From assembly GCF_949628265.1 (NCBI RefSeq), contig NC_088788.1, positions 9,176,001-9,240,000 on the forward strand: DNA of 64,000 nt, in the 5' to 3' direction. The translations under genes and the position numbers were made by a program. Numbering within the stretch: position 1 is the first letter of the stretch; each line of letters begins with the position of its first letter. The stretch is from Cloeon dipterum (Eukaryota; Arthropoda; Insecta; Ephemeroptera; Baetidae). Positions 1-64,000 of the stretch are shown piece after piece. The notes below the pieces were generated by a model. That model saw only the letters and a list, made by a program, of their open reading frames with translations, ran no database searches and was not told where the DNA came from.

Positions 1-273
1 AAAAATGAGGTCGATAATATAATTACCTCCTTAAGCGTTGGATAGAGTTGAGGACGAAATGTTTCGTCCTGTGTGCTCGACTGATGGTGTGGAAGTGGGC
101 ACAAATTGAAAGTGACCCTGACCACGACACCTCCTATATACCTGCTGCAACAATCAGAGTAGGGTGGGTTTAGGGAGAATAGAGCAGTAGCCGTGAGAGG
201 GGTAAAAATTCCTGTCTTTAAAAATGGCGGTGTCCAGTTGGTTGCATAAAATATTATGCTCTTCTCGGCGGTC
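1..273 (+). repeat. E15 element, right part, cut by window edge
   Basis: Matches the right-hand part of the complete E15 copy at 12478-13134 and ends in the same 15-bp terminus CTCTTCTCGGCGGTC (259-273). The left end lies outside the window. As in the other units, B begins three bases after this end. No coding potential was seen. Confidence 0.7.
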
Positions 274-275
274 CC

Positions 276-2185
276 CATTATTTTAGCGTAAAAGTTTTTC
301 CTAAAAAATTATAACTTTAACAAATCCCTGCCAGGATAAGAGCTGTATTAATTAATAAGTTTTCGTTTAATTTAACATGGATGTCGGAATGGTTAGCAAT
401 ACCGACTGTTGATTATTATTTTTATGAGAAAAATGATGACCGGATAACGAAAAGAGTTCGAATCATCCATTTTTTAGCTTTAAAAAACATGGTCAACGCC
501 TTGATGCATTGTATGTGGTCGCGAAGGTTTCAGGCCGCACACAACCGCTTTCTAAAATTCCACACCCCTTCGTTTTTGTCCATTAGAAGAAAAAATAAAC
601 TCACAGAAAAAAAATCAATGCATATTTTTGATATATTTTTCATGAATATCAATTTTCAGGTTGTTATCGTGCCCAAGTGGACATCTAAAGTGGAAACCTT
701 GTGCGACTGGACGTCCGCTAGGAAGCAGAACCAAGTAAAAAGGATTTCACAACTCCAGCAGTGTACCACTGCAGAGTTTGACAAGAGATTTTTTATCAGA
801 GCAAAACATTAAAAAGAAATATGCGCCACCTCGATCCGAAAAAAGGTAAGAGCTATCAATTTCAGGAAAATCTATAAAAGTAGTATTTATAGGCTGGTCC
901 TTTTCTGGACGATTGCGAACTTCCTCTAATGAGGATCTTTGTTTGAACGGAGGTCCCAACTTTTTTACGCATCAAATTTTTTACCTCGGATTTTTTAACT
1001 GTTAATATTTTTTATCGAGTTGCGGAGAGGAAAAAATTTTGAAAGATGAATTATATAAAATCCAACAAGATACAGTCCCAATCGGTCGGGAAACTTTTTG
1101 GCCTATTAATTAATGACCTGAGAGGTTCCATGACGAGGCATGCACCCCTAAGTTGCTGAACTTCAACCCCCAAGAAAAAAAAACAAAAAATGTAGCATCT
1201 TACAGTTAGGGGTGGAGGGTAAACACCCCTAAACCTTTCAGCTGGTCAGGGAAGGTCGAGACGAGTCCAACGGTGGGTAGTTTTTTCAATTCTGATGGTT
1301 AGAACCCGAGATTTGAGATGTGTAAAAATGTCAATATTTGAAAAATTTATATTTTCTTTTCGCGCGCCGCTATTTCTTGAGAAGTTTGAAACCAAAACAA
1401 AATGTAAGCACACCACTGGAAAGCTCGTTTATTTTTCTAGGTAATCATATGCATAACATGTGGGTTACATATCAAATTTCGACGTAAATTACCCTTGCCT
1501 ACTACCCCTAAACCGAATTTCGTCCCTCATCTACCCTGAAATTTTAATCAAGCCTAAAAAAATTCACCAGCTCTAATATTTTTCCACACATTAATATTTT
1601 AGTTTAATTATGTATGTGAATTTTGTTCTTTGTATAAATAAACGAACTTGTTTTCAATAAGCGAAGTATTTCATGAATGAAATATTTTCTGCCCCTCGCT
1701 GGGTGGCAAGGCAACAAAAGTTACAATAGGTAGCAAGAAAAATTCAAGCAAAACATGGGTTTTTCTCACTGTCATTCCCTCTGCAAAAGGTCTATCGTGC
1801 GTGATAGACAGCAATAACAGATAAAGAAAAAAGGGGTGAAAATCCGAGGTTTAGGGGGTGTATACATTGCTACCAATATATCAATCACCCTTAAACACAA
1901 AACTAGCTAATCCCAAAGTGGTCGTAAATCAAATTTAATTTCTGTCATCCTCATACCGATTTAACGCGAGTACGCTACTGAGTCGAAAAGCTTTTGTTAT
2001 TGCAACAAGTCTTTTTCCCCAGCCTTCTCTGGAATCAATGTAAGGGATTTTAACTAACTTTTCTTCTCAAAATTTGTATTTTTTGCACTATTAAACCCTG
2101 TCCAAGGACCGGGAACGTAAGGAAATACGTTTTGTTTGTGGCTCTATTTTGGTTGGGAATGTGAGATTTTTACGCTAAAATAATG
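276..2185 (+). mobile_element. B element, full-length copy 1
   Basis: Starts with CATTATTTTAGCGTAAAA and ends with the inverted form TTTTACGCTAAAATAATG, which are the termini of a DNA-transposon-like unit of about 1.9 kb. The second full copy is 13137-15043, nearly identical. The segment from about 1142 to the end is absent from the shorter B copies, which switch to the C element right after the motif GAGGTTCCATGACGAGGCA. No transposase is visible, so it is probably non-autonomous. Positions about 1330-1500 recur inverted near 30215-30330. Confidence 0.6.
381..812 (+). pseudogene. Open frame in B, possible relic exon of an unrecognised protein
   Basis: A 143-codon open frame. Its last third follows a splice-acceptor-like TTTTCAG at 652-658 and reads like protein (VVIVPKW, then CDWTSARK, then a Lys/Gln/Arg-rich stretch). 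A donor-like GTAAG follows at about 845. An in-frame TAA sits before that donor at the equivalent place in every full-frame copy (for example 13353-13676), so if this was an internal exon it was already broken before the copies spread. Copies 2 and 3 of the short B form lack 16 bases inside it and are frameshifted. The region before the acceptor looks intronic. The VP-x-W pattern resembles N-terminal domains of some BEN/DUF4806-type insect proteins, but that is only an impression. Confidence 0.25.
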
Positions 2186-2203
2186 CATTATTTTAGCGTA
2201 AAA
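2168..2203. repeat. Perfect 36-bp palindrome at a B-B junction
   Basis: The right terminus of the first B copy abuts the left terminus of the next one with no spacer, centred on AATGCATT between 2185 and 2186. The same junction in unit 2 (15024-15063) is a 40-bp perfect palindrome. The four extra bases there show that unit 1 has lost pairing at one position through a C to T change. Confidence 0.85.
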
Positions 2204-3015
2204 GTTTTTCCTAAAAAAATTATAACTTTAACAAATCCCTGCCAGGATAAGAGTTGTATTAATTAATAGGTTTTCGTTTAATTTAACATGGATTTCGGAA
2301 GGGTTAGCAATACCGACTGTTGATTATTATTTTTATGAGAAAAATGATGACCGGATAACGAAAAGAGTTCGAATCATCCATTTTTTAGCTTTAAAAACAT
2401 GGTCAACGCCTTGATGCATTGTATGTGGTCGCGAAGGTTTCAGGCCGCACACAACCGCTTTCTAAAATTCCACACCCCTTCGTTTCTGTCCATTAGAAGA
2501 AAAAATAAACTCACAGAAAAAAAATCAATGCATAATTTTGATGTATTTTTCATGAATATCAATTTTCAGGTTGTTATCGTGCCCAAGTGGAAACCTTGTG
2601 CGACTGGACGTCCGCTAGGAAGAAGAACCAAGTAAAAAGGATTTCACAACTCCAGCAGTGTACCAGTGCAGAGTTTGACGAGAGATTTTTTAGCAGAGCA
2701 TAACATTAAAAAGAAATGCGCCACCTCGATCCGAAAAAAGGTAAGAGATATCAATTTCAGGAAAATCTATAAAAGTAGCATTTATAGGCTGGTCCTTTTC
2801 TGGACGATTGTGAACTTCCTCTAATGAGGATCTTTGTTTGAACGGAGGTCCCAACTTTTTTACGCATCAAATTTTTTACCTCGGATTTTTTAACTGTTAA
2901 TATTTTTTATCGAGTTGCGGAGAGGGAAAAATTTTGAAAGATGAATTATATAAAATCCAACAAGATACAGTCCCAATCTGTCGGGAAACATTTTGGCCTA
3001 ATATTAATTACTGAC
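2186..3015 (+). mobile_element. B element, short form, unit 1
   Basis: Repeats the first ~830 bases of the full B element, then passes directly into the C element at 3016. It contains a shortened, frameshifted version of the B open frame (2399-2635). Equivalent short forms are 15044-15870, 25761-26553 and 41870-42560. Confidence 0.65.
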
Positions 3016-3395
3016 CTGAGAGGTTCCATGACGAGGCACCCGTAGTTCATCGTGCAAAATTTTCGCTGCCGGGGCAGGATTGTTCCCTAGTGACGCAACC
3101 CGGACCCACTTTTACCCGCTTTTTTAATCATCTCATTGCTTGAGCGCTCCTGGACCCGATATTCAGGGCCCGAGTGCGCCAGCCCACGGTGTCAAAATGA
3201 AAAACAATTAAAATTTTCTTTTCAGAGCATTTTAATATCAGCAGTATTTTGTATTGCATTTTTAATTTTTTATGTATTCTGCAAAGAAAATAAAAATCTG
3301 ACTGTCGAAGAAATTTTTTACACTCCGATCCTCGCAACAGTACATTTTTTTAAATTCTCATTTTCTGCCTCAATTTATTTAATTTTCATTTGCAG

Positions 3396-4803
3396 AATTC
3401 AGAATGGTCATCCTCAAAACGGAGGAAAAAATTGGGTGAATCAGCCACAATCATATTCCTCCATTCCCGAGGAGCATACTCCCATGCTCCATGTTGGCAG
3501 GTAACAGCCATAATTATTAAATTTCCCTACAAAGAGAGCCTCTTTGAATAGCTTCATAGGCAGCAATTGATAATAAATGGCATTATTCAATTGCCAATTG
3601 CAGCAGCAAGCAGACCTTTGGTGGAAAGGATCGATCCAAAAATGATCGGGTTACGCCAAGAACGTACCTTCGCAACACCGGAACTCCTTCAACCAGGTAA
3701 GGAAATAAATTTTAAAAAATACGTTACATGAAAGGAATTACAATTATTTAATAAATATGGCCGAATATACAATAAATTGTGAACCGACTGTGCTCAAAAA
3801 TCGAGTCATTTAATTTATTTCATAGGAATGAACAATTATATTATTTATATTCCATTTGCAAAATTAGATTAAAAACTTTAGGAATAGCAATAAAGATTTT
3901 TTTTTGTATTAGACGTTAAAAATTAGTACACGTGATAGAACGAGATTTTTAATATTTACAACAGAATCTTTTAAGATCAGGGCAATAACAGTGAATTAAA
4001 TCAGTTGATTTTATCACATTAACATGGAAGTATCAAATAAGTTAAAATTGTAAATTTACACTTTTGTCAAGTAAAACGGTTCATCAAGTTCTTTATCGGT
4101 GTGAAATTTTTAAACATTTATCCATGTTATTTCTTAGATGTGTCTCACAACCTTAAAAAACAGCAATAATTTGTTAAATATTTTTGTATTCACAGCGTTC
4201 TCAAACGATCTGCCTATCAAAGAGGACAATCGGCACAAATGACTCTTCTGGATCTACAGAGGAGCCTCCATGAGAGATACGAATACAACTTCGACCCTGT
4301 TGTCTGCGGTCTAATGATACGTAAGGTGGTGTGAACATTTTGAAATTTTGTGGCGTATAATTACATTCCTTGTATTTGTTTCCAGATTTGAATCACCCGA
4401 AAAGCCAGGATGTGTCCGAGGAAACTATCAGCTTGGAAGAATACAAAGTATTGCTGCCCCTTTTGGACCAATGGATTGCGAAATTTCTCGAATACGCCCT
4501 TGTCATGGATGGCAAAGATTTTATCGAAGGAAAAACGGAAGCGTTTTCCACTGTTTTTCAGAAAGGCTTCCTAATTCTTGCAAAACTGAAACAAGGTAAA
4601 CACTTTCGATTGATCACTTCGTTGATTATTTATTACAACCTCTCCCGATATCGTTAATGTCAATGGACTTTCAAGTTGCTGAAGACTTTGCCAAATTCGC
4701 CTTCGAAAAATTCAAGGAAAAAGAACAAGGAGCTGTATCTCTCAATGGCTTCATCGCAATTTGCCTTTCAATTGTGGTGCCGGTGCTTAAAGACCGTCTT
4801 TGA
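3396..4803 (+). CDS. Unrecognised spliced gene in C element (3' five exons)
   Basis: Five exons fit GT-AG rules with matching phases: 3396-3500, 3604-3696, 4196-4320, 4386-4595 and 4676-4803 (stop TGA 4801-4803), about 219 residues together. The first two are phase 2 at both ends and encode polar Gln/Asn/Ser-rich peptides (IQNGHPQNGG; QQ/KQTFGGKD). The next three encode a more globular acidic/hydrophobic part (LLDLQRSLHERY; LPLLDQWIAKF; FAKFAFEKFKEKEQG). The start exon was not identified; it may lie in the adjoining B sequence. The last residues VLKDRL and the stop lie within the end of a TTAA-bounded MITE, so the present C-terminus is probably acquired. No family is recognised. It could be a gene captured by the transposon, or a decayed host gene that the elements invaded. 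Confidence 0.5.
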
Positions 4804-4860
4804 CGAAGTTATGAGCACATCAATTGATTCTTGAGGGCCGAATTAGGTAAAGTAGATGTT
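4787..4860 (-). repeat. Solo end of TTAA-type MITE1
   Basis: Starts at TTAA (4787-4790), followed by AGACCGTCTTTGAC, and matches the right-hand terminus of the complete MITE at 40053-40445 in inverted orientation. Only about 70 bases of the end are present. It supplies the last codons and stop of the upstream exon. Confidence 0.65.
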
Positions 4861-5210
4861 TTTTAAAGCAGAAAATGACAATTTAAAAAACACTGTTGAG
4901 GAAAATTGCTATCGAGGTGGCAAAAATTTCCTCGACACTAACGTTTTTTCTTTTCCGGAATATGTATTGACTTTGAAAATGCAAATAAAAATGCTTTGAA
5001 AATAAAATTTTAAAATTGTTTTTCTTTTTGACACCATGGACGGGCGCATTTGGGCCCTAAAAATCGGATCCAGGCGCGCTCACGCAATGAGATGATTTAA
5101 AATATCGGGTAAGAGCGGGTCCGGGTTGCGTCACTAGGGAACAATCTTGCCCGCGGGCAGCAAAAATTTGGCACGATGAACTACGGGTGCCTCGTCATGG
5201 AACCTCTCAG

Positions 5211-5945
5211 AACCATTTTGATTACTTCCCTCCATCTCTTTAATAATTATGTTCCTTTTGAATTTATTTGTCTGGATATGACAATGTATGGGGCAAAATA
5301 GCCCTGCAGAACCAGAATAAAGAACACTTTGAAACTAAATAATAACTGAAAGAAAAAACAGCTAAAATCGTTATATCTGATTTTGTACCAAAACAATTAA
5401 ACCATCATTGATGTGCATGGTATTTTTTCAGCTTCCATGACGTGAAAAATTGAAGATAATTTGATTAACGAAACATTTTAAAAAAAAAAAATAGAATCAA
5501 GATGAGTGCAATTGTGCATCTGTCGAATCATTCAAAATGTTTAGCAAACAGGTTATTCCCTTTTTATGCTCTGACCGAGACGTTGCTGTGGAATGCGATT
5601 GCTTTTATTGTTAGCACGTGCTGTTTCGTTCTTCCATAGAGCCATTGAAAAAGTCTTTGAAAAGGTAGATAGAATGCGCATGTTGCTATTTCATTTATTA
5701 TATTGAATAAGATGCGTTTCGCTTCGTGTGTCAGAGCTGATCGTCAGTTATTTATTTTTCTTTTGTTGTATTTAGAGAAAGTACACATAACGACACTTGT
5801 AAACATTTGCCGCACCTGCTACATACATAACAATTTCAATTCTTTATCCTGTTTATCCCACCAACGCTGGAGAAAAATAGGTAAGCTGGAGAACTAAATT
5901 TCAAAGAACTTATTTTTCATGAAATGTGAAAAATAGGAAAAGAGG
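5211..5945 (+). repeat. D block, unit 1
   Basis: About 730 bases always found right after the right end of C (also 18799-19545 and 33933-34685). It contains polar A tracts and short frames only. Its 3' third (around CAGAGCTGATCGTCA) is related to the X repeat at 9528 and 43970. No gene is supported. Confidence 0.6.
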
Positions 5946-5977
5946 TATGCAGGAGGACAGTGGCATATAATTATATT

Positions 5978-7968
5978 GCTGAGCAGTTATTTGCGAGATT
6001 GGAGGTCGATTGGACGCGATTTTTCAGCGTTGAAATTTTTAGATGGCAGTCATATTTGCTTAAAGTGCTTGTTAATAGATGGTGAAATTCCAAATTTGAA
6101 GCTCGGGAATGGGGGCGTTCCCTATTTTTTCGGCATCTCAAAAATACCCGAAAAACGAATTCAGTTAATGAATTCTAAACTGCAACTCTTGACTGCGTTG
6201 AGGTATCACCTTGAAATTTTCACTGCCCAACCTAGTTTTTGATCCTGAACAACTTTTACATTTACAAAAAATTCGCAGGTCGAAGGTCAAGGTCACCTTT
6301 TGCAACCTTTTTTTGAAAATTCAAAATTAAGGGATGATAGCCCCCTACGATATTTTTGGGGTTCAGGGCTGAAATGTAGCCCGTGAAATTCTGCACAAGC
6401 ACACCAAGTTTCATAGGTGCAATCGCGATAGTTTTGCTGCAATTCGAATTTGAAGTTTGAAAACCTGCTCGAGGCCGCTTGACCGCGCATGCACTCAGAG
6501 CGGCGAGTTCGCCTCTCGTTCTTCAAGTTGATGTTTTTCGCATATCACTTGCTTAGAAACACCAATGGGGCCTAGGGTAGACCAAGGAAGTTTCAAATCG
6601 ACCTTCAGGGTCTGTCCCTGACGTGACTCTGAGATAAAAAAATTCGAAAAATTCCAATTTCATCGAACTTGGTGTCTTTTCATAGGTTTTCACCACTGTA
6701 CAGCTCAAATATACAGCCAAAACTGCCGAATGACAATCCTGAAACCTGTTCTTGAAATAATTGCGGTAGCAATTAATCCAGACGTGATGTGAAAAATGGT
6801 CAAAATTTTGAAATCCTAAATTGATGAAAAGATACTTCTATTTTGCACACATGAAGTATATATGTATGTATATAAGTAAATATGTGTTGATAATAAAGGT
6901 TTTATGCTTAATATTATGAAAAAATGTTATTAAATGCAATAGCAAAAAAGCTACTTTAAAAATCTATTTTTTTGTTTTCTCCCTTTTTTAGGTAAAAATT
7001 TTTAAACATGTGATTTATTTTTTATTGGTCTGAATAAATTTTTCAACTTTGTAAAAAAACGATCGTTAAATTTTAACACTCAATATGAACTTCGTGTGTA
7101 CAAAACAGAAGAATCGTTTTAAAAATTAAGATTTCAAAATTTTGACCATTTCTCACATCACGTCTGGATTAATTGCTACCGCAATTATTTCAAGAACAGG
7201 TTTCAGGATTGTCATTCGGCAGTTTTGGCTGTATATTTGAGCTCTACGGTGGTGAAAACCTATGAAAAGACACCAAGTTCGATGAAATTGGAATTTTTCG
7301 AATTTTTTTTATCTCAGGGTCACGTCAGGGACAGACCCTGAAGGTCGATTTGAAACTTCCTTGGTCTACCCTAGGCCCCATTGGTGTTTCTAAGCAAGTG
7401 AAATGCGAAAAACATCAACTTTACGAACGAGAGGCGAACTCGCCGCTCTGAGTGCATGCGCGGTAAAGCGGCCTCGAGCAGGTTTCCAAACTTCAAATTC
7501 GAATTGCAGCTAAAGTATCGCGATTGCACCTATGAAACTTGGTGTACTTGTGTAGAATTTCACGGGCTACATTTCAGCCCTGAACTCCAAAAAAATCGTA
7601 GGGGGCTATCATCCCTTAATTTTGAATTTTCAAAAAAAGGTCGCAAAAGGTGACCTTGACCTTTGACCTGGGATTTTTTTGTAAACGTAAAAGTTGTTCA
7701 GGATCAAAAACTAGGTTGGGCAGTGAAAATTTCAAGGTGATACCTCAACGCAGTCAAGAGTTGCAGTTTAGAATTCATTAACTGAATTCGTTTTTCGGGT
7801 ATTTTTGAGATGCCGAAAAAATAGGGAACGCCCCCATTCCCGAGCTTCAAATTTGGAATTTCACCGTCTATTAACAAGCACTTTAAGCAAATATGACTGC
7901 CATCTAAAAATTTCAACGCTGAAAAATCGCGTCCAATCGACCTCCAATCTCGCAAATAACTGCTCTGC
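5978..7968. mobile_element. Foldback element with ~840-bp inverted arms
   Basis: The left arm 5978-6817 is repeated as a close reverse complement at 7130-7968, separated by about 310 AT-rich bases. The 4-base sequence TATT flanks both sides (5974-5977 and 7969-7972), consistent with a target-site duplication. The outer flanks joined together match the intron before exon 4386-4595 of the C gene, so the element sits in an intron of a partial C copy. Short open frames in the arms are mirror images of each other and not gene-like. Confidence 0.8.
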
Positions 7969-7984
7969 TATTATTTGCTTCCAG

Positions 7985-8196
7985 ATTTGATTCACCCGAC
8001 AAGCCAGGATGTGTCCGAGCAAACTATAAACTTCGAAGAGTGCAAACATTTTTGCCCATTTTGGACAAATGGATTGCGAAATTTCGCGAATTTGCCTTGG
8101 TTAAAAAGGATGACGGAGAACTTGTCGAAGGAGACTCACTAGACTTTACCACTGCCATTCAGCACGGTATCCTAAATCTCGATAGAATGAAACAAG
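7985..8196 (+). pseudogene. Decayed copy of the C-gene exon 4386-4595
   Basis: Acceptor CCAG and donor GTAATG are kept, and the sequence aligns along its length with exon 4386-4595 (shared SQDVSE, then LDKWIAKF, then MKQG). A one-base deletion near 8050 and a three-base gain elsewhere make it 212 instead of 210 bases and shift the frame, so the two halves read in different frames. The next C exon is not found downstream; sequence after 8240 is different. Confidence 0.65.
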
Positions 8197-8343
8197 GTAA
8201 TGACTTTCGATACATCACTTTTTTATTTGACTAATTTTTTCATTCTTCCAATAGCATTTCAGTTAATGGGCGTCGTATTATTAAAAGAGAGGAGGTTCAA
8301 TATTTTTTGAGGAACCATTCTTTCAAGAATACCTTTTATACTT

Positions 8344-8601
8344 TTGTACAATGACCTGCTCTTTTTCAAGAAGAGTCTGTGTGGCCTCACAGATTACAAC
8401 GCAATGGCGCGCATCACCGAGGGCCGCGTGCACCGTGGCGACGACCCGCTGCATCCGCGGCTGCAACAGCCACCAGCGCGCACCGAGCTCGGCCAAAATG
8501 CGTTTGATTATCGTGTCGTTGCGGAGTGGAACGCTGCACCACCCGCCATGAAGGACTGTTCGGCGGCACAGCTTCCAGCAGTGTGCAAGGCATATATGTG
8601 A
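8344..8601 (+). pseudogene. C-terminal tail of a non-LTR retrotransposon reverse transcriptase
   Basis: An 85-codon frame, GC-rich compared with its surroundings, with the tail pattern seen after the reverse transcriptase domain of jockey/CR1/L2-like elements: FDYRVVAEWNAAPPAM followed by the stop near VCKAYM. The polymerase domain is missing upstream, as expected for a 5'-truncated insertion. The match rests on the F-x-x-R-x-x-x-x-WN-x-x-P pattern only. Confidence 0.45.
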
Positions 8602-8608
8602 GTGCGAT

Positions 8609-8884
8609 TTAATAAATTGTCACTCCTCTAGTATAGGCCAATACCGGCTTTGCCCTCCTGGGTAAAGTTTTAACAAGATGTTTGCCAGGTATTCTGCCTT
8701 TTCTCACATGTTTTATGTAAATCTGACGACTTTTTAATAACATGAATGTATTGTGACCAAGTGTGAGAATAAACAAATAAACCTTGAAAGCACTTTGGAT
8801 TTCTGAAGACAGATGCTGTGGGAGATTGTTCCACAAACAGAAACTTTGAACTTGAAAACACTTTTCAGGTACTTTAACACACAA
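8609..8884 (-). pseudogene. Second non-LTR retroelement tail, opposite strand
   Basis: On the minus strand the frame contains FQVQSFCLWNNLPQHL and then SAFKVYLF, the usual ending of non-LTR reverse transcriptases (LWN-x-LP followed by a FK-x-x-L helix). It runs towards the plus-strand tail at 8344-8601, so two truncated insertions meet tail to tail. Upstream on this strand the frame is lost. Confidence 0.4.
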
Positions 8885-9527
8885 ACGGGTCCAGCATCCA
8901 TCTCTACTACTTTAAGCAGCCTCTTAACGTATACATCACCGAAACTTTACTAGAGATGATAATATTTTAACCAAAGCGCGAGGACATTGAGCCAAAAAGA
9001 GGCGATTCGACTGACAAATGTGTTGTGAAGCGAACACCCAAAAAGTGTCTTGAGGACAATTGATTAGACTCTCTATGACAAAAATACTGCCAAAAAAGAT
9101 TTTGTGATTGTAGATAACTTGCACCTGAATGTATTTAAAATGCACTGCCTTATGTAGCAGAACAAGCACCAGCCATTAATTTTCCGGACTTCTGATGCTA
9201 GCGATGTTGCTAAATTAATTTTTACTTCATAAAGAAATTTAAATAAGTCTTATTCCATTTGTCATTTATTGAGATCGAAGCATAGCAATACTAAAACCTG
9301 GAGTTTTTAATTTTACAATTTGTCAGAACCTTCTTTTTTCGAACTCTAATTAATGTTTAAGTATAACAATGGCATGAAATTAAATTCTACGAATCAAGAA
9401 GGCCAAAAACATGCACGATTGTCGTGATCAAGAATGGTTATGCAACGTGCACCACTTTCCTGCTGAACGGCACAGTTTTCCCCTGCTTTTTGACACCTCT
9501 TTATTCCTTCATGAAATTCATGCATCA
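8885..9527. other. Unassigned AT-rich stretch
   Basis: Found only in unit 1. Contains no frame that resembles a protein and no clear repeat partner in the window. It may include more upstream parts of the minus-strand retroelement. Confidence 0.3.
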
Positions 9528-9880
9528 GAGCTGATCGTCAATTCTTCTTTTTCTTTTGTCATACTTAATAGAAAATAAATAAGAACCTGCAAGAGCTGTG
9601 CCACCTGCCACTGGAGAGGAATGCGGAAGCGAGAGGATCTCTACAGAGTTCAAAGAATTCCTTTTAAAGAAATGTAATCAACCTAACAATGTGGAAATGC
9701 GCAGGAGGAGTAAAGCATGAGGGTTAATCCCAAGGGAGTCTCTTTTACAGATGAATGATAGTGAATTTCCCCGCAAAATCCTTTAACACAAACACAGATT
9801 GGGTCCTAAAAATCATGTAGAGTCAAAAAATACATAGGCAGCACTGTAAATTTTCGAGAAAATCGGCCTCAAACTTAGCA
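9528..9880 (+). repeat. X repeat, copy 1
   Basis: Matches 43970-44218 joined to 45883-46020, where the same sequence is split by a hAT-like insertion. It also shares the CAGAGCTGATCGTCA section with block D. Non-coding. Confidence 0.65.
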
Positions 9881-9889
9881 TTGTTTTAA

Positions 9890-11106
9890 ATGACCACATC
9901 CTATTAGGACGTACGGATGTAATAGAAATAAAATAATTGTGCCGTTTAGCATTTGATAATGAATGTAGCAGAAGTTTGACGAGAAGGCAAGATTCGCACA
10001 ATAAAAATGTGTTTGCTTCACAGTCTTTATAACTCCTTTATTTGGACATGTTTTGGTACAGAATATTTCTCTAATTTATTGATTTATGAATTGTTAAATT
10101 TATCCTAACGGTTACAGTTATTTACTATTTTAATGCATTATATTATAATTATTGAATATTCTTATTGTTACAGCCCAGATTTAAGGCATTAATAGTAATA
10201 AAGGCGTTCGAAAGAATATGAGGAATTTTACTTCAAGCATTTCCTCACTCCAAACCAATAGATGAATGTTTGAAAGGCGTTTTATTTTCCTTTCAAGTCA
10301 GTAACATTCCACTTTTTTGTAATGATCCTTAAGGAGCAGGTGGAATGTTCTTTAACAATAAACGAATATTCGCTAGCTAGGAGGTATATTCTTCCTCCTT
10401 TAACCCATTTTAAGAAGCACCTGCATCGCATGAATGCTTCGCTCGTGCCCCGTGAAGTGTATAGGAAGCTAAACGGGAAACTCAAAGAGTACAATACAGA
10501 TGCACCTGCAGCTCCGTTGTATGGCAGCCGAAAACAACTTTTCGGGGTAGCTTGTTTGGGTACAATTGCGGTGTGACAATACATACCATGTACCAGATAG
10601 AGGAATATTTTGGATTCTTCACACCGTGTAGCCCGAAGAGTCCATGTGCACCTATAGGAACAGCACGGAAAATAGGATTTTAATTTGTTTTTTAGCAGCT
10701 GGAATATTTTTGCAAAGGAAAATAAAACCGAAAAGAGACTTTTGGTTTAATGTTACTCTCGATCTGGTTTCGAGGGATTGGCGGTCATTTGAAGTTAAAT
10801 CATTAATTGTCCGCAGGAATAAGTTGGATACTTTTTACTTGAAGAGCACCAAAATAACTCAATATTATCAAATGAAAATGAATATTAAAACCTACCAGTT
10901 TGGTTAGTCTGATGTCATTCTCCTATCTGGCCCTTGTATTAGTTAACCGGTTGGTCGGTGGGGGTGAGCGTGGGCGTGGAGGTGGCTGTGGCTGTGGCGG
11001 TCGTGGTGGCGGTTGCGGTGGCGGTTGCGGTTTCGGTGGCGGTTGCGGTTTCGGTTTCCCAATGCCCCTGTGGAAATCTCAGGCTTAAAAATTATGTTTT
11101 TTCCAA
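9890..11106 (+). repeat. Y block, unit 1
   Basis: Homologous to 22206-23784 and 37369-38180. Unit 1 lacks a piece corresponding to about 22945-23325, and unit 3 lacks about 22383-23130, so the three copies are distinguished by separate deletions. A short inverted repeat around ACATTCCAC/GTGGAATGT occurs near 10305-10350. Open frames are not conserved between copies and are not called. Confidence 0.6.
10951..11060 (+). repeat. GGT/GGC-rich minisatellite
   Basis: An irregular tandem array of GGTGGC and GGTTGCGG-like units. The corresponding arrays in the other units (about 23660-23735 and 38055-38140) differ in length and unit order. It reads as Gly/Cys in one frame only because of the repeat. 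Confidence 0.8.
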
Positions 11107-11514
11107 TTCACCAGTTGCATAAACCCTAAGTATTCGAAGCTGCCAACAGTTGGCGCTACCGTAGACTTTCGCTTTTAAGGAACTTCCGCTGCGATTTCAG
11201 ACTCAATCTAGCTACTATGTATTCTTCAATTAATTTACTGTTTTACATACTGATAACCAAAACCATTTCAGCCATTCGCCGCGGAAACGTTGGAAAAGAT
11301 TTTTTTATTTCAAAAAATATTTTTTCACGATTCAACGGTGATTGGTTGAACCGATTTTGGTTTTCAGAAAGTAAAAAGAAAGCTTATTTAATTAAGAATG
11401 CACCAGCAGCTATATTGAGACTGAAATCGCAGCGGAAGTGCCTTAAAAGCGAAGGTCTACGGTGGCGCCATCTATTGGCGGCTTCGAACACTTAGGGTTT
11501 ATGCAACTGGTGAA
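11107..11514. mobile_element. MITE2 copy 1
   Basis: A 408-bp element with inverted ends of about 100 bases starting TTCACCAGTTGCATAAACCC. Other copies are 23785-24189 and 38181-38494 (internal deletion). Partial copies are a left end near 33065-33180 and right ends near 21440-21543 and 36583-36690. It carries no coding sequence. No target duplication was identified. Confidence 0.75.
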
Positions 11515-12477
11515 CTTGTGCGGAACAAAACGAATACTTTTCTGTCGGTAAAATTCCCAATTTCTAATTTGACATGGAAATTATTTTAATATTTTTTGGT
11601 AATTCAGGAGCATCTTCGAATATATAAAAAAATCCCACAGTCCAGTCCCTATAGTGTTTCTTTAAATTCAATTAATTTATTTGACTTGAATTGAATTGGA
11701 GGGGAAAAGGTAAAAGTCAAAATGCATGCTTACGTTATATCAGTCATTGGAGACATATTGCTGGCAGGACCTAAAAATAGAAAAAATAAACAAAATGAAT
11801 CTCTGAACTCTCTGCTCGTTGAAAAATAAGTTTATTGTTAAATAATTTGTCTGTAGGGCTGTGAAAATAAGAAGGGAAATGATGGACCATTTTTACTGTT
11901 CATAGACGGTTTTAGACGTTTTTTTTTAATTCCAATTAAAACGTTGCATTTTCCCGATGTTATCACTCGCAGAAAAATTTTTCACTGTATCAAAATGCTG
12001 CTCTCAAATTGATAATGCAACTTTGAGTCTCACAGTGAGTACGAGAAGCGACTGATCGCTTTTGATACTCACTGTGATGACTAAATCGCTCGCTCGCTTT
12101 TCAGTCTCAATCTAACATTAAGAGCGAGCGCAAATCTCTTTTATGTACTCACATATTGAATAGACTTTATTATAAATGTCATTTTTTACAATCAGTAATG
12201 CTCGAAAAAAGCACGAAAATGTAAAAAAACTCACAATTTTAAATATAGAAATTGTTCTGGATCATTTATCCTTTACTGGGAGAGACGCAATAAAAAGTTC
12301 TTCCAAATTTTCAATCAAACAACTTAATTTTGTGCATGCCACGCATTTAAATAAATATTATGAATATTTTGTGGGGGTGCATTTTTTGCGTTTCAAAGTA
12401 GATGCATTTAGATAAAATAGCAGTTATATTCTTCTGGCTGCGAGAAATTTAAATTAAAACCACCCAACTATTTTCTT
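11515..12477 (+). repeat. Z block, unit 1
   Basis: Conserved at 24190-25166 and 38495-39449. Contains an inverted CACAGTGAGTA...TACTCACTGTG motif (near 12030-12075) followed by AGCGAGCG repeats. A 79-codon frame at 12176-12415 is kept in unit 2 but truncated in unit 3 and does not resemble a protein. Confidence 0.55.
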
Positions 12478-13134
12478 GACCGCCGAGAAGAGTTAATTCT
12501 AGAAAGGATATTGAACTGTGAAATGCAAAATTTTACAATTAACTTGAATAGGTTGAATTGTACAGATTAAATTTGACATTCGTTATCAACAATAATTTAT
12601 GATAAATGAATAAATGACGAACTAAAAGTTTTAACTTTAGATATTCACCCTGAGACTGGGTTCAAATAATTTGTGTTAAACACACGCACGCTGAAGGCGG
12701 CCTTCTTTACGGCTTTACTAAACTAAGCAGAAAATGTGTGCAACAAAACTGCAAATTAAGTAAAAAATTCTTCAGTATATACAATTAAATAGAAAACGAA
12801 TAAATATAAATGCTCTGCAAAAATGAGGTCGATAATATAATTACCTCCTTAAGCGTTGGATAGAGTAGAGGATGAGATGTTTCGTCCTGTGCGCTGGACT
12901 GCTGCTGTGCAAGTGGGCACTAATTGCAAGTGCCCCTGACCACGACACCTCCTACCCGACCGCTGCTGAGCACAAATTGAAAGTGACCCTGCCCACCTCC
13001 TACCTGCTGCAGCAATCAGAGTAGAGTGAGCTAGGGAGAATAGAGCAGTAGCCGAGAGAGGGGGAAAAATTCCTGTCTGTAAAAATGGCGGTGTCCAGTT
13101 GGTTGCATAAAATATTATGCTCTTCTCGGCGGTC
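12478..13134 (+). mobile_element. E15 element, complete copy
   Basis: Bounded by 15-bp perfect inverted repeats GACCGCCGAGAAGAG (12478-12492) and CTCTTCTCGGCGGTC (13120-13134), 657 bp. The other copies are 25167-25758 and, truncated on the right, 39450 to about 40020. Non-coding. The start of each duplication unit as counted here lies inside it, at 12819. Confidence 0.7.
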
Positions 13135-13136
13135 CC

Positions 13137-15043
13137 CATTATTTTAGCGTAAAAGTTTTTCCTAAAAAATTATAACTTTAACAAATCCCTGCCAGGATAA
13201 GAGTTGTATTAATTAATAAGTTTTCGTTTAATTTAACATGGATGTCGGAAGGGTTAGCAATACCGACTGTTGATTATTATTTTTTTTTTTGAGAAAAATG
13301 AAGACCGGATAACGAAAAGAGTTCGAATCATCCATTTTTAGCTTTAAAAAACATGGTCAACGCCTTGATGCATTGTATGTGGTCGCGAAGGTTTCAGGCC
13401 GCACACAACCGCTTTCTAAAATTCCACACCCCTTGGTTTTTGTCCATTAGAAGAAAAAATAAACTCACAGAAAAAAAATCAATGCATAATTTTGATCTGT
13501 ATTTCATGAATATCAATTTTCAGGTTGTTATCGTGCCCAAGTGGACATCCAAAGTGGAAACCTTGTGCGACTGGACGTCCGCTAGGAAGAAGAACCAAGT
13601 AAAAAGGATTTCACAACTCCAGCAGTGTACCAGTGCAGAGTTTGACGAGAGATTTTTTAGCAGAGCAAATCATTAAAAAGAAATGCGCCACCTCGATCCG
13701 AAAAAAGGTAAGAGATATCAATTTCAGGAAAATCTATAAAATTAGCATTTATAGGCTGGTCCTTTTCTGGACGATTGCGAACTTCCTCTAATGAGGATCT
13801 TTGTTTGAACGGAGGTCCCAACTTTTTTACGCATCAAATTTTTTACCTCGGATTTTTTAACTGTTAATATTTTTTATCAAGTTGCGGAAAGGAACAAATT
13901 TTGAAAGATGAATTATATAAAATCCAACAAGATACAGTCCCAATCGGTCGGGAACTTTTTGGCCTATTAATTAATGACCTGAGAGGTTCCATGACGAGGC
14001 ATGCACCCCTAAGTTGCTGAACTTCAACCCCCAAGAAAAAAAACAAAAAATGTAGCATCTTACAGTTAGGGGTGGAGGGTAAACACCCCTAAACCTTTCA
14101 GCTGGTCAGGGAAGGTCGAGACGAGTCCAACGGTGGGTAGTTTTTTCAATTCTGATGGTTAGAACCCGAGATTTGAGATGTGTAAAAATGTCAATATTTG
14201 AAAAAAATATATTTTCGCGCGCCGCTATTTCTTGAGAAGTTTGAAACCAAAACAAAATGTAAGCACACCACTGGAAAGCTCGTTTATTTTTCTAGGTAAT
14301 CATATGCATAACATGTGGGTTACATATCAAATTTCGACGTAAATTACCCTTGCCTACTACCCCTAAACCGAATTTCGTCCCTCATCTACCCTGAAATTTT
14401 AATCAAGCCTAAAAAAAAAATTCACCAGCTCTAATATTTTTCCACACATTAATATTTTAGTTTAATTATGTATGTGAATTTTGTTCTTTGTATAAATAAA
14501 CGAACTTGTTTTCAATAAGCGAAGTATTTCATGAATGAAATATTTTCTGCCCCTCGCTGGGTGGCCAGGCAACAAAAGTTACAATAGGTAGCAAGAAAAA
14601 TTCAAGCAAAACATGGGTTTTTCTCACTGTCATTCCCTCTGCAAAAGGTCTATCGTGCGTGATAGACAGCAATAACAGATAAAGAAAAAAGGGGTGAAAA
14701 TCCGAGGTTTAGGGGGTGTATACATTGCTACCAATATATCAATCACCCTTAAACACAAAACTAGCTAATCCCAAAGGGATTGTCAGTCAAGTCTAATTTC
14801 TGACATCCTCATACAGATTTAACGCGAGTACGCTACTGAGTCGAAAAGCTTTTGTTATTGCAACAAGTCTTTTTCCCCAGCCTTCTCTGGAATCAATGTA
14901 AGGGATTTTAACTATCTTTTCTTCTCAAAATTTGTATTTTTTGCACTATTAAACCCTGTCCAAGGACCGGGAACGTAAGGAAATACGTTTTGTTTGTGGC
15001 TCTATTTTGGTTGGGAATGTGAGACTTTTACGCTAAAATAATG
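13137..15043 (+). mobile_element. B element, full-length copy 2
   Basis: Near-identical to 276-2185, including both termini. Its open frame at 13353-13676 keeps the same stop before the donor site as copy 1. Confidence 0.65.
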
Positions 15044-15063
15044 CATTATTTTAGCGTAAAAGT
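15024..15063. repeat. Perfect 40-bp palindrome at second B-B junction
   Basis: Same head-to-tail arrangement as at 2168-2203, with two more paired bases on each side. This is evidently the less mutated version. Confidence 0.85.
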
Positions 15064-15870
15064 TTTTCCTAAAAAAATTATAACTTTAACAAATCCCTGC
15101 CAGGATAAGAGTTGTATTAATTAATAAGTTTTCGTTTAATTTAACATGGATTTCGGAAGGGTTAGCAATACCGACTGTTGATTATTATTTTTATGAGAAA
15201 AATGATGACCGGATAACGAAAAGAGTTCGAATCATCCATTTTTTAGCTTTAAAAAACATGGTCAACGCCTTGATGCATTGTATGTGGTCGCGAAGGTTTC
15301 AGGCCGCACACAACCGCTTTCTAAAATTCCACACCCCTTCCTTTTTGTCCATTAGAAGAAAAAATAAACTCACAGAAAAAAATCAATGCATAATTTTGAT
15401 GTATTTTTCATGAATATCAATTTTCAGGTTGTTATCGTGCCCAAGTGGAAACCTTGTGCGACTGGACGTCCGCTAGGAAGAAGAACCAAGTAAAAAGGAT
15501 TTCACAACTCCTGCAGTGTACCAGTGCAGAGTTCGACGAGAGATTTTTTAGCAGAGCATAACATTAAAAAGAAATGCGCCCCCTCGATCCGAAAAAAAGG
15601 TAAGAGATATCAATTTCAGGAAAATCTATAAAAGTAGCATTTGTAGGCTGGTCCTTTTCTGGACGATTGTGAACTTCCTCTAATGAGGATAACTTGTTTG
15701 AACGGAGGTCCCAACTTTTTTACGCATCAAATTTTTAACCTTGGATTTTTTAACTGTTAATATTTTTATCGAGTTGCGGAGAGGAAAATTTTTGAATGAT
15801 GAATTATATAAAATCCAACAAGATACAGTCCCAATCGGTCGGGAAACTTTTTGGCCTATTAATCAATGAC
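15044..15870 (+). mobile_element. B element, short form, unit 2
   Basis: Corresponds to 2186-3015 and leads into the left arm of C copy 2. The open frame is frameshifted by the same 16-base absence. Confidence 0.6.
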
Positions 15871-16251
15871 CTGAGAGGTTCCATGACGAGGCACCCGTAG
15901 TTCATCGTGCCAAATATTTGCTGCCCGGGCAGGATTATTCCCTAGTGACGCAACCCCGACCCACTTTAACCCGCTTTTTTTAATCATCTCATTGCTTGAG
16001 CGCTCCTGGACCCGATATTCAGGGCCCGAGTGCGCCAGCCCACGGTGTCAAAAAGAAAAACATTTAAAATTTTCTTTTCAGAGCATTTTAATATCAGCAG
16101 TATTTTTAATTGCAATTTTAATTTTTTATGTATTCTGCAAAGAAAATAAAAATCTGACTGTCGAAGAAATTTTTTACACTCCGATCCTCGCAACAGTACA
16201 TTTTTTTAAATTCTCATTTTCTGCCTCAATTTATTTAATTTTCATTTACAG

Positions 16252-18480
16252 AATTCAGAATGGTCATCCTCAAAACGGAGGAAAAAATTGGGTGAATCAG
16301 CCACAATCATATTCCTCCATTCCCGAGGAGCATACTCCCATGCTCCATGTTGGCAGGTAACAGACATAATCATTAAATTTCCTTACAAAGAGAGCCTCTT
16401 TTAATAGCTTCATAGGCAGTATAGATGATAATAATTTACATTATTCAATTGCAGCAGCCAGCAGACCTTTGGTGGAAAGGATCGATCCAAAAATGATTGG
16501 GTTACGCCAAGAAAGAACCCTCGCAACACCGGAAGTCCTTCAACCAGGTAAGGAAATAAATTTTAAAAAATACGTTACATGAAAAGAATAACAATTATTT
16601 AATAAATATAGCCGAATATACAATAAATTGTGAACCAACAGTGCTCAACAATCGAGTAATTGAATTTATTTCATAGGAATGAAAAAGAAAAATAATATTT
16701 CATTTGTAAAATTAGATTTATTAAAAACTTTAGGAATAGCAGTAAAGTAGCTTTTTTGTATTAGACGTTAAAGATTATTACATGTGATAGAACGAGATTT
16801 GTATACTCCGGTCCTCGCAACAGCACATTTTTTTAAATTCTCATTTTCTGCCTCAATTTTTAAAAATGTATTTTTCACAATTTTTTGAAGTCAAGGTTAT
16901 AGAGAATTATTAAAATCAGGTGTAAAAGTTGCCTACAAAAGGAACTGGTTAAAAAAAAGAAACGTTTTTAACCACTACACTGCATTTTCTTTTAAATACG
17001 GGGTTTCCCCGCTGTGCCAACTCAGCCCTTTTTGCTCTCTGTTTGATAACAAAATTTGCAATAAAGTTGCAATGAATTGAAATTTGCTCTGAGAGCGTCT
17101 GAGAATGAGGTTTGAGTTCTTTTCTGGTTTATTCCTTTCCAGCATGCGTGATTTGGCTTCACGGGACGAATGTCTTGCGTTTCAATGCAGTCCTTGGTGC
17201 GGAGGCAAGTGGCCCTTTAGTGGGCTTGGTGGGTCCCTGTGCGGCCTGGTGCGCCCATGTTATCCGTTCGCGGTGTTATTGGCACTCGGAATTCAGCATT
17301 CGTGCTAGTTGCAGTGCGTGCCCTTCCCGCTCCGAGAGGATAGGGATAAAAAGAGCAAAAATAATTTTAATTGTAGTTGTAATTATTCTTGTTAGGGGGA
17401 AAACACTAAAACCCCTCTCTATATAGCTTGGTGGCTATCTCCCTACTACTATATTACCTATTGACGCCTGCACTCTCAAAGGTGCCTAATAAACACGCTC
17501 ATTGTTTAAGTCTTTAGAACAGGAATATAACAAAAATATACTTCCATTTACAGAAATTCAAATCATGCATCTCAACAAGGAGTCAGTGGGAGCCAACCAT
17601 CACAACCACTTCCAATGGAAGGGAAAGAAAAAGAGTCTTCACCATTTAAAAGGTAATATTAGATTCGTAACGAATTTTACGTATCCATTAAATTTTCTCC
17701 TGTAAATTAAAAGTTGCCTTCAACTTATATAACATGGATTTCAGCTAACCCAAAAATTCAACATTATATTAGTTCTTACTTATTCAGACGTTGAGTATGA
17801 CTATTGCCCAGAACGAGAAATTTTGCAATTATTTTTTATTTACAACCTAAATTAAAAAAATTAAATCATTCCACTGATCAGGAATTTTCCTTTTTCTAAG
17901 ATCATTTGCATGTTCCAAAGGTACAATAACACCCAATCTTGTCTCCTCCAATCAATGAGCATCCACTACTTGAACGACATCAAAATATTCTCAGATTTTC
18001 TTCTTCTTCCCTCGGATCAGTATAAGTGTTCTTTGTTACAGGCCAAAATGTTTAGCCACTAAGAGGAAAAATCTAGCAGCCAGCAACCAAACAAAAAAAA
18101 AACGAATGTGGGCCGAACTGCCAAACTTCCACGCGTCCAATAATAATAACAATTAAAATGATCTATGATACCGGGTAATTAACTGTTGAATAGTATATGC
18201 ATGTATTTTTAGTCTTTTTGTTTGTTTATATTCATCCATTCCCATATCTTTGACGTCCCAAGGTGAATAATATTAATCAGATTTTTTCTTGTTTTTTAAA
18301 AAAAAAATTTTTTGACACTTTTTCACTTCATTTCGTTTCTTCTCGACGGTTTTATTTACTAAAATATACTTCCATTTACAGAAATTCAAATCATGCATCT
18401 CAACAAGGAGTCAGTGGGAGACAACCCTCACAACCACTTCCAATGGAAGGGAAAGATTCGGAGTCTTCCCCATTTAAAAG
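16252..18480 (+). pseudogene. C-gene cassette exons, unit 2 (incomplete)
   Basis: Four exons with good acceptors and donors are intact and phase 2 at both ends: 16252-16356, 16455-16547, 17554-17652 and 18382-18480. The last two are near-duplicates encoding NSNHASQQG...QPSQPLPMEGK. Between them, at about 18042-18180, lies a damaged version of the basic exon 28710-28775: one base is missing and a deletion joins it to the middle of the following exon. No terminal exons follow, so this copy cannot make the product predicted from copy 1. Confidence 0.45.
17040..17430 (+). repeat. R dispersed repeat
   Basis: A GC-richer stretch containing CCCATGTTATCCGTTCGCGG. Copies: about 27720-28110, 43080-43410, a partial one at 32785-32900, and a diverged one outside the array at 59555-59710. 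No tRNA-type promoter boxes or target duplications were seen, so the class is open. Confidence 0.5.
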
Positions 18481-18798
18481 GTAATATTAGATTCGTAACG
18501 AATTTTACTTTTCTATTATATTTTCACCTGCAAATTAAAAGTTGCCTTATACTTGTATAATGTGGATTTCATCTAATCCACAAATTCAACATTTTATTAG
18601 TCCTTAAAATAAAATCAGACACCATGGACGGGCGCATTTGGGCCCTAAAAATCGGATCCAGGCGCGCTCACGCAATGAGATGATTTAAAATATCGGGTAA
18701 GAGCGGGTCCGGGTTGCGTCACTGGGGAACAATCCTGCCCGCGGGCAGCGAAAATTTGGCACGATGAACTACGGGTGCCTCGTCATGGAACCTCTCAG

Positions 18799-19545
18799 AA
18801 CCATTTTGATTACTTCCCTCCATCTCTTTAATAATTATGTTCCTTTTGAATTTATTTGTCTGGATATGACAATGTATGGGGCAAAATTGCCCTGCAGAAC
18901 CATAATAAAGTACACTTTGAAACTAAATAATAACTGAAAGAAAAATCAGCTAAAATCGTTATATCTGATTTTGTACCAAAACAATTAAACCATCATTGAT
19001 GTGCATGGTATTTTTTCAGCTTCCATGACGTGAAAAATTGAAGATAATTTGATTAGCGAGACATTTTTAAAAAAAAAAATAGAATCAAGATGAGAGCAAT
19101 TGTGCATCTGTCGAATCATTCAAAATGTTTAGCAAACAGGTTATTCCCTTTTTGTGCTCTGACCGAGACGTTGCTGTGGAATGCGACTGCTTTTATTGTT
19201 AGCAAGTGCTGTTTCGTTCTTCCATAGAGCCATTGAAAAAGTATTTGAAGAATTAGATAGACTGCGCATATGTGCCTATTTTATTTATTATATTGAATAA
19301 GATGCGTTTCGCTTCATGTGTCAGAGCTGATCGTCACTTCTTTATTTTTCTTTTGTTGTATTTATAGAAAGTACACATAACGACACTTGTAAACATTTGC
19401 CGCACCTGCTACATACATAACAATTTCAATTCTTCATCCTGTTTATCCCACCAACGCTGGAGAAAAATAGGTAAGCTGGAGAACTAAATTTCAAAGAACT
19501 TATTTTTCATGAAATGTGAAAAATAGGAAAAGAGGTATGCAGGAG
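18799..19545 (+). repeat. D block, unit 2
   Basis: Same sequence and position as 5211-5945, directly after the right arm of C. Confidence 0.6.
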
Positions 19546-20479
19546 GGCTGAAGTATCCCAAGGGAGGGGACAAATTTAAAGTTAAACGTTCGCTTCTAGC
19601 TGCCGCTTTTTCAGTATTGCTGCGAACCAAAATTTTCAAGAGGATGTATATGGGGGGGTTGCTCGACTCGTTTTCAGGGATGGGGTGGTTTCGACAAGGC
19701 CTAAACAAACATTACATTGGTCCTAAAGTCGAGAAATTAATAGAAGAGCTTGAAAATGAGTCGATATTTAAAGTTAAAAATTCAAGGGGTGGATTTTTGA
19801 GGGGGTGCGTGTCCATAATTGGTCTCAATTTGTTTTGAATTTTTATGTTAGGATTTTGTAATTTGAGATGTGACAATATATTGTATTGATTTTAATTGAT
19901 TTCTCGTGATTAGGACGAACTGGATGTAGAGGTCTGAGCCGCCCAATTTTTGTCGGCTGCTGGCTATACCGGCTTAGCCGCCTAAATCTCGCGGCTGCGG
20001 CGGCTCGCCTAAAATAGGCGGCTGCTGGCTCACGGCGCAGCTTCAGTCTCTAAAATAAATGAGTAAACAGTGTGTATTGCTCCTTTTCCAGCATAGATGT
20101 AAGCGTTGACAAAAGACCTGCCGCATAAGGAGAGGAGGAGCATTGACCGCGTATAAAGTGCAGCCACCACATAATATAGTTTCATTTAATATTTAAGACA
20201 ACTTTTGGGCTATAAAAAATGTGGTGATTTCAAAAAGAGCAGTATATTTAGTATGAGTGAAAAATATCTTTATTTCAAATTTTGAAATAGGTGAACACTC
20301 GACTTTGTGTTCACATTGGAAATAAATTAAACCAGGCTTCATCCTCGATGCTTCAAAAATTGTCGTTTTCTCACACTTGATCTTTGGAGCTAGCCTCAAC
20401 TGCCCCATGAATAGGTGGGTGATATTTGTTAAGAAGTGTTTGGAATTTTCGTGTCGGAATTTTGTAAGTTTTTAAGCCA

Positions 20480-20857
20480 GTTTTAAATCCTAATTGCGAA
20501 ATTATATTTCTGTTGCGGCAGTTTCTTGCTCTGTGGCCCGTCTTTCCGCATCCAAAGCGGCGCGGGCCGCCTCCGATGTTTTTCCCTTGCTGCCGCTTGC
20601 CGGCCGGCTGCTTTGTGTGCGCATAATTGTCTTGGGCCGGGGTCTGCTTTCTGTTTTGGTGTATATTCGATCACAAGCCGAATAAACTCGCGTAACTGAA
20701 AGGTGGGTTTCCATCTTTGGCCCCGGTAAGTGAGGAGGAGGCGGCGTATTTGATGGCGTTATTGGGCGCTATCTCGTCCGGAGCCGCGGCTCGCTGATCG
20801 TTGAGACAAGGCAGCCAGGAAGCTGATCGCTGTCAGGCTACGGTCCAGATCGGCCAT
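20480..20857 (-). pseudogene. LTR-retrotransposon gag relic with zinc-knuckle remnant
   Basis: On the minus strand an ATG at 20857 starts a short frame (MADLDRSLTAISFLAALS) ended by a TAA. Another frame further on, with a run of basic and Gln residues, reads FGCGKTGHRARNC (about 20518-20559). This is the CCHC knuckle spacing (C-x2-C-x4-H-x4-C) of retroelement Gag nucleocapsids with the first Cys replaced by Arg. Frames are broken between the two parts. The same relic is at 35620-35996, and its 5' part also at 46545-46671. Polymerase and LTRs were not identified. Confidence 0.5.
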
Positions 20858-21599
20858 CTCGTATCACATGTTATGTAACAATCACGCATGTAATGATAGC
20901 AGCAGTGCCTGGCACCTGGCAGTCCTCATAAATCCCGACCTTCGAAATCAGTATTCTTTGCGAAAAAAAATGAAAGAAAGGAAAAAAATTCGCAAAGGGG
21001 CCCCAAAATTTTGTGCCACAATAATTTCTAAATTTTAATTGTCACATTGGTGTGGTGCAATATTTCCCGCGCATTCACTCCTTAAAACGTATAGCACAAA
21101 CGCCACTGGCTCTTCCGTGTCTCCACCGATAATTATAAGTTCTTAAAATTACACATAGCAGAACTGTTCCTATTTTATTTAAAATAAAAAAATCAAGACA
21201 GTGTCAGTATTTGTTTTTTTTTTAGAAGTAAATCGACATCTTAAAGTGGGTTCGTCATTTTTGATTCAAATCAATTTGCTCAATTTCGAAATAATTAAAT
21301 AACCAATTTTAAAATTTAAAAATTTTGTTTCATGACATGTGCCAGGATTGCACGTGACACTCTAAGGCGCTTACTGCCCTTACGCAGGCCGCCCCTTGCC
21401 TACTACCCCTAAACCGAATTTCGTCCCTCATCTTCCCTGATTATTTGAAGAATGCACAGTAGCTAGATTGAGTCTGAAATCGCAGCGGAAGTGCCTTAAA
21501 AGCGAAAGTGTACGGTGGCGCCATCTGTTGGTGGCTTCGAAACGCAATTTTGCGACCGTCACCTCAGCCCAAAGGGCCTCAGCCGTGGTCTCGAGCTGT

Positions 21600-21770
21600 G
21601 TCTGTCGGCGCAGCAGAAGGTGCGGAAGAATGGCCAGCAGGACACCGCCTGCTGGTCTGCGGCCGCCAGTTCTGTCCTTTCGCATCAAAACGTAGTCTGT
21701 ATATGGATCACCTCGTGGTCAAAGATATCAGGCGACAACCATGTCTCGATTTTTTATTGTTTTGATGCTG
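21600..21770 (+). pseudogene. Possible zinc-finger-like fragment
   Basis: One frame reads HRLLVCGRQFCPFASKRSL, then MDHLVV and later QPC-x-DF, which loosely recalls the degenerate C2H2 fingers of lola-type insect exons. The cysteine and histidine spacing is imperfect and all three frames are open here because of high GC, so this is weak. It is duplicated at 36747-36917. Confidence 0.15.
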
Positions 21771-22205
21771 CTGGGAATTACTCGCTCGAGTTGGACGCAG
21801 CGCGGCTCGGGAACGCTCCAGAAGGAATCGCTCATCATTGGCAAAGAGCAGGGCCAGCAGATAAAATTTTCTTCTTTTTGTAATCATTAATCATTAACCC
21901 CTTTCTCGCTCATTTTTGTAAATTTGCTGACAAGGCACGTTCTGTGGAATTCCAGCAGGCGTTGCATCTGATAAATAAGGCATTCTTGCGGCCGGCTTTG
22001 TCGCAATAAAAGCGTAAAGAGGGTAGCATCTCTGGCATTCAGCGCTGTTACCTAGGGGTTTTTTATGGAATCCTCGTCATTTCTATATAACCAGCTCTTT
22101 AGAAATTCCACCAGTGATTGGGCTTGCGTCAATGGGAAAACTAATTTAGCTATTTTCCAATCAACTGGGCAGTATTTAGGGTCGCCTCCACGCGACTCTT
22201 TCTTT

Positions 22206-23784
22206 TTTAACCCCATGACGACATCCTATTAGGACGTACGGATGTAATAGAAATAAAATAATTATGCCGTTTAACTTTTGATAATGACTGTAGCAGAAGT
22301 TTGACGAGAAGGCAAGGATTCGCACAATAAAGATGTGTTTGCTTCACAGTCCTTATATCTCCTTTATTTGGACATGTTTTGGTAAAGAATGTTTCTCTAA
22401 TTTATTGATTTATGAATTGTGATATTTATCCTAACGGTTACAGTTATTTACTATTTTAATGCATGATATTATATTTATTGAATATTCCTATTGTTACAGC
22501 CCGGATTTAAGGCATTAATATTGATAAAGGCATTCGAAAGAATATGAGGAGTTTTACTTCTAGCATTCCCTCACACCAAACCAATAGATGATTGCTTGAA
22601 TGTTTGAAAGGCGTTTCATTTTCCTTTCATGTCAGTAACATTCCACTTTTTTGTAATGGACCACAATAAGGAGCAGGTGGAATGTTCTTTAACAATAAAC
22701 GAACATTTGCTAGCTTGGTGGTATATTCTTCCTCCTTTAACCCATTTTAAGAAGTAGCTGCATTACATGAATGATTGGATCGTGCCCCGTGAAGTGTATA
22801 GGAAGCAAAACGGGAAACTCAAAGAGTACAATACAGTTGCACCTGCAGCTACGGTGTATGGCAACCGAAAACAACTTTTCGGAGTAGCTTTTGTTTGGGT
22901 ACAATTGAAGTGTGACAATTTTCAATGTACCAGAAAGAGGAATATTTTTAAATTGACTCTCTATACAAAACAGATAATTGCGAGGTGTGGATGTTCATTG
23001 GAAGGGTTTTCCATTGATATAGCTGTGAACCCTTACCTTATGTCCGGCATCAATATTTTGGTATGCTCCTGTGCGCATATTGGATTACAATACCAACTCT
23101 TAGATGATGTGAATTTATCACTAACTAATGTCGGATGACTTCAATTTTGAAAATCTGGGCTCAAGAAAAAATTAGGGCCACTGAATGAAAAATGCACATC
23201 TTTTTACTTGACACGACCAAGAATTCAATCGTTTTTATTGACTAGTTTGCTCAATGGTTTAAAGGCTAAATCAGGCACATTGTAGAATTAAGCTGCTGTT
23301 AAGTTCTTGGCTGGGTCCCTGGATTCTTCGCACCGTGTAGCCCGAAGAGTCCATATGCCTATAGGAACAGCACGGAAAATAGGTTTTTAATTTGTTTTTT
23401 GAGCACCTGGAATATTTTTGCAAAGGAAAATAAAACCGAAAAGAGGCTTTTGGTTTAATGTTACTCTCGATCTGATTTCGAGGGATTGGCGGTCATTTGA
23501 AGTTAAATCATTAATTGTCCGCAGGAATAAGTTGGATACTTTTTACTTGAAGAGCACCAAAATAACTCAATATTATCAAACGAAAATGAATATTAAAACC
23601 TACCAGTTTTATCAGTCTGATGTCATTCTCCTATCTGGCCCGTGTATTAGTTCACCGGTTGGTCGGTGGGGGTGAGCGTGGGGGTGGAGGTGGGGGTGGC
23701 GTTTTCGGTTTCGGTGGCAGTGGCGATTTCGGTGGCCCAATGTCCCTGTGGAAATCTCAGGCTTAAAAATTATGTTTTTTCCAA
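22206..23784 (+). repeat. Y block, unit 2 (longest copy)
   Basis: Retains segments separately deleted from units 1 and 3. Includes the GGT-rich minisatellite at about 23660-23735. A 123-codon frame at 22767-23138 is not preserved in the other units and is not called. Confidence 0.55.
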
Positions 23785-24189
23785 TTCACCAGTTGCATAA
23801 ACCCTAAGTGTTCGAAGCTGCCAACAGTTGGCGCCACCGTAGACTTTCGCTTTTAAGGCACTTCCGCTGCGATTTCAGACTCAATCTAGCTACTATGTAT
23901 TCTTCAATTAATTTGCTGTTTTACATGCTGATAACCAAAACCATTTCAGCCATTCGCCGCGGAAACGTTGGAAAAGATTTTTTTTTCAAAAAATATTTTT
24001 TCACTATTCAACGGCGATTGGTTGAACCGATTTTGGTTTTCAGAACGTCAAAAGAAAGCATATTTAATTAAGAATGCACAGCAGCTATATTGAGTCTGAA
24101 ATCGCAGCGGAAGTGCCTTAAAAGCGAAAGTTTACGGTGGCGCCATCTATTGGCGGCTTCGAACACTTAGGGTTTATGCAACTGGTGAA
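23785..24189. mobile_element. MITE2 copy 2
   Basis: 405 bp, same inverted ends as 11107-11514 and the same place in the unit, so it was present before the duplication. Confidence 0.7.
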
Positions 24190-25166
24190 TTTGTGCGGAA
24201 CAAAACGAATACTTTTCTGTCGGTAAAATTCCCAATTTCTAATTTGACATGGAAATTATTTTAATATTTTTTGGTAATTCAGGAGCATCTTCGAATAAAT
24301 AAAAAATTCCCAGAGTCCAGTCCAGTCCCCATAGTGTTTCATTAAATTCAATTCATTTATTTGACTTGAATTGAATTGGAGGGGGAAAGGTAAAAGTCAA
24401 AATGCATGCTTACGTTATATCACCCATTGGAGACTGCTGGTTGCTGGTTGCTGGTGGGACCTAGAAATAGAAAAAATAAACAAAATGAATCTCTGAACTC
24501 TCTGCTCGTTGAAAAATATGTTTATTGTTAAATAATTTGTCTGTAGGGCTGTGAAAATAACAAGGGAAATGATGGACCATTTTTACTGTTCATAGACGGT
24601 TTTAGACGGTTTTTTAATTTTAATTAAAACGTTGCATTTTCCCGATGTTATCACTCACAGAAACATTTTTCACTATCAAAATGCTGCTCTCAAATTGATA
24701 ATGCAAAATTGAGTCTCACAGTGAGTACGAGAAGCGACCGATCGCTTTTGATACTCACTGCTGTGATGACTAAATCGCTCGCTCGCTTTTCAGTCTCAAT
24801 CTAACAATAAGAGCGAGCGCAAATCTCTTTTATGTACTCACATATTGAATAGACTTTATTATAAATGTCATTTTTTACAATCAGTAATGCTCGAAAAAAG
24901 CACGAAAATGTAAAAAAACTCACAATTTTAAATATCGAAATTGTTCTGGATCATTTATCCTTTACTGGGAGAGACGCAATAAAAAGTTCTTCCAAATTTT
25001 CACTCAAACAACTTAATTTTGTGCATGCCACGCATTTAAATAAATATTATGAATATTTTGTGGGGGTGCATTTTTTGCGTTTCAAAGTAGATTCATTTAG
25101 ATAAAATAGCAGTTATATTCTTCTGACTGCGAGAAATTTTAATTAAAACCACCCAACTATTTTCTT
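24190..25166 (+). repeat. Z block, unit 2
   Basis: Matches 11515-12477 with few differences. The 79-codon frame here is 24865-25104. Confidence 0.55.
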
Positions 25167-25758
25167 GACCGCCGAGAAGAGTTAATTCTAGAAAGGATAT
25201 TGAACTGTGAAATGCAACATTTTACAATTAACTTGAATAGGTTGAATTGTACAGATTAAATTTGACATTCGTTATCAACAATAATTTATGATAAATGAAT
25301 AAATGACGAACTAAAAGTTTTAACTTTAGATATTCACCCTGAGACTGGGTTCAAATAATTTGTGTTAAACACACGCGCGCTGAAGGCGGCCTTCTTTACG
25401 GCTTTACTTAACTAAGCAGAAAGTGTGTGCAACAACTGCAAATTAAGTAAAAAATTCTTCAGTATATACAATTAAATAGAAACGAATAAATATAAATGCT
25501 CTGCAAAAATGAGGTCGATATAATTACCTGGATAGCTTTGGATAGAGTAGAGGAGGAGATGTTTCGTCCTGTGCGCTCGACTGCTACTGTGCGAGTGGGC
25601 ACCCTGACCACGACACCTCCTATATACCTGCTGCAACAATCAGAGTAGGGTGGGTTTAGGGAGAATAGAGCAGTAGCCGTGAGAGGGGTAAAATTCCTGT
25701 GTTTAAAAATGGCGGTGTCCAGTTTGTTGCATAAAATATTTTGCTCTTCTCGGCGGTC
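25167..25758 (+). mobile_element. E15 element, copy 2
   Basis: Same 15-bp inverted termini. Shorter inside than 12478-13134 because part of a GC-rich stretch is missing. Confidence 0.65.
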
Positions 25759-25760
25759 CC

Positions 25761-26553
25761 CATTATTTTAGCGTAAAAGTTTTTCCAAAAAAATTATAAC
25801 TTTAACAAATCCCTACCAGGATAATAGTTGTATTAATTAATAAGTTTTCGTTTAATTTAACATGGATGTCGGAAGGGTTAGCAATACCGACTGTTGATTA
25901 TTTTTTTTGAGAAAAATGATGACCAGATAACGAAAAGAGTTCGAATCATCCATTTTTTATCTTTAAAAAACATGGTCAACGCCTTGATGCATTGTATGTG
26001 GTCGCGAAGGTTTCAGGCCGCACACAACCGCTTTCTAAAATTCCACACCCCTTCGTTTTTGTCCATTAGAAGAAATCTTCAGAAAGAAATTTTCAGGTTG
26101 TTATCGTGCCCAAGTGGACTTCTAAAGTGGAAACCTTGTGCGACTGGACGTCCGCTAGGAAGCAGAACCGAGTAAAAAGGATTTCACAACTCCAGCAGTG
26201 TACCAGTGCAGAGTTTGACGAGAGATTTTTTAGCAGAGCATAACATTAAAAAGAAATGCGCCCCCTCGATCCGAAAAAAAGGTAAGAGATATCAATTTCA
26301 GGAAAATCTAAAAAAGTAGCATTTGTAGGCTGGTCCTTTTCTGGACGATTGTGAACTTCCTCTAATGAGGATCTTTGTTTGAACGGAGGTTCCAACTTTT
26401 TTACGCATCAAATTTTTTACCTCGGATTTTTTAACTGTTAATATTTTTTATCGAGTTGCGGAGAGGAAAAAATTTTGAAAGATGAATTATATAAAATCCA
26501 ACAAGATACAGTCCCAATCGGTCGGGAAACTTTTTGGCCTATTAATCAATGAC
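25761..26553 (+). mobile_element. B element, short form, unit 3
   Basis: Unit 3 has no full B copy; E15 is followed directly by the short form and then by C. An extra internal deletion removes about 50 bases near 26075. Confidence 0.6.
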
Positions 26554-26932
26554 CTGAAAGGTTCCATGACGAGGCACTCGTAGTTCATCGTGCCAAATAT
26601 TTGCTGCCGGGCATGATTGTTCCCTAGTGATGCAACCCGGACCCACTTTTACCCGCTTTTTTAATCATCTCATTGCTTGAGCGCTCCTGGACCCGATATT
26701 CAGGGCCCGAGTGCGCCAGCCCACGGTGTCAAAATGAAAAACAATTAAAATTTTCTTTTCAGAGCATTTTAATATCAGCAGTATTTTTAATTGCAATTTA
26801 AATTTTTTATGTATTCTGCAAAGAAAATAAAAATCTGACTGTCGAAGAAATTTTTTACACTCCGATCCTCGCAACAGTACATTTTTTTAAATTCTCATTT
26901 TCTGCCTCAATTTATTTAATTTTCATTTACAG

Positions 26933-28320
26933 AATTCAGAATGGTCATCCTCAAAACGGAGGAAAAAAATTGGGTGAATCAGCCACAATCATATTCCTCC
27001 ATTCCCGAGGAGCATACTCCCATGCTCCATGTTGGCAGGTAACAGACATAATCATTAAATTTCCTTACAAAGAGAGCCTCTTTTAATAGCTTCATAGGCA
27101 GTATAGATGATAATAATTTACATTATTCAATTGCAGCAGCCAGCAGAACTTTGGGTAGAAAGGATCGATCCAAAAATGATTGGGTTACGCCAAGAAAGAA
27201 CCCTCGCAACACCGGAAGTCCTTCAAGCAGGTAAGGAAATAAATTTTAAAAAATACGTTACATGAAAAGAATAACAATTATTTAATAAATATGGCCGAAT
27301 ATACAATAAATTGTGAATCAACAGTGCTCAACAATCTAGTAATTGAATTTATTTCATAGGAATGAAAAAGAAAAATAATATTTCATTTGTAAAATTAGAT
27401 TTATTAAAAACTTTAGGAATAGCAGTAAATTAGCTTTTTTGTATTAGACGTTAAAGATTATTACACGTGATAGAACGAGATTTGTACACTCCGATCCTCG
27501 CAACAGCACATTTTTTTAAATTCTCATTTTCTGCCTCAATTTTTAAAAATGTATTTTTCACAATTTTTTGAAGTCAAGGTTATAGAGAATTATTAAAATC
27601 AGGTGTAAAAGTTGCCTACAAGAAACTGGTTAAAAAAAAAGAAACGATTTTAACCACTACACTGCATTTTCTTTTAAATACGGGGTTTCCCTACTGTGCC
27701 AACTCAGCCTTTTTTGCTCTCTGATTGATAACAAAATTTGCTGTAAGTTGCAATGAATTGAAATTTGCTCTGAGAGCGTCTGAGAATGAGGTTTGAGTTC
27801 TTTTCTGGTTTGCACCTGTCCAGCATGCGTGATTTTGCATCACGGAACGAATGCCTAGCGTTTCAAAAAGTCCTCGGTGCGGAGGACCTTCAGTGGGCTG
27901 GGTCCCTGTGCGGCCTGGTGCGCCAATGTTATCCGTTCGCGGTGTTATTGGGACCCGGGTTTCAGCATTCGTGCTAGTGCAGTGCGCGCCCTTCCCGCTC
28001 CGAGAGGATAGGGATAAAAAGAGCAAAAATAATTTTAATTGTAGTTGTAATTATTCTTGTAAGGGGGAAAACACTACAACCCCTCTCTATATAGCTTGGT
28101 GGCTATCTCCCTACTACTCTATTGCCTATTGACGCCTGCACTCTCAAAGGTGCCTAATAAACACGCTCATTGTTTAAGTCTTTAGAACAGGAATATAACA
28201 AAAATATACTTCCATTTACAGAAATTCAAATCATGCATCTCAACAAGGAGTCAGTGGGAGCCAATCATCACAACCACTTCCAATGGAAGGGAAAGAAAAA
28301 GAGTCTTCACCATTTAAAAG
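26933..28320 (+). pseudogene. First cassette exons of unit 3, damaged
   Basis: Exon 26933-27038 has one extra A in a run (106 instead of 105 bases, frame shifted). The next exon (from about 27137) has an in-frame TAG early on (after QQNFG). The third, 28222-28320, is intact (99 bases, phase 2 both ends). So the array begins with two broken cassettes. Confidence 0.5.
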
Positions 28321-28709
28321 GTAATATTAGATTCGTAACGAATTTTACATAATTATCCATTAAATTTTCTCCTCTAAATTACAAGTTGCCTTCAACTTAT
28401 ATAACATGGATTTCATCTAACCCTAAAATTCAACATTATATATTAGTTCTTACTTATTCAGACGTTGAGTATGACTATTGCCCAGAATGAGAAATTTTGC
28501 AATTATTTTGTAATTACAACCTAAATTAAAAAAAATAAATCATTCCACTGATCAGGAATTTTGCTTTTTCTAAGATCATTTGCATGTTCCAAAGTAAAAT
28601 AACACCCAATCTTGTCTCCTCCAATCAATGAGCATCCACTATTTGAACGACATCAAAATATTCTCAGATTTTCTTCTTCTCCCCTCAACATAAGTATTCT
28701 TTGTTACAG

Positions 28710-28775
28710 GCCAAAAGCTTTAGCCCCTAAGAGGAAAAAATCTAGCAGCCAGCAACCAAAAAAATCTCGACATAG
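28710..28775 (+). CDS. Cassette exon encoding a basic, nuclear-localisation-like peptide
   Basis: A 66-base exon, acceptor TTGTTACAG and donor GTAACA, phase 2 at both ends like its neighbours. It reads PKALAPKRKK, then a Ser/Gln linker, then PKKSRHR: two basic clusters, as in bipartite nuclear localisation signals. It is intact only in unit 3; the unit 2 version is frameshifted and fused by deletion to downstream sequence. If the gene is expressed, this suggests a nuclear product. Confidence 0.4.
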
Positions 28776-29199
28776 GTAACAAAATATTTATTTTAGAAAG
28801 TAACTAAAAAATATGAGCATTTTTAGCTTCACAGTTGTTGTAAAATTAAGAAATATGTATGTGCGAATTATGAGCAATCCCAGATTAAACGATAAAAGAT
28901 TTTTAATATGATTACACACGGTCGATTCCAATTATGGAGCATTAAGACATCCGGCGGTGAGGTGCTCCCCGCTGGCTGGGAAATATTTTAAGTTGTTCAA
29001 ATTTGGCAGCGCATGCTCGCCACCGGCACAAGTGCCGCTGCTCTTCAATATGCTTGTTTATATATTAATACAAGAATCACAACTCGTGTAGTAAAAAACA
29101 TATGAAACTATGTGAAGAACGCTCAATTCTGACCAAGTATTTTATTTAACTTGCTACGATATTTTTTTGTACACTCACCACCATTTAATTTATTTCCAG

Positions 29200-29309
29200 C
29201 TACAATCGTTGTGATGACGATTCTCAAGACAAAGACGAATGTGGGCCGAACTGCCAAACTTCCACGCGTCCAATAATAATATCAATAAAAATGATCTATA
29301 TGATACCGG
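29200..29309 (+). CDS. Possible exon, acidic then Ile-rich
   Basis: Follows TTTCCAG and reads in the phase-2 entry frame as YNRCDDDSQDKDECGPNC and then an Ile-rich tail to a GGGTAAT donor. Its exit phase (1) does not match the cassettes. A homologous segment in unit 2 (about 18100-18180) is deleted at its 5' side. Confidence 0.25.
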
Positions 29310-29889
29310 GTAATATTAACTATTGAATAGGATATGCATGTATTTTTAGTCTTTTTGTTTGTTTATATTCATCCATTCCCATATCTTCGACGTCCCATGG
29401 TGAATAATATTAATTAGATTTTTTCGTGTTTTTTGAATTAAAATTTTTTGACATTTTTTCGATTCATTTTGTTTCTTCTCGACGGCTTTATTTACTAAAA
29501 TATACTTCCATTTACAGAAAATCAAATCGTGCTACTCAACAAGGAGGAGTCCATGTGAGCCATAACCCTCACGACCACTTCCAATAGAAGGGAAAGATTT
29601 GGTGTCTTCACCATTTAAAAGGTAATATTAAATTCGTAACGAATTTTACTTGTATGTGATATGTTCACCTGCAAACTAAAAGTTGCCTTACACTTGTATA
29701 ATGTGGATTTCATCTAATCCACAAATTCAACATTTTATTAGTTCTTAAAATAAAATCAGGACTGATTGTGAGAGTCAGGATTGGATTGATTTAGGAGCAA
29801 ATCGACATTTTAAAGTGGATTCATCATTAATCACTCAATCAATTTGAAAAATTTATTTGTGATAAATTTTTCTGTATTCAAAACTTGTA

Positions 29890-30610
29890 AAAATGCTTAA
29901 TTTCCAAATTTCGTTATTTTTGCAACTCCAAATTTCGGGTTCTTCCCGTCAGAATCGCAAGAACAAAGGTCAAGGTCACAAATCTGCGTGCAAAATGTTC
30001 AATTAAAAATATCGCAAAATACGCCCCCTCGGAATTTTTTTCTTGAAAACGTAAAAAATGTAGCCCTGAATGCGAAGACCCGATAGTCCACGAGAAATCG
30101 ATGGAGACTCTCGCGAGATATTTAGAATTTATGGATTCATTTTTGGCGTCTGGCACCATAACTGAACATCATCTGGCGATTTTACTTCCATCATTTCCGG
30201 CGGAATTTGATCTGCAACCCCAAATGATATGCATATATGATTACCTATAGAAAAATAAACGAGCTTTCCAAGTAGTGTGCTTTAAAATTTTTTTTGGCCT
30301 CAAAATTTATAAAAATAAGTGACCGCGCACCGAGAAAACAGGAATTTTTCAAATATCGTTATTTTTGCAACTCCGAATCTCGGGTTCTAACCATCAGAAT
30401 TACAAAAACTAACCACCATGGACTCGTTTCAACCTGCCCTGACGAGCTAAAAGGCTTTCAACTCTCCACCGATAAGACCTTTTTACTTTTTTCGAGGGGG
30501 TTGAAGTATTGCATCTTAGGGGTGGATGGTATAAGCACCCCTAAACCTTTCAGCTGGTTAGGGCAGCACAAGACGAGTCCAACGCTGGGAAGTTTTCGCA
30601 ATTGTGATGG
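29890..30610. repeat. Rearranged, partly inverted B-related sequence
   Basis: 30215-30330 is the inverse of about 1330-1500. 30388-30610 contains an inverted pair around CTAACCATCAGAATT, while its right half matches 1190-1310 directly. This looks like a hairpin derivative of the B 3' part. Confidence 0.45.
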
Positions 30611-31242
30611 TTACCAAAAAACTTAATTAAAATTTAATTTCATGAAGTTTTAACTTGTTTTCGCCGCTCTTTCAAGAGACACATGATGCAATCAAATTGC
30701 CCACTAACATTTTGAGGGGGGGGTCGATAATAGGGTCTCGTGTGCTTCCATGCCCTGGTGAGCTTTTCGATGCTAGTCTGGCGTCTGGCCCTAGTAATGA
30801 AAATCAATATTCGGAAAATCTTTAAAAGTAAAACGCATAATCTGGTCCTTTTCTGGACGATTGCGAGCTTCCTCCAATCGAGGATCATTTTTTGTTCGCA
30901 CTGAGGTTCCAATTTTTTTCACATCAAATGATTTAATTTAGATTGTCATAATTTTGCATGTTGTTTTATCTATTCCTGGCGGAGAACCTAAAAAAAGAGA
31001 GATTAGTAATAATTAGTCGAACGAGAGACTTAGTCCCAGCTAAAAAATGAAAAGAGTTTATTTAATGAAGAAAACTTTAGACACAAAAATGCAAACTACC
31101 TCCCGTGTTCCTCTATGCTGCAATGTCGGTCCTTCACGTAGGACATCAGGAGATTCACTAAATTTACTTCCAATCAATCCTACGTTTGATCATGACCCAA
31201 ATTCAGGAGGGTCTTATTTTTTTGCTTATTTCTCAATTTCAG

Positions 31243-31332
31243 AACCAATGATGATAACAATGCATCAATGGAGGACGATATACAGGCTCTTAAAGATCTT
31301 CGCCTTTCAGACGGAAATTCGTCATATTCAGG
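31243..31332 (+). CDS. Cassette exon, acidic
   Basis: A 90-base exon after TTTCAG and before GTTTGT, phase 2 at both ends, reading TNDDNNASMEDDIQALKDL and then a Ser-rich end. Seen only in unit 3. The same phase as the other cassettes supports it; the donor is less standard. Confidence 0.35.
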
Positions 31333-31671
31333 GTTTGTACATACTTTTCAATGTTTAAAATTATTTAAGATTGTCTCTTTGGTTGGCAGAGAGCTTCTTT
31401 ATTATTTATATGATGAATACATTCCTTACAGTTGATTGAATTATATAAAATTAAAGAAATTCGACAATAGCCTCCCTGCCTATCGTGATTTAAAAATTTA
31501 TTAATTGAAATTATGCTTCTCAATCTGTGAAGTCCAAATTCCTAAACCACCATCATATTATCCAACTAGGGGGCCAGCTTGGGTGTCTTCACCTCATAAA
31601 TGATTCAAATTATATCCTTAAAAGCGAGCGTGAAGTAAAAGAAAATTAACATTATTCAATTGTAATTGCAG

Positions 31672-31764
31672 CAACCAGCAGACCTTTGGTGGAAACGATG
31701 AATCCTTAAATGGCCGGGTCAATCAAACGACATTCGTCCGCAATATCAGCACTTCCTCAACCAC
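31672..31764 (+). CDS. Cassette exon, diverged relative of 3604-3696
   Basis: A 93-base exon, same length and phase as 3604-3696, sharing QQTFGG and the pattern R-V-x-x-x-x-x-x-R-N. The open frame is kept although the sequence has diverged clearly, which fits an old cassette duplication rather than recent copying. Confidence 0.4.
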
Positions 31765-32039
31765 GTAATGACATAAATTTTCTTTTAATATTGTTGTCTA
31801 CTTGCCTCAATTTATCGTATTGATTTTTTTACTATTTGTAATTGTTTTTTTAAAACAATATATTATTATGTACATTTTTGTTTATCTTAGAAATATTTTT
31901 GTAAACAATTCATTCCAAGAACGTATATCATCATAGAAATTTTCAGAAAGAAAATATTCATTCATCAGATTATTTTTTTCTGTACAGACTGGCCTAATTT
32001 TGGTACCTTCATCTCCATTTATTTAATTTTCATTTACAG

Positions 32040-32144
32040 AATTCAGAATGGTCATCCTCAAAACGCAGCCAAAAAATTGGAGACGCAGCCACAATCACAT
32101 TTATCCACTCCCGTGGAGCATGCTCCCAGGCTCCATGTTAGCGG
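32040..32144 (+). CDS. Cassette exon, diverged relative of 3396-3500
   Basis: A 105-base exon after TTTACAG and before GTAATG, same length and phase 2 at both ends as 3396-3500, sharing IQNGHPQN and LHV near the end. A relative of the third cassette type follows at 32349-32434, but it is 13 bases shorter and leaves the phase. Confidence 0.4.
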
Positions 32145-32649
32145 GTAATGTTAAATTTTGAATAATTATATTCCTGTTCTTTTAATGTTTTTGTTATTCA
32201 TCGATTCCCGTATCTTCAACGCTCTACGATGGATAATATCATTTTTTCATTTTTTTTTCTTTCAAATTAATAACATTTTGACACTTTTTTCACTAAATTT
32301 TGTTTCTTCTCGCTATCTTTATTTACTAAAATATACTTCCAGTTACAGAAATCCAAATCGCGTTACTCAACACCAATCTGCACCACCACTTTTCCAAAAG
32401 GAGGGCTTGCTTCGGTGTCTTCCCCTCATATATGGTAATATAATATCAAATTTTTAACGACGAAAAAGTTAAATTAACTCGAAAATTACCCCCACGGGGG
32501 CCGGGGTAGATCACACTTTCTACACACGACCTTAATTAGCTATAATCATTAAATTTCCTTACAAAGAGATCCTCCATTAATAGCTTCATGGGCAGTATAG
32601 ATGATAATAATTTACATTATTCAATTGCAGCAGCCAGGTGGGTCCCTGT

Positions 32650-32784
32650 ATTTAGAGCACTGTGCGGTTCCACCTCAACCGCAAAAATGAAACCGCAACC
32701 GCAAAATTATAACCGCATCTGCGGTTGTGGTGGGCGGTTTGCGGTTTTTTAGTACAAAAACCACAACCGCACAGCGCTATATGT
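32650..32784. mobile_element. Small hAT-like insert rich in AACCGC
   Basis: Ends resemble TAGAGCACTGTGCGGTT and, inverted, TAGCGCTGTGCGGTT, with several internal AACCGC/GCGGTT pairs. It interrupts an R repeat: CCCTGT lies before it and ACGGCCTGG after it, where other copies read CCCTGTGCGGCCTGG. Target duplication is not certain. Confidence 0.45.
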
Positions 32785-33932
32785 ATGTACGGCCTGGTGC
32801 GCCCATGTTATCCGTTCGCGGTGTTTTATTGGCACCCGCCGGGTTTCAGCATTCGTGCTAGTGCAGTGCCCTTCCCGGTCCGAGAGGACAGGGTTAAAAA
32901 AATTGTGTTTTCTTTTCGAAAAATGCTCGGATTTTGAAAAACCAAACATTCAATATTGATTGGAAATTAAAAAGTTGGCTTTTTAAGGTCGCGTGTGGAG
33001 ACCTTTTATCTATCCCTGCCCCCGTGGGGGTGATTTTCGAGTAAATTAAACTGTTTGGTCAGAATTGACCAGGTATATAAACCCTTAGTGTTCAGCTTCC
33101 AACAGACAGCGCCACCGAATACTTTAACTCACTTCCGCTGCGATTTCAGACTCAATCCTTTAACTGTGCATTCTTCACCAAATTTTATGCTTTCTTTTTA
33201 CGTGCTGAAAATCAAAATCGGTTAAGCAAACCATCGTAGAATCGTGAAAAACTATTTTTTTGAATGATATAATCTATTCAAACGATTAATTAAAATAATA
33301 ATTTAATCCTATAAATTCCTTTAGCAGTTTTTAAAAAGAAAATATATTATACATTTCTTAATAAGCTCAAGACAACTGTTCAGCTAATGAGTGGATTGGT
33401 TGATTAGTAAAACACATTTTGTAATTTTGATTTGCCCCTAACACACCCACTCTTAGGTACTACATGAAAAGTATCATAAATTGAAATTTGGGTTGAACGC
33501 GTTTCTTTTAAATTTTAACCAGTTTCTTCCAGGCAATGTTTGCACCCCAGTTTGCAATAATTTTCTTAGAATAATCGTGATTTTTTAAATTGAAGCAGAA
33601 AATGACAATTTAAAAAACACTGTTGAGGAAATTTGCTATCAAGGTGGTAAAAATTTCCTCGACACTCAAATTTTTTCTTTTCCAGAATATGTATGAATCT
33701 TAAAATGCAAATAAAAATACTCTGAAAATAAAATTTTAATTGTTTTTCTTTTTGACACCATGGACGGGCGCACTCGGGCCCTAAACATTGGGTGCAGGCG
33801 TGCTCAAGCAATGAGATGATTTAAAATATCGGGTAAGAGCGGGTCCGGGTTGCGTCACTAGGGAACAATCCTGCCCGCGGGCAGCGAAAATTGGCACGAT
33901 GAACTACGGGTTCCTCGTCATGGAACCTCTCA

Positions 33933-34685
33933 TGACCATTTTGATTACTTTCCCTCCATCTCTTTAATAATTATGTTCCTTTTGAATTTATTTGTCTGGA
34001 TATGACAATGTATGGGGCAAAATTGCCCTGCAGAACCATAATAAAGTACACTTTGAAACTAAATAATAACTGAAAGAAAAATCAGCTAAAATCGTTATAT
34101 CTGATTTTGTACCAAAACAATTAAACCATCATTGATGTGCATGGTATTTTTTCAGCTTCCATGACGTGAAAAATTGAAGATAATTTGATTAGCGAGACAT
34201 TTTTTTAAAAAAAAATAGAATCAAGATGAGAGCAATTGTGCATCTGTCGAATCATTCAAAATGTTTAGCAAACAGGTTATACCCTTTTTATGCTCTGACC
34301 GATACGTTGCTGTGGAATGCGACTGCTTTTATTGTTAGCAAGTGCTGTTTCGTTCTTCCATAGAGCCATTGAAAAAGTCTTCTTTGAAAAGGTAGATAGA
34401 CTGCGCATGTTGCTATTTCATTTATTATATTGAATAAGATGCGTTTCGCTTCGTGTGTCAGAGCTGATCGTCACTTCTTTATTTTTCTTTTGTTGTATTT
34501 ATAGAAAGTACACATAACGACACTTGTAAACATTTGCCGCACCTGCTACATACATAACAATTTCAATTCTTTATCCTGTTTATCCCACCAGCGCTGGAGA
34601 AAAATAGGTAAGCTGGAGAACTAAATTTCAAAGAACTTATTTTTCATGAAATGTGAAAAATAGAAAAAGAGGTATGCAGGATGAC
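33933..34685 (+). repeat. D block, unit 3
   Basis: Follows the right arm of C copy 3; same as 5211-5945. Confidence 0.6.
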
Positions 34686-37368
34686 TGAAGGATCCCAAGG
34701 GAGGGGACAAATTTAAAGTTAAACGTTCGCTTCTAGCTGCCGCTTTTTCAGTATTGCTGCGAACCAAAATTTTTAAGAGGATATATGCGGGGGTTGCTTG
34801 ACTCGTTTTCAGGGATGGGGTGGTTTCGACAAGGCCTAAACAAACATTACATTGGTCCTAAAGTCGAGAAATTAATAGAAGAGCTCGAAAATGAGTCGGT
34901 ATTTAAAGTTAAAAATTCAAGGGGTGGATTTTTGAGGGTGTGCGTGTCCATAATTGGTCTCAATTTGTTTTGAATTTTTATGTTAGAATTTTGTGATTTG
35001 AGATGTGACAATATATTGTATTGATTTTAATTGATTTCTCGTGATTAGGACGAACTGGATGTAGTGGTCTGAGCCGCCCAATTTTTGTCGGCTGCTGGCT
35101 AAACCGGCTTAGCCGCCTAAATCTCGCGGCTGCGGCGGCTCGCCTAAAATAGGCGGCTGCTGGCTCACGGCGCAGCTTCAGTCTCTAAAATAAATGAGTA
35201 AACAGTGTGTATTGCTCCTTTTCCAGCATAGATGTAAGCGTTGACAAAAGACCTGCCGCACAAGGAGAGGAGGAGCATTGACCGCGTATAGAGTGCAGCC
35301 ACCACATAATATAGTTTCATTTAATATTTAAGACAACTTTTGGGCTATAAAAAATGTGGTGATTTCAAAAAGAGCAGCATATTTAGTATGAGTGAAAAAT
35401 ATCTTTATTTCAAATTTTTAAATAGGCGAACACTCGACTTTGTGTTCATATTGGAAATAAATTAAACCAGGCTTCATCCTCGATGCTTCAAAAATTGTCG
35501 TATTCTCACACTTGATCTTTGGAGCTAGCCTCAACTACCCCATGAATAGGTGGGTGATATTATTTTGTTAAGAATAGTTTGGAATTATCGTGCCGCAATT
35601 TTGTAAGTTTTTAAGCCAGTTTTAAATCCTAATTGCGAAATTCTATTTCTGTAGCGGCAGTTTCTTGCTCTGTGGCCCGTCTTTCCGCATCCAAAGCGGC
35701 GCGGGCCGCCTCCGATGTTTTTCCCTTGCTGCCGCTTGCCGGCCGGCTGCTTTGTGTGCGCATAATTGTCTTGGGCCGGGGTCTGCTTTCTGTTTTGGTG
35801 TATATTCGATCACAAGCCGAATAAACTCGCGTAACTGAAAGGTGGGTTTCCATCTTTGGCCCCGGTAGGTGAGGAGGAGGAGGCGTATTTGATGGCGTTA
35901 TTGGGCGCTATCGCGTCCGGAGCCGCTGCTCGCTGATCGTTGAGACAAGGCAGCCAGGAAGCTGATCGCTGTCAGGTTACGGTCCAGATCGGCCATCTCG
36001 TATCACATGTTATGTAACAATCACGCATGTAATGATAGCAGCAGTGCCTGGCACCTGGCAGTCCTCATAAATCCCGACCTTCGAAATCAGGATTCATTGC
36101 GAAAAAAAATGAAAGAAAGGAAAAAAATTCGCAAAGGGGCCCCAGAATTTTGTGCCACAATAATTTCTAAATTTTAATTCGCACATTGGTGTGGTGCAAT
36201 ATTTCCCGCGCATTCACTCCTTAAAACGTATAGCACAAACGCCACTGGCTCTTCCGTGTCTCCACCGATAATTATAAGTTCTTAAAATTACACATAGCAG
36301 AACTGTTCCTATTTTATTTAAAATAAAAAAATCAAGACAGTGTCAGAATTTGTTTTTTTTTAGAAGTAAATCGACATCTTAAAGTGGGTTCGTCATTTTT
36401 GATTCAAATCAATTTGCCCAATTTCGAAATAATTAAATAACCAATTTTAAAATTTAAAAATTTTGTTTCATGACATGTGCCAGGATTGCACGTGACACTC
36501 TAAGGCGCTTACTGCCCTTACGCAGGCCGCCCCTTGCCTACTACCTCTAAACCGAATTTCGTCCCTCATCTTCCCTGAAAAAGCATATTATTTGAAGAAT
36601 GCACAGTAGCTAGATTGAGTCTGAAATCGCAGCGGAAGTGCCTTAAAAGCGAAAGTGTACGGTGGCGCCATCTGTTGGTGGCTTCGAAACGCAATTTTGC
36701 GACCGTCACCTCAGCCCAAAGGGCCTCAGCCGTGGTCTCGAGCTGTGTCTGTCGGCGCAGCAGAAGGTGCGGAAGATTGGCCAGCAGGACACCGCCTGCT
36801 GGTCTGCGGCCGCCAGTTCTGTCCTTTCGCATCAAAACGTAGTCTGTATATGGATCACCTCGTGGTCAAAGATATCAGGCGACAACCATGTCTCGATTTT
36901 TTATTGTTTTGATGCTGCTGGGAATTACTCGCTCGAGTTGGACGCAGCGCGGCTCGGGAACGCTCCAGAAGGAATCGCTCATCATTGGCAAAGAGCAGGG
37001 CCAGCAGATAAAATTTTCTTCTTTTTGTAATCATTAATCATTAACCCCTTTCTCGCTCATTTTTGTAAATTTGCTGACAAGGCACGTTCTGTGGAATTCC
37101 AGCAGGCGTTGCATCTGATAAATAAGGCATTCTTGCGGCCGGCTTTGTCGCAATAAAAGCATAAAGAGGGTAGCATCTCTGGCATTCAGCGCTGTTCCCT
37201 AGGGGTTTTTATGGAATCCTCGTCACTTCTATATAACCAGCTCTTTAGAAATTTCACCAGTGATTGGGCTTACGTCAATGGGAAAACTAATTTAGCTATT
37301 TTCCAATCAACTGGGCAGTATTCAGGGTCACCTCCGCACGCGACTTATTCTTTTTTAATCCCGTGACG
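34686..37368 (+). repeat. E block, unit 3
   Basis: Nearly identical to 19546-22205. The MITE2-derived junction is a few bases longer here (near 36579-36600). It includes the second gag relic on the minus strand (35620-35996), whose knuckle remnant at 35657-35698 carries the same Cys to Arg change. Confidence 0.6.
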
Positions 37369-38180
37369 TCATCTTATTAGGACGTACGGATGTAATAGAA
37401 ATAAAATAATTGTGCCGTTTAGCTTTTGATAATGAGTTTAGCAGAAGTTTGACGAGAAGGCAAGGATTCGCACACAATAAAGATGTGCTTGCTTCACAGT
37501 CTTTATATCTCCTTTATTTGGACATGTTTTGGTCGGATGACTTCAATTTTGAAAATCTGGGCTCAAGAAAAAATTAGGGCCAGTGAATGAAAAATGCACA
37601 TCTTTTTACTTCACACGACCAAGGATTCAATCATTTTTATTGATTAGTTTGGCTCAAGGGTTTAAAGGTAAAATGTGGCACATTGTAGCATTAAGCTGTG
37701 GTTAAGTTCTCGGCTGGGTCCCTGCATTCTGCAAACCGTGTAGCCCGAAGAGTCGATATGCCTATAGGAACAGCACGGAAAATAGGTTTTTTATTTGTTT
37801 TTTGAGCAGCTGGAATATTTTTGCAAAGGAAAATAAAACCGAAAAGAGGCTTTTGGTTTAATGTTACTCTCGATCTGGTTTCGAGGGATTGGCGGTCATT
37901 TGAAGTTAAATCATTAATTGTCCGCAGGAATAAATTGGATACTTGAAGAGCACCAAAATAACTCAATATTATCAAACGAAAATGAATATTAAAACCTACC
38001 AGTTTGGTCAGTCTGATGTCATTCTCCTATCTGGCCCGTGTATTAGTTCACCGGTTGGTCGGTGGGGGTGTGCGTGGGCGTGGAGGTGTAGGTGGGCGAG
38101 GTGGGCGAGGTGGCGATGACGGTTCTGGCCGTGGAAGGGGCCTGTGGAAATCTCAAGCTTAAAAATTATGTTTATTCCAA
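37369..38180 (+). repeat. Y block, unit 3 (deleted form)
   Basis: Lacks the segment equivalent to about 22383-23130. The GGT-rich array is about 38055-38140. Confidence 0.55.
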
Positions 38181-38494
38181 TTCACCAGTTGCATAAACCC
38201 TAAGTGTCCGAAGCTGCGGACAGATGGCGCTACCGTAGACTTTCGCTTTTAAGGCACTTCCGCTGCGATTTCAGACTCAATCTAGCTACTATGTTTTCTT
38301 CAATCAATTTGCTGTTTTACATGCTGATAACCAAAACCGGTTCAGCCATTCGCCGCGGAAAAGCATATTTAAATAAGAATGCACAGCAGCTATATTGAGT
38401 CTGAAGTCGCAGCGGAAGTGCCTAAAAAGTGAAAGTCTACGGTGGCGCAATCTGTTTGCGGCTTCGAACACTTAGGGTTTATGCAACTGGTGAA
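38181..38494. mobile_element. MITE2 copy 3, internally deleted
   Basis: Inverted ends kept, about 90 bases missing inside. Confidence 0.7.
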
Positions 38495-39449
38495 TTTGTG
38501 CGGAACAAAATGGATACTTTTCTGTCGGTAAAATTCCCAATTTCTATTTGACATGGAAATTAATTTAATATTTTTTGCTAATTCAGGAGCATCTTCAAAT
38601 AAATAAAAAAAAATCCCAGAGTCCAGTCCCCATAGTGTTGCTTTAAATTCAATTCATTTATTTGACTTGAAATTGAATTGGAGGGGAAAAGGTAAATATC
38701 AAAATGCATGCTTACGTCGTATTACACACGTCAGGCATGTTGCTGGTGGCCTAAAAATAGAAAAAATAAACAAAATGAATCTCTGAACTCTCTGCTCATT
38801 GATGAATACGTATATTGTTAAATAATTTGTCTGTGGGGCTATGAAAATAAGAAGGGAAATGATGGACCATTTTAACTGTTCGATACACGGTTTTAGACTT
38901 TATTTAATTCCAATTAAAACGTTGCATTTTCCCGATGTTATCACTCGCAGAAAATTTTTCAATGTATCAAAATGCTGCTCTCAAATTTATAATGCAACTT
39001 TGAGTCTCACAGTGAGTACGAGAAGCGACCGATCGCTTTTGATACTCACTGTGATGACTAAATCGCTCGCTCGCTTTTCAGTCTCAATCTAAGAGCGAGC
39101 GCACATCTCTTTTATGTACTCACATATTGAATAGACTTTATTAAAAATGTCATTTTTTACAATCAGTAATGCTCGAAAAAAAGCACGAAAATGTAAAAAA
39201 GCTCACAATTTTAAATATAGAAATTGTTCTGGATCATTTATCCTTTACTGGGAGAGACGCAATAAAAAGTTCTTCCAAATTTTCACTCAAACAACTTAAT
39301 TTTGTGCATGCCACGCATTTAAATAAATATTATGAATATTTTGTGGAAATGCATTTTTAGCGTTTTAAAGGAGATGCATTTAGATAAAATATCAGTTATA
39401 TTCTTCTGGCTGCGAGAAATTTAAATTAAAACCACCCAACTATTTTCTT
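38495..39449 (+). repeat. Z block, unit 3
   Basis: As 11515-12477; the short frame is interrupted near 39360. Confidence 0.5.
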
Positions 39450-40020
39450 GACCGCCGAGAAGAGTTAATTCTAGAAAGGATATTGAACTGTGAAATGCAA
39501 CATTTTACAATTAACTTGAATAGGTTGAATTGTACAGATTAAATTTGACATTCGTTATCAACAATAATTTATGATAAATGAATAAATGACGAACTAAAAG
39601 TTTTAACTTTAGATATTCACCCTGAGACTGGGTTCAAATAATTTGTGTTAAACACACGCACGCTGAAGGCGGCCTTCTTTACGGCTTTACTTAACTAAGC
39701 AGAAAGTGTGTGCAACAACTGGAAATTAATTTAAAAATTATTCAGTATATGCAATTAAATAGAAACGAATAAATATAAATGCTCTGCAAAAAATGAGGTC
39801 GATATATTTACCTGCAAAGCTTCCTGATCTTCGCTTTGGATAGAGTTGAGCGAGAGATGTTTCGTCGTGTGTGTGCTCGACCGGTACTGAGCACAAATTG
39901 AAAGTGCCCCTGCCCACGATACCTGCTGCAGCAAACAGAGTAGGATTAAGTTAGGGGTGCGCCACATAGCCGAGAGAGGGGGAAAAATTCCCGTCTGTAA
40001 AAATGGCAGTGTCCAGTAGG
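39450..40020 (+). mobile_element. E15 element, copy 3, right end lost
   Basis: Starts with GACCGCCGAGAAGAG. The match stops at GTGTCCAGT (about 40017), where the duplication units end and scrambled sequence begins. Confidence 0.6.
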
Positions 40021-40052
40021 ACATATACATTTTATTCAGCAGCAGTGCAGAT

Positions 40053-40445
40053 TTAAAGATCGTCTTTGACAAATTTTCTAAGCACACCAAACGATTCTTG
40101 AAGTTCGAATTAGGTGAAATGGACCTTTTTTCCGACCAAAAAGTTGAACTTGACGTGCGTAGCACAAGAACCTTTTATCCCGCCAAAAAATGCGATCCTA
40201 TATATGTGAGAAGAGCGCATGCGTCACAGCTGGTTTGAGCACTTGCAGAGCGACCGTGCCTGTACGAATGACTTCTTTGTCAGATCCAGCCAGCTCTGAT
40301 GCATGCGCACTTCTTGCATTCATATTGTTTTGGCGGGAAAAAAGTTCGCGCTTACGTGTTGGTCAGAAAAAATATCTACTTTACCTAATTCGACCCTCAA
40401 GAATCGATTGGTGTGCTCAGAAACTTCGTCAAAGACGGTCTTTAA
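40053..40445. mobile_element. MITE1, 393 bp, TTAA-bounded
   Basis: Inverted ends TTAAAGATCGTCTTTGAC and GTCAAAGACGGTCTTTAA, with related sequence extending about 85 bases inward. TTAA lies at both borders, the target choice of piggyBac-type elements. A solo end is at 4787. No transposase. Confidence 0.75.
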
Positions 40446-40449
40446 ACTA

Positions 40450-40672
40450 AAAATTTATTGACTGTGAGGTTTCCAAGTGAACAATCACAGTCGATCGACT
40501 GTGAGGTTTCCTAGTGACCACGCACTAGGAAACCTAGGAAGCTGGCAACTCTGGTTGGAAATATTATTTAAAAATATAGGAAAAACGATAATTAAGATTA
40601 TTACGATATTTAAACGTATTAGACAACAAAGGCAATCTTAATCAATTCAAAATAAAATTATAAAAATTTATT
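40450..40672. repeat. Short inverted and direct repeats
   Basis: Contains two GACTGTGAGGTTTCC segments, then GGTTTCCTAGTG paired with CACTAGGAAACC. The rest is AT-rich with no gene. Confidence 0.5.
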
Positions 40673-41591
40673 TAGGGATGTGCAAAAATAGTCGATTTAG
40701 CAGAGAAATAATCGATTATTACAGTCTGAAATTTAGAGGCGAATAATTGGTTTTATGATCGGTTTCTAGGCAAATAATCTATCAAATAATTGGTTTCATA
40801 TATTATGTTCCTAAAGGCAAAAAAGTTAAAGTAGAACTTAACAGTCCCCTAAAGATTAAAAATATTTTTATTTAAAAAAACGCTATTATTCAAGAATACT
40901 CGGTGTATTTCAAATAACTGAAATGGCCCCCCCCCCATTTCAGTCAGGCAGTTTTCCTATTTTTTCAAAATCAGACAATAATCGCTTTTTAAAGTGGAAT
41001 GATACTGGGCAACAATTAAAAATGATTTAAATTGTTGGATGCCTTAAACAATTGATCGATAAACAATTTGTTCAACAATTTGCAATAATAAAAAAGGACC
41101 TTCCTATATACAGTAAAAATTCAAATTTTGCCGATTTCTCCAAAATTTACATTGCTTGAACATATTTTCTTGGCATATTCCAATTCCTCTCGTCGAGATC
41201 TGTCCAACGGTGTATGCCACTAATTGGGGAAACTCTTGGTTTTGAAATTAAATCGGATTTCAAGTAAGGATACAGCCCTTTCCATTTGAAAAGCACCGTA
41301 ACTTTCAAGCCAATTTTATCAAAAAATTACATTGCTCCTTAGGTCAATTTAGGCTTTAACTGAATCCTAAGGGATGAGTTTATGCATTGGCAACACGCAT
41401 TTTCCAGGCTTTTCCAGTATCATTCCTCTTTAAATGGGTGATAATAAAAAAATAGTCGGTTTGGATGAAATAATCGAAAAAAATCGATTTTGAAAATCGG
41501 TCAAAATGCTTAACAATTGATGATTCGTACTCATTTGATAGTCTGATAAACGCAAAAAAATAATCGATTATCGGGTTTGAGAACAACCCTA
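40673..41591. mobile_element. Decayed hAT-like element
   Basis: Begins TAGGGATGTGCAAAAATAG and ends near CCCTA with many ATCGATTA motifs, like 44219-45882. A section at about 40990-41440 is related to 49090-49530. Target duplication and transposase were not seen. Confidence 0.5.
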
Positions 41592-41869
41592 GTTATGTTC
41601 CGCCCGGCGAATCGGAACACTCGCCGCCAATTTTTAGTGCAGTAAGAAACAAGCACTAATTAAAATTCTTCTATCTAGCATAGTTTTCGAATAACAGAGC
41701 TGCAAAGATTTTTCAAGTGTCCACGGCGCTTAAAAAGTCACTGCCGGCTAAAGCATACGCATTACCGAGCAGTTCACGAGACATAATTCTAATTGTTACA
41801 ATAAGAGGATTCAGTTTATCCTACACCGGTAATAAAATTTTGCATCCAAATCTTAAACTGATAAAAGCG
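41592..41869. other. Unassigned short stretch
   Basis: Nothing recognised; no frame of note. Confidence 0.3.
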
Positions 41870-42560
41870 TAGCAGTTTTTCCTAAAAATTATAACTTAAA
41901 CAAAATCCCTGTCAGGATAAGAGCTGCATTAATTAATAAGTTTTCGTTTAATTTAACATGGATTTCGGAAGGGTTAGCAATACCGACTGTTGATTATTGT
42001 TTTTGAGAAAAATGATGACCGGATAACGAAAAGAGTTCAAATGTTCGAATCATCCATTTTTAAGCTTTAAAAAACTCGGTCAACACCTTGATGCATTGTA
42101 TGTGGTCGCGAAGGTTTCAGGCCGCACACAACCGCTTTCTAAAATTCCACACCCCTTCGTTTTTGTACATTAGAAGAAAAATAATCACAGAAAAAATCAA
42201 TGCATATTTTGATATGTTTGTTTGACGAGAGAGATTTTAGCAGAGCATAACATTAAAAAGAAATGCGCCACCTCGATCCGAAAAAAAGGTGAGAGATATC
42301 AATTTCAGGCAAATCTAAAAAAGTAGCATTTATAGGCTGGTCCTTTTCTGGACGATTGTGAACTTCCTCTAATGAGGATCTTTGTTTGAACGGAGGTCTT
42401 AACTTTTTTACGCATCAAATTTTTTACATTGGATTTTTTAACTGCTCATATTTTTTAACGAGTTGCGGAGAGGAAAAAATTTTGAAAAATGAATTATATA
42501 AAATCCAACACGATACAGTCCCAATCTGTTGGGAAACGTTTTGGCCTATTAATTACTGAC
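41870..42560 (+). mobile_element. B element, short form, fourth copy (degraded start)
   Basis: The left terminus has decayed (AAAAGCGTAGCAG), but the following sequence matches 2220-3015 with deletions in the former open frame. Confidence 0.55.
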
Positions 42561-43420
42561 CTGAGAGGTTCCATGACGAGGCACCCGTAGTTCATCGTGC
42601 AAAATTTTCGCTGCCCGGGCAGGATTGTTCCCTAGTGACGCAACCCGGACCCACTTTTACCCGCTTTTTTTAATCATCTCATTGCTTGAGCGCTCCTGGA
42701 CCCGATATTCAGGGCCCGAGTGCGCCAGCCCACGGGGCCAAAATGAAACACAATTAAAATTTTCTTTTCAGAGCATTTTAATATCAGCAGTATTTTTTTG
42801 CATTTTAAAATTAATATGTATTCTGCAAAGAAAATAAAAATCTGACTGTCGAAGAAATTTTTTACACTCCGATCCTCGCAACAGTACATTTTTAAATCCT
42901 CATTTTCTGCCTCAATTTTTAAAAATTTATTTTTCACAATTTTTTGAACTCGAGGTTATAGAAAATCATTAAAATCAGGTGCAAAAGTTGCCTACAAGAA
43001 ACTGGTTTAAAAAAAGAAACGTTTTTAACCAATACACTGCATTTTCTTTTAAATACGAGGTTCCCCCACGGTGCCAACTCAGCCCTTTTTGCTCTCTGAT
43101 TGATAAAAAAAATTTGCAGTAAGTTGCAATGCATTGAAATTTGCTCTGAGAGCGTCTGAGAATGAGGTTTGAGTTCTTTTCTGGTTTGCTCCTTTCCAGC
43201 ATGCGAGATTTGGCTTCACGGGGCGAATGTCTAGCGTTTAAAAAATAGTCCTCGGTGCGGAGGCAAGTAGTGGCCCTTTAGTGGGCTGGTTCCCTGTGCG
43301 GCCTGGTGCGCCCATGTTATCCGTTCGCGGTGTTATTGGCACCCGGGTTTCAGCATTCGTACCAGTGCAGTGCGCGCCCTTCCCGATCCTCGGATAGAGA
43401 TAAAAAAATGAGCTCCTTAT
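42561..43420 (+). mobile_element. C element left arm plus R repeat, truncated
   Basis: The left arm of C continues to about 42910, then jumps to sequence equivalent to 16870-17350 (R repeat). No right arm is found. Confidence 0.5.
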
Positions 43421-43969
43421 TTCATTGCTTTAGTATAGGCTTTGATTTGCATTATTCTGCTCGCTTCAATAGTACTCATGTTGCATTTTTTTACTTTTTT
43501 GGCCCACTTTTAAACTTTAATTTGCTGTGTTGCGTACGTCAAGTTTGGCGGCGCTTGCTCGCCACCGGCAGAAGTGCTCTCGGGGATCGTGCCGCTGCTC
43601 TTCAACGTGCTTGTTTATATTAATATTAGAATCGCAACTCAGTAATAAACATGAAACTATACTAAGAACGCTCATTTCTGACCAAATATTTTAATTAACT
43701 TGCCTTGTTGAGATGAGTTGAACGGTTTTTTTATTTTTGTTCTAGGACCACCCTGAGCGCAAAGTTGAGATTCACTCAAAATTCCCCGATTTTGACTTTT
43801 AAACGCTCGCAAAACCCGCAAAAATTAGAAAGTCGGAGTTTTCTCGACTGTTTTACTTGTCGGTCATTTAGGGCAAAGTTTGCCCAAAAAAAAACTTTCG
43901 TCATAATCTATCGACCACTGGACAAAATTTGTTGCTTTGAGAGCTCTATATTGAATAAAATGCGTTTCG
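43421..43969. repeat. Mixed repeat fragments
   Basis: 43540-43710 matches about 28995-29150 (GCTCGCCACCGGCA...). The remainder is unassigned and non-coding. Confidence 0.4.
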
Positions 43970-46020
43970 CTTTATGCGTCAGAGCTGATCGTCAATCCTT
44001 CTTTTTCTTTTGTCGCACTTAATAGAAAATAAACGAGAACCTGCAAGAGGTAGCTGTGCCACCTGCCAATGGAGAGGAATGCGGAAGCGAGAGAATCTCT
44101 GCAGAGTTCAAAGAATTCCTTTTAAAGAAATGTAATCAACCTAACAATGTGGAAATGCGCAGGAAGGGTAAAGCATTAGGGTTAAGTCCCAAGGGAGGCT
44201 CTTTTACAGAGAAATGACTTGGGATGTGCAAAACCGATTATCGATTCATTTTTCTTTTTCCTCTATGATGTCGGCACTGTCAAATGAGTACGAATCATCA
44301 ATTTTTAAGCATTTTGACAGATTCTAGAAATCGATTATTAGGGATGTGCAAAAACGATTATCGAATCATTTTTCTTTTTCCTCTATGATGTCGGCACTGT
44401 CAAATGAGTACGAATCATCAATTTTTAAGCATTTTGACAGATTTTAGAAATCGATTATTTTCGATTATTTCATCCCAACCGACTATTTTTCGATTATTTC
44501 CCATAAAAAAGCGATTATTGTCTGATTTCTTAAAAAGGGGTTGTTTTCCACTATATTTTGTCGAAAACCACGCAATCCGCGAACGTGCAACAGTGTTTTA
44601 AGCATCAGAGAGGTTGCCAAAGCCAATTTTTTAAAGGAATCTTAAAAAACAGATAATTTTTAAACAATGAATCATTTAAATATGCAGTAGTTATTGCTTC
44701 TATAGCTCTCAAATTTTAAAATTGATGGGTTTTTTTATCTTTTAACAGTAATGTACGTGAGCAATGATTGATTTGCAATGTAATCAGTATGTAATGTGAT
44801 GAATATCTCAATTTCAGAGCACCAAATGTAGCGAAACACGGACACTCACTTGCGACACAAATATATAACGAAATGTTTACACTATGTTTCTTCTATTTAT
44901 TGTTATTATAATATTTTGTCGGACAGAAATGGAGAAGCTTCGATTTTTGTACCGCTGTGTAATACCATCAATAAAAGAAATAAAAAAAATTAAATTAAAA
45001 TTAAATAATTTGTAAGGATTGCATGAGGTAACCAGTTGCAGAAAGTTGTTGTTACTTAAAGTATAGCTCTACAGCAAGAACAAATTATTTTTAAATTTAC
45101 CCGAAATTTTAGAAAAGCTTAAATTTTCCAAATTTGCGAGAGAATCGGCTATTAAGCTTGAATTTTAGTCATTTTGCCAGTCTAATAAATATCTTGATTT
45201 GAAATCATAATTCATTTCACCAGAAGAGAAATTTAGATCATAAATCACATACCAATAATTGGACAGATCGTGACGAAAGGGATCAAAATCAAGCGAAAAA
45301 CTCTGACAAACTTTATAATTTGTCAAGCAGTTAGGCAATATCTAAACTTTAATTGAATGATAGACCTCATTTCATTATTGCTCATTCTAGAAGTTGCTTA
45401 ATTCCAAAAACAATGAACAAAATGAACAACTTGCTAAAGCCAACAATAAATGCAAAAATATTTTTAATCTTCAGCGGACTGTTAATTATTGTAAGTTCCA
45501 TGTACTTCAACTTTTTCAGTCAAACAATTATTTTAAGTATTTTGACCTATCACTGCGACTTTAATTAAATTTTAACTGTCTAAAAATACTTGAACTCGAT
45601 CAAAACATTTTCCACAAGAGCTAATATTGATTAAAAGTTTTAAATTGTTTTCGGCAAAATGTTACACATTTTAATATCCTAAACGAACTTCTTTTGCTTT
45701 TCCAATAAAAAAATGTATCATAGAAAAATATATAATTTATCGCCTAAACAGGAACAGGAAACCACATATGAAACCGATTATTTGATAGATTATTTGACTT
45801 GACACGGATTATTTGCCTCTGAATTTCCGCCTATAATAATCGATTATTTCTTTGCCAAATCGACTATTTTTGCACATCCCTAGAAATGACAGTGAATTTC
45901 CCCGCAAAATCCTTTAACACGCATACAGATTGGGTCCTAAAAATCATGTACAGTCAAAAAATACAAAGGCAGCACTGTAAATTTTCGAGAAAATCGGCCT
46001 CAAACTTAGCATTGTTTTAA
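43970..46020 (+). repeat. X repeat, copy 2, split by insertion
   Basis: 43970-44218 and 45883-46020 together match 9528-9880. The gap is filled by the hAT-like element. Confidence 0.65.
44219..45882. mobile_element. hAT-like element with 8-bp target duplication
   Basis: Flanked by GAAATGAC on both sides (44211-44218 and 45883-45890). Termini TTGGGATGTGCAAAA and, inverted, TAGGGATGTGCAAAA. The left end is duplicated in tandem (44221-44340 repeated from 44341). No transposase frame, so non-autonomous. A piece of its left end recurs at 47594-47860. The uninterrupted X sequence at 9528-9880 confirms the insertion. Confidence 0.85.
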
Positions 46021-46544
46021 ATGGAGAATTTTCAACGGAATTGTGTAGTCACGATTTTCTCTGAAATTACGCATTCCCCCCCCCCCCCCAAAAAAAAGAC
46101 TGGCTTTCCGATAGATCTCGATGAGAGGATTCCAAATCATGTGAGAAAACATAGTGTAGCACTGAAAATTTCGGAGAAAATTGGCAGAAACAATCTGATT
46201 GGTCAGCGCCCAGCGCTGCTGGCCAACAGAGGGGGGCGTTTCACGCTGTCGCTTCTGGTTGCATTACAGAAGGTGGCCTGCGCGCAAATCAATTATCATT
46301 TTAATTCCGTTTTTATTATCAGAAAAATTTGAAATTTTCGCACATGGTAACCAATGAATCTGTCCTTGAAAATAATTAAAAAAATTATTTGTATCATACG
46401 CAGTCTCTGATAGCCATAAGGGTCCGAGTTTGCCTCTAAAAATCATTGAAATTATTAAAATGAAAAAATATTTTTTCTGAGATGATTCTTGAATAAATTA
46501 ACTTAATTTTGGGTATTTTGATTTTTTCCCAAAAAATTTTTTAG
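46021..46544. other. Unassigned, with C-run
   Basis: Contains a run of C followed by a run of A near 46076-46098. No repeat partner or gene recognised. A 103-codon frame crosses the homopolymers and is not convincing. Confidence 0.3.
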
Positions 46545-47180
46545 TGGGTAGGTGAGGAGGAGGCGGCGTCTTTGATGGCGTTATTGGGCGCTATCGCTTC
46601 TGGAGCCGCGGCTCGATGAGCATTGAGGCCAGGCAGCCGATCGCTATCAGGCTACGGTCCAGATCGGCCATCTCGTATCACATGATATGTAACAATCACG
46701 CATGTAAGGATAGTAGCAGTGCCTGGCACCTGGCAGTCCTCATAAATCCCGACCTTCGAAATCAGGATTCATTGCGAAAAAAAATGAAAGAAAGGAAAAA
46801 AATTCGCAAAGGGGCCCCAAAATTTTGTGCCACAATAATTTCTAAATTTTAATTGGCACATTGGTGTAGTGCTATATTTCCCGCGCATTCACTCCTTAAA
46901 ACGTATAGCACAAACGCCACTGGGTCTTCCGTGTGTCTCCACCGATTAATATAAGTTCTTAAAATTACGCAGAACTGTTCCTTTGTTATTTCAAAATAAA
47001 ATCAGGACAGAGTCAGAATTTGTTTGTTTTTGAAGTAAATCGATATCTTAAATTGGGTTCGTCATTTGTGATTCAAATCAATTTGCCCAATTTCGAAATA
47101 ATTAAATAACCCATTTAAAAATTGTGTTTCATGACATGTGCCAGGATTGCACGTTGCACTCTAAGGCGCTTACCGCCCTT
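46545..47180 (+). repeat. E-block fragment with gag 5' relic
   Basis: Matches about 20729-21395. The minus-strand ATG of the gag relic is at 46671. Several small deletions distinguish it from units 2 and 3. Confidence 0.55.
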
Positions 47181-48300
47181 ACGCAGGCCGCCCCTTGCCT
47201 ACTACCCCTTAGCCGAATTTTGTCCCTCATCTTCCCTAAAATTTAATCCAGCCAAAAAAAATTCAACAGCTCTAAAATTTTTTTCCACACATTAATATTT
47301 AAGTTTAATTATGTATGTGAATTTTGTTCTTTGTATAAATAAACGAACTTGTTTTCCATAAGCGAAGTATTTCATGAATGAAATATTTTCTGCCCCTCGC
47401 TGGGTGGCCAGGCAACGAAAAGTAGGCAAGCAAAATATGGGTTTTCTCACTGTCATTCTCTCTACAAAAGGTCTTTCGTGCGTGATAGACAGAAATGACA
47501 GACAAAGAAAGAAAAAAGGGTAAAAATCCGACGCTTAGGGGCTACCACAGCTACCAATATATCACCCTGCAACACAGATGTAGTTAATCCCAAGGGATGT
47601 GCAAAACCGATTATCGATTCATTTTTCTTTTTCCTCTATGATGTCGGCACTGTCAAATGAGTACGAATCATCAATTTTTAAGAATTTTGACAGATTTTAG
47701 AAATCGATTACTTTCGATTATTTCATCCCAACCGACTATTTTTCGATTATTTCCCATAAAAAAGCGATTATTGTCTGATTTCTTAAAAATGGGTTATTTT
47801 CCACTATATTTTGTCGAAAACCACGCAATCCGCGAACGTGCAAAAGTGTTTTAAGCATCAGAGAGGGGTTTTTCAGATATGGGTTTTTCTCACTGTCATT
47901 CTCTCTACAAAAGGTATTTCGTGCGTGATAGACAGCAATAACAGATAAAGAAAGAAAAGGGTAAAAATCCGACGTTTAGGGGATGTATACACAGCTTCCA
48001 ATATATCACCCTGCAACACAGAACTAGCTAATCCCTAATCCCAAAGTGGTCGTCGATCAAATTTAATTTCTGACATCCTCATACCGATTTAACGCGAGTA
48101 CGCTACTGAGTCGAAAAGCTTTTGTTATTGCAACAAGTCTTTTTCCCCAGCTTTACCTGGAATCAATGTAAGGGATTTTAACTAAATTTTCTTCTCAAAA
48201 TTTATATTTTTGCACTTTTAATCCCTGTTCATTTGTTCAAGGACCGGGAACGTAAGGAAAAAATGCGTATTGTTTGTGTCTATCTATTTTGGTTGGGAAT
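47181..48300 (+). repeat. B 3'-part fragment with local duplication
   Basis: Corresponds to about 1485-2165. The section around the GTGATAGACAG motif appears twice (about 47440-47585 and 47877-48040), with a hAT-like end fragment (47594-47860) between. The right terminus of B is not reached. Confidence 0.55.
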
Positions 48301-48595
48301 GTTAGACGGTTTGTTCCTGGCGCACGTACATATAGCTCAACAAACAAACTTAATAATTTAATTCCCTAGTTGCAAGAAAAGACCACGCAACAATAAATTC
48401 GAATAGTGAAAATTTAAATGTTAGTTAATCGATACGCAATTTCAGCAAATTCGGAAAATTCACAGCCACCAGGACGGTTTCCTGAATTTTCCCCTCGCGC
48501 CAATTTACTGTGCATGAGAGGACGATGCAATTCTCTCAAGACCCTCATTCCAGTAGTGGGGCGGGCAGAGAGGGACGATCGTGAAGATAGAAACT
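48301..48595. other. Unassigned stretch
   Basis: No repeat match noticed. A 61-codon frame at 48418-48603 is too short to call. Confidence 0.25.
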
Positions 48596-48603
48596 CCAGT
48601 TAG

Positions 48604-48996
48604 CAGGGTTCGCCAATTTTGCAATGCGCAAAAATGCACCACTGGTTTTTTGCGCAAAAAACCGGCTGGAAAAACCCACCAGTCTTGGGTTTTTCCGCAC
48701 TTTTCCGAATTTAACCCGAAAATAGTCAATTTTCGCTTGAAAAGAGTCTGAAATTTCAGAAAACGATGCAGAGAGTTAAAATTTTTAGTCTATTGGAGGA
48801 ACCAGTGGCTCTAATACTGATTTTGGTGATTTTGAAAAATCCCTATTTTTGGTCATCCATCATGAAAATTTTTTATTTTCCATAAGAATGCATGTGTTTC
48901 GGAAAAATGCGCAAAATTGCAGAAAAACCCGCAAAAAAACAGTTTTTTGCAATGCAGTGGGTTTTTCCGGAAAAATGCGGGTTTTTGCGAACCCTG
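48604..48996. mobile_element. hAT-like MITE, 393 bp, with target duplication
   Basis: CCAGTTAG is present on both sides (48596-48603 and 48997-49004). The ends are CAGGGTTCGC and its complement GCGAACCCTG. Many AAAAACCCGC-type subrepeats inside. Non-coding. Confidence 0.85.
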
Positions 48997-49004
48997 CCAG
49001 TTAG

Positions 49005-49614
49005 CCGCTCGCGGGAAGATAGCCGCTTTTTCAGCAATGCTGCCAACCTAAAATGCCTAACTCAAAAAGGGGGTCGTACGAATCAATTTAAAGTGGAATG
49101 ATAGTGGGCAACAATTGAAAATTATTTGTATTGTTGGATGCCATAAACAATTGATCGATAAACAATTTGTTCAACAATTTGCAATAATAAAAAAATGACC
49201 TTCCTACAATAAAAATTTAAATTTTGCCAATTTTCTCCAAAATTTTGAGTGCTCGAACATATTTTCTTGGCATATTCCGATTCCTCTTGTCGAGATCTAT
49301 CCAACGGTGTATGCCACTTATTGGGGAAACTCTTGATTTTGAAATAAAATTGGATTTCAAGTAAGGAGACAGCCATTACCATTTGAAAAGCACGCTAACT
49401 TTCCGGCCAATTTTCTCAAAAAATTACAGCGCTTCCTTGGTCAATTTAGGCTTTAACTGAATCCTAAGGATAAGGAACGAGTTTATGCATTGGCAACAAG
49501 CATTTTCCAGGCTTTTCCAGTATTATTCCTCTTTAAGGGCTAAAAATTCGAGGGGTTAGAAATTTTAGGTTGGCAGCATTGCTGAAAAAGCGGCTATCTT
49601 CTCGCGAGCGGCTA
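49005..49614. mobile_element. Inverted-repeat element about 200 bp upstream of the CIA30 gene
   Basis: Arms of about 55 bases (near 49003-49058 and 49560-49614) containing GCCGCTTTTTCAGCAATGCT and its complement enclose a segment related to 40990-41440. The arm motif also occurs singly in the E blocks (near 19600 and 34740). It is the last repeat before the gene region. Confidence 0.65.
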
Positions 49615-49834
49615 ACGCGAGTGGCCAACTTCACTTTCGTCAGAGAGGGCGTGCCGTATCCTTCTCTTGGTTGGCTGCAAATCAAAACAAACAACAAACA
49701 CGATTGAAAGCTATAGAACCGAGAGTTGAACTTTGAACTTGAACTCTGCTGCTCTAAAAGCTTGCAGTTTCTCATCTATTGACGTACTTATTTTCAAAAT
49801 ATCTTAAGTTTCTTCAGTGAAATTTCTCATCAGA

Positions 49835-50640
49835 ATGTCCGGCCTGAAGTTGTCTGGATGGCTGGTCGGAGTTGTCTCCAGTTTGGCCTTCTCCATCTCC
49901 AGCGTCGCTGCTAATTCCCCAAAAAGGTTAGAAGATGAAAGAATGATTTGGATTGTTACGTAACACATCGTTTCCTACTATTGAATTTAGCTCTGAAAAA
50001 ATGCTCTTCGACTTCACCACCTTGGAATCGGTGTCCGACTGGACGGAGATGTCCGACGTGGTGCGCACCGTCGGCATGTCCAAGGCCACCCTGACCCTGC
50101 AGAAGACCCAGGTATAAAAATTCAATTTCATTTCAAGCCTTAACTATAGCTGAGGTATGATTTCAGGTCTTCCAGCGAGCAGTCTTCTTCTCCTTGCTCA
50201 ACCCGCAGCCTAATGGAGCCGGATTCGCTGGCGTTCGGAAGGCTGTCCAGCTCGACCTGACCGGCCACACCGCCATCAAGGTCAGGGCCAGAGTGCAGGG
50301 CCCCAACCTCCACTACAAGATGGTTCTCCGGCACAAAGGCGAACAATATGAGCCTTTCCCCACTTACGAAAACTTCTTCACGGTTAATTTTAATAGATCA
50401 AAAAGTAAACCAACCTCATAATTTATATTTCTTTAGGCAAAGCCGAACGAGTTTGAGGAAATCAATCTGCCTCTCAGTGAGTTCAAGGCCTACTACAGAG
50501 GCAAGCCGATGCCAGACGCAGAGCCCCTGGACCTAGCGCAGGTGTCCAGTGTCGGCCTGCAGGTGTACGGCGGAGTTTATTCCGAGCAGAAGCAGGCAGG
50601 GCCTGGCTCCATGGAAATCGACTGGATTAAAGCTGTTTAA
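49835..50640 (+). CDS. Secreted CIA30-domain protein
   Basis: Four exons (49835-49926, 49991-50111, 50167-50382, 50437-50640), phases 2, 0, 0, encode 210 residues. Residues 1-27 form a hydrophobic signal peptide (LVGVVSSLAFSISSVAA). The rest is one CIA30 (NDUFAF1-like) domain: DFTTLESVSDW at the start, a Gly/Phe segment NGAGFAGVRK, the core DLTGHTAIKVRARVQG, YEPFPTYENFF, and the closing EIDWIKAV. The family's founder helps assemble mitochondrial complex I, but a hydrophobic leader with almost no positive charge argues for export rather than mitochondrial import. The fold is a carbohydrate-binding-like beta sandwich; the ligand is unknown. It converges with the carboxypeptidase gene, 319 bases apart. 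Confidence 0.85.
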
Positions 50641-50959
50641 ATTTTACTAGAGGAAATAATATAGTTATCAGTTATATTTTCTTTGTTGTTACTTTTCATA
50701 ATAGATTAATTTTTTTATTGTTCGTGAATTAAAAATGCATCAAATAGACACCTATCGATTATTTTTCCATGCATTAAACACGATTTTCTTAACCATTGCT
50801 GCTAAAAGTATTTTTAAATTTGTAAAAATGTCATGTAGGAGGGCAAATATTACGCGATTCTTTTATAAGGATTTCAATGATAGAAAAAATACATAAATTG
50901 CAACAAATACCCATCACCATTTAATTTAATCACAGCCGGTGCTCGAATAATTTTCCACA

Positions 50960-53042
50960 TTAGTTTGCAAGAACGTAATCGACAAGAGCCTTGATGCCGG
51001 GCCAGACCTCGTCCACAACGGGCTGGATGAGGGAAGCAGGAGGGTCGAAACCCGCAGATCCGCCACCACTCAACTCGTAGGTGTACGCGTACTGAACGGC
51101 GCCTCTACCATAAGCAAAATCGTCGCTGGCGCCGTACGTAAAGTCTGGAAATGAATTTATTTTGAAAAACTATACAGTTTCTCAAGTGCTTCTTACAAAG
51201 GCCAGCGGCAGAGTTTTCAACGGTGTACGTGGTGCCGGCTACGGCGGCGATGGCGTCGGCAGATGCGGTTCCAGCAGCAATCTTGTTTAAAAAAAGAGAA
51301 TTTAAATCTATGAAATAGATGAGATAGAGAATATTTTACCAGTTGGTCAACGTTAGGAACGGGTTCGACGGTGTGGCCGTAAGGATAGAGGATTTGCTGG
51401 AATATAATAAAAAATTAAAAATGATATTAAATTAAAAAAAGGAGTCAAACCTCTCCATAGCTGTGGATTGCGACGTAGAGCACTAGACTGTCGGCATTAT
51501 CCAAGATAAAGTTTCCAATAGCAGCTACCTCAGGTGCAGAGAAGGCGTTGGTTCCTGGATAAACTTCGGAGCAGTAGTCAGTGGGATTGCCAGCTGAAAA
51601 TCGAGTTTAATCATCTCAGGCCTTGTTAATATAATTTTGTTGACAAATAAATCGACCGAAATGCTGAAACAAGTGGTACTGATTTCCACGTAAAACAATT
51701 GGTGGGTGAAAAATTTACAGATTAGGCACAGACAAAAAAAAGAGACCAACAAATTTGTCATTAGTGCTATAGATCAAACATAACATTTGACGGTCTTCAC
51801 AAAATTACTTAATACTAAAATTTAATAGTGTTAATAAAGGAGCAGCAACCAATTTTAAGCTATTATAATGAAAAAATAAATATTAACCATCCCAAAGGAA
51901 GTCAAAGTTCCTGTTTGGATCGATGCCAGGGCAGTTGGGGTCTGGATTTGGGCTGCGGGTTTTTCTCCAGAACCGATCCTATTTATCACAAAAATATTGA
52001 CAATCATAAACATTAATCAAAATTTATAATTTAATCTTTTTCTCACGGTGTTAATGGTATAATTGTATCCATCAGGGTTGGCAAGCGGTGCGATGTACCA
52101 GTCAGCCATGTCCCTGAGGGCAGGGTCGGCGATGACCTCGTCGATGATCCTCAGGCAGACGGGAGGTGTGATCCACTCGCGGGCGTGCATGGCGCAATCG
52201 AACCACAAAGCTTTCTGGCCGGCGTTTCCGTTCGATAGTTTTAGGACCTTCACCTTGCGCCCCTCAGGGGTGTTGGTTAAAACCAGCTCCGTCGCTATGT
52301 CAGGGTAGGTGAGGGCTAGTTGGGCGATGTGCATTTGGATTTCGCTGCAGCCCATGTAACGGTCGTAGACAGCCACGCGAGGATTGGCTTCTTCCGTGGC
52401 TTTGCGCTCTCCATGCTCCCTTTCGACTTCACTAAAATGCGAATTAAATATTTAAATAATTATATTTCGCTTCAAAATTTCATTTTACGGAGATCATAAA
52501 CCAATCAATGGCATTTTCAGAAGGTATAATATTTAAATTCAAAATTTTTTTAAAAACGATCGAGTTTTTAAAAAAACGAAAATTAAATATGTGGAAAAGT
52601 TGTAAAAAAATTAATCTAGCTAAAATAAAGATATTTTAAATGTATTTTTGTTGCGTCTATTTACTGTGCAATTACCGCTATTAGATCATTAGTAAATTTA
52701 AAGGCTAAAACTTACGGTCCTAGGTCAGGAATCAAGACTTCGTGCGAAATACGCATCCTGTTGAAGGCAGCAACCACTAATGGCGCCTGTTCAGGGGACA
52801 CCATCACGGTGGCAGGCCTTCCGACGCCAGGGGTTCCCCAGAAGTCAAAGTGTTTGCTCAGCCTGTTGATATACGGCATGGAGGCTGAGGTCAGGGGAGC
52901 CGTCTTCAGCACTTGGTACCTGAGAAGGGAGATTATATTACGTTTACAACAGTTTATTCCAAGTGAAATACCCTGAATAACTCTTGTAGGCCAGGGTAGA
53001 GCCTAACACCATCAGAAGGATGATTGAACTTAGTTTGCTCAT
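50960..53042 (-). CDS. M14A zinc carboxypeptidase, B-like specificity residue (CP1)
   Basis: Eight exons on the minus strand: 53042-52972, 52919-52716, 52431-52047, 51978-51888, 51593-51451, 51396-51340, 51281-51197 and 51144-50960; 406 residues. Signal peptide 1-18 (IILLMVLGSTLA), activation propeptide about 20-92, then the catalytic domain. Zinc ligands H174 and E177 (HAREW) and H294 (HSYGE); substrate residues in WRKTRS and PNRNF; catalytic E369 (YTYELSGGG). Tyr346 matches Tyr248 of bovine carboxypeptidase A. D353 falls at position 255, the Asp typical of carboxypeptidase B, so cleavage of C-terminal Lys/Arg is expected. Probably a secreted digestive proenzyme. TATA box at 53090-53096. Confidence 0.93.
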
Positions 53043-53089
53043 GTTGTCGGATTTAAATTCTGACTTCAGAGGGCTCCAAAAAGTGGTTC

Positions 53090-53122
53090 TTATATACCTC
53101 TCCTCTCATCCCCGCTCCTGAG
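53090..53122 (-). promoter_or_regulatory. Core promoter of CP1
   Basis: TATATAA (53090-53096, minus strand) lies 48 bases before the ATG. On its far side is the 17-bp motif CTCAGGAGCGGGGATGA (53106-53122). The same motif (one mismatch) stands at identical distance from the TATA box of CP2. Confidence 0.7.
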
Positions 53123-53949
53123 ATTTTAGATTTTCGCGAGACTAGCGAAAAATATCGAGATTACAGTAGCCCACTTAATTTAAACGATTAAATGAAAGTA
53201 CGTAGCTTTCCCGACACGAAACTTTTATAGGGTAAAATTAGGTTTAATTTGCTTAAGCACAAATATTTAATTTTTCTTTGCAAAGCATTTAAAATTTTTC
53301 TAACACAGTTTACATCTCAAAAGATAATAAAAGTTAATTAGGGGTGAAATTAATATTAAGAAACGCTTAAAATTCCTTTGGTGGCCAATGTGCTGCTCTT
53401 TTTACAGTTCATAAACCATGGAAAGCAATCAAGCTCAGTTAAAATTTCAATAATGAAAATTCAAAGTTATTTATTAAAGGAGCAAAAATTATTTTTACTG
53501 TTTTTTTCCTTGCAATTTACAATATTTGTTGTACAATCTGTCTTATAAATATTGTATTATTTAATATTTTTTTAAGTTGCAAATAGTGAAAATTATTTTG
53601 CTATTTTTAAATATGGCGGAACAAACTTTTTGTATGTTAATTTTTTTTAACCTCATCTCAATTTTGATGTATTGTGGAATAAAAATGTTTTTACTCCTAT
53701 CAAACCCATAGAGGATTTTTACTAATATGAAAATTAAAAAATACGTACTAAAATATGAAAAAAGCTCTTTGTATGTAACAAAGACGTGTGCTGCCTTGTC
53801 ATTATTTTTTAAATCGTGATTGTGAGTTCAGATTCATTTTAAATTTTAATTTTTAACAAAACTTTTCAACTTTTCTCTTTATAAAAATCGATAAAATCAA
53901 GTATCGTCAAACAAACAAAAAATCCCACAACCATTAAAGATAATCAAGG

Positions 53950-54210
53950 CTTTGGTGTCGTGTGCAGCAAGTACGGACATTTTAAGATCAGGTGAAAATC
54001 ATTGCAATCGACCTCATGATTAACTATATTGACGCCTAGCAGGCCGTTTCTTAAAATTTGCACACGGATTTTTTTATCTGAAAGCCGTGTGCAAAACTTT
54101 GATATTGTTCGTTGAGAAACTGTAGTCATTCTAGCCCAACCAGTCGGAGCTGCTTTTCTGTCCCTTATCTCCACGTCGCTCTGTTGCTACGGCGAGACAT
54201 TTTCAGGTGT
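53950..54210 (-). promoter_or_regulatory. Conserved upstream block of CP1
   Basis: Shares ordered islands with 58410-58700: GTCGTGTGCAGCA-GTACGGAC, the inverted pair TTTGCACACGG/CCGTGTGCAAA, CCAGTCGGAGCTG, a GATA-type CTTATCT (54164-54170) and TGTTGCTA. The sequence between islands differs. Same distance (about 0.9 kb) and orientation relative to both genes. Could be an enhancer duplicated with the gene, or a small structured RNA. Confidence 0.55.
54058..54095. repeat. 11-bp inverted repeat in the upstream block
   Basis: TTTGCACACGG (54058-54068) and CCGTGTGCAAA (54085-54095), 16 bases between. The arms are identical in the CP2 block, but the loop differs. Confidence 0.8.
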
Positions 54211-55420
54211 TAATTGCGTACCATTTTAGTAGGTCTTAACCAGACTTGTTATTTGAAGATTAATTTTGCACCAAGGTTAATTGATTAATTTCTTGGAGGA
54301 TTTATCATTTTAGCAATATACTGTAATTAATAAATAATTTAGTACATTTTGCTCAAAATTGAATCATTTAGCAGGTCAATATCATCAGAAGACAATTTTT
54401 TGTATATTAAAAGAACCAATCAAATCCAATCCTTAAAAATAAATATTGAAACCCTATAAAAATTCTACCAGAGATTTAAATTAAATTTTATCAGAACATG
54501 TACTCCAGCTAATAAACAATGGAGTTTTTCTTATCATGAGTGATCTAAGCAAACTATAAAGCACTAACTCACAAAGCCTCAGTGTCAGAAAGAACCATCA
54601 CACACATGGTTGGCGTAGCAACGAAACCTTTTATTGAAACGCTATATATTGACATTCGTCCCGTGAAATTCATTCACGCATGCTGGAAAGAAGCAACCAG
54701 AAAAAAGCGAGTCCGAGTGCTTTCGCAACCCTCCCATTCTCCCATACCTGATTATTAGTGGACTCGTAACGTCAGTGCGAGTGACTCAAACGCTGGCTAT
54801 CACTTACGCCTTGCTCAACGGAGGAAACTGTGCCGCTGGGCAGTGTTGAAGTGCAGGTGGCATATTTAAATATTTACCTCCACTACTCGATGATACAGCT
54901 CTGATCGCAATAGGAAAAATAATAATGAGCAAAATAAATTTTATTTGGAATTGAGACCAATATCAGAGAAAAACATCTCTCATGTTATTTTTTTAAATTT
55001 TTATTCGTTCCACACATATATTTGTTAATTAGGAGGAAAATAATATAATTATACAGGGCGCAGGAATTTTGAAGGACTGATTTTTCATGTGTTATAATCT
55101 TATAATTGGAAAATTATATTTTTTAAGGTCTGCGAGAGAAGAAAAAATTATTACTGAGCCATCCTAAATATATGTCTGGTGTTCGCATACATCTAATAAT
55201 ACAGTGAGCGAACACGATTTGGGAATTACAAAACATTTTTCTTGTAAATTATTGAATATTTTATTATATTCAAACTTTACAATCACTTTTGACGAAAAAA
55301 TATGCGAATTATTACAAATACATATTTTCTTGATGTTCAGGTGTGCTGAACAATGAAATATATTTGTTAAAAGACACCAATTAAATATATCACAGCCGGT
55401 TTGCAAAACTTAATTCTAAA

Positions 55421-57565
55421 TTAGTTTGCAAGAACGTAATCGACAAGAGCCTTGATGCCGGGCCAGACCTCGTCCACGACGGGCTGGATGAGGGAGGCAG
55501 GAGGGTCGAAACCCGCTGATCCGCCGCCACTCAACTCGTAGGTGTACGCGTACTGAACGGCGCCTATTCCGTAAGCAAAATCGCCGCTAGTGCCGTGCGT
55601 GAAGTCTGGCAATGAAATTTATTTTGTATTACAGTTAATACTCAAAGTTTCTCAAGTGTTTCTTACAAAGGCCAGCGGCAGAGTTCTCAACGGTGTACGT
55701 GGTGCCGGCCACGGCAGCGATGGCGTCGGCAGATGCAGTTCCAGCAGCAATCTTGTTTAAAAAAAGAGAATTTAAATCTATGAATTAGATGATAGAGAAT
55801 ATTTTACCAGCTGGTCAACGTTAGGAACGGGTTCGACGGTGTGGCCGTAGGGATAGAGAATTTGCTGGAATTAAAATCGGAAAATTTTTAAAATTACATT
55901 TAAATTAGAAAAAGAGTTTAACCTCTCCGTAACTGTGGATTGCGACGTAGAGTACAAGGCTGTCGGCAATATCCACGATAAAGTTGCCAATACCAGAGAC
56001 TTCAGGTTCAGAGAAGGCGTTGGTTCCTGGATAAACTTCGGAGCAGTAGTCAGTGGGATTGCCAGCTACAAAAATAAACATATAAAAGTAAACCTGTACA
56101 TTAGAATGAATCAAATTAATTATGTTGAAACGTCAAAATTATAAAAAAAATCATTAAATTTAAATAGTAAATATAGTTATTAATTATTTAGGATACTTAC
56201 TTTTATTTTATTATAATTGGATGATAACTCTAATAAATTGAATTTAACATTTTGCATACATTTTTAATATAAACATAACCAGCTCGTTTATCTGAAAAAA
56301 GCTACGCTTGATATAATGATGTTTATATTGCATATTTATAGCAATTCTCGTGTAGATATTATACAATTACAATTCTGCTTAGCATTTTAATTACGCAGTG
56401 AAATATGAATTTTATAGTAAATCAAAAAAATCAATCTGCTGCGCATATACAAATCTTAATAATTGAATTTGGAAATCAAAACTGACAATATTTATTACTA
56501 ACCATCCCAGAGGAAGTCAAAGTTCCTGTTGGGGTCAGTGCCAGGGCAGTTGGGGTCTGGATTTGGGCTGCGGGTCTTTCTCCAGAAGCGATCCTATTTA
56601 TCAAAAAAAAAAAAAAAAATAAATAAAAAAAAATAAAATTAATCATTTTTATTTTATTCAATTTTGCTCACGGTGGTAATGGAATAATTATATCCATCAG
56701 GGTTGGCAACAGGAAGGATGTACCAGTCAGCCAAGTCCCTGAGGGCAGGGTCGGCGATGACCTCGTCGATGATCCTCAGGCAGACAGGCGGTGTGATCCA
56801 TTCGCGGGCGTGGATTGCGCAGTCGAACCACAAAGCTTTCTGGCCAGCGTTTCCGTTCGATATCTTGATTCCTTTCACCTTGTGTCCTTCGGTGCCGTTG
56901 GCAAAAACTATTCCGGTGGCGATTTCAGGGTAGGCAGCTGACAAATCTCTCATGTAATGATGGATTTCTTGACAGCTCAAGTATCGATCGTACACGGCCT
57001 CTCGAGGCTTCATAGGGTGGGCCAACTCCAGCAGGGCTTCACGTTCTAAACGTTCCCTTTCGACTTCCCTGGGCGTAAAGAATTTAAATTATAAATCATT
57101 TTCAAGGGTAAAAAGGTTAATATTATATTTCCTCGATTTAGAGCGAATGAAAAGCATTAAAGATTTTTTTAATATTTGTTTTAACAATTTTTTGAATTGC
57201 ATGAGAATAGAAAAAAGCATGAAAGCTTACGGTCCAAGGTCAGGAATCAAGACTTCGTGCGAAATTCGCATCCTGTTGAAGGCAGCAACCACTAATGGCG
57301 CCTGCTCAGGGGACACCATCACGGTGGCCGGCCTTCCGACGCCAGGGGTGCCCCAGAAGTCAAAGTGCTTGCTCAACCTGTTGATGTACGGCATGGAGGC
57401 TGCGGTCAAGGGAGCCGTCTTCAGCACTTGGTACCTGAGAATGGGGATTTTTACATTTTTTTCCTTCTAGGAATTTTTTTTCCAGATATCCTACCCTGAA
57501 TAACTTTTGTAGGCCAGGGCAGAGCCCAAAACCATTAGAAATACGATCGAATATAGCGACCTCAT
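55421..57565 (-). CDS. M14A zinc carboxypeptidase, altered specificity residue (CP2)
   Basis: Eight exons on the minus strand with the same phases as CP1: 57565-57495, 57434-57231, 57068-56672, 56593-56503, 56065-55923, 55864-55808, 55751-55667 and 55605-55421; 410 residues. Signal peptide ends near SALA (residue 18), propeptide to about 95. Zinc ligands H178, E181 and H298, [11 protein letters not shown], Tyr350 and catalytic E373 are all present. At the position equivalent to 255 it has Gly357 (THGTSGDF) where CP1 has Asp. That removes the usual determinant for basic residues and is neither the Asp of B-type nor the Ile of A-type enzymes. Exon 3 begins with four extra residues and a strongly diverged N-terminal half, whereas exons 5-8 are almost the same as CP1. 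Confidence 0.93.
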
Positions 57566-57630
57566 GCTGCGTCAAGACTAAATATTCGGGCTGAAAATCT
57601 GACTGGGAGAGAGGTTCTCGGTTGCATCTC

Positions 57631-57663
57631 TTTTATACCTCTTCGTTCATCCCCGCTACTGAG
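57631..57663 (-). promoter_or_regulatory. Core promoter of CP2
   Basis: TATAAAA (57631-57637, minus strand) 66 bases before the ATG, with CTCAGTAGCGGGGATGA (57647-57663) placed nine bases away, exactly as in CP1. Confidence 0.7.
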
Positions 57664-58409
57664 GTTTTCTGTCAGACTAATGCTAAAGTCGAGATTATAT
57701 TTATACCACTTAATTCTGCTGATAAAATTAAATGCATTTTTCAGGTTATTTAATTATTTAAAGGTGAAACTTATTTAATAATGGCCTTTGCAATTAATTT
57801 AAGAAATTTTCAACTAATTTTACTGATGCTGAAACACTAATGAAAATTTGAAAATCATTCATTAAGTTTATAATCATGACTCCTCCCATGCGTTTCTATT
57901 CGATATTAAATTTAATATTTTTTAATTTGTATAATGCATTTTGAATAAATTTTATGTATGAATTAATGGTCATATTTCCTAACTCAAAATATTGTGTGCG
58001 TCACATTTTAGTAAATATATTCTAGCTGCTGCAGTAAATTTGCAATAGTAAATCATACAAGGATAGGCATATCTTTCAATTTTGTGTATTATTATATCAG
58101 GGATATAATAATAGGGATATAATAATAGGAAGTTAATTAGCATATAACTTATTAATTTTGCATTTTGTTTCACTCCACCTTTCTCCATTTCTTGACGCAG
58201 TATAATTCTAAGTTTTACACTGCAGAAGTATTGTATTTTATCAAGCAAAATAAATATCATCAAGCGTAAAATTATTAAAAATGTAATATGAGATTTTCTA
58301 TTGATATAAAATTCTAAGCATTTCTCTTTTGATGGTCAAAAGAAGATCTGCTTTTAAAAATTATTTCAAATCATGAAAGATATAAAAAGTTTCATAATTA
58401 ATATTAAGT
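57664..58409. other. AT-rich upstream region of CP2
   Basis: No repeat or gene recognised; a short direct repeat GGGATATAATAATAG occurs near 58100-58130. Confidence 0.4.
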
Positions 58410-58700
58410 GTGTCGTGTGCAGCAGGTACGGACATATTCAGAAGAATCGCCACTACCACTTTTAAAGATTAAAATTATCGATGGCTGAAAGTGAGTTAAA
58501 CCTAGCTGGCCGTTCCTGAAAATTTGCACACGGTTGAAAATCCTAAAGCCGTGTGCAAAAACTTAAAGATTTTCCGTCGAGGCAACTTTCGTCTTTGGAG
58601 CCCGACCAGTCGGAGCTGTGTAATCTCGAGATGCTATTTTCTCTCTCTCTTATCTTAGCCTCTTTTTGTTGCTAAGGTGAAATATTTCAAGGTTCTACAC
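58410..58700 (-). promoter_or_regulatory. Conserved upstream block of CP2
   Basis: Counterpart of 53950-54210. The inverted repeat is 58523-58533/58549-58559 with a 15-base spacer; the GATA-type CTTATCT is 58649-58655. Arms and islands are kept while intervening sequence has diverged, which suggests function. Confidence 0.55.
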
Positions 58701-60900
58701 ACACAAGGAAAATTACTTCAATCCGTTTTAATTCGTTCTAACTATATTGTCTTTATATTTCCAGATAAATTTTTGTGCCGCTTTCCCTGGAAATTTTCCT
58801 ATAGATGCGAATTTTAGTTTCGGGACGAGTTTAAATTAAAGCTGACATTTCTCTGAATTTTTTTTCTTGTAATTTTTACCGATGAATATTAATTTTAAAA
58901 ATCAGCATCACAGTAGTCAAGTCTTACAGCAAATTATCACATCATTATGACGTGTGCGTGTAAATGATTACTCTGACCATGGTGGTTATATATTATATGT
59001 TTGCTGTCAATGAATTTTAGTCTTGCGTGCGCAGATGGAAAATCACGTAGCTAGAAATTAGCCTATATTTTTTATCTTGATTGAAACTAAAAATAAAAGG
59101 GAGAGCAGTTATACTTTTCTGTTGTATTTTGGAGACACACCTTAACAAAAACTAACCCATATTTCTCTCAAAAAATTTTTACTTGATAAATTTGAGAAAT
59201 TATTATAGTGTTTAAATTTATTTTTATTAAATCATTTCAGAGTCAAAATTTTAATTTTTTTTAAATATTATTCGTTTTCTTATTTGATTTCCAATAAGAC
59301 GTTCCTCTTGAGGAGACGAGTTCTAACAATATCATAATTTTTGTTCTACGGCCAATTTGGAGAAATATAAAAAATCCTGAAATTAAATATTCAAGATTTC
59401 CCAAAAAACTTCAAATATAGGAAAGTAGTTAATTATAAAAACTCAATTTTCGCGCTGTATCTTTATTATTAAGATAATGCTAAAAAGAGTATTTTTGGTT
59501 AAATTCTTGCCGGCTCCACGTTGTGCCAAGTTTGACATGGTGTTGGACTCGCACTTGCTGGTTTTCGCTCCTTTTTAGCGGCTTTACGGACAAATATCTG
59601 GCATTTCAATAAAAGCTGGCCAAATTGGGCCCAAAAGCTCCTCTGCGGCCACTCGGGTCCCATGTTATCCGCTTGGCGGTGTTATGGGGACCTAGGACCC
59701 AGTGAGCTCACAACCCACACGAAATGTGCTGAGCAGAGGTTAAAAAATCAGAAAAACACCGACGATGAAACTGGATCTTTTTTGCTTGTACATGGTCAGG
59801 AAGTTTAAATTTAAATTAATTGTGCTCCCATGAAACCAGAGCTTCAATAGTTGCTTCTGTTATTTGTATTTCTAGTCCTAAATTATTTAGATTTTATCAC
59901 CTTGACCGCACAAAAAAATAGTCAAATTTTATTTAACCTAATATATTTTTTTAAATTTAGTTAGATTTTTTTTATTAAACCATAATTAAACTTTTAATTG
60001 TAAAAAATGTGATATAATCTTTAATTTTTATAAATTTATGTATTGTTACAATTTTGAGGTGTAAAACTTATCTCTTTAAAGTTAAAAAAAATAAAAAAAC
60101 ACGAAATAATAAAAAAACTATTAAATATTTATCCGGTACGCTAACAAATATGAGCAACCAATGCTTGAAATAAGCGTTATTCAGGCTGTCTCCGTCTCCA
60201 ATTCTTACCAAGATTTGATGGCGTCATGGATTATAAATAATAAAATGTATCACTCCTCTATGAGCTGTCTTAAGGTTGTAAAATTGATGATAGAGGAGGT
60301 ATTATCTATATGTATAGCCTCTAATGTTTTATCGTCAGGTGTTATCCCTCCTTTTCGTCCCTCGATTCATGACTGAAATCGATATTTTATATTTATTTTA
60401 AATAGCCTGTGCACATCATGTCATGTATAATCATCTCATGTTTTTATAAAAAAAAACAACATAGTGTGTAAAAAGACTCCATAAACTGATAATACTTTAG
60501 TAAAAAAATAAACTGTTACGCCAAATCAGAAGCAAGAATATGAGGTTGTCACTAGATATGCTGAGTGGATAAATCAATAGCCCGAATACAGCCATTTTTT
60601 TGATAAATTTCTTATTTTCCTTTCGCTGAAATTTCTGGCTGTATATAAATAAAAACAGCATTACACATTGTTGCTCTTTTAGATTCCAGCGGCTGCAACA
60701 ATATCGAGGGAGAGCACTGTTTACAACAAATGAAACAAGTCAAGATCTAGCCAAAATACCACTTTAATGAAATGTCCCAGAATGCTTTCTCTTATACATA
60801 CAGCAACATTTATAGTTTTAGTTTCTATATCATAGGAGAAAGTGAATAAAGAGAGGTGAGAGAGAATAAATAACCAACCTTGCCCACAACCGATAAGTTA
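58701..60900. other. Non-coding AT-rich region
   Basis: No supported gene. A 71-codon frame at 60161-60376 shows no family resemblance. The only recognised item is the R repeat below. Confidence 0.4.
59555..59710 (+). repeat. Diverged R repeat outside the array
   Basis: Shares CCCATGTTATCCG, GCGGTGTTAT and the preceding CTGGTTTTCGCTCCTTTTTA-like part with 17120-17290. Its divergence from the array copies marks it as an older dispersal. Confidence 0.55.
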
Positions 60901-63900
60901 TAATAAATTCATGTTCCTCCTCTATGACGTCGCACCACGAGCCAAGGTAGCAAAAGTCCTGCGTTTACTCAAGTTGGCAGCCGCCAGGGCTGAATCGGGA
61001 CCTTTGGTATTTTGGCTCGCGGTTTACATGTGTGTACGAGTGTGTTTGTTTGTTTGTTTGTTTGTGTGTATGTGGTCTCGCTTAAATGTTAAAAATCTAT
61101 TACAAAATCTGAAATGAGAGGAGACATCGTGGTGTTTGCTCTGTTCTTCTTCTCTGCCACGCAAAATCTTAAGTAAAAATTCTCGATACAATTTTGGATG
61201 CACAATTCGAAAAAAAGAAACCGAGTTAACCATAGAGTAAATAAAAATTGCATGTATAATTATGTTATTGTGGTGTGTAAAATATTTTCACTTAAGCTTA
61301 CTATCATTTTCAACTATTCCGTTTAATATGTGAGATGATGATTTTCGGTTTAACGCGCGTGTTGGTTACCTCGCTTTGGGAATTAAGTTTTTCTTAAAAA
61401 AAAATAATAATAATCAATAATAACAACAACTGATGACTTGGATGGAGAAACATGGACACCGAATTTCCTGTCTATACACAATTTCGCTACGAGGATCAAT
61501 CACACTAGAGCAAAAGTTGCCATTTTAACGTAATCATCTCGCGGATATACATAAAAAACTTGTTACGATTAAAATTACACAGAACACAATTAAGCTTTGC
61601 TAATCAATTAAAAAAGAATTAACGCAAATCCAACGTCATCATCTTCATCATATTAGAGCAGGTACCAGTAAAATCCAAATTTACTTTTTCTTTTTAATTC
61701 ACTTCTTGTCACCTTCTGGACTCCCCTCAATTCCTCTTCACTTCCAGGTTCACTTATTCGAGTTCGATTTCAAGTCGCGGCAACGGCAACGACGGCGGGA
61801 GTCCAAAAGCACTTAAGACCGAACCGAATTGTGTCTATCACAACACAATGCGCAGCATAATTAATCATATTTAACTCATTATCATTTCCATAACAACATT
61901 ACATAAAAACAACAAATCATCTCATCTCTGTTTCTTTTTCTTCTGTTTTCTCGTGTCTAACTATAATATTTATATAGAATTAAACAATTACTTATTAATT
62001 AATAGCAGAGGTTAGTAATGAACATTTTCCTAAGGTTTAAGAGCGAACAGACAGCATTTACACCGGAAAAATCATTTTCAGCGCAGCATTCATCCACGAG
62101 AAAATTGTAAATATATATTATACGTGTGTGTATACTTTAATTCATTAATTAACCATTTGTCTGCTGGATTACACAGCGTGAGTGGGTGTGTTTCTCCTTT
62201 TTAATTTATACGTGTTTAGTTTATAAGTGTGTGTGTGTGTGTACTGAGAGTTTTCATTTTTATGCTCATAAAAATCACCAACGAAAACCAGGACCAAGCA
62301 ATCCGAAATGGAGAAAAAGTGTTAAAGAAGAGTCGCGTGTTTTTTTAATCCTTTCTTTTTGTATGCAAAATGGAAAAGGTGAAAAAGCGTCGTCGCGGTA
62401 ACTGATCGAAACGCGTTTGTTACAAAACTCTGGTTTTGAAGGCCACTATACTCTCATTTTTTTTACGTGGAAAAAACTGAACAAGCCCCGTTCCGTCCAG
62501 ACAAAATTTCCGCCTCGCACTGAACACACACTGGGTGATAATTAAAAAATCCTGCTCTCGTCTTTTGTGTGGCTTGGTCCTTCGGATGTTTGTAATATAT
62601 TGTACGTGCAAAACCGAAAAAGGAGACAAAATTCTGGGCAAGGATCTCGATTTTTTTTCGTTCTCAACAAGTGTGACAATTTTGATTCACTACACTGCGT
62701 GGGCACATTACATTGTTATCTTTTTTTTCTTTCTTTCGGTGTGTACATATACAAATCGTCTAGTTAATCTAATTTACGAGTGTGTGTGCTTGCTTTTTCG
62801 CCCCCCAGGGTTAATGAGAGGAGATAGAAGAGCGCGTCTTTCGTTTACATGAGTAGCAGGGTTGTTAATTTTTTCCATTAATTTGTATCTCCAACAACTC
62901 TCGGTAATAATCTCATGAAATTCCGCTATACAGTAATGAATTAATTAGCGTGTTTATCTTGAGTAGATTTAATAGTAGTGTGTTCATGTGTGTGTTTGTG
63001 AAATATTATTATCTGAATTTTTGCCTCATTGCCCGCCCAGCAATCCGTATTTTGTATAGAGATTACACGAGTGCATGTTTTTATTTGTATTTTTTTTTCT
63101 GAATAAGACACACTTATTGTTATTAATAAGTCCTCCGCAGAGAGAATCAACACACCACCACGTCTTTTGTTTTGTTTGTTTGTTTGTTTGTTTGTTTGTT
63201 CAATCACCTCTCGTCATCCAGTGCGAATTTCTCTCTTTTAAAAACGACGTACAACATCTACAATAAGGCAAACTTTAATTTAATAATATTTTTGTTGCTC
63301 GCGTTTTCTTTGTTTTAATCTGAATCTAGTTAATTCTTTACATCATCAATGCAAGTCCAGTTCTAAATTGTGTAAATTTCTCCGCGCGCGGGTTATATAA
63401 TAATAATAATAATACTCGATTCTACTTTGTGGCCCTAGCAGCAATCGTCAATTTTTTCTCTGTTAAGTCTCAGTTCTATTGAATATACACTTTTCTCTCA
63501 ACGGCATCGGTAGTTTGTTTAAACAATTATATCTGCGTGTGTTTGTTTATGTACGAATATTGTGCTTGCTTCTGTCTCGTCACGTGAGTGGAAAAACCAA
63601 TCGTGAAAAATCGGGGATCCTCTCCTGTGTGTGGTTTTGTATCTCGCGCGTTATTTTACATATTGATCCTTATTGGCGTATTATTATTACAGCAACAACA
63701 GTGTATATTTAATTAACATCAACAATTCTGTTTCCCTGATCGAAGGTCGCCGCGCGCGAGAACTCGATCGCGCTCGGCCGGCGTCGCTTCCTTGAATCCA
63801 GCCTTATGTAAGGATAAAAGTAGATCGCGTGTGTGTGTGTTTCAGTGAGTGTGAGTATATCTTCCAATATAACCAATTATACTTTGTAATCAAACAACAA

Positions 63901-64000
63901 ACAAATCTTTCCTTAACTAAGTGTAGGGCGAATCAACCTTTTCTCGTCGTCAGTACAAATTCTCCGAGGAATGGGCGCTCCCGAGTCTGTTTTTGGGGGT
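60901..64000. other. Low-complexity non-coding region, possible UTR
   Basis: Simple repeats: GTTT arrays (about 61043-61066 and 63171-63200), GT arrays (62227-62242 and 63828-63842) and an ATA array (63398-63414). A CpG-rich patch lies at 63745-63790. No coding exon could be defended. Such texture is common in long untranslated regions or near promoters, but the strand and the gene are not visible. Confidence 0.35.

Follow-up and report, generated by a model that had tools for sequence, protein, structure and literature searches.

What is represented by a run of short exons that start and end in phase 2, belong to several classes and recur with divergence along one stretch of mayfly DNA? The initial annotation of such an array in Cloeon dipterum saw in it a modular layout of the exon-shuffling or alternative-splicing type. 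The window analysed here is a stretch of 64,000 nucleotides (C3:9176001-9240000, contig NC_088788.1) in a genome of 190 Mb on ten contigs, and positions without the C3 prefix refer to it. All five cassette lengths named in that annotation (105, 93, 99, 66 and 90 bases; E105, E93, E99, E66 and E90) are present, each with AG before, GT after, phase 2 at both ends and an open reading frame. The relatives noted at 31672-31764 and 32040-32144 are also there, diverged but intact in length and phase. E105 at 16252-16356 is 84% identical to the copy at 32040 over 103 nt. The E93 exon at 31672 shares 86% identity with its unit B counterpart (43 nt aligned) and 74% with that of unit A (87 nt aligned).

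The copies lie on the plus strand in three units, A to C. Unit A holds intact E105 (3396-3500) and E93 (3604-3696) exons, followed by exons of a penta-EF-hand-type domain: exon a (4196-4320; 125 nt, phase 2 to 1) and exon b (4386-4595; 210 nt, phase 1 to 1) are open, and exon c (4651-4803; end read by eye) is coding-like up to a TGA and has an acceptor without AG. Exon b of a second domain (7985-8196) measures 212 nt and is frame-broken. An inverted repeat of approximately 890 nt (5975-6863 and 7083-7971, arms 96% identical) is located between the first domain of this unit and the shifted second exon b.

Unit B carries E105 (16252-16356), E93 (16455-16547) and E99 (17554-17652), each intact and phase 2-2, and then an E66-like exon fused to terminal-exon sequence (18042-18156). 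Together with the first exon these form five consecutive AG/GT-bordered exons spanning 15574-18156, which encode a cassette-only open frame of 145 residues. A second, intact E99 copy follows at 18382-18480. Unit C has frame-broken E105 (26933-27038, 106 nt) and E93 (27137-27230, 94 nt), intact E99 (28222-28320), an intact, lysine-rich E66 (28710-28775; PKRKK) and, by eye, a possible terminal exon (29200-29326) open from phase 2 to a TGA, whose sole other copy is partial (18092-18157). Beyond these lie an E99 relative that is frame-broken with a stop inside (29518-29621, 104 nt), an intact E90 (31243-31332), an E99 relic without splice sites (31503-31602), the intact diverged E93 and E105 exons at 31672 and 32040, and a diverged, frame-broken E99 (32349-32434, 86 nt).

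First exons are also repeated. A 25-nt copy ending in phase 1 lies at 821-845, with like copies at 2716-2740 and 13683-13707; three of the five copies measured end in phase 1. The unit B first exon (15574-15599) is 26 nt long, begins with ATG, encodes MRPLDPKK, ends in phase 2 and is the positional homologue of the 38-nt first exons of the gene cluster described below; that of unit C (26256-26281) is likewise 26 nt long with phase 2. Directly 5' of each first exon is a conserved stretch (649-811, 2559-2708, 13513-13675, 15417-15566 and 26088-26248) that is open in most copies (VVIVPKWTSK...) and weakly matches the end of C. dipterum predicted protein P0004. This stretch may be a neighbour's terminal exon or a promoter-side element.

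Genome searches with three exon probes yielded at least 17 (E105), 24 (domain exon) and 8 (E99) matches, and all matches listed fall within the 8.787-9.208 Mb interval of C3. The majority belong to a minus-strand cluster located 0.2-0.4 Mb before the window, parts of which were analysed. On sequence grounds, the repeated short exons are more than a chance arrangement: relatives with the same borders fill this cluster elsewhere on the contig, and there the frame is kept.

One complete parent gene (minus strand, C3:8944094-8935303) is predicted to encode 649 residues. Its 38-nt first exon ends in phase 2 and is followed by ten cassettes in the order E99, E90, E105, E99, E105, E105, E93, E99, E66 and E93, all of them phase 2-2 with AG/GT borders. 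A domain block of exons with phases 2-1, 1-1 and 1-2 (2-2 overall) comes next, and then a second domain that ends in a stop. Because the cassettes and the internal domain block are phase 2-2, any of them can be duplicated or lost without disturbing the frame; the downstream frame is kept on removal of any of the 1024 cassette subsets, as follows arithmetically from the exon phases, or of the first domain block. An additional E93 at 8940433 within this gene has no GT at the donor place and is dead, and skipping it costs no frame. In the E93 tree, many of whose forks are weak, the two intact E93 exons fall in separate groups, each alongside copies from other genes, and by this grouping these cassette classes seem to predate the genes as they now stand. 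Beside and inside the parent gene are two 5S rRNA-like sequences detected with Rfam (L035 639-758, 60.4 bits; L044 2050-2165, 33.7 bits, under the 38-bit cut-off), which are perhaps short 5S-derived elements.

In the parts of the cluster examined, genes differ in cassette number and order. This variation, with the ten of ten 2-2 cassettes in the gene read through, upholds the modular layout proposed initially, and the short exons are exchangeable modules within a gene family that changes fast. The window itself, however, is not the main locus. Its cassette copies sit in repeats spaced roughly 10.7-15 kb apart, whose long alignments run through introns and intergenic DNA as well and show 90-97% identity (1-3951 vs 12819-16803, 94.7%; 15044-18095 vs 25761-28764, 93.7%; 10611-14001 vs 23320-26576, 91.3%). 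The window array thus derives mainly from duplication of whole stretches together with their introns, with some single-exon copying besides (E99 at 17554 and 18382, repeat family D6). Three near-identical window E105 exons cluster with the copy at 8849921 with support of 100/100, and the E93 exons of these units group with the copies at 8849713 and 8939541, in trees with many weak forks. These groupings suggest that the outlier probably came from an ancestor resembling the gene at 8.842-8.851 Mb. Taking the preferred explanation as a whole, we consider it likely that the array seen here is an outlier of a tandem gene family, produced by segmental duplication and now decayed in part.

Other features were observed in the window. 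Of ten window frames scanned with Pfam, two on the minus strand (52017-52451 and 56654-57088) matched Peptidase_M14 (zinc carboxypeptidase; E 8e-26 and 3e-25), the only family found. The surrounding regions, 50915-53046 and 55375-57569, share three pairs of stretches that are 83-89% identical, and these paired stretches give the frames the look of a tandem gene pair. A 120-nt unit at 44221-44459 occurs as two tandem copies with 97% matches.

Splice borders were first picked by a score favouring open frames, and the later count used frame-blind borders set by profile position instead. Partial matches were dropped from this count, which retained 21/23 (E105), 23/29 (E93), 13/23 (E99) and 6/6 (E90) matches; one retained E93 without GT was left uncounted, and the count covers neither E66 nor an E99 detected afterwards in L049. 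Among full cassettes of the cluster, 47 of 48 have a length that is a multiple of three (84-111 nt, nine different lengths), and stops occur in 0/48 in the coding frame, as against 38/48 and 31/48 in the other two frames. The corresponding values for full cassettes in the window are 10/14 with a length divisible by three, 4/14 frame-broken and 2/14 carrying an in-frame stop.

Substitution patterns were estimated after exclusion of frame-broken and stop-bearing cassettes. Pooled pairwise omega in the cluster is 0.88 for E105, 1.01 for E93, 1.55 for E99 and 1.36 for E90, and 2.11, 0.93 and 1.08 for domain exons a, b and c, for which only stop-bearing copies were excluded, so that one frame-shifted copy of exon b and some uncertain borders were retained. 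A purpose-written codon model, which assumes no gene conversion, yields cluster omega values of 1.33 (E105; 2dlnL 1.93), 1.29 (E93; 1.33), 1.83 (E99; 3.11), 1.56 (exon a; 1.98), 1.17 (exon b; 0.96) and 1.62 (exon c; 4.72). Jointly over these six classes, omega is approximately 1.35, the best of six grid values, with 2dlnL of 11.7 relative to omega of 1. In a comparison with alignable introns, which carries little weight, divergence of the introns is lower than dN in every one of six classes except exon a, and lower than dS in four of the six. Window-only NG86 values are 1.09 (E105), 0.79 (E93) and 0.44 (E99), from 3-4 close copies each. A neutral pattern, which the initial annotation held would speak against its reading, is not clearly seen in the cluster, where frame is kept and amino acid change equals or outpaces silent change; in the window, the youth or damage of the copies leaves nothing to add to this. 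These findings suggest a coding family that is evolving fast and probably diversifying.

A protein search with a domain sequence spliced from the cluster returned four matches, all of them C. dipterum predicted proteins with 53-64% identity. In three of them (P0001, P0003 and P0004) the domain is preceded by an E93-like segment; P0004 also has an E90-like one, P0002 starts within an E93-like segment, and P0001 and P0002 hold two domains. A profile search matched one protein, P0003. With the cassette-rich N-terminus as query, the sole match was P0001. Two cluster genes have a first exon, MESPNQQRPIIR, that looks by eye like the beginning of P0004, MENSNQQHSIDR. The cassette-encoded N-terminal region is rich in Pro, Ser, Gln and Lys.

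Pfam gave nothing convincing for the domain, with no match better than E 0.04. Compared with PDB, domain profile A2 weakly matches ALG-2 (E 4e-6) and sorcin (E 1e-3), colinearly with the EF2-EF4 core; in ALG-2 (entry 3aak) the aligned chain residues are 28-83 and 88-140, and the fold match covers model positions 99-270. The overall fold is thus predicted to match the penta-EF-hand superfamily. A calcium-binding loop follows a DxDxDG-like pattern, and this canonical loop occurs in 0/16 spliced domains, two of which hold stops. The proteins thus join a floppy tail assembled from cassette exons to a fold of calcium-binding type, its class being assigned by similarity; the complete gene has two such diverged penta-EF-hand-type domains.

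Three other explanations deserve weighing. The window array might be dead duplication debris without a product, a reading compatible with the preferred explanation for the cluster and one to which we give somewhat better than even chances. The frame-broken (4/14) and stop-bearing (2/14) cassettes point this way, as do the missing acceptor AG of domain exon c, the shifted second exon b and the phase 1 ends of three of five measured first-exon copies. Against this reading stands unit B, whose five consecutive AG/GT exons form one open 145-residue frame, although this unit is perhaps merely too young for decay. A dispersed mobile element with exon-like pieces could explain the inverted repeats and the repeated stretches between cassettes, but among the matches listed all three exon probes fall on one contig within about 0.42 Mb, and this localization and the coding signature of the cluster make such an element highly improbable.

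Regulated alternative splicing would instead make one gene the source of many isoforms by choice of cassettes, in the manner of Dscam. Survival of the frame in all subsets of the ten parent-gene cassettes would permit this, and C. dipterum predicted proteins do carry differing segments before the domain. However, symmetric phase by itself is no proof of skipping, and the models from C. dipterum are individual protein predictions, not demonstrated isoforms of one gene. We regard this explanation as unlikely.

Under the preferred explanation, that of a tandem family with a decayed outlier, a complete member consists, as its sequence shows, of a first exon ending in phase 2, a run of phase 2-2 cassettes and two diverged penta-EF-hand-type domains. 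Such symmetric modules are free to be duplicated, lost or mutationally killed without a frame shift. Unequal exchange between repeats might grow and reshuffle the cassettes, and selection might alter their residues quickly. The N-terminal tail could then display varied short binding motifs, with the fold acting as a scaffold for protein binding that has lost its need for calcium, possibly in an arms-race setting of some kind. In the window this machinery would be mostly running down, perhaps with the exception of the short cassette-only frame.

A search of the mayfly, EF-hand and Cloeon literature gave no match, and among the papers listed in further searches, no title or abstract opening concerned this mayfly family. 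The main text of the C. dipterum genome paper (PMC7250882) contains 0 occurrences of 'EF-hand' and of 'calcium'. Among known systems, the penta-EF-hand proteins (ALG-2/PDCD6, sorcin, grancalcin and the calpain domain) resemble the mayfly proteins in fold, in the weak colinear match and in having an N-terminal region before the fold. This region is flexible in penta-EF-hand proteins. The mayfly family differs from them in its tandem domain pair, the lack of a canonical calcium loop in 16 domains, an N-terminus built from repeated symmetric exons, and fast evolution. Dscam, as portrayed in portions of its literature, shares tandem duplicated exons of like length; there, mutually exclusive splicing is established, whereas in the mayfly layout, which interleaves several cassette classes, any choice between exons would be putative.

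The closest analogue in layout is provided by the bicycle genes of aphids, which have many short phase-2 internal exons and change fast. In the aphid Hormaphis cornu, passages of PMC9168663 describe many short internal exons, almost all phase 2, and ascribe fast evolution to strong positive selection. Phase agrees for the parent-gene cassettes (10/10 phase 2) and departs from it in the domain exons (2-1, 1-1 and 1-2). Bicycle proteins have saposin-like folds in the account given in parts of PMC13041983, compared with a penta-EF-hand type here. The cysteine-tyrosine-cysteine (CYC) motif is a bicycle feature in the same passages of PMC9168663. The 649-residue parent protein contains no CYC motif, and its 340-residue N-terminal part has three Cys. 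In bicycle proteins these motifs come in pairs. Mayfly first exons such as MESPNQQRPIIR are, by eye, unlike a signal peptide, another point of difference from bicycle genes, and mayfly cassettes recur in recognisable classes, unlike those of bicycle genes. Membership in the bicycle family was considered, and the fold and motif comparisons speak against it.

A tentative and rather doubtful proposal is that a mayfly lineage independently evolved a bicycle-like system, comprising a tandem family, freely combinable phase-2 cassettes, exon turnover together with splicing, a calcium-free penta-EF-hand scaffold, and positive selection of the kind that an arms race would bring, whether over reproduction, immunity or parasites. 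The locus in any case marks a fast-evolving penta-EF-hand-type family in a mayfly. Set beside the aphid genes, it offers a second, apparently unrelated case of a rare layout of many short, same-phase, fast-changing exons, and thereby a test of whether phase symmetry itself promotes rapid exon turnover.
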